A stretch of 35,179 nucleotides of DNA, taken from NCBI GenBank assembly GCA_003635305.1, contig PYJE01000137.1:1-35179 (forward strand), given 5' to 3'. Origin of the DNA: Candidatus Poribacteria bacterium (lineage in GTDB: Bacteria; Poribacteria; WGA-4E; WGA-3G). How positions within the stretch are numbered: position 1 is the first letter of the stretch; each line of letters starts with the position of its first letter. The notes below the pieces were generated by a model. It did not search any database. It was not told where the DNA came from and worked only from the letters and a program-made list of their open reading frames with translations. Shown here one piece after another: positions 1-35,179 of this stretch. Made by a program: the position numbers and the translations under genes.

Positions 1-160
1 AGCATCTCGTCCACATCGCACATTTTCGTGCAGCGTGAAAACGCATTTGCCCCTTTTGGGGTAATTTCACCGATTTTCGGCAGGAATGTATTGGCATAGA
101 ATTTGCTAATAGTTTTGCAATAAGTTTTATAACCACGCGCGTTAAGACGCGCAAACCTCT
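1..160. other. Left-edge non-coding stretch
   Basis: I see no gene here. CCCC-TTTT-GGGG at 50-61 can form a small hairpin but has no T-tract. A loose promoter-like pair (TTGCTA near 103, TATAAC near 128, spacing 19) precedes the DUF4159 gene, but the spacing is too long for confidence. Confidence 0.3.
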
Positions 161-176
161 TTTGGAGGACAAAAGC

Positions 177-1646
177 ATGAGTGCGAAAAGAACTTCAAGC
201 GCGCTGATGACATCACTGGTGCTACACTTCGTCATCGCGCTTATCGCTGGGCTCTACCTCATCAGTCAAACCGACTATTTTGTGGATGTTTTTGATATTG
301 GGTTTCTTGAAACGGAGCCGCCGAAACCGCCGATAGTGCGAGAGCCCGTTATCCGAGAACCAGTTAGGCCATCCGTATCGCCGCAGAGCACGGTTGTCTC
401 TGAACCTGTTCAGGTGAAACCGCACGTTACGAAGGCACTTGATAAATCTACCGTTTTCCGGCCGCAGCAGGTGTCGGAATTCACAAATCTGGTTGTCAAG
501 GTAGCCGCGCCGATGAACCCGAACGTGCCGAGTGTTGTCGTGTCAAATACGCACCCGCAGGTGTGGACGCAGGCAGAATTGCCGGTATCCGATGCGCCTG
601 GGGCGTTAGTCTTCTCATCTCCCGTTGCGACTGCGCCTTCTGCTGGACCGGCGCATATCAATCGGGGAGCAGCGGGCCATGTCCAACTCAAAGTCACATT
701 TGAGCGGCCGCCGGGACTTGCGATGGTTCGGCACGTCGGTGCTGTAAACAACGGATTGGATGATGTAGTGAGAAGCATCCCACTCGGCGGTGAACTGCCT
801 GTTCCGCCCAGAGGGCAACCCTGCGGCTACGTCGTCGGTAAAGGGCGCGACATCCGCGGTGTTTTCCGTTTCACGCGCATTCGTCATACTCTTTCCGACT
901 GGTGGGCAGATGCGTCTTCGTTGAACGCCTTGACGAAATGGCTCAACGAACGCACGAAGATCAAGACAGACATGAACGTTGAGGGCGGCGCGGTGAAACT
1001 GACTGATGCCAACCTGTTAAAAATGCCGCTCGCCTTTATGACAGGGCACGACCCTTCGCTCACGCGTTCCCGGAACCTACTCGGCAGACAGTATGGCGGC
1101 GGGAAAATGGATAGTCGGCTTTCTGAGGCAGAGGCGGCAGGGCTCCGCCGGTATCTTGTTGAGAAAGGTGGGTTCCTCGTCTTTGACGATTGCGGTGTGA
1201 ACGCGCCTGCGCAGGCGATGGTGCGCCTCTTTCTCGCGCAGATGCGGTACGTCATGCCCGAATACCAAATTGAGCGCATCCCAAATCATCACGAGGTTTA
1301 CAACAACTTCTATGAAATGGGCGGCCCGCCGGTTGGCTTTGACATCTTCTGGTGGGGGACACGTCCGCCGAAGCGGAACTACCTCGAAGGTATTTCTGTC
1401 GGCGAGAAGTTGTCTGTCATCATCGTCCGTCGTGATTATATGTGCGCGATGGAGTCGGTGAGTCTTCCGACGCGGAGTGTGCACTATTCGCCGGGTGTGT
1501 ATCGTTTTATGACGAACGTTGTCGTGTATGCGCTGACGCACGGTGGAATTTCGGATTATTCCGATTATGTGCCTGCGGATACGTTGGCGAATAAGGAGCT
1601 GCCCACACGTGCGCCGCAAGCGGCGAAAGTGGGTGGTTTTGAATAG
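177..1646 (+). CDS. DUF4159 domain protein with N-terminal membrane anchor
   Basis: The start is ATG 177, placed 8 nt after a GGAGG ribosome site at 164-168; an in-frame TTG at 162 overlaps that site and is unlikely. The product has 489 residues. It has one membrane segment near residues 10-32, then a Pro/Val-rich linker (repeated P-x-x-x-R-E-P) like the periplasmic spacer of TonB-type proteins. The C-terminal half, from about residue 230, matches the DUF4159 family: a GATase-like fold with MTGHDP, GGFLVFDDCG and a late HGGISDYSDY segment. DUF4159 proteins are often found with MoxR/vWA gene clusters; none lies here. I infer an envelope-anchored protein with a periplasmic ligand-binding domain. 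The biochemical function is unknown. Confidence 0.8.
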   Translation: MSAKRTSSALMTSLVLHFVIALIAGLYLISQTDYFVDVFDIGFLETEPPKPPIVREPVIREPVRPSVSPQSTVVSEPVQVKPHVTKALDKSTVFRPQQVSEFTNLVVKVAAPMNPNVPSVVVSNTHPQVWTQAELPVSDAPGALVFSSPVATAPSAGPAHINRGAAGHVQLKVTFERPPGLAMVRHVGAVNNGLDDVVRSIPLGGELPVPPRGQPCGYVVGKGRDIRGVFRFTRIRHTLSDWWADASSLNALTKWLNERTKIKTDMNVEGGAVKLTDANLLKMPLAFMTGHDPSLTRSRNLLGRQYGGGKMDSRLSEAEAAGLRRYLVEKGGFLVFDDCGVNAPAQAMVRLFLAQMRYVMPEYQIERIPNHHEVYNNFYEMGGPPVGFDIFWWGTRPPKRNYLEGISVGEKLSVIIVRRDYMCAMESVSLPTRSVHYSPGVYRFMTNVVVYALTHGGISDYSDYVPADTLANKELPTRAPQAAKVGGFE

Positions 1647-1658
1647 CGAAGACGACTC

Positions 1659-1697
1659 AATTCCCCTCTGTAGACATTCGTGCTACAGAGGGGAATT
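1659..1697 (+). terminator. Strong hairpin, probable terminator of the DUF4159 gene
   Basis: A perfect 15-bp inverted repeat (1659-1673 with 1683-1697, loop of 9) begins 12 nt after the DUF4159 stop. There is no long T-tract after it on the plus strand. It lies between convergent genes, so it may serve both. Confidence 0.6.
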
Positions 1698-1724
1698 TGG
1701 TGACAATTGGGATATAGGTTGCGG

Positions 1725-2546
1725 TTAACGCCTGTGTAATTCGTTTAAACATCCAGAAAGCCCTAAAAATTGCAGTTCCCTCGTAACATAACCGATGACA
1801 GCCTTTTCCAAAGCGAAAGGATAATTGCATCCGTGCTGCGTGGCAATGCTCGGGCCACGGCGTTGCATCATCGCCGCCAACCGAAGATGCGCTTTTGCCA
1901 GACTTTCTTTCTCAACTCCTTGCATTGATAACGCCGCCTCAATTTCTTTCCGCAACTCTTGCGGCAAGAAAACGTTGACGTTTTTCACGCCTCTATCGCG
2001 TTGTTTCCCGCCGCCGATGATGAGCACTTCTGTTAGCGACCTCACCACAAATGTCGTTCCCATGAGCCCCGCGATGTATTCTTCACGGCCGAGGACTGTG
2101 GGCAAAATGGCGAGCAATCGCCAAAACTCGTTGAAATGCCGTTCTAATTCTGAAGCAACATCTTTCGGTTCACTGTCTCCCTGTGCATCCGTGAATTGAA
2201 TGCTTCCTGCAGCGGCATGCAACACGCGAACTGATGCCCGGTCTCGTAAAATCGTTATCCCTGAATGCATCCAGACATCAATACGCAGTCCCGCCACGGT
2301 AATACCGGTTATCATTTGCTCCGGAAATGTCTCCCTAAAAAGGACTAAGGGCTGAATATCGGAGAGCCACGATTCAAGCCCTTGCTGGAAGGCTTCCTTA
2401 TTCTCTGGCGCAACCAAGAGGTGGATATCAATGTCCGAGTATCTATCAGCGGTGTCTTTGGCGAAACTTCCTTCAAGCCAAGCTGCCAGAACTCGCGTAT
2501 CTGAATCGGCTTTGCTTTGGAGGGAGTTCAGGTATCCTTGGTGCAT
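1725..2546 (-). CDS. Nucleotidyltransferase-fold protein (aminoglycoside-adenylyltransferase-like)
   Basis: This 273-residue protein starts at ATG 2546 behind an AGGAGAG ribosome site. Residues 25-45 carry the polymerase-beta-type nucleotidyltransferase signature: GSFAKDTADRYSDIDIHLL, that is GS followed by the D-x-D metal-binding pair. A third acidic position is plausible in GLRIDVW near residue 90. The C-terminal half is helical, as in the substrate domains of lincosamide and streptomycin nucleotidyltransferases. It probably transfers a nucleotide to a small molecule or protein. The substrate cannot be read from the sequence, and resistance is only one possibility. It stands alone, convergent with the DUF4159 gene. 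Confidence 0.75.
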   Translation of the reverse strand: MHQGYLNSLQSKADSDTRVLAAWLEGSFAKDTADRYSDIDIHLLVAPENKEAFQQGLESWLSDIQPLVLFRETFPEQMITGITVAGLRIDVWMHSGITILRDRASVRVLHAAAGSIQFTDAQGDSEPKDVASELERHFNEFWRLLAILPTVLGREEYIAGLMGTTFVVRSLTEVLIIGGGKQRDRGVKNVNVFLPQELRKEIEAALSMQGVEKESLAKAHLRLAAMMQRRGPSIATQHGCNYPFALEKAVIGYVTRELQFLGLSGCLNELHRR

Positions 2547-2811
2547 TTTTCTCTCCTAAAGGTTGAATCTGGTGGCATGCCGCCATTTCATCAGAACTCC
2601 TCTCTATTGTGAGGGAGTATACCAAAATGCGCCGTTTAAATCAATCCTTCCGTGTAGTTCTGAGGTTGTGATAGAATACACAACACGACGCGAAACAGAG
2701 GAGGACACCCACGCGTATGTGCTACACCTACAAGACGCTGCCATACCCCAGCACAAAACCCTGCGGACAACCATAACTCTCCCCTCCCCGAAACATCGCT
2801 ATTTTCAAATC

Positions 2812-2840
2812 TTGACAAAACGCTGAAAAATCGGTATACT
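2812..2840 (+). promoter_or_regulatory. Sigma-70-type promoter of the MOSC gene
   Basis: TTGACA (2812-2817), 17 nt, TATACT (2835-2840). The expected start of transcription, about 7 nt later, falls on or next to ATG 2848, so the transcript is probably leaderless. Confidence 0.75.
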
Positions 2841-2847
2841 CATTGTC

Positions 2848-3516
2848 ATGATGAAACTTTTATCTATCAACGTCTCAAAACCGAAACCTATCCAATACGG
2901 CGGGAAAACCGTCATGACAGGGATTTTCAAAGAGCCCGTAACCGACACCGTCATGCTCCGAAAGAAAAACGTTGATGGCGATGGACAGGGAGATCTTCGC
3001 GTCCACGGCGGCACCTATAAAGCGGTTTATGCTTATCCGAGTGAGCACTACGCCCACTGGAAAGAGGTGCTGCGGCGAGAGGACTTATCCCCCGGTCAAT
3101 TCGGAGAAAACCTGACTGTCGAAGGCATGGTGGAAGACAATGTCCGCATCGGCGATGTTTTTCAGATAGGCGAAACGGCAAAACTGCAAGTCACGCAGCC
3201 GCGCGTTCCTTGTTTCAAGTTAGAATACAAGATGGGAACACCGGGTTTCATAAAACAGTTTTTGGAGAGCCGCCGCGTCGGTTTCTACTTTCGGGTGCTT
3301 GCGGAAGGCGACATCACCGCTGGCGATGCCATTCTGCGAATTGAGCGTGCCGCTGAATCGATGAGCGTCACGGAAATCGTGAACCTGCGCTATTTTGATA
3401 CGGACAACCACGCCGACATCGCGATAGCCCGCAAACTGCCGGCCCTCTCGCCGAGTTGGAAACGCGATTTTACCCGCATGTTATCGCAAGCGGGAGAACG
3501 CGCTGGAAATGAGTAG
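2848..3516 (+). CDS. yiiM: YiiM-like MOSC domain protein
   Basis: This 222-residue protein is close in length to E. coli YiiM (about 224). The MOSC domain covers roughly residues 1-160. Family marks seen are [11 protein letters not shown] (about 52-62), the PGQFGENLT loop (about 82-90), and the conserved cysteine in [13 protein letters not shown], which is the putative molybdenum-cofactor ligand. A helical 3-alpha domain follows. YiiM relatives reduce N-hydroxylated base analogues using molybdenum cofactor. There is no ribosome site, and the start codon sits about 7 nt after the -10 box, consistent with a leaderless mRNA. A second ATG at 2851 is equally possible. Confidence 0.85.
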
Positions 3517-3533
3517 AGCAATTGGAATTTGTT

Positions 3534-4283
3534 ATGAAAATTTTTAAAGCGACAACCAAACGCGAGACTAGCGAAGCGGCGGCACACGCCGCAAGCATGA
3601 AACTCCAAGCGGCAATTGCCTCCAACGGACACGCGAACTTCATCGTCGCAACGGGTGCTTCGCAGTTTGATTTCCTCGCCGCGCTCACCGCCGATGCCAC
3701 CATTGACTGGGACAAGACGACGATGTTCCATCTGGACGAATACATCGGGATACCAGAGACGCATCCTGCCAGTTTCCGCAAATATCTGCAGGAACGGCTT
3801 GTGGATATCGTGCATCCTGGAACAGTGCATTTCCTGAACGGCGATACGGACGCGCCGCAGGCGGAGTGCGAACGGCTCAACCAACTCATCGCGCAACACC
3901 CGATTGACGTGGCGTTCGTCGGCATCGGCGAGAATGGACACCTCGCCTTCAACGATCCGCCTGCTGACTTCAAGACCGAATCGCCCTATATTGTCGTTGA
4001 ATTGGATGAGGCGTGTCGGCTTCAGCAGGTAGGCGAAGGCTGGTTTGCTGGCCTTGACGAGGTGCCAACGCAAGCCATCTCGATGTCCATCCGCCAGATT
4101 CTGAAGGCGAAGGCGATTATTTGCACCGTCCCCGATGAACGCAAAGCGGCGGCGGTGCGCGATTGCCTTACCGGTGAGATAACGCCGATGCACCCCGCGT
4201 CTATCCTGCAGACGCACCCGGATTGCGCTGTATTTTTGGACGCGGGTTCAGCTTCGTTACTTGACTCAACCCAAGCCCGGTAG
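3534..4283 (+). CDS. Glucosamine-6-phosphate deaminase/isomerase family (NagB-like)
   Basis: ATG 3534 lies 17 nt after the MOSC stop; a TTG at 3522 is in frame but lacks a ribosome site. The product is 249 residues. NagB marks are FHLDEYIG (residues 66-72, Asp68 matching the catalytic Asp72 of E. coli NagB) and the active-site loop [14 protein letters not shown] (residues 130-143). In E. coli NagB this loop carries Asp141, His143 and Glu148; here those positions read Asn134, His136 and Asp141. The His is kept, but one catalytic Asp is Asn and the Glu is Asp. It probably acts on a sugar phosphate, either GlcN6P deamination or a related isomerisation. It probably shares a transcript with the MOSC gene. 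Confidence 0.8.
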
Positions 4284-4440
4284 GCGCGGTTTCCAACCGC
4301 GCACTAGCCCGGTAGGCACTTGCGCACCGCAGCGCAAAACGCTTCGTGGAACAGGTTTTCAACCGTGCACTAGCCCGGTAGGCGCGGTTTCCAACCGCGC
4401 ATCAGCCCGGTAGGCACTTGCGCACCGCAGCGCATGTTAT
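4279..4440. repeat. Cluster of REP-like palindromes
   Basis: Two alternating motifs occur. One, twice intact plus a decayed copy, is GGTAGGCGCGGTTTCCAACC followed by GCGC, a palindrome. The other, twice, is GGTAGGCACTTGCGCACCGC followed by AGCGC. The same family recurs throughout the window near 15.5, 24.2, 29.3 and 30.6 kb. Confidence 0.85.
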
Positions 4441-4645
4441 ACCAAATTCATTTGATTCGTCTTGCTCCTGTAGGGCAAGTTCACCTGAAGGTTGAAAAAG
4501 AAATCTGGTGATTTCTGAGCGGTTGTCTGGAAACGAGGCTATCCCTCAAAACGGAAACCTTTAGGGTTCTTGGCATGCTGGCAGTACTATAGACATTAAG
4601 GGCTTCCAGACCTTAGGGTTCTTCCTCAACGGTTCTTGGTATTAC
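4441..4645. other. Non-coding, short direct repeats only
   Basis: I see no gene here. The phrase TTAGGGTTCTT occurs twice (near 4561 and 4612), with a related GGTTCTTGG nearby. Confidence 0.4.
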
Positions 4646-5380
4646 CTACCGGAAATTCGATGCCTTAATTCGCGCCCATGTGACAGCCAGTTTATCTTGC
4701 GGCGCAACATCAAACGGAATCGCGCCGATGGCGTAGAGGATCGAACGGTGGATAAGTTCCCACCCGTCATCGGTTACCATATTCCAGCCGGTTGAGTGGG
4801 GCCAGATATTGACATGGCGTGCTTTCGTTGAGCCTTTCAAGGTTTTCGCGCCTTGTTCATAAACCGAGAGCGCAACGAAATCGTCCATATCTTCGCGCAC
4901 AGCGAGCACCTCGATCTCGCCTTCAAAGCCGTTGCATGTCATCAGCTGCGCTGCTGGTTTGCTGACGGTAATGTCGCCCTTGAATCCTTCTGTTATCGGA
5001 TGCTCGTCGTTGACAATGGTGATTTTGTCGCCCGCGTCGGAGTTGAACGTGCCATCCGGGGCAAATCCCATGTCGTCATACGTCCACGTCTCCGCGTTGA
5101 TGACAGGGACGTTGACATCTTTATACGCATCGAGGATGTTTGCACTCGATGTCGATTCCGAAATGAAGACGAAATCGATGCCGGTGAGTTTGACAGGATG
5201 CTTCTCCAGATGTTCATGGGGTTCAACGACGTAGCCCCACTTCTCAAGATATTCTATGAGGAGCGCGTCCTTCGCATCTGGTGCGCCGGAGCCGACAAGC
5301 ACTAGTTTTTCTCCCTCGGCTGCCGCCCCTTGAACGGCGCAAAATAGCACCAGTAGTGAAAAAAGAAAATAGCGATACAT
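4646..5380 (-). CDS. Secreted protein of unknown function
   Basis: This 244-residue protein starts at ATG 5380 behind a strong AAGGAGG site. The first 21 residues (MYRYFLFSLLVLFCAVQGAA) form a signal peptide with likely cleavage after AAA. The mature part opens with KLVLVGSGAPDAKD and alternates strands and helices (IDFVFISESTSS, VPVINAETWTYDDMG, ITIVNDEHPITEGF). This pattern resembles ThuA/GATase1-like or carbohydrate-associated domains in which N-E-x-H-P-I-T follows a nucleophile-less elbow. I do not recognise a specific family. A promoter is visible at 5467-5495. It is divergent from the ABC transporter operon. Confidence 0.75.
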   Translation of the reverse strand: MYRYFLFSLLVLFCAVQGAAAEGEKLVLVGSGAPDAKDALLIEYLEKWGYVVEPHEHLEKHPVKLTGIDFVFISESTSSANILDAYKDVNVPVINAETWTYDDMGFAPDGTFNSDAGDKITIVNDEHPITEGFKGDITVSKPAAQLMTCNGFEGEIEVLAVREDMDDFVALSVYEQGAKTLKGSTKARHVNIWPHSTGWNMVTDDGWELIHRSILYAIGAIPFDVAPQDKLAVTWARIKASNFR

Positions 5381-5466
5381 CGAAGAATTTTCCTCCTTCT
5401 GGGTTAAAATACAGTGACGCGCGCGTTGTTTAAACCAACTGCACGCTCCCGAAACTTGTTAAAAAT

Positions 5467-5495
5467 ATTCTATAAAAGTTGACAAAAAATGTCAA
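5467..5495 (-). promoter_or_regulatory. Promoter of the secreted-protein gene, overlapping a palindrome
   Basis: On the minus strand, TTGACA (5495-5490), 17 nt, TAGAAT (5472-5467). The -35 box is one arm of the inverted repeat TTGACA-AAAAA-TGTCAA (5479-5495), which could be an operator shared with the divergent ABC operon. Confidence 0.6.
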
Positions 5496-5507
5496 GAGGA
5501 AAAAGAG

Positions 5508-6362
5508 GTGGAACACCCAATCCATGGATTAACCGTCCGCGGGGTTACGAAAGATTTTCATCGAACGAAGCGGACACATCAGGCGGAAAACCCGCGTTTT
5601 TACCAACGGCTCCCCCAACTTTTTAAGCGGGAGAAAGAGACTATCCGCGCCGTTGACAACATCTCGCTTGAGGTTGGCATCGGCGAAATTTACGGCATCC
5701 TTGGGGCTAACGGCTCGGGGAAGTCAACGCTGATTCGTTGTATCTCAACGCTACTGCTGCCAGATGCAGGCGACATTCACGTTTTCGGCGACGACGTTGT
5801 TAAGGAGAGCCTGAAGGTGAGACAGGTGATGAACCGCGTTTCCGTTGAGGCTTCTTTTTTCAAGCGGCTATCCTCTGCCGAAAACCTGATTTACGCCGCG
5901 CGGCTCTACGGCATCTCTGCAGAAACGGCGGAGAAAAGAGCACGCGCGATTTTGGAACGCCTCGGTTTCAAGGCCAAGCGGATGAACGAAGAAATGGAGA
6001 ACCTCTCGCGCGGGATGCAGCAGAAAGTGGCGATTGCACGCGCCTTGCTCACTTCGCCCATGCTCCTATTGCTTGACGAACCGACAACCGGCCTCGATCC
6101 GAAATCCAAACGCGATGTGCAGACGTTTATTGAGGACATCCGCAGCGAACGGAACGCTGTCATCGTCCTGACAACGCATGATATGGCGGAAGCGGAGCGG
6201 TTGTGCGATAGAATCGCCATTATTGATAAGGGACGTTTCATCGCCGAAGGCACTGTCAAAGAGCTCATCGCTCAGGTTCCATCGCAAAATGGCGCGCCGG
6301 CAACGTTGGAAGAGGTCTTCATCGCACTCACCGGCAAAGAAATCGGAGACGAGGAGGACTAA
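5508..6362 (+). CDS. ABC transporter ATP-binding protein
   Basis: GTG 5508 follows AAGAGG at 5492-5497. The product has 284 residues. Walker A is GANGSGKST (about 73-81), the signature is LSRGMQQK, Walker B is MLLLLDEPTTGLDP, and the switch His is in LTTHDMAEAERLCD. An N-terminal extension of about 40 residues precedes the fold. The ABC-2 export type is indicated by the LDEPTTGLDP-x-S/K-R pattern and by the permease that starts 5 nt after its stop. The substrate (lipid, polysaccharide or drug) is unknown. Confidence 0.9.
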   Translation: MEHPIHGLTVRGVTKDFHRTKRTHQAENPRFYQRLPQLFKREKETIRAVDNISLEVGIGEIYGILGANGSGKSTLIRCISTLLLPDAGDIHVFGDDVVKESLKVRQVMNRVSVEASFFKRLSSAENLIYAARLYGISAETAEKRARAILERLGFKAKRMNEEMENLSRGMQQKVAIARALLTSPMLLLLDEPTTGLDPKSKRDVQTFIEDIRSERNAVIVLTTHDMAEAERLCDRIAIIDKGRFIAEGTVKELIAQVPSQNGAPATLEEVFIALTGKEIGDEED

Positions 6363-6366
6363 ACCA

Positions 6367-7173
6367 ATGCTGAATCTCGTGCGGGAAACCGTCGTTTCCT
6401 ACGCCTTCATTGAACGCAATTTTAACTTGGTGAAGCGGTATCTGAGTTGGGAAATCCTGTTTTTCAGTTACTCCATCGTTAACGCGCTGACTATCGGTTT
6501 AATCATGGTAGGCCGCGGCACGAGTGATGATGTGCTTTACCTCGTCATCGGCGCGCTCGTCTGGGGCTTCCTCTCCGTTATGATGCGCGAAGTCAGCGAC
6601 GCAATCACGTGGGAACGGTGGGAAGGCACGATAGAGTATACCTTCATGGCACCGATTCACCGCATCACGCATCTCGTCGGTTCTTGCCTGTTCGCAATCT
6701 TGTATGGACTTTTGCGGACAGGGCTCGTTTTGGCGATAATGCCGCACTTCTTCGGTGAATACATCGACCTCGGGCGCGCTAATTGGCTCACGATGGGCAT
6801 TACGGTGGCCGTTTCCAGCCTCTCTTTCATCGGAATTGGGCTGATGGCGGCGATTTTTCCACTGCTCTCACCAGAAAAAGGACAGGCGGCGACAGGGATT
6901 ATCCAATCGCTGCTGCTGTTAGTCTCCGGCATTTATTACGAGATTGAGGTGCTACCGGAATGGTTGCAACCACTTTCTTGGATTTCCCCGGCGACTTACA
7001 CCCTCAAATCCATCCGTGCGGCGATGCTTGAAAACGCATCGGTTGCGAGTCAGGCAGGCAATCTACTGTTGCTGCTGATTATCGGGATAGTGCTGATTCC
7101 GGTCGGATTCTGGGTATTCCATGTCGGCGAGAAATATGCCAAGCGCGTGGGCAGGTTGAAGCGGAGTGGATAG
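6367..7173 (+). CDS. ABC-2 type transporter permease
   Basis: ATG 6367 follows a GAGGAGGA site that overlaps the end of the ATPase gene. The product has 268 residues and about six membrane segments: a cytoplasmic N-terminus with segments near residues 30-50, 55-75, 100-125, 140-165, 175-195 and 235-255. Its length and topology fit the ABC2_membrane family, with the conserved late PLSWISPATYTLKSIR segment. It pairs with the preceding ATPase to form an exporter. Confidence 0.9.
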   Translation: MLNLVRETVVSYAFIERNFNLVKRYLSWEILFFSYSIVNALTIGLIMVGRGTSDDVLYLVIGALVWGFLSVMMREVSDAITWERWEGTIEYTFMAPIHRITHLVGSCLFAILYGLLRTGLVLAIMPHFFGEYIDLGRANWLTMGITVAVSSLSFIGIGLMAAIFPLLSPEKGQAATGIIQSLLLLVSGIYYEIEVLPEWLQPLSWISPATYTLKSIRAAMLENASVASQAGNLLLLLIIGIVLIPVGFWVFHVGEKYAKRVGRLKRSG

Positions 7174-7204
7174 GGGAAAAAGAGCCGTTTCGTTTTTGGT
7201 TTTT

Positions 7205-7387
7205 ATGGGTTCCGAAATGAAAAATGGGCATCGGTTAAGTGAAGCCGGCATCCAGTTTGTGCAGAACGTCCTGCAAGAATGTGTCAAGGAAACCCCGGAA
7301 GACCAGGGCGGCGAATACCTCGCGGAATTATTGGTAAATGTTGATGAGGTTTCACGAAATCTTCCCTCGGACGCTGAATTCATTTGA
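7205..7387 (+). CDS. Small hypothetical protein, 60 residues
   Basis: ATG 7205 is chosen over an in-frame GTG at 7166 that overlaps the permease gene. The product is acidic and helical, with no family recognised. Its last nine codons (N-L-P-S-D-A-E-F-I) recur as a remnant at about 7915-7940 in the duplicated unit, in the same reading sense. Its TGA stop is part of the TTGACA box of the next promoter. I am only moderately sure it is a gene. Confidence 0.45.
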   Translation: MGSEMKNGHRLSEAGIQFVQNVLQECVKETPEDQGGEYLAELLVNVDEVSRNLPSDAEFI

Positions 7388-7412
7388 CATCGAAACGGAA
7401 ATGTGGTAAACT
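7384..7412 (+). promoter_or_regulatory. Promoter, copy A of the duplicated unit
   Basis: TTGACA (7384-7389), 17 nt ending GTGG, TAAACT (7407-7412). It is nearly identical to 7941-7969. Confidence 0.7.
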
Positions 7413-7483
7413 TAATATAGAGTGTCAGTTTTATCCCCGAGGGCGCGCGGGGCGGCCGCCGGGAGAAAACAAGGAGGAGACGC

Positions 7484-7681
7484 ATGGAAAAGCAATATCG
7501 CCACCGAAACGCAAAAATCGTCCATCCCGACAATCCGAAGGACCCGCTGATTATTGTGGCTGTCAGCGGCTCGGATTTCGCGCTGGATTTAAAAGATCCG
7601 CAGCTCCTGCGCTATCTTAAAAACGGAACATTGGAATTTACGATAAAACCTGTCCCTGAAACGACTGTTCGGGCTGGTTAA
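7484..7681 (+). CDS. Small protein, copy A (65 residues)
   Basis: ATG 7484 follows an AAGGAGGAG site. The N-terminus MEKQYRHRNAKIVHP is identical to that of the paralogue at 8041, and the rest keeps the pattern D-L-K-D-P-Q-(L/I)-x-R-Y-(L/F)-K-(N/D)-G-x-L-E-F. The product is probably a small beta/alpha domain and shows no membrane segment. I do not recognise the family. A G+C-rich 5' leader with the self-complementary GGCGGCCGCC precedes both copies. Confidence 0.65.
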   Translation: MEKQYRHRNAKIVHPDNPKDPLIIVAVSGSDFALDLKDPQLLRYLKNGTLEFTIKPVPETTVRAG

Positions 7682-7720
7682 CCTATAGGATTCTCCGCGC
7701 GGCATAGAAATCTACACCCG

Positions 7721-7795
7721 CGCGCGAAGTAGGCGAGAGTGTCCTATCAGCGCAAGACTGTTAGGCACTATCGCCTGCTACAGTTGCAATGTCAG
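7721..7795 (+). ncRNA. Conserved hairpin between the small gene and its downstream partner, copy A
   Basis: AGTAGGCGA pairs with TCGCCTGCT (9 bp with one G-U), enclosing a second imperfect stem (TGTCCTA with TAGGCA). Copy B, at about 8290-8345, keeps the pairing with different bases. I infer a structured leader of the downstream gene. It could also simply be a duplicated, decaying sequence. Confidence 0.35.
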
Positions 7796-7802
7796 GAAAA
7801 AC

Positions 7803-7850
7803 GTGCACATTAAATACGACCAAAAGACAGGTTCACGAAATAGTTGTTGA
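7803..7850 (+). pseudogene. Truncated copy of the membrane-protein gene at 8366
   Basis: After a conserved AGGAAAAACGTG (ribosome site and GTG start), the frame reads V-H-I-K-Y-D-Q-K-T-G, matching V-N-I-Q-Y-N-K-R-T-G of the intact gene. It then runs to TGA after 15 codons. The body of the gene, including the membrane segments, is missing. Confidence 0.6.
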
Positions 7851-7940
7851 CTGTCGCGCGCTGTTCAAATGGCATTTGCAAAGGCTAGGGGTAGCCTCCA
7901 CGTAGGCAGAACAGAATCTTCCCTCGGATGCTGAATTAAT

Positions 7941-7969
7941 TTGACACCGGAACGGAAATGTGGTAAACT
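7941..7969 (+). promoter_or_regulatory. Promoter, copy B of the duplicated unit
   Basis: TTGACA (7941-7946), 17 nt ending GTGG, TAAACT (7964-7969). Confidence 0.7.
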
Positions 7970-8040
7970 TAAGGTAGAGTGTCAGTTTTATCCCCGAGGG
8001 TGCACGTGGCGGCCGCCGGGAGAAAACAAGGAGGAGACGC

Positions 8041-8238
8041 ATGGAAAAGCAATATCGCCACCGAAACGCGAAAATCGTCCATCCCAACAATCGAAATGAC
8101 TTGTTGGTTGTCGAAGTTATCGGAGGGCGGAAGGCCGAGGTTGATTTGAAAGACCCGCAAATCCGCCGCTATTTTAAAGACGGGAAACTAGAATTTATGG
8201 TAAAGTCTGTCCGCGATACGACAGTGCCTGCCCGTTGA
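8041..8238 (+). CDS. Small protein, copy B (65 residues)
   Basis: This is the paralogue of the gene at 7484, of the same length, with the same promoter, leader and AAGGAGGAG ribosome site. The first 15 residues are identical. The middle has diverged (LLVVEVIGGRKAEVDLKDPQ), and the C-terminal pattern is kept. Purely decaying copies would be expected to pick up stops, so both are probably translated. The function is unknown. Confidence 0.65.
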   Translation: MEKQYRHRNAKIVHPNNRNDLLVVEVIGGRKAEVDLKDPQIRRYFKDGKLEFMVKSVRDTTVPAR

Positions 8239-8365
8239 TTTGTTGCGGAACTCACTGCGCGGGCTATGTCAATCCAGACTCGCGCGGGCGCAGCAGGCGA
8301 AGGTGTGTTCATCACGATGTAGACACACATTCTCGTCTGCTGTAACCGTAATCCTAGGAAAAAAC

Positions 8366-8746
8366 GTGAACATTCAATACAACAAAAGGACTGGAAAACT
8401 AGAAATTTCATCAGAACCGGAAGAGAATACCCGCGTTCTGCTTGATGAAAGTTCTGGTAAATATGAAATCAGCACCATCCCGACACCTCCTAAAGGCGGC
8501 CGCATCCGTAAATACATCACCTTTGTGAAGGAATGGAATTGGCTCATCCTCCCGGTGATTGGGTACCTGACAGAAAAGGGCAAATCTGTCATCCCAATTG
8601 TCCCCACTGAAATAATTCAGTTCGTCTTTCCGCTCACGGTTGGAGTATCCGCTGTTATTATCTCCCGCAAGATTAAAACTGCCACAGAGAAAATTGAGCG
8701 CATTTTGGAGAAAATTGAGGCACTGGAGGCAGAAAAAAATGATTGA
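8366..8746 (+). CDS. Small membrane protein with C-terminal coiled coil
   Basis: GTG 8366 follows AGGA at 8356-8359, and this start region is conserved in the truncated copy at 7803. The open frame extends upstream to 8240 but would run through the hairpin region. The product has 126 residues. There is a polar N-terminal part with two short repeats around N-K-R-T-G-K-L-E-I-S and E-S-S-G-K-Y-E-I-S, then two hydrophobic segments (about 58-75 and 82-100), then a heptad-like helix (KIERILEKIEALEAE). I do not recognise the family. Confidence 0.6.
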   Translation: MNIQYNKRTGKLEISSEPEENTRVLLDESSGKYEISTIPTPPKGGRIRKYITFVKEWNWLILPVIGYLTEKGKSVIPIVPTEIIQFVFPLTVGVSAVIISRKIKTATEKIERILEKIEALEAEKND

Positions 8747-8771
8747 CAATCAAACCATAATTTGCTAAACT
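8743..8771 (+). promoter_or_regulatory. Promoter of the dapA-like/aroA operon
   Basis: TTGACA (8743-8748), 17 nt, TAAACT (8766-8771), 39 nt before ATG 8811. The -35 box overlaps the stop of the upstream gene. Confidence 0.7.
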
Positions 8772-8810
8772 CTAAAGCACTTAGCCAAACCGACTCAGGA
8801 GCGAGACGAA

Positions 8811-9710
8811 ATGAATATCCGCTTTGAAGGAATTTTTACGCCCACGGTAACGCCACTTGATGCAAAAGAACGCGTTGATGAACTCGGATTTACCAAGCAA
8901 CTTAACCGTCTCATCGGCAGCGGCGTTCACGGCATCTATCTCTTAGGCACCTCCGGTGAATTTACCACGCTGACTAACATGGAACGCGAACGCGCCATTG
9001 ACATTGCCGTGAAGGTGGTTAACGGCCGCGTGCCGATTGTCAGCGGAGTCATGGATACCAGCACGCAACGCGTCATCCAAAACATTGAGATTGCGCAAGA
9101 GTTCGGCGTGGATGCTGTCGCCGCAACACCAGGTTACTACTACCCCTCCACCGACGACGCAGACTTAATCGAATTCTACGAGGCTATCGCCGCCAGCACA
9201 GCCCTGCCGGTGCTGATTTACAACATCCCGTCTACTGTTAAAACGGCGATTAAACCCCAGATAGTCGCCGAACTCGCCGACCGGTGTGATAACATCATCG
9301 GCATGAAGGATAGTTCCGGCGACTGGACTAACTGCCTGAACCTCTTGGCACTGCTTGGAGACAGAGACGATTTCTCCCTCCTACTCGGTTCGCATACCGC
9401 CTTGGGGGCGGCGTTATTATTCGGTGCTGATGGCGGAGTTGTCTCCATCTCAAACGTCGCGCCGAAGCAAGCCGTCGCGCTTTACAACGCCGGGAAGGCA
9501 CGCGATATTGACGAAGTCCATCGGTTGCAAAAATGGCTGCTCCGACTCAGCAAAATTTACACCTATGGACAAGGCGTGAGCGGCATGAAGGCGTGCTTGG
9601 ACATTCTCGGAGTCTGCCAAGCGCATACGACGAGCCCGCTGCTCCCGGTGAACGATGCCGCCAAAGCAGAAATTCAGCTGCTGCTCACGGATTTGGGGAT
9701 TTCCGAATGA
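8811..9710 (+). CDS. Dihydrodipicolinate synthase family aldolase
   Basis: ATG 8811 follows AGGAGCGAG. The 299-residue length fits the DapA/NanA TIM-barrel family. Marks are the pyruvate-binding loop GTSGEF (46-51), Tyr137 in YNIP and the Schiff-base Lys166 in GMKDSSGD. Classical DapA has GTTGE and NanA usually has GSTGE; here it is GTSGE, so the loop does not settle the substrate. The product could make dihydrodipicolinate for lysine and peptidoglycan or cleave another 2-keto-3-deoxy acid. Its stop overlaps the aroA start (ATGA). Confidence 0.85.
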   Translation: MNIRFEGIFTPTVTPLDAKERVDELGFTKQLNRLIGSGVHGIYLLGTSGEFTTLTNMERERAIDIAVKVVNGRVPIVSGVMDTSTQRVIQNIEIAQEFGVDAVAATPGYYYPSTDDADLIEFYEAIAASTALPVLIYNIPSTVKTAIKPQIVAELADRCDNIIGMKDSSGDWTNCLNLLALLGDRDDFSLLLGSHTALGAALLFGADGGVVSISNVAPKQAVALYNAGKARDIDEVHRLQKWLLRLSKIYTYGQGVSGMKACLDILGVCQAHTTSPLLPVNDAAKAEIQLLLTDLGISE

Positions 9711-10978
9711 ACGAGATTCAACCCCTTCGCAAACCAGTCGATGCCACGATAGAGGTGCCGGGCTCTAAAAGTTATACCAACCGCGCGTTGTTAGTCGCCG
9801 CGCTGGCGAATGGACGCTCAACGTTAACCGGCGCGCTCTTCAGCGATGACACGCGCTACATGTGCAACGCACTGCGAAAACTCGGTGTCCAAATCGAGGC
9901 AGATGAAGCACAAGCAACTTTCCATGTCAACGGCAACGGTGGAGACATCCCAGTGGAGAGCACGCAACTCTACATCGGGAACTCTGGCACCACATCGCGC
10001 TCCCTCGTCAGTTATGTCTCGCTCGGACACGGCGAATTTGTCATTGATGGTGATGAACCGATGCGGCGCAGTCGTCCTATCTCCGATTTGTTGGACGCAC
10101 TGACACAAATCGGTGTTGCCGCGCGTTCGCAATTTGACAACGGACATCTCCCAGTCATCGTGCAGGCAAACGGCCTGAAAGGCGGAAAAACCCGACTGGA
10201 TGCCAGCAAGAGCAGTCAATTCCTCACCTCACTCCTCCTCATCGCGCCTTACGCCAAAAACGATATGGAGATTGAGGTGGTTGGCACGCTCAAAACGCCT
10301 TATATTGACATTACCACCTCTGTCATGGACGCGTTCGGCGTGACCTTCGTCAATAACACGTATCGGCGTTTCCGCATCGCAGGGCAGCAGTCGTATCAAC
10401 CTCGCGAGTATCAGATTGAGCCGGATGCCTCCAGTGCCTCCTATTTTTTCGCCGCCGCTGCACTTACCGGTGGGCGCGTCAAGGTGAAACATTTGCATCT
10501 CAATTCGGTGCAAGGCGATGTCCAATTCGTGCGCGTCTTGGAAGAGATGGGATGTCAGGTGAACGCCGCTGCCGATGGCATCGAAGTCATCGGACCGGAA
10601 CGTTTGCACGGGGTTGACGTGGATATGAACGCACTCTCCGATACTGCGCTGACCTTGGCGGCCATTGCACCCTTCGCCGATAGCAAAACCGTTATCCGAA
10701 ACATTGAACATACCCGCTGGCAGGAGACAGACCGGATTCATGCGATGGTGACAGAGTTGCGCAAGTTAGGTGTGTCGGTGGTAGAGCATCGCGACGGCGT
10801 AGAGATTATGCCTGCGCCTATTGTTCCCGCAGCGATTGATACCTACCGCGATCATCGCGTAGCGATGGCATTCTCGCTCATCGGTTTGAGAGTCCCTGGG
10901 ATTCAAATTTGCGCCCCGGGTTGCGTGAGTAAGACGTTTCCGCATTTTTTTAGGGTGTTGCAGGGGTTGTATGCTTAA
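9707..10978 (+). CDS. aroA: 3-phosphoshikimate 1-carboxyvinyltransferase (EPSP synthase)
   Basis: ATG 9707 overlaps the dapA-like stop by 4 bp, indicating translational coupling. The 423-residue length is usual for the family. It joins shikimate-3-phosphate and PEP in aromatic amino acid synthesis. Marks are PGSKSYTNRALL (the Lys that binds S3P and PEP, residue 20), GNSGTTSRSL (about 89-98) in place of the usual GNAGTAMR, DGDEPMRRSRP, KSSQFLTSLL, and the late TYRDHRVAMAFSL. The GNSGTT-S-R version, with Ser where Met is common, is a variant of the PEP-binding loop and could alter glyphosate response. That is inference. Confidence 0.93.
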   Translation: MNEIQPLRKPVDATIEVPGSKSYTNRALLVAALANGRSTLTGALFSDDTRYMCNALRKLGVQIEADEAQATFHVNGNGGDIPVESTQLYIGNSGTTSRSLVSYVSLGHGEFVIDGDEPMRRSRPISDLLDALTQIGVAARSQFDNGHLPVIVQANGLKGGKTRLDASKSSQFLTSLLLIAPYAKNDMEIEVVGTLKTPYIDITTSVMDAFGVTFVNNTYRRFRIAGQQSYQPREYQIEPDASSASYFFAAAALTGGRVKVKHLHLNSVQGDVQFVRVLEEMGCQVNAAADGIEVIGPERLHGVDVDMNALSDTALTLAAIAPFADSKTVIRNIEHTRWQETDRIHAMVTELRKLGVSVVEHRDGVEIMPAPIVPAAIDTYRDHRVAMAFSLIGLRVPGIQICAPGCVSKTFPHFFRVLQGLYA

Positions 10979-11133
10979 CCGCGTTAATTGTCTGAAGCAG
11001 GATGGACAAGATTTTAAGGATTTGCAGGATTATGAGGTTTCGAGATATTGAAACGTTTCTTTAGGTCCGCTAGGGCTTTAATGTGCAAAGCATGGGTAAA
11101 AGAACCATGTTTCTTGCACGTTCATCAAAAAAT

Positions 11134-11162
11134 TTGACATTCCTAACACTTTCGTGTATAAT
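11134..11162 (+). promoter_or_regulatory. Perfect sigma-70 promoter facing CRISPR array 1
   Basis: TTGACA (11134-11139), exactly 17 nt, TATAAT (11157-11162). It is the strongest promoter match in the window, about 170 nt before the first repeat. Confidence 0.75.
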
Positions 11163-11295
11163 TAAGGAATAAGGATGCGCGGACATTCAGTTACCTGCTT
11201 CGTATTGCCTTTGCGGTGTCCGGTTATCGCGACGCTGCGCTCATGCACCGATGGTATGAGAAAACTGGATAGTGTCCCTATAGGTTGAATTTAAT

Positions 11296-11324
11296 TTGCA
11301 ATAAAGAAAAAAGGGTGGTATACT
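11296..11324 (+). promoter_or_regulatory. Array-proximal promoter of CRISPR array 1
   Basis: TTGCAA (11296-11301), 17 nt ending GTGG, TATACT (11319-11324). The predicted start, about 11331, lies inside the degenerate first repeat. The sequence AATTTAATTTGCA before it also precedes the tRNA-Ala promoter. Confidence 0.65.
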
Positions 11325-11328
11325 TAAT

Positions 11329-12699
11329 ATAGTTGCTGAGGCATGGTAAAGTTGCAACCCGTACCGCGCTGCCTGCGATGATAAGGGGGGAATTGAGTTT
11401 CCGCTTTGGCATGGTAAAGTTGCAACTTTGTGGAGCTGGGAGGTTGCAACGGATACGTGGACGCGTTTCCGCTTTGGCATGGTAAAGTTGCAACTTGAAA
11501 AGTTTCGCAAGCGCATCCATTGACGGCGGTTCGTTTCCGCTTTGGCATGGTAAAGTTGCAACGGGAGGTGGAATGCTAATGAAGATTCTGATAGGGTGCT
11601 GTTTCCGCTTTGGCATGGTAAAGTTGCAACTCAAAGAGTTCGTCAACTACCCGGTCATTCAGGATAATGTTTCCGCTTTGGCATGGTAAAGTTGCAACCT
11701 GAGGTTGCAGCGTCAGGGATTCGGTTTCAGGATTGTTTCCGCTTTGGCATGGTAAAGTTGCAACCGCAGTCGCGTGCGTCAGATTGCTGACGAATTAGAA
11801 GCGTTTCCGCTTTGGCATGGTAAAGTTGCAACTGCCATATCGTTCTTCTAAATCGACTTGTACATCGTGGTTTCCGCTTTGGCATGGTAAAGTTGCAACA
11901 AACGGCATCCTTAACACCATCGAACAAGATAACGGCGTTTCCGCTTTGGCATGGTAAAGTTGCAACCTATTTCAGATAGAAGTTGCAAATCCGAGGCAAT
12001 AGAGTTTCCGCTTTGGCATGGTAAAGTTGCAACGGCATGTTGCGCCCGCTCGTCGCCATCTGAATCCACGTTTCCGCTTTGGCATGGTAAAGTTGCAACG
12101 CGAAAACATCGCCTCTATTTTGTGAGGGTTCACCGGAGTTTCCGCTTTGGCATGGTAAAGTTGCAACGATACGTCCGAGACAGGTTGACTTCCCGGAGTT
12201 GCGGTTTCCGCTTTGGCATGGTAAAGTTGCAACCAAGTCTAACCCACCCCGCCAAATATGCGAGGACAAGTTTCCGCTTTGGCATGGTAAAGTTGCAACT
12301 GACATACTCCGCGCCGGCTGGCACGTCACTCACTGGTTTCCGCTTTGGCATGGTAAAGTTGCAACAGAGTGATTTCTATGCATTTGCGACTGCGTTCTAT
12401 GGTTTCCGCTTTGGCATGGTAAAGTTGCAACCAGACAGGCTCGCGCGAAAGAAAACCGAACTCGCGGTTTCCGCTTTGGCATGGTAAAGTTGCAACCAAC
12501 CCGAAAAAAGAGTTCGATCACTTCATGGATGTCGTTTCCGCTTTGGCATGGTAAAGTTGCAACGCGTTTGGTGAATGGAAACTATTCCGACGACGCTCTT
12601 GTTTCCGCTTTGGCATGGTAAAGTTGCAACCAGGATTTGCCCGACAGCGTCGTCGATTGTCGGATTAAGGTTTCCGCTTTGGCATGGTAAAGTTGCAAC
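11329..12699 (+). CRISPR. CRISPR array 1: 21 repeats of 30 bp, 20 spacers
   Basis: Repeats begin GTTTCCGCTTTG and end GCATGGTAAAGTTGCAAC. They start at 11329 (degenerate), 11397, 11465, 11533, 11601, 11669, 11735, 11803, 11870, 11937, 12004, 12070, 12138, 12204, 12270, 12336, 12402, 12467, 12534, 12601 and 12670. Repeats 2-21 appear identical. Spacers are 35-39 nt and all different. The first repeat keeps only its 3' 18 nt. Spacer length and the unique spacers rule out a simple tandem repeat. The array points into an omega/tracr-like RNA region and then iscB, with no cas1 or cas2 nearby. Confidence 0.97.
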
Positions 12700-13080
12700 G
12701 CTGGGTTTCGAGCCAAGTGCCGCAGTGCCTGAGCGTTAAGGACTTGCAGTCGACCTCTAGTGCCGCAAAAAAGGCGGTAGGTTGACTGCAAAGTTGCAAT
12801 AAAGCCATGTTATCTCCGCTTTCGCGGAGCAGGGATTTGGGTAAATGCCTTCTTTCCTGAATTAATCGGAATCTAGCTTACGTTTTCATTAACTACGTTA
12901 TCTCTGTTATCACACCTCCAGATACGCGTCGTAGGACGTAGATACGCCCCGCAGGGCGTAGGGCCAGTCTGGAGCAATGTGGGGGCACTGTAAAAGTCTC
13001 TTGCAAAGGTGAGGCGGTCAACCCTGAAGTAAGCAGAGATAACATTAGCGAGGCTCACATTACCACCGAAAGGTGAGGAC
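12700..13080 (+). ncRNA. Omega-RNA/tracrRNA-like region of locus 1
   Basis: In order: a 12-nt variable stretch; a block shared with locus 2 (GCCAAGTG at 12712, TGCCTGAGCGTTAAGGAC from 12726); a hairpin closed by TTGCAGTC (12744-12751) and GACTGCAA (12784-12791); and an anti-repeat, GTTGCAATAAAGCCATG (12793-12809). Then come a CTCCGC-TTTC-GCGGAG hairpin (12814-12829) and a long-range stem GTTATCTCTG (12897-12906) with CAGAGATAAC (13034-13043). The latter encloses CTCCAGA/TCTGGAG and TACGCCC/GGGCGTA hairpins. IscB proteins use an omega-RNA encoded just upstream of their gene, which fits. The RNA ends are unknown; the region may make one or two RNAs. Confidence 0.85.
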
Positions 13081-13084
13081 ATTT

Positions 13085-14743
13085 ATGTCAAAAGTAGCCG
13101 TTTTAGATACGAACAAGAATGTGTTGGAACCGTGTCATCCTGCAGTCGCGCGGCGTTTACTGAAACGTGGTGAAGCCGCGGTTTTGAAACGGTATCCATT
13201 CACGATTATTTTGCAAAAGGCGGTGCCTGCCGATGAGATTGTCACCCAGGCCTATACGCTGAGTGTGGATCCGGGTTCCAAGGTGACAGGGCTCGCCATC
13301 ACAACGGAAGATGCCGAGATAGTGTATGCGGCGGAACTCCACCATCGTGGCGCGCAGGTTAAGAAAGCGTTGTCTGACAGAGCGGGCTTTCGCCGCGGTC
13401 GGCGTACCCGGAATTTGCGGTATCGCCCCGCGCGTTGGGCAAACCGCGCGCGAAAAGTGCCTGTGCTGACTGACGCGGGTTGGACGTATCAACGCGCCGC
13501 AAAAGAGGAAGGTAACGATGCGAGTAAAACGCAGAATACCTTCAATCGCGTTTCATGGTCCCAATTTCGGGATAAGCGGTATCGGTGGGAACGTCTACCC
13601 CCGACAAAGACAAACCGACGACAAAAGCAACGCTGGAAGCGCGTCCGCGTCGAACATCAGAAGCGCGCAGATAACGGTTGGGTTGCGCCAAGTCTCATGT
13701 CCCGCGTCTTCAACTTGGAGACATGGACGCGGCGGTTATGCGCTGTCTATCCGATAACGCGACTTGCGATTGAAACCGTGAAGTTTGATTTGCAGTTGAT
13801 GGAGGACCCCGACATTCACGGTATCCAGTACCAACAGGGCACATTGCATGGGCGTGAAATCCGTGAATACCTATTGGAACTCACGAAGCGCAAATGTGCG
13901 TACTGCGGAAAGAACAAGGTTCGCCTTGAGGTTGAACACATTATTCCCAAAGCGCGCGGGGGTTCAAGTCGCCCGGACAATCTCACGATGGCGTGTCGCC
14001 CGTGTAATGAAAAGAAGGGTAACCTCGTCGGTGAGGCGTTGGCGGCGAAGTGTGGGGAAGACTTCGCGAAGAAGGTTGAAGCCGCTAAACGGAAGTCCAC
14101 AAAGCGGTTAACGGATGCCACCGCAGTTAACACGATTCGGTGGAAGATTTACGAGACGCTGGAGGCAACCGGACTGGATGTCCGTCCCGGCACCGGCGGG
14201 AAGACGGCTTATCACCGAAACCTTGCAGGCTTACCGAAAACGCACTACTACGATGCCGCCTCGGTTGCTTGCATTCCGAAACACCCAGCACAGCTAAGTG
14301 TTCAGGTGATTCAGGCTATCGGCTACGGCCGACGTGATAACATCGGCAAGAAGTTTTCAATGAAGGCACCCGGCTTCGTGTTACCTTCTGAGAAACGCGC
14401 GGCGAGTGCAGGCTTCCGCAAGTTTAGCCATGTTGAACTTACGAAAGCCAATGGCACGAAATGGCGCGGCGTTCTCAACTGCTTTGATAAAACCCCCAAA
14501 GGCAAGCCGCGCAAAGTCCGTGTAAAATACTTCGCACCCGATGTGAAAGACCCGAGGAAGTCTGGACATACTGGCGAATTACGATTACTCCAACACCGTG
14601 ATGGGTATAGCTACGGCAACCTTGTTGCAAACATGGAGTTCCGTGAACCGAAAACGCCTGCGCCTGAGACAGCCCAGCCCTGCACGGATACGGGCGATGC
14701 TATGATGGGCGCGCAATTAGATTTTTTATCTCATTTGCTGTAG
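13085..14743 (+). CDS. iscB: IscB1: RRXRR/RuvC/HNH RNA-guided nuclease, CRISPR-associated
   Basis: ATG 13085 follows GGTGAGG; an in-frame GTG at 13073 overlaps that site. The product has 552 residues. Domains: an N-terminal PLMP-like segment (VLEPCHPAVARRLL, 13-26, and YPFTIIL); RuvC-I DPGSK with Asp62; an Arg-rich bridge helix (101-125); an insertion of about 70 residues (126-197); RuvC-II with Glu230; an HNH domain (271-313) with zinc-type cysteines 271, 274, 304 and 307 plus His285 and Asn299; and RuvC-III with His387 and Asp390. A C-terminal domain from about residue 440 probably contacts target or RNA. All catalytic residues are present. IscBs are the ancestors of Cas9 and cut DNA guided by omega-RNA. 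Here the gene follows a CRISPR array and an anti-repeat-bearing RNA. The 3' end overlaps the convergent DUF5131 gene by 18 bp. Confidence 0.95.
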   Translation: MSKVAVLDTNKNVLEPCHPAVARRLLKRGEAAVLKRYPFTIILQKAVPADEIVTQAYTLSVDPGSKVTGLAITTEDAEIVYAAELHHRGAQVKKALSDRAGFRRGRRTRNLRYRPARWANRARKVPVLTDAGWTYQRAAKEEGNDASKTQNTFNRVSWSQFRDKRYRWERLPPTKTNRRQKQRWKRVRVEHQKRADNGWVAPSLMSRVFNLETWTRRLCAVYPITRLAIETVKFDLQLMEDPDIHGIQYQQGTLHGREIREYLLELTKRKCAYCGKNKVRLEVEHIIPKARGGSSRPDNLTMACRPCNEKKGNLVGEALAAKCGEDFAKKVEAAKRKSTKRLTDATAVNTIRWKIYETLEATGLDVRPGTGGKTAYHRNLAGLPKTHYYDAASVACIPKHPAQLSVQVIQAIGYGRRDNIGKKFSMKAPGFVLPSEKRAASAGFRKFSHVELTKANGTKWRGVLNCFDKTPKGKPRKVRVKYFAPDVKDPRKSGHTGELRLLQHRDGYSYGNLVANMEFREPKTPAPETAQPCTDTGDAMMGAQLDFLSHLL

Positions 14744-15487
14744 GGACGTGTGCGGCATCTCATCATAAAACCGCCCATCCAATTCGCGCCCCGTTTTCGA
14801 TTTGCGCACGCCACCCCACTGCTTAAAGAAAAACGGCACATCCGCCTCGGCACACCGGTCTCGGATGTCGATAACCCATTTTTTATCCATCGGACGCGCG
14901 CCCGGGCCGGATTCTCCACCAACGATAACCCAGTCTATCCCGCTTAATTCCAAATCCGGAAGCGGCCCGATGAGCGGCTCAAGCGAGAGGAATTTGATTT
15001 GCGCATCGGTTTGACGTAACGCGTCTATCCGGTCCATGACCTGCTCATCTTCCACGCTCACTCCCATCCAGACGTTCGGCGGCCACGGCAACTCTGAATT
15101 GTATTCTAATAGCCGTTCGGCGCGTTTTGTCAAGAGCTGGAACTGATGCCAATTCGCTTTCTCCATGATGGCGAAAAGTTCTTGAATCGTTGATAGTTCA
15201 ATCTTTTCATGAAAAAGGTCGCTCATCGAATTGACGAAAATTCGGCGCGGTTTTCTCCATTTCAGGGGTGCCTCAAACACTTCTCGAACAACCCTGACTT
15301 CCTGCGTCCAGCGAGGACCGGCTTTGGTATTCTTCGCCAGGCCCTCATAAGCCATGCCATCGTCAGAAAAGCGTGCTGCTATCCGTTCGGCATAACAGAA
15401 GCGGCATCCTTCCGAGACGCGCGTGCATCCGCGCACGGGGTTCCAGGTGGATTCGGTCCACTCGATTTTTGAGGATTGGGCTGCCAT
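14726..15487 (-). CDS. DUF5131 (phage Gp37/Gp68-like) protein
   Basis: ATG 15487 follows AAGAGG. Longer upstream frames run through a REP element and are artefacts. The product has 253 residues. It opens with SKIEWTESTWNPVRGCTRVSEGCRFCYAERIA, a Cys-x6-Cys-x2-Cys cluster typical of DUF5131 and reminiscent of radical-SAM iron-sulfur sites. IFVNSMSDLFHE, WMGVSVEDEQV, LSLEPLIGP and WVIVGGESGPGARP follow. Homologues occur in phages and, in some defence-like pairs, next to three-Cys-motif partner genes; no such partner is here. The function is unresolved. Confidence 0.85.
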   Translation of the reverse strand: MAAQSSKIEWTESTWNPVRGCTRVSEGCRFCYAERIAARFSDDGMAYEGLAKNTKAGPRWTQEVRVVREVFEAPLKWRKPRRIFVNSMSDLFHEKIELSTIQELFAIMEKANWHQFQLLTKRAERLLEYNSELPWPPNVWMGVSVEDEQVMDRIDALRQTDAQIKFLSLEPLIGPLPDLELSGIDWVIVGGESGPGARPMDKKWVIDIRDRCAEADVPFFFKQWGGVRKSKTGRELDGRFYDEMPHTSLQQMR

Positions 15488-15528
15488 TGGGTTACCTCTT
15501 ATATGAAGACAGACGCAGGTGCCCTCCA

Positions 15529-15590
15529 CCGGTAGGCGCGGTTTGCAACCGCGCACGCGTGAGATGGCGCGCTGACAAAGCACGCCTACT
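15529..15590. repeat. REP-like palindromes upstream of DUF5131
   Basis: GGTAGGCGCGGTTTGCAACC followed by GCGC, then an inverted, weaker copy (AAAGCACGCCTAC). Same family as at 4279. Confidence 0.8.
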
Positions 15591-15618
15591 GGGTTCGTGC
15601 TGCGTCCATCCTGTCCTT

Positions 15619-15831
15619 CTAGGAGTGTGATTTCTCCCGGTCTGCCGCGTAAGCGAGACATGCCCGAATATCAGTTTCGGTTAGATACGGAAAATCGTCA
15701 AGCACTTCCGCTACCGTCATCCCCGAAGCAAGATATTCGAGCACATCGTAAACGGTGATGCGCATGCCGCGGATGCACGGCTTCCCGCTCCGTTTGTCCG
15801 GTTCAATGGTGATAATGTCTCTATAGTTCAT
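15619..15831 (-). CDS. DUF433 domain protein (antitoxin-like)
   Basis: ATG 15831 follows AGAGGAGAG. The product has 70 residues. It reads MNYRDIITIEPDKRSGKPCI then R-G-x-R-I-T-V-Y-D-V-L-E-Y-L-A-S-G-M-T, followed by a second helix pair: the DUF433 fold, a winged/HTH-like small domain. DUF433 proteins usually precede a PIN-like DUF5615 toxin. The next gene here is DUF5131 beyond a REP element, so this looks like an orphan. It may autoregulate, but no operator is evident. Confidence 0.85.
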   Translation of the reverse strand: MNYRDIITIEPDKRSGKPCIRGMRITVYDVLEYLASGMTVAEVLDDFPYLTETDIRACLAYAADREKSHS

Positions 15832-15870
15832 GTCTACTCTCCTCTCTGAAGTTGGTGACATGCATCCCGT

Positions 15871-15896
15871 ATGCGCGGTTTGAAACCGCGCATACC
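15871..15896. repeat. Single REP-like palindrome
   Basis: ATGCGCGGTTTGAAACCGCG followed by CATAC, palindromic, between the DUF433 and flippase genes. Confidence 0.7.
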
Positions 15897-15945
15897 AGTG
15901 GAAAATGATGCATTTGCGTCTGCCCTATTAAATATGATACCTAAT

Positions 15946-17424
15946 TCATCTGGTTAATGTCAAGTTTTTTAGCGTGCGGAATTCTCCCCAAACGGCGAGC
16001 CCTCCCCCATAAAACCCTATCGCTAACGGTATCAACACCCAAACCGACACAGAACCTCTCGTCAAAACTAAACCCACTCCCATCAAAACCGAGAGGAGCA
16101 ACGCCTTGAGAATAAATCCTGTCTCGGTGAGTTTGGCAAGCCGCTTTGAGATGTAACCGAACCCGACGATGAGCAGATACACCTCGCTGAGCACCATCGC
16201 TATCGCCGCGCCGACGTGACTGAAGCGCGGGATAAGGAACAGATTCAAACCGATGTTCAGCAATGCCGTTGTCGCCATCAGAAACGAGAACGCACGGCGT
16301 TTATCGGCGGCGCGAAGCACTGTCAGGACTACCGTCGTTAAGAAGATAAGTCCGCCGGAACCGCTGAGCCATTGCAACGCTATCGCGATGTTATCTACCG
16401 TCTCTACGGGAAATAACGCCGCGGTAATCTCGCGGGAGAGGGTTGTAAGTCCCACGGCGAACGGAATGCCGCTCAGCAGCATCCATCGCACGCCGAACGT
16501 GTAGACCTTCGGGAAATCGTCCGGTGCTTTCTCGAACGCGCGGGAGAGGACAGGAAACATCGCGCCCATCATGAACGCGCCCGGCAGAATCGTGAACGCG
16601 TTGACAAGCGTATATGCTGAACCATACCACATGTTCGCCTCTATGCCATCTGGGCTGAGTTTTGACAACAGAATCGCATCAATCCGAAAGTAAAGCAGGT
16701 TGAAGAGGTTACCGACTGCGAACGGCAGTGCCTGTCGCAACAGCACCGAGATAATCTGCCAGTTCAACTGAAAACGGAGCGGCGTAAATCGATAGCGGGT
16801 TACTGCAACACTCAAACTTAGATTGATGCAACTCGCCGCCAGCATTACGTAACAGACGAACACCAGCTCGTATCCGAGTAAAATCGCGCCGCCGCCGATG
16901 AGGACGAAAGCACCGCGCTCGGCCACCACGGTCAGTGCCTCATATCTCATCTCCTCGTGAGCGCGGAAGACGCAGCGATACAACTGCGCGATGGAATTGG
17001 CAATCTCTGCTAGCCCTAAAAAGACTATCATCTCGATAAACGAGGCGTAGCCGAGTTGCACACCGCTCACTACCATGATGGCATAAGCGATGAGCGAGAG
17101 GACTCCGCGCACGAGAAGCGCGTTGCCGAGAAATTGCCGAGTGCGCGGCAAATCCAGCGTCATCTCTCGAATCAGCGGGTTTTGGAGTCCCAACTCTGTC
17201 AGGCTTGCGATGAGGTTCGTTAGGCTAATCGCGACGAAGTAGCCGCCGAGCGCGTTTTGGGGGAAATACCGCGGCATCAGCCAGATGGTTATCACGAGCG
17301 CACCGAGCCGACCGAGGAGGTGTGCGCCGAAAAGCGTCGACGTGTTTTGGAATATTTTTGTTGTTCGCAAGGCGTTCGGATGGATTGTTTGGTGCGAGGA
17401 GGTATCTCCTCGTAAAGCCGTCAT
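15946..17424 (-). CDS. Polysaccharide flippase (Wzx/MATE-like)
   Basis: This 492-residue protein has about 12-14 hydrophobic segments from residue 30 to the end. It matches the polysaccharide synthase/flippase family: an early LFGAHLLGRLGALV helix, ALPFAVGNLFNLLYFRIDAILLS mid-protein, and a late GLNLFLIPRFSHVGAAIA. It probably flips a lipid-linked sugar across the inner membrane. The start at ATG 17424 has no ribosome site, and the first 30 residues lie in a 97-bp duplicated element (17371-17467), so the true start may be a downstream TTG or GTG near residue 20. Confidence 0.85.
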   Translation of the reverse strand: MTALRGDTSSHQTIHPNALRTTKIFQNTSTLFGAHLLGRLGALVITIWLMPRYFPQNALGGYFVAISLTNLIASLTELGLQNPLIREMTLDLPRTRQFLGNALLVRGVLSLIAYAIMVVSGVQLGYASFIEMIVFLGLAEIANSIAQLYRCVFRAHEEMRYEALTVVAERGAFVLIGGGAILLGYELVFVCYVMLAASCINLSLSVAVTRYRFTPLRFQLNWQIISVLLRQALPFAVGNLFNLLYFRIDAILLSKLSPDGIEANMWYGSAYTLVNAFTILPGAFMMGAMFPVLSRAFEKAPDDFPKVYTFGVRWMLLSGIPFAVGLTTLSREITAALFPVETVDNIAIALQWLSGSGGLIFLTTVVLTVLRAADKRRAFSFLMATTALLNIGLNLFLIPRFSHVGAAIAMVLSEVYLLIVGFGYISKRLAKLTETGFILKALLLSVLMGVGLVLTRGSVSVWVLIPLAIGFYGGGLAVWGEFRTLKNLTLTR

Positions 17425-17467
17425 CGCCGTTGGCGATGTCTCGGTTTTCGATGCTATTTCTTTGTTG
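17371..17467. repeat. Direct repeat, copy 1
   Basis: GGCGTTCGGATGGATTGTTT and what follows match copy 2 (17502-17599) closely. Each contains a GAGGA...TCCTC hairpin and ATCGCC-GTT-GGCGAT. Copy 1 overlaps the flippase 5' end. Confidence 0.7.
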
Positions 17468-17501
17468 TTCGCGTGGCGTTCGGATTTTTTGTTGTCCGCA
17501 A

Positions 17502-17599
17502 GGCGTTCGGATAGGTTGTTTGGTGCGAGGACATTTCTCCTCGTGAAGTCGTCATCGCCGTTGGCGATGTCTCGGTTTTTGATACGAGTTCTTTGTCGT
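17502..17599. repeat. Direct repeat, copy 2
   Basis: Partner of 17371-17467. A short third piece (TTGTTCGCGTGGCGTTCGGA near 17464) lies between them. Confidence 0.7.
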
Positions 17600-17623
17600 T
17601 TTGCCTAGCCGATTAGGGGACTT

Positions 17624-20600
17624 CTACAAAGGCCAGCCCCCATGCTGTTGAATTTCCAATTCGATCTCCGGCATCACCGACAGGGTTTCGTGCAGGGCCT
17701 GGCAGATGGCCTGATAGTGCCGAATATCCACCGGTTGCAAGATGCGTCCCTTCCGAACTTTCAGCCAGCTTTGCGCAGGTGGATACGCGCCGATCTGGAA
17801 TTCCCAAACTTCTGGCGCGACTCCCTCAAAATACTGATGCTTATTTATCCAAACCCGCTCATCTGAATTATCATAGCGAACTTGTCCGACAACGTTGCTG
17901 CCCGCCACCTCAAAGCGAGGTTCATTTTTGTGAACCGTGCCCTCTGGAGATAGGATATGGCAATGGACTAACCGTTTGCCAAATTCGCACAACCTGCGGA
18001 AAAGATTTGGCTGACGTGTGAACGGAATCCGCGGAAAATCGGTTTTGAGGAATTCTGCATAGCGTTCCTGATAGGTAGGCGCGTAAAGCACGGCATAGAG
18101 ATAATGTAAAACGTCTTCTGCGCCGAAGGTTTCGCGCAAATCGCCACAGCCGCATCCGATAAAACGCATATCTAGATGTTGCGCGAGTTTTTCGGCAAAT
18201 CCCGCCGCAAAGTTCGGTTCAGGTGCCTCGCTACCATCAGGATAGCGGTAGAGTGGAAAAAAGTAGTAGTGGTTGGAGATGGCCAACATATTGTTAGAAA
18301 CGAAGGCGTGACACCACCGAGACGCTTGTGGATTGTGCCGAGCCGTAATCAAACCGACATTTGAAGTCGCGAAGAAATGCTGCATCACATCACGTCTAGG
18401 CCTGTCGAGAAATCCACCAGAGCGTCCCGTGTAATACGTAAATCGCGTGTCAAACGGCCGGTAGCAAATCGGCACAGTATGCTTAGTAGTGTCAGGACTC
18501 AAGGTATCTCCGAGGACTGGCGGCTCGTTCAAATCCTTTTGTATACGCGCGACTGTCTTTTCGGCTAAACCGAATTGTTGACACGCCTCATCTACTGAGA
18601 GGGTCCGGAATTGACGAACTGCTTGGAGCACATCTTCTCGCGTATAGTGAATCGTTAAGTCGTCTCTGCCGCTAGAGATACTCACCGAATTGACAGGGAA
18701 AATGTCCTTAACGCTTATGCCGCTCTCATATTCTTCCCGGTAGGTTCCCTCTTTGGGAACGAGGAAATAGTTAGGCGACATCGGAGAAAGTTCACGCCAC
18801 TGCGTGGTGTGGATATCGTTTTCCGATAACCAGTCCATTTTGCTTGCGCGGTTCCCCCAGAGAGCTGCGTAAAAAACGCGGCAAGGCCCTTTCGCGTTTC
18901 CTTCCTTCTTGACAAAGAAACCGATTGCAACGCCTTGCTGGATGTCAAACACGTTCTCGTCTCTCCCACCGTCGGGAGTTCTCTCTTTTTTTCGGAGGTT
19001 TCCGTGCAGATTCAGCAGATAAATCTCGTCAAATGCGTTCAGCAAACTGTCCCGCATTCCCCGGAAGGTGAGATTATCAAGGTAGCCGTGGTTAGTAATG
19101 CAACCGAGCACGCCATAACCTGTCCGTTCAATATGCCACTGCGCGATGCGGATAAATTTGACGTAGTCGTCGTTGAGCATTTTCGGGTTTCTCTCATTGA
19201 GCGGCTGCCCATCGACTTGGAAGTAGTTCGCTGTCGCGGTATCGCTGCCATCGGAGCCGCGCAGCAGATTGTAAATCCAATCGCTTTTGTTTGCGGAGTG
19301 GACAGCGTAAGGCGGGTTGCCAAGGATAACCATCAGTTGATACAGTTTTTTAATTTTGATGGCGGCGTCGCCTTCCTTCGCAATCGGGTTTTCTTCCGCG
19401 AGATAGAGCTGCAAGTCGCGTTCATCCAGCGTATTGGTGAGGTAAACGCGCAGTCGTTCGTCTTGCGTAAAGTGGTAACCCATTCTGGCGAGGTGTTGCG
19501 TTAAACTGAGGTGACACATCGCATACGGTGCTACCATCAATTCAAAACCGAAGAGGCGCGGCAGAAGATGTTTCCGAACGTAATCCGGCCAGGTTCCCGG
19601 CGAATTGCCTTGCGACGTGATGTAGGCATCGTGCACCTTGTCAACGACATGCCGCAGGAAAGTGCCGGTACCGGTGGCCGGGTCAAGAATTGTCACCCGC
19701 GGTTGCGTTCGCGCCGCACCGCTGTGTTGCGCGACGGTCTCGGCATCGGCGAGCCCATCGGGAATGCCGAAATCTCTCTGTAAAATCTGATGGACGCTCC
19801 GGACGATATAGGATACCACTGCATCCGGCGTGTAGTGTACCCCGCGCAACTTCTTCTCGTTCGGGTTATACGCCTTTAAGAACGTCTCATAGAAATGGAC
19901 AATGGCATCGCCTTGGGCAGCGTCCTTCAGAAGGTTATGGATATCAAGCTCCTCAAGGAACGCAACCAGATCATCCACAATCCAGTTCAGGTCTGCGTCA
20001 AGCAATATTTTTTGTGAAAACCTGGGTTCTTGCAGGAGGGCGGCATCTTCCTGCAGTCCCTTATCGGCGCGCGTGAAAATCGCATGCAGAAACGGACTCG
20101 TTTTCAGGAAACCTTTCACGGCACTCTCCCGCGTAAACGGGCCTGTTTTGTGTTCAGCACGGGCGGCAAACAGCCCATACGTCATCGTTTGGGCAATCAT
20201 GTCCGCGAATTGCGACGCAGATAACCGCTCAACAAGATGTTCACGGAACGCCGCGAAGAGTTCGCCGAGTTTCGAGGCACTGTCGTTCTCCAGAATACGG
20301 CTTATCCCGTACCGAAGGAGAAGTGCCTTCTGGCTCAACCGCGCCGCTAAATCTTCCGGACTGATGACGACGAGAGGTTGATACCCGTAAATGAAGGCGT
20401 TCAGCAAATCCCGGATGTCGGATGCATTTTCTGGAAGATACTGAATGTTCCGCTGCGGCGAGATGTCGCCAAGCCGAACGCTTTGATGCTTCTCACTCTG
20501 ACGATACAGGCGGAATTCAAGGTAATCCGTCAAAATGAGATTTTCCAATCCGTTTCGGTACCTTTGGAGCTGCTCTGTCTCCTCGATTCTGTCAAGGTTG

Positions 20601-20824
20601 GCACCAATATTTTTCGCCTCAATATAACCGACTGGTTGCCGATTCTTGAGAATAAGCATGTCTGGCGCGTTGCGTCCGAGATGCGTCGGTTCGTTGATTA
20701 CCGTCCATTCGTCGGATTTCAGAAAATCGGTGAGCAGCCGCTCAAGATTTGAGCGATACGTATGTTCGGTTGCGCGTCTGCTGTGCCACTTCTGCTCTAT
20801 TTTTCTGAGATATTCCTTAAACAA
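17624..20824 (-). CDS. Type IIG/ISP restriction-modification enzyme
   Basis: This 1066-residue protein begins at TTG 20824, 8 nt after GAGGG. An N-terminal PD-(D/E)xK-like nuclease is seen as Pro54-Asp55 ... Glu69-Ala-Lys71 (APDMLILK...YIEAK). A helical connector leads to GVHYTPDAVVSYIV (328-341), SAM motif I DPATGTGTFL (381-390) and the N6-adenine motif NPPY (503-506). The remainder, about 600-1066, is the target-recognition part. Cleavage and methylation in one chain is the type IIG/ISP plan. It is the last gene of the operon, 14 nt after tsaB. Confidence 0.9.
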   Translation of the reverse strand: MFKEYLRKIEQKWHSRRATEHTYRSNLERLLTDFLKSDEWTVINEPTHLGRNAPDMLILKNRQPVGYIEAKNIGANLDRIEETEQLQRYRNGLENLILTDYLEFRLYRQSEKHQSVRLGDISPQRNIQYLPENASDIRDLLNAFIYGYQPLVVISPEDLAARLSQKALLLRYGISRILENDSASKLGELFAAFREHLVERLSASQFADMIAQTMTYGLFAARAEHKTGPFTRESAVKGFLKTSPFLHAIFTRADKGLQEDAALLQEPRFSQKILLDADLNWIVDDLVAFLEELDIHNLLKDAAQGDAIVHFYETFLKAYNPNEKKLRGVHYTPDAVVSYIVRSVHQILQRDFGIPDGLADAETVAQHSGAARTQPRVTILDPATGTGTFLRHVVDKVHDAYITSQGNSPGTWPDYVRKHLLPRLFGFELMVAPYAMCHLSLTQHLARMGYHFTQDERLRVYLTNTLDERDLQLYLAEENPIAKEGDAAIKIKKLYQLMVILGNPPYAVHSANKSDWIYNLLRGSDGSDTATANYFQVDGQPLNERNPKMLNDDYVKFIRIAQWHIERTGYGVLGCITNHGYLDNLTFRGMRDSLLNAFDEIYLLNLHGNLRKKERTPDGGRDENVFDIQQGVAIGFFVKKEGNAKGPCRVFYAALWGNRASKMDWLSENDIHTTQWRELSPMSPNYFLVPKEGTYREEYESGISVKDIFPVNSVSISSGRDDLTIHYTREDVLQAVRQFRTLSVDEACQQFGLAEKTVARIQKDLNEPPVLGDTLSPDTTKHTVPICYRPFDTRFTYYTGRSGGFLDRPRRDVMQHFFATSNVGLITARHNPQASRWCHAFVSNNMLAISNHYYFFPLYRYPDGSEAPEPNFAAGFAEKLAQHLDMRFIGCGCGDLRETFGAEDVLHYLYAVLYAPTYQERYAEFLKTDFPRIPFTRQPNLFRRLCEFGKRLVHCHILSPEGTVHKNEPRFEVAGSNVVGQVRYDNSDERVWINKHQYFEGVAPEVWEFQIGAYPPAQSWLKVRKGRILQPVDIRHYQAICQALHETLSVMPEIELEIQQHGGWPL

Positions 20825-20838
20825 GGCTATTTCCCTCC

Positions 20839-21582
20839 TCAGTAGATACCTATTCTAACATAGTTCGGCACTAAAGTCCAATAGTTATCGCTGTCCCTAT
20901 TTTGTAAGCGTTGCGCGCCGAGGTGCGCGACCGTGGCACCGCGCGGCACATTGAAAATCGCATCGGCGAAGCGGATTTTTTCGCCGAGTGCAGCCCGCAC
21001 CGCATCCGCGTATGTCTCAAGTCCATCGCCAACGAACGTGCACTGCAGTAGGAGAGCCCTCCCGTTCTCGATTTCTGCGATGTGCGCTTTCCCGTTCTCG
21101 ATTTCTGCTAGGCGTGTTCTCCCGCTTTCGGTGATGCTTGCCAGGAACGTTTCAATCGGCAAACAGCTATCATCGCTGAGGCGTTGCCATTCGTCTCCGC
21201 CGCGGAAGATAGCACCGTAGACTTCGTTCCGCCGCGCGTCGAGGATGGGACAGATGAGCCCTTCGTTCCAGCGCAAATTGTAGGCGATTGCCTCCAGCGT
21301 TGAAACGCCGACAATCGGTTTGTCGAGTGCGTAACAGAGGGATTTGATTGTGGCGATGCCGATGCGGATGCCGGTGAAAGAACCCGGTCCGGTGCCGACA
21401 GCGCATCCGTCTAGTTCTGCAGCGGTGATGTCGCCCCATTTCAGGACGGTGTCAATCGCCGGCATCAGTCGGGAAGAGTGCGCCTGCACGATATTAAGCG
21501 TATGCTCCGCGACGATGTGTTCGCCATCGATTAAGGCGACGCTTCCGATGGGGGTTGAGGTGTCAATGCCAAGGATTTTCAT
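20839..21582 (-). CDS. tsaB: tRNA threonylcarbamoyladenosine biosynthesis protein TsaB
   Basis: ATG 21582 overlaps the stop of the upstream endonuclease (ATGA). The product has 247 residues. The ASKHA-fold start MKILGIDTSTPIGSVAL and the loop GTGPGSFTGIRIG (about 63-75) identify TsaB, the partner of TsaD in making t6A on ANN-decoding tRNAs. Around residues 160-182 there is a tandem duplication of about 10 residues (A-E-I-E-N-G-K/R-A), encoded by a 30-nt-period repeat at 21061-21108; most TsaB proteins lack it. It is a housekeeping gene inside a restriction-modification operon. Confidence 0.92.
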   Translation of the reverse strand: MKILGIDTSTPIGSVALIDGEHIVAEHTLNIVQAHSSRLMPAIDTVLKWGDITAAELDGCAVGTGPGSFTGIRIGIATIKSLCYALDKPIVGVSTLEAIAYNLRWNEGLICPILDARRNEVYGAIFRGGDEWQRLSDDSCLPIETFLASITESGRTRLAEIENGKAHIAEIENGRALLLQCTFVGDGLETYADAVRAALGEKIRFADAIFNVPRGATVAHLGAQRLQNRDSDNYWTLVPNYVRIGIY

Positions 21583-22571
21583 TCCAATTCAACCAATAGT
21601 TCTGAACGGTGGTTCAGCCCTTGCTCCTGTTCTTGTAGAATTGCTCCTGGCGTGACAGAGTCTTGCACTTCATCGGAAAGTATGACAGGCAAGATTTTGT
21701 CCAACGCCGCTTGCAGTTCGCCGGTAAACGGGCGGCAGGGAATAGAGAGTTCGTTAAGCACCTGCTCAAATCGCTGATACCCGTTGGATGCCTGAAGTTC
21801 GATCCAGAGGATGTTGTGTGCATCCATCTGCGCTTTGTTGAGGGCAGAAAGTTTATTGGCAACCAGCACACGGCTTCCGCGCGCGTAAACCGCGTCTGCA
21901 CTTTCGGGGTTCCCTTTTCCCATGAGTTTCACTTCGCAGCGGTGCTGCGTGCCGGTTGCATCGCGCAGATAAAAATCCGCTTCTCGCGATGATGCCGGCA
22001 GCTCGCTCTGATCGAAGAATCTCCTCGGCACGCGGAAAAGAGCACAAAGCGTTGCCATCAGAGGTTTTTCGACCTGTTTCCCAGCAGTGCTCCACAAGCC
22101 TCCGCGAAGTGCCGAACGTTTGACTGCCAGCGTGTTGATGACAACCAAACTCTCGCTAAGAGTCAGATCGACGCTTACGTGACGAAGTTTTATGGTTAAC
22201 GTTACGTCAACATCGTCCTGCTCGGTGAGGTTGTTAATCGCGTTGTAGAGAGCATCGTAGTGTTCCAACGATGCCTCTAGGACGATTTTCTTGCTCGCCG
22301 AATTATACATGTTGGAGATAGTCTTTATGTTCATGCCCGAATGAACGGCTACCTCTTCCTTGCTCAATGCCTCATTGCAGAGGAGTTCCTTTCTATACCA
22401 ATCGGCGGTTACGGCTTCATTATCCAACTTCGCATGCGCAATGCGTTTGAAAAAATCCACAACGTATTGCAAAAACTCGGCATCGATTAGGGTAATGACT
22501 TCCGACCGGTAATCTTCACCCGCAATGAGTTTGCGAATGATATTTTTGATGACGATTCCGGTAACAGTCAC
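21579..22571 (-). CDS. CfrBI-like type II restriction endonuclease
   Basis: The product has 330 residues, starting at GTG 22571, which overlaps the methyltransferase stop (GTGA). The N-terminal half is helical with an HTH-like stretch (LSKEEVAVHSGMNIKTISNM, 69-88). The C-terminal half carries a PD-(D/E)xK-type core: R-E-A-D-F (Glu197, Asp199), then C-E-V-K (Glu213, Lys215). The architecture and the gene pair agree with the CfrBI family (target CCWWGG in the type member). The target here is unknown. Coupling to the methyltransferase supports the call. Confidence 0.75.
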   Translation of the reverse strand: MTVTGIVIKNIIRKLIAGEDYRSEVITLIDAEFLQYVVDFFKRIAHAKLDNEAVTADWYRKELLCNEALSKEEVAVHSGMNIKTISNMYNSASKKIVLEASLEHYDALYNAINNLTEQDDVDVTLTIKLRHVSVDLTLSESLVVINTLAVKRSALRGGLWSTAGKQVEKPLMATLCALFRVPRRFFDQSELPASSREADFYLRDATGTQHRCEVKLMGKGNPESADAVYARGSRVLVANKLSALNKAQMDAHNILWIELQASNGYQRFEQVLNELSIPCRPFTGELQAALDKILPVILSDEVQDSVTPGAILQEQEQGLNHRSELLVELE

Positions 22572-23971
22572 GGTTTGTGATTCCTCCGTTTTTCAGTTTG
22601 AAGTTCTGCCAAGGAGAGGCTCCTTGGCGGCTGTTCAGGTGAAAATAGGGACGCGTCAAGCCGTTGCATCGCGCGTTCCACGTATTCTTCCTCTTTTTCA
22701 CAGAGGAGAAAATACCTTTCCAGGGCCATCGCTGCTTGTCCAACGGTACCGCTCCCGCCAAACGGGTCGAAAACCAGATCTCCCTTGAAGGAGTAAAACT
22801 GAATGACGCGCGCCGCCAACTCGACTGGAAAAACGGCCGGATGAACTTTGTCCGCTGAGGGATTAATGTGCCAGACATTTGTCTTTTCATAATCCCCCAC
22901 GATTTTGCTGGATTCAATGGTTTCCGCGTTATATTGCCGCATGTTCCAATCGATCAGCTTGTCCGTTTTCTTCCGGTATACCATAACTGATTCGGTGACA
23001 GAATTCGCCTTGTAACCGAGCGGTTTACGGTGTTGAAAGAAACCGCCGTTGCGGTTCTTCGCAGCATAATCCGGTTTCACCCAAGTGATGTCATCAATAA
23101 ACTCCCACCCGATTTCGGTGAGGCGCGGGTGGATGTCGTAAGGGATGGCATACCGCTTGCTCGCATGCGCACGACTAATACGCGGCACGATGACCGGGGA
23201 CGTATTCAACACGAAGAACCGTCCCTCTTTCGTGACGCGGTGCGTCTCCGCGAAAACGGTGACGAGAAATTCAAGATACGCCTCGTAACTCTCAAAAATC
23301 GTGTAATCGCGCGCATTGTAGTAGGGCGGCGACGTGAAGGTGAGATGCACCGACGCTGTCGGAATCGCTCGCAAAACTGCACTCACATCCGCACAGACAA
23401 CCACGTTTTTCAGGAAATCGGGACTGAGCGGATGCGGCTGCCGTTGCACGTCACTCTCGATATCGCTGACAGGTGCCAACGCCTGACTGACGTGTTCACG
23501 GAGCAATTCATTCGGGTGTTCGCGCAGCGGCGTTAAGTACCGCAGAACTTCCGGATGTTCCTTGAAGCAGAGCAAGCCGCGCACTGCCTGCAGGATAATT
23601 TTCGGTGCTGTGTCTGTCAGGAAGTGTCTCAACACCGGAATCGCCTTCTCGCTTTTGAGCCTGCCGATTGCCGATACTGCCTCTCGGCGCGCCAGCGTGT
23701 TTTTCTCGGCACGCGCAAACGCCGACAATGCCTCTAAGAACGTTTCGTCTTTCAATTTCCCGACGTTTTTCACGGCGAGGCAGCGGATTTTCGGGTTCGG
23801 ATGCGCGAATAACGGAAGAAACACCTCGCCATCAAACCCTCTCGGCAGCCGGCCGAGGTTCTCAAGCGTGAAGAGAAGTGTCTGCTCCGGCGTGTCCGCG
23901 GCGAGCACGCGCGCGAAAAATGGCGCGTTCGCCCGCAATTTTTCAGTGTCAATCTCCGATTTTGTTATCAT
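22568..23971 (-). CDS. HEAT-repeat-fused DNA methyltransferase (N4-cytosine type)
   Basis: ATG 23971 follows GAGGTG with 8-nt spacing; a TTG at 24010 also opens the frame but has no site. The product has 467 residues. Residues 1-170 form HEAT-like helical repeats (PNPKIRCLAVKNVGKL, TLARREAVSAIGRLKSEKAI, LLREHVSQAL). The catalytic motif TSPPY (213-217) precedes SAM motif I FDPFGGSGT (401-409), a beta-class order seen in N4-cytosine and some N6-adenine methyltransferases; TSPPY favours N4-cytosine. It is the first gene of the restriction operon. The HEAT part may serve protein or DNA contact. Confidence 0.88.
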   Translation of the reverse strand: MITKSEIDTEKLRANAPFFARVLAADTPEQTLLFTLENLGRLPRGFDGEVFLPLFAHPNPKIRCLAVKNVGKLKDETFLEALSAFARAEKNTLARREAVSAIGRLKSEKAIPVLRHFLTDTAPKIILQAVRGLLCFKEHPEVLRYLTPLREHPNELLREHVSQALAPVSDIESDVQRQPHPLSPDFLKNVVVCADVSAVLRAIPTASVHLTFTSPPYYNARDYTIFESYEAYLEFLVTVFAETHRVTKEGRFFVLNTSPVIVPRISRAHASKRYAIPYDIHPRLTEIGWEFIDDITWVKPDYAAKNRNGGFFQHRKPLGYKANSVTESVMVYRKKTDKLIDWNMRQYNAETIESSKIVGDYEKTNVWHINPSADKVHPAVFPVELAARVIQFYSFKGDLVFDPFGGSGTVGQAAMALERYFLLCEKEEEYVERAMQRLDASLFSPEQPPRSLSLAELQTEKRRNHKP

Positions 23972-24027
23972 TTTAAGCACCTCGGTCGATTTTTTGACGA
24001 TTTTCCGCAAAAAAAGTGCAATTTAAT

Positions 24028-24056
24028 TTGCATTCCGCGCAAAATTGTGGTATAAT
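24028..24056 (+). promoter_or_regulatory. tRNA-Ala promoter
   Basis: TTGCAT (24028-24033), 17 nt ending GTGG, TATAAT (24051-24056), 23 nt before the tRNA. Confidence 0.75.
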
Positions 24057-24079
24057 TAAAACAATCACATCAACAATGT

Positions 24080-24152
<73 letters not shown>

Positions 24153-24234
24153 CTTCTTCTTTTTGCGCCGCCTCCTTACCTTCTCGCGTTCCCATTCTCC
24201 AACGTTAAAACAGGTGGGCGTTACCCAACGTCCA

Positions 24235-24535
24235 CTGGTAGGCGCGCTTTCTAAGCGCGCATCCATGCCTGCGCGGTTGCAAACCGCGCCTACGGTGGTT
24301 GTTCTACCCCCATCTTAACCGGTAGGCGCGCTTTGTAAGCGCGCACCAACGCCTGCGCGGTTGGAAACCACGCCTCCGGTGGTTGTGCTGCTTTCATCTT
24401 AACCGGTAGGCGCGCGTTGTTAGCGTGCATCCACGCTTGCGCGGTTGGAAACCGCGCCTACGGTGCTGGTAGGCGCGTCCACTGGTAGGCGCGCTTTCTA
24501 AGCGCGCAACCACGTCTACGGTGGTTATCCGCCTC
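24235..24535. repeat. Large REP-like cluster
   Basis: At least five GGTAGGCGCGCTTT-type palindromes alternate with inverted partners (GCGCGGTT-G-NAAACC-GCGCC). They can form large stem-loops and fill most of the 569-nt gap between tRNA-Ala and the heptose kinase gene. I see no gene in 24153-24721. Confidence 0.9.
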
Positions 24536-24721
24536 CATCTTAATAGGTTAACATATCCTATCAAAATTGTCAAGCAAAATCCGCGGCTAAATTGTAAAGG
24601 CGGATGTCATTAACTATCCGCCAAAAAATAATTCTTGCTTGAAAAAATGAAATAGGGTAAAATACCGACAAATAAAAATGCTTCTTGCTTTAACCTGCAG
24701 ACGTGTGTTAGTATAAATCTC

Positions 24722-25717
24722 GTGAACTTAAAAACGCTTTTTGCACAATTTCAGGGCAAACGAGTCACCATCATCGGGGATATCATCGTTGATGCCTATC
24801 TCTGGGGGGATGTCAACCGCATTTCTCCGGAGGCACCGGTGCCGGTGTTTGACATCACTTCGGAGGCGACAGGCTGCGGCGGCGCGGCGAACGTCGCACA
24901 GAATGTCGTCAGTTTAGGTGGGAGAGCGGAACTCCTCGGAGTCATCGGGGAGGATGGCGCGGGGGAAAAGTTGCGCCGTATGCTCGCCGAGAGACGCATT
25001 GGCAGCACCGGCATCTACACCGACGCACAACGTCCAACCAGCACAAAAACCCGCGCTATCGTCGGCGAGAAAGCGAATAACAGACAAGGACACCATCTGC
25101 TCCGCATCGACAAAGAGGCGAAGCATGCAATTTCGCCAAAACTACGTCAACAACTGCTGGATGCTGTCACCTCGCGCCTTACAGAAACGGACGCGATTGT
25201 GTTCGCCGATTATGATAAAGGCGTTGTCAGTCCCGAGCTCATCCGCGCTGTCGTCCAGCAGGCATCGCCGTTAGGCATCCCGATTATCGCCGATCCGAAG
25301 AGAAAAAACTTCTGGCACTACACTGGCGTAACCGCCATCACCCCGAATCAGAAGGAAGCAGGTGCCGCTGTGAAGAAGAAAATGCGCGATGAAAGGTGCC
25401 TCGCCGCCGCGGGTAAGGAAATTTTAGAACGGCTTTCCATCTCTGCAGTGCTGCTGACGCGCGATGAGAATGGGATGACGCTCTTCCAACGCAATTGCGT
25501 GGCACACCTGCCGCCGCAATCAGGCGCGGTAGTTGATGTCACCGGCGCAGGCGACACGGTAACCGCAGTCTTCGCGCTTGCACTCAGCTGCAAACAGCGC
25601 GCCGATATTCGGAGTGCCGCCGAGTTATCAAACCTTGCCGCAGGCATCGTCGTCGGAAAAATGGGGTGCGCTACCGTCACGCCGACAGAACTACGAGAGG
25701 CGATTGAGACGCGATGA
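24722..25717 (+). CDS. hldA: D-glycero-beta-D-manno-heptose-7-phosphate kinase
   Basis: The start is taken as GTG 24722, 4 nt after TATAAA (24712-24717), so the transcript may be nearly leaderless; an unseen downstream start is possible. The product has 331 residues. It is a PfkB/ribokinase-fold protein with the HldE N-domain marks IGDIIVDAYLWGDVNRISPEAPVPV, GGAANVAQNVVSLGG, and the ATP/catalytic motif DVTGAGDTV near residue 275. It phosphorylates heptose 7-phosphate at O1 for the lipopolysaccharide inner core. The length matches the single-domain HldA rather than bifunctional HldE. It overlaps gmhB by 4 bp. Confidence 0.92.
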   Translation: MNLKTLFAQFQGKRVTIIGDIIVDAYLWGDVNRISPEAPVPVFDITSEATGCGGAANVAQNVVSLGGRAELLGVIGEDGAGEKLRRMLAERRIGSTGIYTDAQRPTSTKTRAIVGEKANNRQGHHLLRIDKEAKHAISPKLRQQLLDAVTSRLTETDAIVFADYDKGVVSPELIRAVVQQASPLGIPIIADPKRKNFWHYTGVTAITPNQKEAGAAVKKKMRDERCLAAAGKEILERLSISAVLLTRDENGMTLFQRNCVAHLPPQSGAVVDVTGAGDTVTAVFALALSCKQRADIRSAAELSNLAAGIVVGKMGCATVTPTELREAIETR

Positions 25718-26307
25718 AAACAATTTTCCTGGATAGAGACGGCGTTATCAACAAAACGTCGGAAGAATCACCCCACATCCAAAATCCGCCAGACTACGGC
25801 TATGTCCGAACGTGGGAAGGGTTCGATTTTCTCCCGAACTCGCGGAAAGCTATCAGAAACTTGACACAACATGGGTATCGTGTTATTGTGGTTACCAATC
25901 AGGCGGGCATCGGGAGAGGCATTTTTACCGAAGAGAACCTGAAGGATACCCACCGGCGGATGGTTGCCGAGGTAGCGGCGGCAGGCGGTAACATTCACGC
26001 TGTCTACTATTGTTCGCATCACCCAGACGATGGATGCGAGTGCCGCAAACCGAAGCCGGGGATGTTGCGCCGCGCCGCCCGCGAACACAACATTGACGTG
26101 TCAAAAACATATTTCATCGGCGATTCACTAGGAGATATTGAGGCAGGACACAGCGCGGGTGCCTCAACGATACTTGTCTTAACCGGACATGGACGCGAGA
26201 GTTACCGACGCTATATCCACTCCCAAAACGCAGATGAGAAACCCGACAAAATCTTTACGAACCTCTATACAGCAGTCTGTTGGCTAACGGGAACCGGCGA
26301 ACGATGA
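25714..26307 (+). CDS. gmhB: D-glycero-beta-D-manno-heptose-1,7-bisphosphate 7-phosphatase
   Basis: The product has 197 residues. It is a HAD-fold phosphatase with nucleophile Asp7 and general acid Asp9 in FLDRDGVIN, VVTNQAG (motif II), the zinc-type CSHHPDDGCECRKPKPGM segment of the GmhB family, and IGDSLGDIEAG (motif IV). It removes the 7-phosphate of heptose bisphosphate, the next step after HldA. It overlaps both neighbours by 4 bp, so the three genes form one coupled operon. Confidence 0.93.
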   Translation: MKTIFLDRDGVINKTSEESPHIQNPPDYGYVRTWEGFDFLPNSRKAIRNLTQHGYRVIVVTNQAGIGRGIFTEENLKDTHRRMVAEVAAAGGNIHAVYYCSHHPDDGCECRKPKPGMLRRAAREHNIDVSKTYFIGDSLGDIEAGHSAGASTILVLTGHGRESYRRYIHSQNADEKPDKIFTNLYTAVCWLTGTGER

Positions 26308-27611
26308 AAAATACGCTTCTTCAGAAAATCGAAACCCGCACCGCTCGCGCTGGAGTCATCGGACTCGGCTACGTCGGCTTGCCGCTCACGATGGCTATCG
26401 CGAACGCCGGCTTCCGCGTCACAGGCATTGACACCTGCGAGGAAAAAGTCGCCCGATTGCGACGCGGCACCTCCGATGTGCCGGATGTCCCCGATGCACG
26501 CCTCGCCGACTTCATCCAGTCTGGACGCATTCAGGTGACGACAGAGTATGCGGTGCTTCGCGAACTGGATACCGTCAACATCTGTGTGCCAACGCCGCTG
26601 AATGAGAACCGAACGCCGGACATGCAGTTCATTAACGCCGCCGTTCAGCAGATTGCGCAGTCTCTGCATCGCGAGCAGCTCATCCTCCTGGAGAGCACCA
26701 CCTACCCCGGCACCACCGAAGAAATCGTGCTACCGACGCTTGAGAGGCGCGCGCAGGTGGGCCACGATTTCTACCTCGCTTACTCACCCGAACGCATTGA
26801 ACCCGGAAACAGCACCTACTTCATGGCAAACACCCCCAAGATTATCGGCGGCATCACCCCGCAATGCACTGACATCGCGACGGCGTTCTACGCGCAGTTT
26901 ATTCATAAAACGCACACCGTCTCCTCCCCACGCGCCGCCGAGATGGTAAAACTGCTAGAGAATACCTTTCGGAGTGTCAACATCGCGCTCATCAACGAAA
27001 TGGCTCTCATCTGCGATAAAATGGGGTTAGATGTGTGGGAGATTGTCGATGCCGCCGCCACGAAACCGTTCGGGTTTATGCCGTTTTACCCCGGACCCGG
27101 TTCTGGCGGACACTGCATTCCCATAGACGCGCAGTATCTCTCCTGGAAAGCGCGTGCCTACCAGCATCACGCCCGCTTTATTGAACTCGCCAGCGACATT
27201 AACGAAGCCATGCCGAAATATGTGCTGGATAAAATCGTCCACGCACTCAACATCCAACGAAAACCACTCAACGGCTCAAAACTCCTCATCCTGGGAATTG
27301 CTTACAAAAAAGAGGTAGGCGACATCCGGGAATCCCCCGCAATTGAAGTTATTCGGTTAATTCTTGACAAAAAAGCGGATTTCGTGTATCATGACCCTTA
27401 CGTATCCGATTTTGTGTTGGATGCGCGCAAAACCTATCATTCTCAACCGCTAACCCCCGCGCTTGTAGCGAACGCAGACGGTGTGGTAATTCTCACAGAC
27501 CACGGCGACATCGATTACGAGTGTGTGGTGCGCCACGCGCAAGTCGTGGTGGATACGCGCAACGCGACGCGCGGCATCCAACACGGACGAGAAAAAATTA
27601 TCAGAATTTAA
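26304..27611 (+). CDS. UDP-N-acetyl-sugar 6-dehydrogenase (WbpA/WecC-like)
   Basis: The product has 435 residues, with ATG 26304 overlapping the gmhB stop. It has an NAD-binding Rossmann motif GVIGLGYVGLPL (17-28), SPERIEPGN (161-169), and the catalytic Cys271 in GPGSGGHCIPID. The SPERIEPGN version is typical of enzymes acting on UDP-GlcNAc or UDP-ManNAc rather than UDP-glucose. It oxidises C6 to give a uronic acid for surface polysaccharide. It fits the adjacent heptose genes and the upstream flippase. Confidence 0.9.
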   Translation: MKNTLLQKIETRTARAGVIGLGYVGLPLTMAIANAGFRVTGIDTCEEKVARLRRGTSDVPDVPDARLADFIQSGRIQVTTEYAVLRELDTVNICVPTPLNENRTPDMQFINAAVQQIAQSLHREQLILLESTTYPGTTEEIVLPTLERRAQVGHDFYLAYSPERIEPGNSTYFMANTPKIIGGITPQCTDIATAFYAQFIHKTHTVSSPRAAEMVKLLENTFRSVNIALINEMALICDKMGLDVWEIVDAAATKPFGFMPFYPGPGSGGHCIPIDAQYLSWKARAYQHHARFIELASDINEAMPKYVLDKIVHALNIQRKPLNGSKLLILGIAYKKEVGDIRESPAIEVIRLILDKKADFVYHDPYVSDFVLDARKTYHSQPLTPALVANADGVVILTDHGDIDYECVVRHAQVVVDTRNATRGIQHGREKIIRI

Positions 27612-27637
27612 GCCTCCCCTTTGGAGGAAAACGAACA

Positions 27638-29191
27638 ATGTCAAAGTTGAACCCGAAATTGCAAATACGCCGAGACCAGCTGGCATGGCTCCTCAGCATG
27701 CTTTTAGACGAACGCGCCGTCTTCCAACTGGTAACCCTATCCGGACTCGTGCCAGATCTGGACAGACTCTGCTCATTATCAAAGCGAACATTGTTGGACA
27801 GCTTAACCGATGCATTCTTTGTCGAGGCCGCCGTTGAAGAAACAACCTGCGAATTCTTTGCGGAACAAGCGGAAGCGGCGATAGCACGCGTCGGATACAT
27901 GGAGGTGGCGGAAATCGAAATGTTTTTTGATACCTCCGAGACACTCATCGAGGCAGGTGAATTTGCCGAAGTCGTCTGGGCCCTTTTAACTGACGAACGG
28001 ACAGCTGTCGCCACGCACGGCTATAGTCTCCTGCATACTTCACACGCTGAAGCGGATGCGCGTTCGGCAGACCAGGCCGCGCTTCAAAATCAACTCACCG
28101 CCGAAAAGACCGAAAAAATCCGAGCCGAATACGCTTACAACCTCGAAATCGCGAAACAGGAGTTTGATAACCAGACCCGGGAGATGGAGCTCCTCCAACG
28201 GAAACGGGAGGACCTGCAGGGGCAGTATACTGCACTTGAGAAGAAGCATAAGCAGGTGGAGCAACACCTCGCGTTCCTGCTTGCCGAAAACGAGGCACTG
28301 CGGGACAAAGACGAGGCATCTGAAGCAGACCGGAAGCGGTTGAAGGAGCTGCAGCAGGCAAACAACCTCTTCCGCGAACGCGAAGCGCAGTACGCCGCGA
28401 TGGACGAGGAACTGCAGCAGCTCAGACACGAAAACGAAAGCCTCCTCGCAGCCCACGCAAACACGGCAGCCCAACTCAAGGAATACGACCGGATTAAGGC
28501 AGCAAAAGAAACCTTCGGCGTGGATTTGACGTTAGTAGAAGAAGCGGTTTACAAGGGCAATCAGGGACTGGAGGAACTGCAAACCAGCCTTGACGCGCAT
28601 TTTAAAGCGTTGGAAAGAAATCAGGATACCACGCGCGGCGCGCTAACCCGGATTCGTGATACGCTCACCCTTTTGGATACACCGCCGGACGCTGATGACA
28701 AGAACGCGCTCACACCCGCACAGCCGCGCGTCGGCGTGTTCGTCGATGTCCAGAATATGTTCTACGCCGCGAAGGACCGGTTCGCCCGACGCGTTGACTA
28801 CATCAAACTCCTCGACCTGATTGTCGGGCCCCGGCACCTGGAAGCCGCGTATGCATACGTCGTGCAAATACCGGAGATTGACCAGTCCAGCTTCCTATCG
28901 CTGCTCGGGCATAACGGCTACACGATTAAGAGCAAGGATTTGCGGCTCCGCGGTGACGGTTCGGCGAAAGGCGATTGGGATGTCGGTATCGCCGTCGATG
29001 TCGTCTCCATGCTCGGCACGCTAGATGTCGTCATCCTCGCCAGTGGCGACGGGGATTTTTGCCCCCTCGCCGAACTCATCAAACAGCAGGACAAACGGGT
29101 GGAGGTGGTGGCGTTTGAACACAACACCTCCATGGATTTACAACACATCGCAGACCAGTTCTTCCCCATCGGGAACGAACTGTTAATTTAA
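27638..29191 (+). CDS. NYN-domain (PIN-like) protein with long coiled coil
   Basis: ATG 27638 follows TTGGAGGAAAA. The product has 517 residues. Residues 1-135 are helical. About 140-290 is a coiled coil rich in E, Q, K and L. From about 364 there is a NYN domain: VGVFVDVQNMFY with the first Asp, KGDWDVGIAVDVVSM, and LASGDGDFCPLAELI near 467. These match the acidic metal-binding set of LabA/NYN nucleases. NYN domains resemble PIN RNases, so a coiled-coil-tethered ribonuclease is the likely role. It lies 26 nt after the dehydrogenase gene, so it may be cotranscribed. Confidence 0.85.
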   Translation: MSKLNPKLQIRRDQLAWLLSMLLDERAVFQLVTLSGLVPDLDRLCSLSKRTLLDSLTDAFFVEAAVEETTCEFFAEQAEAAIARVGYMEVAEIEMFFDTSETLIEAGEFAEVVWALLTDERTAVATHGYSLLHTSHAEADARSADQAALQNQLTAEKTEKIRAEYAYNLEIAKQEFDNQTREMELLQRKREDLQGQYTALEKKHKQVEQHLAFLLAENEALRDKDEASEADRKRLKELQQANNLFREREAQYAAMDEELQQLRHENESLLAAHANTAAQLKEYDRIKAAKETFGVDLTLVEEAVYKGNQGLEELQTSLDAHFKALERNQDTTRGALTRIRDTLTLLDTPPDADDKNALTPAQPRVGVFVDVQNMFYAAKDRFARRVDYIKLLDLIVGPRHLEAAYAYVVQIPEIDQSSFLSLLGHNGYTIKSKDLRLRGDGSAKGDWDVGIAVDVVSMLGTLDVVILASGDGDFCPLAELIKQQDKRVEVVAFEHNTSMDLQHIADQFFPIGNELLI

Positions 29192-29258
29192 TCGAGGGGG
29201 CGGGAGGCACGCCTGCCGCCGCCGTAACTTCAATCGCAAAAGACTTACGCAGCAGCCC

Positions 29259-29575
29259 CTTGGAGAAGCGCGGTTGAAAACCGCGCCTACCGAGGGGAGG
29301 AAGCAGCACCACCTTAGGCTAGGCGCGGTTGAAAACCATGTCTACCGAGGGGAAGGAGTAGCAGCCCCTTGGAGAAGCGCGGTTGAAAACCATGTCTACC
29401 GAGGGGAGGAAGCAGCAGCACCTTGGAGAAGCGCGGTTGAAAACCGCGCCTACCGAGGGGAGGAAACAGCAGTGCCTTGAAGAGGCGCGGTTGAAAATCA
29501 TGTCTACCGAGGGCAAGGAGCAGCAGTGCCTTGGAGAGGCGCGGTTGGAAACCATGCTTACCGAGGAGAAAAGAC
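29259..29575. repeat. Six-copy REP cluster, about 54-nt period
   Basis: Six copies of (A/G)GCGCGGTTGAAAACC followed by GCGCC or ATGTC, then TACCGAGGGG. The variable arm switches between an intact palindrome (GCGCC) and a broken one (ATGTC). It fills the gap between the NYN and M23 genes. The frames through it are artefacts. Confidence 0.88.
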
Positions 29576-29630
29576 AGCAGCGACTTGCCATTGCGTAAGT
29601 CTTGTAGCAGTAGCAAAGGATAACCTATTG

Positions 29631-30605
29631 ATGTATACCTTCATCATCATGTCATCGGGCGGTAAAACCTTTCGCCAGCATCCGATCGGCCCGGGGCACC
29701 TAGTGCTCTTCGCGCTGGTTGTTCTCCTAGCCGTTGTGGGGACAGTCGGCGGGATAGTCTACGGGCTCCACCAAAAAAAGAAAGCCATCACTGCTGAAAA
29801 ACAACGACAAAACTCATTGGAGAGAATCGAACGCTTGGAACAGGCGAAGCTCATCGTCGATACAGAACTTGAAACCGTTGAGGCGGAGATGGACGATATC
29901 CGCGAAATGGCCGTAAAGGTCAAACAGGGATTAGGGCTCTTCGGGCAAGGCGGCGGCACTTATGAACCGACATCGCAGACCGACACCGATGCCGGACCCT
30001 GGCAACCGGCAGATGCAAACGGCGCAGCTCCCAACTCCGAATCCTACAACGGAAATACCGAAACGCAAACCCTCGCACCGGACATCCTCAGACAGGAAGT
30101 TCAGCCGCTTTACGATTACGTCATCAAACACCAAGAACAGGCGAACGGGTATCCTTCACTCCTGCCGGTTCAACTGGAGCAGGAAGGCGAAAAGGAGAAG
30201 CTGGTTTTCTGGTATTCTTCGCCGTTTGGACAGCGCATTCATCCTTTGACGAAAAAGCGCGAATTTCACCGCGGATTGGACATCAAAACGCGCCCCGGGG
30301 TGCCGGTCATCGCCGCCGCAGATGGCACCGTCGCCAAGGTAAAACGGGAGACGTATCTCGGCAAGATGGTAGAGATTAACCACACCGCGCAACAGTTGAA
30401 AACCTTATACGCGCATTTGCAGGGTTACGCCGATGGACTCAAGGTAGGACAGAAAGTCAAACGCGGGCAGGTCATCGGCTATGTCGGGAATACGGGACGC
30501 AGCACCGGCCCGCATCTCCACTACGGCGTTTACGATACTCGCCAACGAAAATGGGTGAACCCAATTGGCTACATCCTCGACCAGCAACCAGCTTTTAAGC
30601 GTTAG
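29631..30605 (+). CDS. M23 family peptidase (LytM/EnvC-like)
   Basis: ATG 29631 follows AAAGGA; ATG 29649 is an alternative. The product has 324 residues. One membrane segment (about 24-47) is followed by a coiled coil (about 50-100, EKQRQNSLERIERLEQAK...), a low-complexity linker and an M23 domain (about 200-320). Zinc ligands are seen in FHRGLDI (His-x3-Asp) and in STGPHLHYGVY (His-x-His). It is a periplasmic, membrane-tethered peptidoglycan endopeptidase or an EnvC-like amidase activator. The catalytic motifs look intact, so I favour an active enzyme. Confidence 0.9.
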   Translation: MYTFIIMSSGGKTFRQHPIGPGHLVLFALVVLLAVVGTVGGIVYGLHQKKKAITAEKQRQNSLERIERLEQAKLIVDTELETVEAEMDDIREMAVKVKQGLGLFGQGGGTYEPTSQTDTDAGPWQPADANGAAPNSESYNGNTETQTLAPDILRQEVQPLYDYVIKHQEQANGYPSLLPVQLEQEGEKEKLVFWYSSPFGQRIHPLTKKREFHRGLDIKTRPGVPVIAAADGTVAKVKRETYLGKMVEINHTAQQLKTLYAHLQGYADGLKVGQKVKRGQVIGYVGNTGRSTGPHLHYGVYDTRQRKWVNPIGYILDQQPAFKR

Positions 30606-30625
30606 TGGCATAATTCCCATATCTC

Positions 30626-30895
30626 TGGTAGGCGCGCTTTGCAAGCGCGCACGCCTTCTTCTCCGGGTTCTGGTAGGCGCGGTTTTCAATCGTGCACACC
30701 TCCTTCTCATGGTTCTGGTAGGCGCGGTTTTCAATCGTGCACGCTTCCTTCTCACGTTTCTGGTAGGCTCGCTTTTCAAGCGCGCATGCCTCCTTCTCAC
30801 GTTTCTGGTAGGCTCGCTTTTCAAGCGCGCACGCTTCCTTCTCATAGTTCTAGTAGGCTCGCTTTTCAAGCGCGCATGCCCCGCTGCGCGTTTTG
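30626..30895. repeat. Six tandem 45-nt REP units
   Basis: Six units of exactly or nearly 45 nt, each GGTAGGC(G/T)CG then (G/C)TTTTCAA(T/G)CG then a CCTTCTTCTC-like spacer. The length is a multiple of three, which keeps long false reading frames open on both strands. Confidence 0.9.
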
Positions 30896-30936
30896 AAACC
30901 GCGTTTCGCGGTGTATTTTTCTCGCTGTCTAGCTGC

Positions 30937-32334
30937 ATGTTCATTCTTCTCATAAACGCGAGTATCACCTTCGCACAATGGAACGCCTCACCTACTGAAA
31001 ACGTGCCGCTTTGCACAGCGAAAAACGAACAACACTTCCCGGTCCTCATTGCCGATGGAGATGGCGGCGCAATCGTCGCTTGGAGTGACGCGCGCACCGC
31101 AAACCGCGACATCTACGCACAGCGCGTCAGCGCAACCGGGGAGATGCTCTGGAACCCCGACGGCATCCCCGTTTGCGATACCCCCGCGGCGCAAAGTTGG
31201 CCCCTGATTGTCGAAGATGGACACGATGGCGCGATTATCGTCTGGGGAGATACGCGCTACGGCAACCAAGACATCTACGCGCAACGCATTGACGCAAACG
31301 GCGAGAAGTTGTGGCAGCCCGAAGGCATCTCTGTCTGCACCGAACCTTCTTTACAAGACGGCCTGAAAGCCATCGCAGACGGCCAAGGCGGCGTGATTGT
31401 GACGTGGGAAGATTGGCGAAACGGCAATCAAGATGTCTATGCACAGAAAATTGACAGCAAAGGAAAACCGGTCTGGGAGGAAAACGGCGTGCCTGCCTAT
31501 AGAGGCGATGGAGATCAGTATGATCCGGTTTTAATCGCCGATGGCACGGGCGGCGCGATTTTCGCATGGTGGGACATCAGCACGCCGGATTGGAACATCT
31601 TCGCGCAACGTTTGTCTGCAGATGGCACCCCGATGTGGGGTTTAGATGCGCGCCTCCAAAGCACGCCTACAACAGGTTCACCCGCAGTGCCTATCTGCAC
31701 GGCGATGGGAAATCAGGGAGGACCGGCTCTTGTCAGCGATGCGAACGGCGGCGCGTTCTTCACCTGGTCAGATTATCGCAACGATCCGAATTTCTACACG
31801 ACAGCGCAGCTGTATGCGCAGCACGTCAACGCCGATGGCACGACACTCTGGGAGAAGGATGGGATGCCTATCTGTGCGTTGGCTGTCAATCAGCAACAGC
31901 CTACCTGTATTCCTGATGGCGCGGGCGGCTTCATCGTCGTCTGGTGGGATGAGCGCGATATCTTCGCCGACATCTATGCGCAACGGATGAACGCGGCTGG
32001 AGAAGTGCTGTGGGCGGCAGAGGGAGTGCCAGTCTGCACCGGTGCCGGTGTCCAACGCGAACCGAAACTTATCTCCGCTGGCGATGGCGGCGCGATTGTT
32101 TACTGGCTCGATTACCGCGAAGACTTCGGCGATACGACAGAGGATGCAATTTATGCGCAACGTCTCAGCGCGAACGGCGAGCCGTTGTGGGAGACAGACG
32201 GCATCCCGGTCTGCACCGCGAAGAAAGAGCAAATCTCACCACAGGCGGTTTCTGCCGGTGAAGGGAAAGCCATCATCGTTTGGAGTGATGCGCGGGGTGA
32301 GGATTATGATGTTTATATTCATCGGGTGCCGTAA
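30937..32334 (+). CDS. Secreted beta-propeller-like repeat protein
   Basis: I take ATG 30937, giving a short signal peptide MFILLINASITFA before QWN. The frame is open upstream only because of REP units, though an upstream non-ATG start would give a better charged signal. The product has 465 residues. Eight repeats of about 52 residues follow the form D-G-x-G-G-A-I-x-x-W-x-D-x-R-x-x-x-x-D-I-Y-A-Q-R-x-x-x-x-G-x-x-L-W, suggesting an eight-bladed propeller. Repeat 4 has a 12-residue insertion (R-L-Q-S-T-P-T-T-G-S-P-A) encoded partly by a REP copy at 31648-31670. It is probably extracellular or periplasmic; the ligand is unknown. Confidence 0.8.
   Translation: MFILLINASITFAQWNASPTENVPLCTAKNEQHFPVLIADGDGGAIVAWSDARTANRDIYAQRVSATGEMLWNPDGIPVCDTPAAQSWPLIVEDGHDGAIIVWGDTRYGNQDIYAQRIDANGEKLWQPEGISVCTEPSLQDGLKAIADGQGGVIVTWEDWRNGNQDVYAQKIDSKGKPVWEENGVPAYRGDGDQYDPVLIADGTGGAIFAWWDISTPDWNIFAQRLSADGTPMWGLDARLQSTPTTGSPAVPICTAMGNQGGPALVSDANGGAFFTWSDYRNDPNFYTTAQLYAQHVNADGTTLWEKDGMPICALAVNQQQPTCIPDGAGGFIVVWWDERDIFADIYAQRMNAAGEVLWAAEGVPVCTGAGVQREPKLISAGDGGAIVYWLDYREDFGDTTEDAIYAQRLSANGEPLWETDGIPVCTAKKEQISPQAVSAGEGKAIIVWSDARGEDYDVYIHRVP
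31648..31670 (-). repeat. REP copy inside a coding sequence
   Basis: The reverse strand reads GTAGGCGTGCTTTGGAGGCG followed by CGC, matching the dispersed REP family, and is in frame within the propeller gene. Confidence 0.7.
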
Positions 32335-32378
32335 CTCTGTTTACCTGGACGATTCGGGATGCTCAGGTAAATTCACTT

Positions 32379-34157
32379 TTACCACAATCTTAACTGACTT
32401 ACATCAACCGCTTTCTGTCTGCGCCGCTTTGTCTGTGGTAACACAATAGGTTTTCCACCGAGTGTCGTCTCCGACAAGGGAGTTAGCGTTGGCGACAGTG
32501 CCGCTCCGGAAGAAATTTGCGTCACGTCCGCCTGCTGCGCTGTTTCCGGTGCTGGCCGTGCGAAATGCTTTTGCGGTGCTGCCGTTTCATAGAAATACGC
32601 GTAGCCATCCCGATGCTGAATTCTGCGAAGTTCCGATGTTTTAAAAGGCTTGCGAGCTTTGCTTTCTAAACCGAACTTCACTCGAACAGTTTGAGTTGGA
32701 GTGTTATTAAAGCAATTGATTGTCCCGGTAACCCGCGTTGTTTTCCCTTGATAGGATTTCATACCCACGACGTGGTCGAATTTTTTGAAACCCATCCGTT
32801 CAATCCGTTTTCGCTTTCCGTAGTTGAAAAGCGTCCAATTCGCATTCGGGTTTTTTTCTTGCGCGGCAAGAATCTCCCTACGCTTTTCAGGGGTTTTCGC
32901 AGTTTTGAGTTTCTTCTCCATGCGTTCACGTGTTTTGGACCGTTTGGCATCTAATTCGGCGCGCCATGCTTTTCTCGCGTCAGCATCCATGTTTTGATTC
33001 TTTGGAAAAGGGCTCCGGAAACTGAACAAATCGCGCGTGCCATAACCGAGTGCCTTGATACGCATCACACGTAAGCCTTTGACAGGAGCAGGGGTTCCAC
33101 AGGTGCAGGCTGCATCGTAATAATGCGTTTTGGGTAATCCTGCCCGCGTGCGATTAAACTTCGTTTGCCCACCTGTCACACAGTGAACCGGTAACCCTGT
33201 CGTTTGTAATGCCTCAAATATCTTCCAGCGGATCGTGTTAACCGCGGCAGCATCCTTCAGAATCGGAATCCCATCGTTGACAATCTTCCGGACAACTTCG
33301 CCCATTTTGCCCTTGAGCTCATCAGGTAGTTTGTTGTCCTTTTTACGATTACAAGGGATGCAGGCGGTAACAAGGTTATCATGTCGAGTGGGGCCACCTT
33401 TGGACTCTGGAATCACATGGTCGGTATTGAAGGGGCCTTCCTTTGTCCCGCAGTAGCGGCACCGATGTTTATCTCGATGCAAAACATACTCCCTCAATTC
33501 TGTGTGCCAGAGTGTGCCGCGTTGGTAGGCGACACCCTTGATGTCAGGATTCCTCATCAGTTGCGTGTCAAATTTCACGTTTTCAAGCACGAACCCGCGG
33601 ATCGGGCAAACGGCCCGCAACCGATTCGCCCAGGTCGTGATATTGAAAACCCGCGACATCAAGGAAGGCGCGATCCACCCTTTGCCATCGCCGTAGCCGC
33701 GTTTTGCATTTTTGACGCTGATACGTTGATATGTCCAGCAGATCCGATTTCCTTCGAGATGTGGCATTGCAACCGCTCGTTTGCGATGCTGCCACCGGGC
33801 TTCTCGGTATCGGCAGTGACGATGTCGCCGAGAGCGACGGTATCCCTTCCGAATAGTTAATCCATCTTTAATCGAAAGGTGCCTATGTTCAACCTCAAAT
33901 GCCCGCTCTATTTGGTTTGTCCGCCTATTCACCAGTGCCATACCGGTGATTTTTGAACCCGGATCCACACAGAGCAGGCGTTCGTCGGTTTGCGGGTCTT
34001 CGATCCGACGTTTCAGGATAATCGTAAAAGGATACGTTTTGAAAACCGCAGCTTGTCCCGACTTCAAAAGCCGCCGCGCCACCGCAGGATGACACGGTTC
34101 AAGCGGTGTTTTCTCCGCATCGATAACGAAAACAGGTTCAAAACTTCTTTTCGACAT
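32379..34157 (-). CDS. iscB: IscB2: RRXRR/RuvC/HNH RNA-guided nuclease, CRISPR-associated
   Basis: ATG 34157 follows GAGGAA with 8-nt spacing; the frame upstream of it is not needed. The product has 592 residues. Its N-terminus TPLEPCHPAVARRLLKSG matches IscB1. RuvC-I is VDPGSK with Asp65; the bridge helix is about 104-128; the insertion before GWIAPSL is about 35 residues, half that of IscB1. RuvC-II has Glu192. The HNH domain is about 233-275 with Cys233, Cys236, Asp246-His247, Asn261, Cys266 and Cys269. RuvC-III has His345 and Asp348. From about 385-450 there is a charged helical insertion (DADARKAWRAELDAKRSK...) absent from IscB1, then a C-terminal domain similar to that of IscB1. It lies downstream of array 2 and its RNA region on the same strand. 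Confidence 0.95.
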   Translation of the reverse strand: MSKRSFEPVFVIDAEKTPLEPCHPAVARRLLKSGQAAVFKTYPFTIILKRRIEDPQTDERLLCVDPGSKITGMALVNRRTNQIERAFEVEHRHLSIKDGLTIRKGYRRSRRHRHCRYREARWQHRKRAVAMPHLEGNRICWTYQRISVKNAKRGYGDGKGWIAPSLMSRVFNITTWANRLRAVCPIRGFVLENVKFDTQLMRNPDIKGVAYQRGTLWHTELREYVLHRDKHRCRYCGTKEGPFNTDHVIPESKGGPTRHDNLVTACIPCNRKKDNKLPDELKGKMGEVVRKIVNDGIPILKDAAAVNTIRWKIFEALQTTGLPVHCVTGGQTKFNRTRAGLPKTHYYDAACTCGTPAPVKGLRVMRIKALGYGTRDLFSFRSPFPKNQNMDADARKAWRAELDAKRSKTRERMEKKLKTAKTPEKRREILAAQEKNPNANWTLFNYGKRKRIERMGFKKFDHVVGMKSYQGKTTRVTGTINCFNNTPTQTVRVKFGLESKARKPFKTSELRRIQHRDGYAYFYETAAPQKHFARPAPETAQQADVTQISSGAALSPTLTPLSETTLGGKPIVLPQTKRRRQKAVDVSQLRLW

Positions 34158-34677
34158 TGGATATTCCTCATGCCGTGTTGGAGGAAAAATCCACACAACA
34201 CGGCATCAGCTCTCCTTCCGGAGGTAAAGTGTGCATCGTCAAAACTCGTGTGCTTTTGTCACATGCATCAGATACTGACACATGTAGCGGTGGGGGCGAG
34301 AGGCCGTCACCGGCTTTGTTTCTACCCACGACAGTTTTTGCTCCCGCTTACTATCTCGCCGACACCATTACGCCGACGAACTATGCCCTATGGCACTAAC
34401 GAGGAGGTGTCCTCACACTAAAGGTGTTTTCACACCACCGAGCGTAGTCTTGTGAAAAGACTCTGACTTTATCATCGCTTGGGCAAGTGGTTGCACTCCT
34501 GCTGTCTATCTCCGCCGATTTTTGTGCAGCGTTGTTCGGTAAACCGAACAACGCATCTTCGGCGGTTTGTAGTAACAAACCGCCTACACAAAAATCGGAC
34601 AGCAACTCTTGCGTTACCAGAGATAGACAGCAAGTCCTTAAGGCTCAGGCATTGATACGCTTGGCTTTTGCTATAGG
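34158..34677 (-). ncRNA. Omega-RNA/tracrRNA-like region of locus 2
   Basis: Reading on the minus strand from the last repeat: 12 variable nt (34677-34666), GCCAAGCG (34665-34658), TGCCTGAGCCTTAAGGACTT (from 34651), and a 13-bp stem TGCTGTCTATCTC/GAGATAGACAGCA (34632-34620 with 34512-34500). Inside it are a 12-bp stem (34598-34587/34526-34515) and two long hairpins (34584-34561 and 34554-34529), making a three-way junction. Then comes the anti-repeat (34496-34472). Downstream are AGTCTT/AAGACT and GGTGT-GAAA-ACACC hairpins and TGTGAGGAC, which is also near the end of locus 1. A further hairpin, ATGCCGTGTTG/CAACACGGCAT, precedes iscB2. No gene is seen. Confidence 0.85.
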
Positions 34678-35179
34678 GTTGCAACCAAACCATGCCCAAG
34701 CGATGACGTCCACGTTGCGAACCTCCTCATGCCGAAGATGCGGTGTTGCAACCAAACCATGCCCAAGCGATGACACGGCATCGCCGTCAATGCCAATTCT
34801 TTCAGATTGAAGTTGCAACCAAACCATGCCCAAGCGATGACGAAGTCCAGTTGCTGGTAGAAAAAATCGCGGATGGAGTTGCAACCAAACCATGCCCAAG
34901 CGATGACTTGCTCCAACAGCGTGGACTTTCACCGAGTCATCTGAGTTGCAACCAAACCATGCCCAAGCGATGACGTTTTCGGACAAGGCGAATCGGCTGC
35001 ACGGACAGTGGTTGCAACCAAACCATGCCCAAGCGATGACTTGCAAGGGATTTCCATATTTTTAGCGATTTCGGAGTTGCAACCAAACCATGCCCAAGCG
35101 ATGACGCAAGTTACCGCCGATAACTGGCTTCGTCAAGGAAGGGTTGCAACCAAACCATGCCCAAGCGATGACTTGCTCC
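34678..35179 (-). CRISPR. CRISPR array 2 (partial): 8 repeats of 30 bp, 7 complete spacers
   Basis: In the direction of iscB2, repeats begin GTCATCGCTTGG and end GCATGGTTTGGTTGCAAC; array 1 has CGCTT, GGCATGG and GTTGCAAC at the same positions. Plus-strand repeat starts are 34678, 34745, 34812, 34878, 34945, 35011, 35076 and 35143. All eight appear identical. Spacers are 35-37 nt and unique. The array runs past the window end. The repeat nearest iscB2 is intact. Confidence 0.96.

What the first reader, a model, noticed from the sequence alone, without database searches (positions are those of the whole stretch)
32379..35179. Second, divergent CRISPR-IscB cassette 18 kb away on the opposite strand (locus 2)
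The same order (array, RNA, iscB) recurs with a related but different repeat, a different insertion in IscB2 and an elaborated RNA. Two such cassettes in one 35-kb region show that the association is a heritable unit rather than chance, and they allow direct comparison of coevolving repeat, RNA and protein.
Basis: partly seen in the sequence, partly recalled or inferred. Interest (0 to 1): 0.93.

Follow-up and report, generated by a model that had tools for sequence, protein, structure and literature searches.

The report
CRISPR-fed IscB cassette in Poribacteria
A small relative of the gene-editing enzyme Cas9, normally carried by jumping genes, is linked in this bacterium to its own bank of stored guide sequences, and related copies hold guides against phages and transposons, so it probably works as a minimal immune system.

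Summary
Locus 2 is a minus-strand cassette: array, RNA gene, iscB2. The array has 17 perfect 30-nt repeats plus one degenerate repeat and runs past the window end to about contig base 35,860. The RNA gene contains an anti-repeat complementary to the array's own repeat (-40.6 kcal/mol; 0 of 200 shuffles as strong). Seven array-bearing cassettes occur in 85 genomes of the phylum (Poribacteria), two of them in this window. Their IscBs, with two reduced single-repeat forms, make one clade (SH-aLRT 100) that excludes array-less IscBs; IscB2 is its deepest branch. Repeats and anti-repeats co-vary (19 of 100,000 permutations as good). Five spacers of related cassettes match a phage capsid gene, other phage/MGE sequence and TnpB, all flanked 3' by YGG. 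Two locus-2 spacers match the host chromosome, with CGG on the wrong side. The arrays appear to grow at the RNA-proximal end and to be transcribed from the other end. No cas1 was found in the cassettes. Locus 2 is missing at the same site in a sister species; locus 1 is orthologous there but shares no spacer. CRISPR-associated IscB is a known kind; I file this as a poribacterial variant. Cleavage, RNA processing and spacer acquisition are inferred, not shown.

The parts
32379..34157 (-). iscB2: 592-aa RuvC/HNH endonuclease; RuvC-I D65, RuvC-II E192, HNH H247, RuvC-III H345/D348 all present
   Evidence: RRXRR, HNH; residues invariant in alignment; alignment to solved IscBs; AlphaFold2 model best PDB match IscB 8csz E 4.7e-23
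32823..33032 (-). IscB2-specific insert (residues about 376-445, two helices 392-419 and 423-435) in the C-terminal TAM-interacting region
34158..34469 (-). omega-RNA-like scaffold between anti-repeat and iscB2 start; 3' end keeps the family motif (GACGA-GC-CAC-TTTACC)
   Evidence: alignment A4; no Rfam HEARO match at E<=1
34470..34496 (-). anti-repeat complementary to the CRISPR repeat (tracrRNA-like)
   Evidence: duplex -40.6 kcal/mol, 0/200 shuffles; also paired with the last repeat in the MFE fold of repeat plus interval
34497..34677 (-). segment between last repeat and anti-repeat, inferred leader; holds a conserved hairpin (arms 34619-34633 and 34499-34513)
   Evidence: conserved and covarying in 7 cassettes; inferred leader from degenerate repeats at the opposite end
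34678..35172 (-). CRISPR array 2, repeat GTCATCGCTTGGGCATGGTTTGGTTGCAAC, 8 repeats inside the window, continues to contig position about 35,860
11329..12699 (+). CRISPR array 1 (locus 1), repeat GTTTCCGCTTTGGCATGGTAAAGTTGCAAC, 21 repeats, first one degenerate
11296..11324 (+). sigma-70-like promoter (TTGCAA-17-TATACT, TG-extended) directly upstream of array 1; the same hexamers lie upstream of the orthologous array L054
12700..13084 (+). locus-1 leader-like hairpin, anti-repeat (about 12792-12812, pairs mainly with the 3' half of the repeat) and HEARO-like omega RNA (12809-13063)
   Evidence: HEARO 66.9 bits, E 2e-13, below gathering score 83
13085..14743 (+). iscB1

Best explanation
Locus 2 is a CRISPR-associated IscB immune cassette. 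A promoter at the far end of the array drives one transcript: array, leader hairpin, anti-repeat plus omega-RNA scaffold, iscB2. crRNAs (spacer followed by repeat) pair through the repeat with the anti-repeat, as in the Cas9 crRNA:tracrRNA pair. The last repeat can also fold in cis onto the anti-repeat and give a natural single-guide RNA carrying the newest spacer. IscB2 loaded with this RNA cuts DNA that matches the spacer and carries a 3' NGG-type motif, i.e. phages and transposons. Spacers are added at the RNA-proximal end by a Cas1-Cas2 machinery supplied in trans. Shown here: anatomy, anti-repeat, co-variation, clade, spacers of relatives matching mobile elements with 3' YGG, promoter-like sites, block presence/absence. 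Inferred: cleavage, RNA processing, that NGG is the motif IscB2 itself needs, and the source of adaptation.
For: Anti-repeat at the homologous place in the poribacterial array cassettes and in none of three chance array neighbours; co-variation of repeats and anti-repeats, 19/100,000 permutations; one clade with support 100; catalytic residues intact; protospacers of five spacers from two related cassettes in a phage major head gene (phrog_3922), other phage/MGE sequence and TnpB, all with 3' YGG, null for five GG 0/200,000; the two locus-2 self-matching spacers have CGG only on the opposite strand, which would spare the host; 11/12 sigma-70 site upstream of array 2; locus 1 and its ortholog in the sister species share no spacers; locus-2 cassette missing at the syntenic site in two relatives.
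Against: No cas1/cas2 was seen in a cassette (the searched neighbours of locus 2 are not cas genes; the window genome's two cas1 genes lie on other contigs), and G083, a one-contig genome, has no cas1 at all. No protospacer in a phage was found for locus 2 itself. The NGG motif comes from related cassettes (G083, G047), not from IscB2. In L052 and L051 the anti-repeat duplex is not significant by shuffling (z -0.7 and -1.6), and own pairs are not always the best pairs. No expression data.
Confidence: 0.82

Rival explanations
1. The array belongs to the genome's type I-B or I-D system and only happens to lie next to an IscB.
For: The genome has both type I systems with cas1; repeat length (30) and spacer length (36-37 nt) equal those of the I-B array; arrays next to IscB can be chance neighbours, as in L073 and L169.
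Against: Repeat sequence differs from the I-B repeat and arrays of this type occur nowhere else in the genome; anti-repeat in the interval before iscB2; same order in seven cassettes of one clade.
Confidence: 0.06
2. IscB2 is an ordinary transposon-type (OMEGA) nuclease that uses only the cis RNA and serves element retention; the array is a relic or a by-product.
For: Two related loci in G047 carry a single repeat with flanking sequence in the guide position; no cas1 in cis; two spacers match the host chromosome.
Against: Single-repeat forms are nested among array forms in the tree, so they look like secondary losses; 15-20 unique spacers per window array; spacers of relatives hit a phage capsid gene and TnpB with a common 3' motif; array turnover between sister species.
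Confidence: 0.08
3. The cassette is a memory relic that still interferes but no longer acquires spacers.
For: No adaptation genes seen in the cassettes; G083 has none in a one-contig genome.
Against: All locus-2 repeats but the terminal one are perfect copies; orthologous array 1 has wholly different spacers in the sister species.
Confidence: 0.2

Closest known systems
CRISPR-associated IscB ('CasIscB'; Altae-Tran et al. 2021, recalled; 'CasIscBs' in PMC13180657; Zhang et al. 2025 Nat Commun 16:10693, known here only from the reference list of PMC12991159)
   Same: IscB next to a CRISPR array with an RNA between array and gene, same strand.
   Different: Whether those loci share the leader hairpin between array and anti-repeat, the growth polarity, the 3' YGG protospacers or the poribacterial clade could not be read: those papers are not held. 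The locus-2 RNA is outside the Rfam HEARO model.
OMEGA IscB with omega RNA (HEARO, RF02033)
   Same: Protein architecture; locus-1 RNA 66.9 bits to HEARO; conserved RNA 3' end.
   Different: Array-less poribacterial IscBs (L056-L058) score 134-148 bits to HEARO and lie outside the clade; here the guide-adaptor stem is split into repeat and anti-repeat.
Cas9, type II (including II-D / Cas9d and TbaIscB)
   Same: Array plus tracrRNA-like anti-repeat; NGG-like 3' motif in related cassettes; TbaIscB is the best PDB sequence match (135 bits).
   Different: 592 aa with an IscB-type N-terminus, no REC lobe, long scaffold RNA in its place; no cas1-cas2-cas4 seen in the locus.

Membership tests
CRISPR-associated IscB | IscB architecture: N-terminal domain, split RuvC, bridge helix, inserted HNH, C-terminal TAM domain, catalytic residues | tested here: met
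CRISPR-associated IscB | CRISPR array adjacent, same strand, linked to the IscB | tested here: met
CRISPR-associated IscB | omega RNA between array and iscB | tested here: inconclusive
   conserved motifs aligned; locus 1 HEARO 66.9 bits, below the gathering score; locus 2 none
CRISPR-associated IscB | RNA-guided DNA cleavage programmed by array spacers | not testable with these tools
   needs biochemistry
OMEGA IscB (array-less) | guide taken from the sequence flanking the element; no array | tested here: not met
   array present; IscB2 outside the array-less groups sampled
OMEGA IscB (array-less) | IS200/IS605 transposon context (TnpA) | not tested
   no dedicated TnpA search; the neighbours scanned are not transposases
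Type II CRISPR-Cas (Cas9) | Cas9 with REC lobe | tested here: not met
   592 aa; best folds are IscB; no REC-size insert between bridge helix and RuvC-II
Type II CRISPR-Cas (Cas9) | adaptation genes cas1/cas2 in the locus | tested here: not met
Type II CRISPR-Cas (Cas9) | tracrRNA with anti-repeat | tested here: met

The most novel reading that the evidence does not exclude
The cassette is wired backwards relative to a usual CRISPR array. It grows at the end next to the omega RNA and is transcribed from the other end. Read from the leader, the 3' NGG motif becomes a 5' CCN motif, the kind type I adaptation machinery selects. So host type I Cas1-Cas2(-Cas4) could feed IscB in trans, and the newest spacer would always sit in the cis single-guide position. 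This would be an IscB immune system with borrowed adaptation, a step between transposon nuclease and Cas9.
Probability: 0.35. Interest if true: 0.87.

Novelty: new variant of a known kind. Interest (0 to 1): 0.7.

Why it matters
How a transposon nuclease became an adaptive immune effector is open. Here one clade holds array-bearing forms and forms reduced to one repeat, with array-less forms just outside it in the same phylum, with co-varying repeats and RNAs and with spacers of related cassettes matching phages and a transposon. It makes concrete tests possible: split versus single guide RNA in the same locus, in-trans adaptation, and orthogonality of two cassettes that live in one cell.

Tried and rejected
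First genome-contig scan with the single protein found nothing; repeated with an alignment. Spacers against GenBank phages: one weak, unusable hit (E 0.04) for the window spacers and none for the spacers of the related cassettes. Type I-B spacers of the same genome: no protospacer in the phylum, so its motif could not be compared. Repeat cores in IMG/VR: none for repeat 2, two chance hits for repeat 1. Chance arrays near IscBs L073, L142 and L169 were examined and rejected for want of an anti-repeat. The idea that single-repeat loci are ancestral intermediates is disfavoured by the tree. Rfam TD-1 hit in locus 2 (22 bits, gathering 64.5) is taken as chance. The 2021 and 2025 papers on CRISPR-associated IscB are not held, so prior description of these exact loci cannot be excluded.

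Full report
Observation. Locus 2 reads on the minus strand: array, RNA interval, iscB2. The window shows 8 perfect repeats (34678-35172); the contig (C137, 62,440 bp) continues through a run of Ns (35180-35231) to 17 perfect repeats and one degenerate repeat at about 35,860. Repeat 2 is GTCATCGCTTGGGCATGGTTTGGTTGCAAC; repeat 1 (21 copies, 11329-12699) is GTTTCCGCTTTGGCATGGTAAAGTTGCAAC; 23 of 30 positions agree. Spacers are 35-39 nt, all different. Both IscBs carry RRXRR and HNH domains and the RuvC and HNH catalytic residues. The AlphaFold2 model of IscB2 (pLDDT 75) matches solved IscBs best (8csz, E 4.7e-23). IscB1 has its extra 60-70 residues between bridge helix and RuvC-II; IscB2 has a two-helix insert in the C-terminal domain instead.

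Anti-repeat. The interval 34158-34677 holds a stretch (34470-34496) complementary to nearly the whole repeat, -40.6 kcal/mol, 0 of 200 dinucleotide shuffles as strong; the cross pairs repeat 1 x interval 2 and repeat 2 x interval 1 are near the shuffle level. In the minimum-energy fold of last repeat plus interval, the repeat pairs with this anti-repeat (25 of 30 bases), so the last unit can fold into one continuous guide RNA.

Recurrence. The host belongs to a phylum of which 85 genomes are held; the same contigs found in GTDB records are titled Candidatus Poribacteria. Array-bearing IscB cassettes occur in G023 (L052), G027 (L054), G083 (L055), G047 (L051) and G048 (L053), besides the two in this window; G047 also has two loci with a single repeat (L049, L050), and G015/G017 have short IscBs without arrays. 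In each cassette the best duplex of repeat and interval falls at the corresponding place. It is strong in locus 2, L050, L055 and L053 (0 of 200 shuffles), moderate in L054, L049 and locus 1 (2-6 of 200), weak in L051 and L052 (12 and 43 of 200). Three chance arrays near other IscBs show no comparable anti-repeat. Across nine loci the matched repeat/anti-repeat pairs are better than nearly all permutations (19 of 100,000 as low).

Phylogeny. In a tree of 82 IscBs from poribacteria, cyanobacteria, Chloroflexota, other phyla and IMG/VR, the nine poribacterial array and single-repeat proteins are one clade (SH-aLRT 100); IscB2 is its deepest branch; array-less poribacterial IscBs lie outside; single-repeat forms are nested next to L051 and L053. 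So the association looks inherited within the clade and the single-repeat forms look like losses. The tree is a short search without bootstraps, and the sample was chosen by similarity.

RNA. Ordinary poribacterial IscB RNAs match Rfam HEARO at 134-148 bits; locus 1 at 66.9 bits, below the gathering score, starting at the anti-repeat; locus 2 not at all. A hairpin between last repeat and anti-repeat is conserved in seven cassettes: 90.5% of pair cells standard against at most 56% for slid versions, five pairs with changes on both sides, 2 of 500 shuffles as many. The arms were cut out and joined by hand for this count. The hairpin carries extra inner hairpins in locus 2.

Polarity. The degenerate repeat lies at the end far from iscB in locus 1, locus 2, L054, L055 and L051. 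In L055 the repeats form a gradient: two degenerate, three with GTTATCG, four with GTTATCA next to the RNA. New repeats copy the leader-side repeat, so the leader is most likely the hairpin segment on the RNA side. The first repeat is also the one no crRNA needs, so its decay alone would be weaker evidence; the gradient and the perfect RNA-side repeats carry the argument. A sigma-70-like site TTGACA-17-TAAAAT (11 of 12) lies about 49 nt upstream of the far end of array 2, and TTGCAA-17-TATACT directly upstream of array 1 and of L054. Transcription thus seems to run from the old end to the new end. This is inference from sequence.

Targets. Spacers of L055 and L051 match a phage major head gene (phrog_3922, E 1e-14) in a contig with terminase-like, portal-like and protease-like neighbours (labels from reading the ORFs) and in related IMG/VR contigs, a CopG-like phage ORF, a TnpB-type transposase gene, and one further site in G074. 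The best matches of the five spacers all have GG at +2,+3 (CGG four times, TGG once); five random sites gave that 0 of 200,000 times, and any shared dinucleotide at any of 14 positions 59 times. Two locus-2 spacers match the host's own chromosome: 36/36 in C182 (an adhesin-like gene) and 36/37 in C68 (a DegP-like protease gene; labels from reading the sequence). Both have CCG on the 5' side, i.e. CGG on the other strand. If 3' NGG is needed, these spacers are in the harmless orientation. No phage target was found for the window's own arrays.

Adaptation. The window genome's two cas1 genes lie on other contigs (C170: type I-D-like with a Cas4-Cas1 fusion and Cas2; C185: type I-B-like; labels from reading the ORFs). 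G023, G027, G047 and G048 also have cas1 elsewhere; G083, a one-contig genome, has none. Repeat and spacer lengths equal those of the type I-B array. In-trans supply is therefore plausible and untested.

History. Locus 1 is orthologous to L054 (flanking DNA about 84% identical) yet no spacer is shared (best chance match 20 bases). At the site of locus 2 the two flanking genes are conserved in G027 and G028, with about 330 and 180 bp between them instead of 4.8 kb. Locus 2 is thus gained or lost as a block; the extra DNA also includes about 1.2 kb beyond the array.

Judgement. The kind, CRISPR-associated IscB, is known; this is a poribacterial variant with a split guide, inferred reversed growth polarity and, in relatives, phage and transposon targets with a common 3' motif.

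Noticed in passing
window 35179 onward (L030 3181-3232): Assembly gap of Ns inside array 2 directly after the window end; the repeat count is a minimum.
   Followed up: yes
G000:C182:9924-9959 and G000:C68:27768-27804: Two locus-2 spacers match the host chromosome almost perfectly, both with CCG on the 5' side.
   Followed up: partly
L049 (about 8956-9269) and L050 (about 6254-6607): IscB loci with one repeat whose 5' neighbour differs between copies, so flanking DNA sits in the guide position, as in OMEGA elements.
   Followed up: partly
L050 / IMGVR_UViG_2744054414_000001 (L140, L281): A single-repeat IscB lies on a contig stretch called viral by IMG/VR that also holds the phage head gene targeted by IscB spacers of other loci.
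   Followed up: no
L057 (G015:C394) 1867-4705: An array-less IscB sits directly beside a cas1 whose open frame (581 aa) suggests a Cas4-Cas1 fusion, with a cobalamin riboswitch upstream.
   Followed up: no
L053 (G048) 8936-9849: IscB with a 37-nt repeat unlike the other cassettes but with a matching anti-repeat; a second array with another repeat lies directly upstream.
   Followed up: partly
window 17624-20824 and 22568-24010: Between the two cassettes: a type ISP restriction-modification protein and a separate DNA methylase with HEAT repeats, so the region may be a defence island.
   Followed up: no
window 29268-29592, 30569-30880 and C137:36870-37070: Dispersed GC-rich palindromic units (GCGCGGTT..AACCGCGCCTACC and relatives); those at C137:36870-37070 hit dozens of places in the sister genome.
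   Followed up: no
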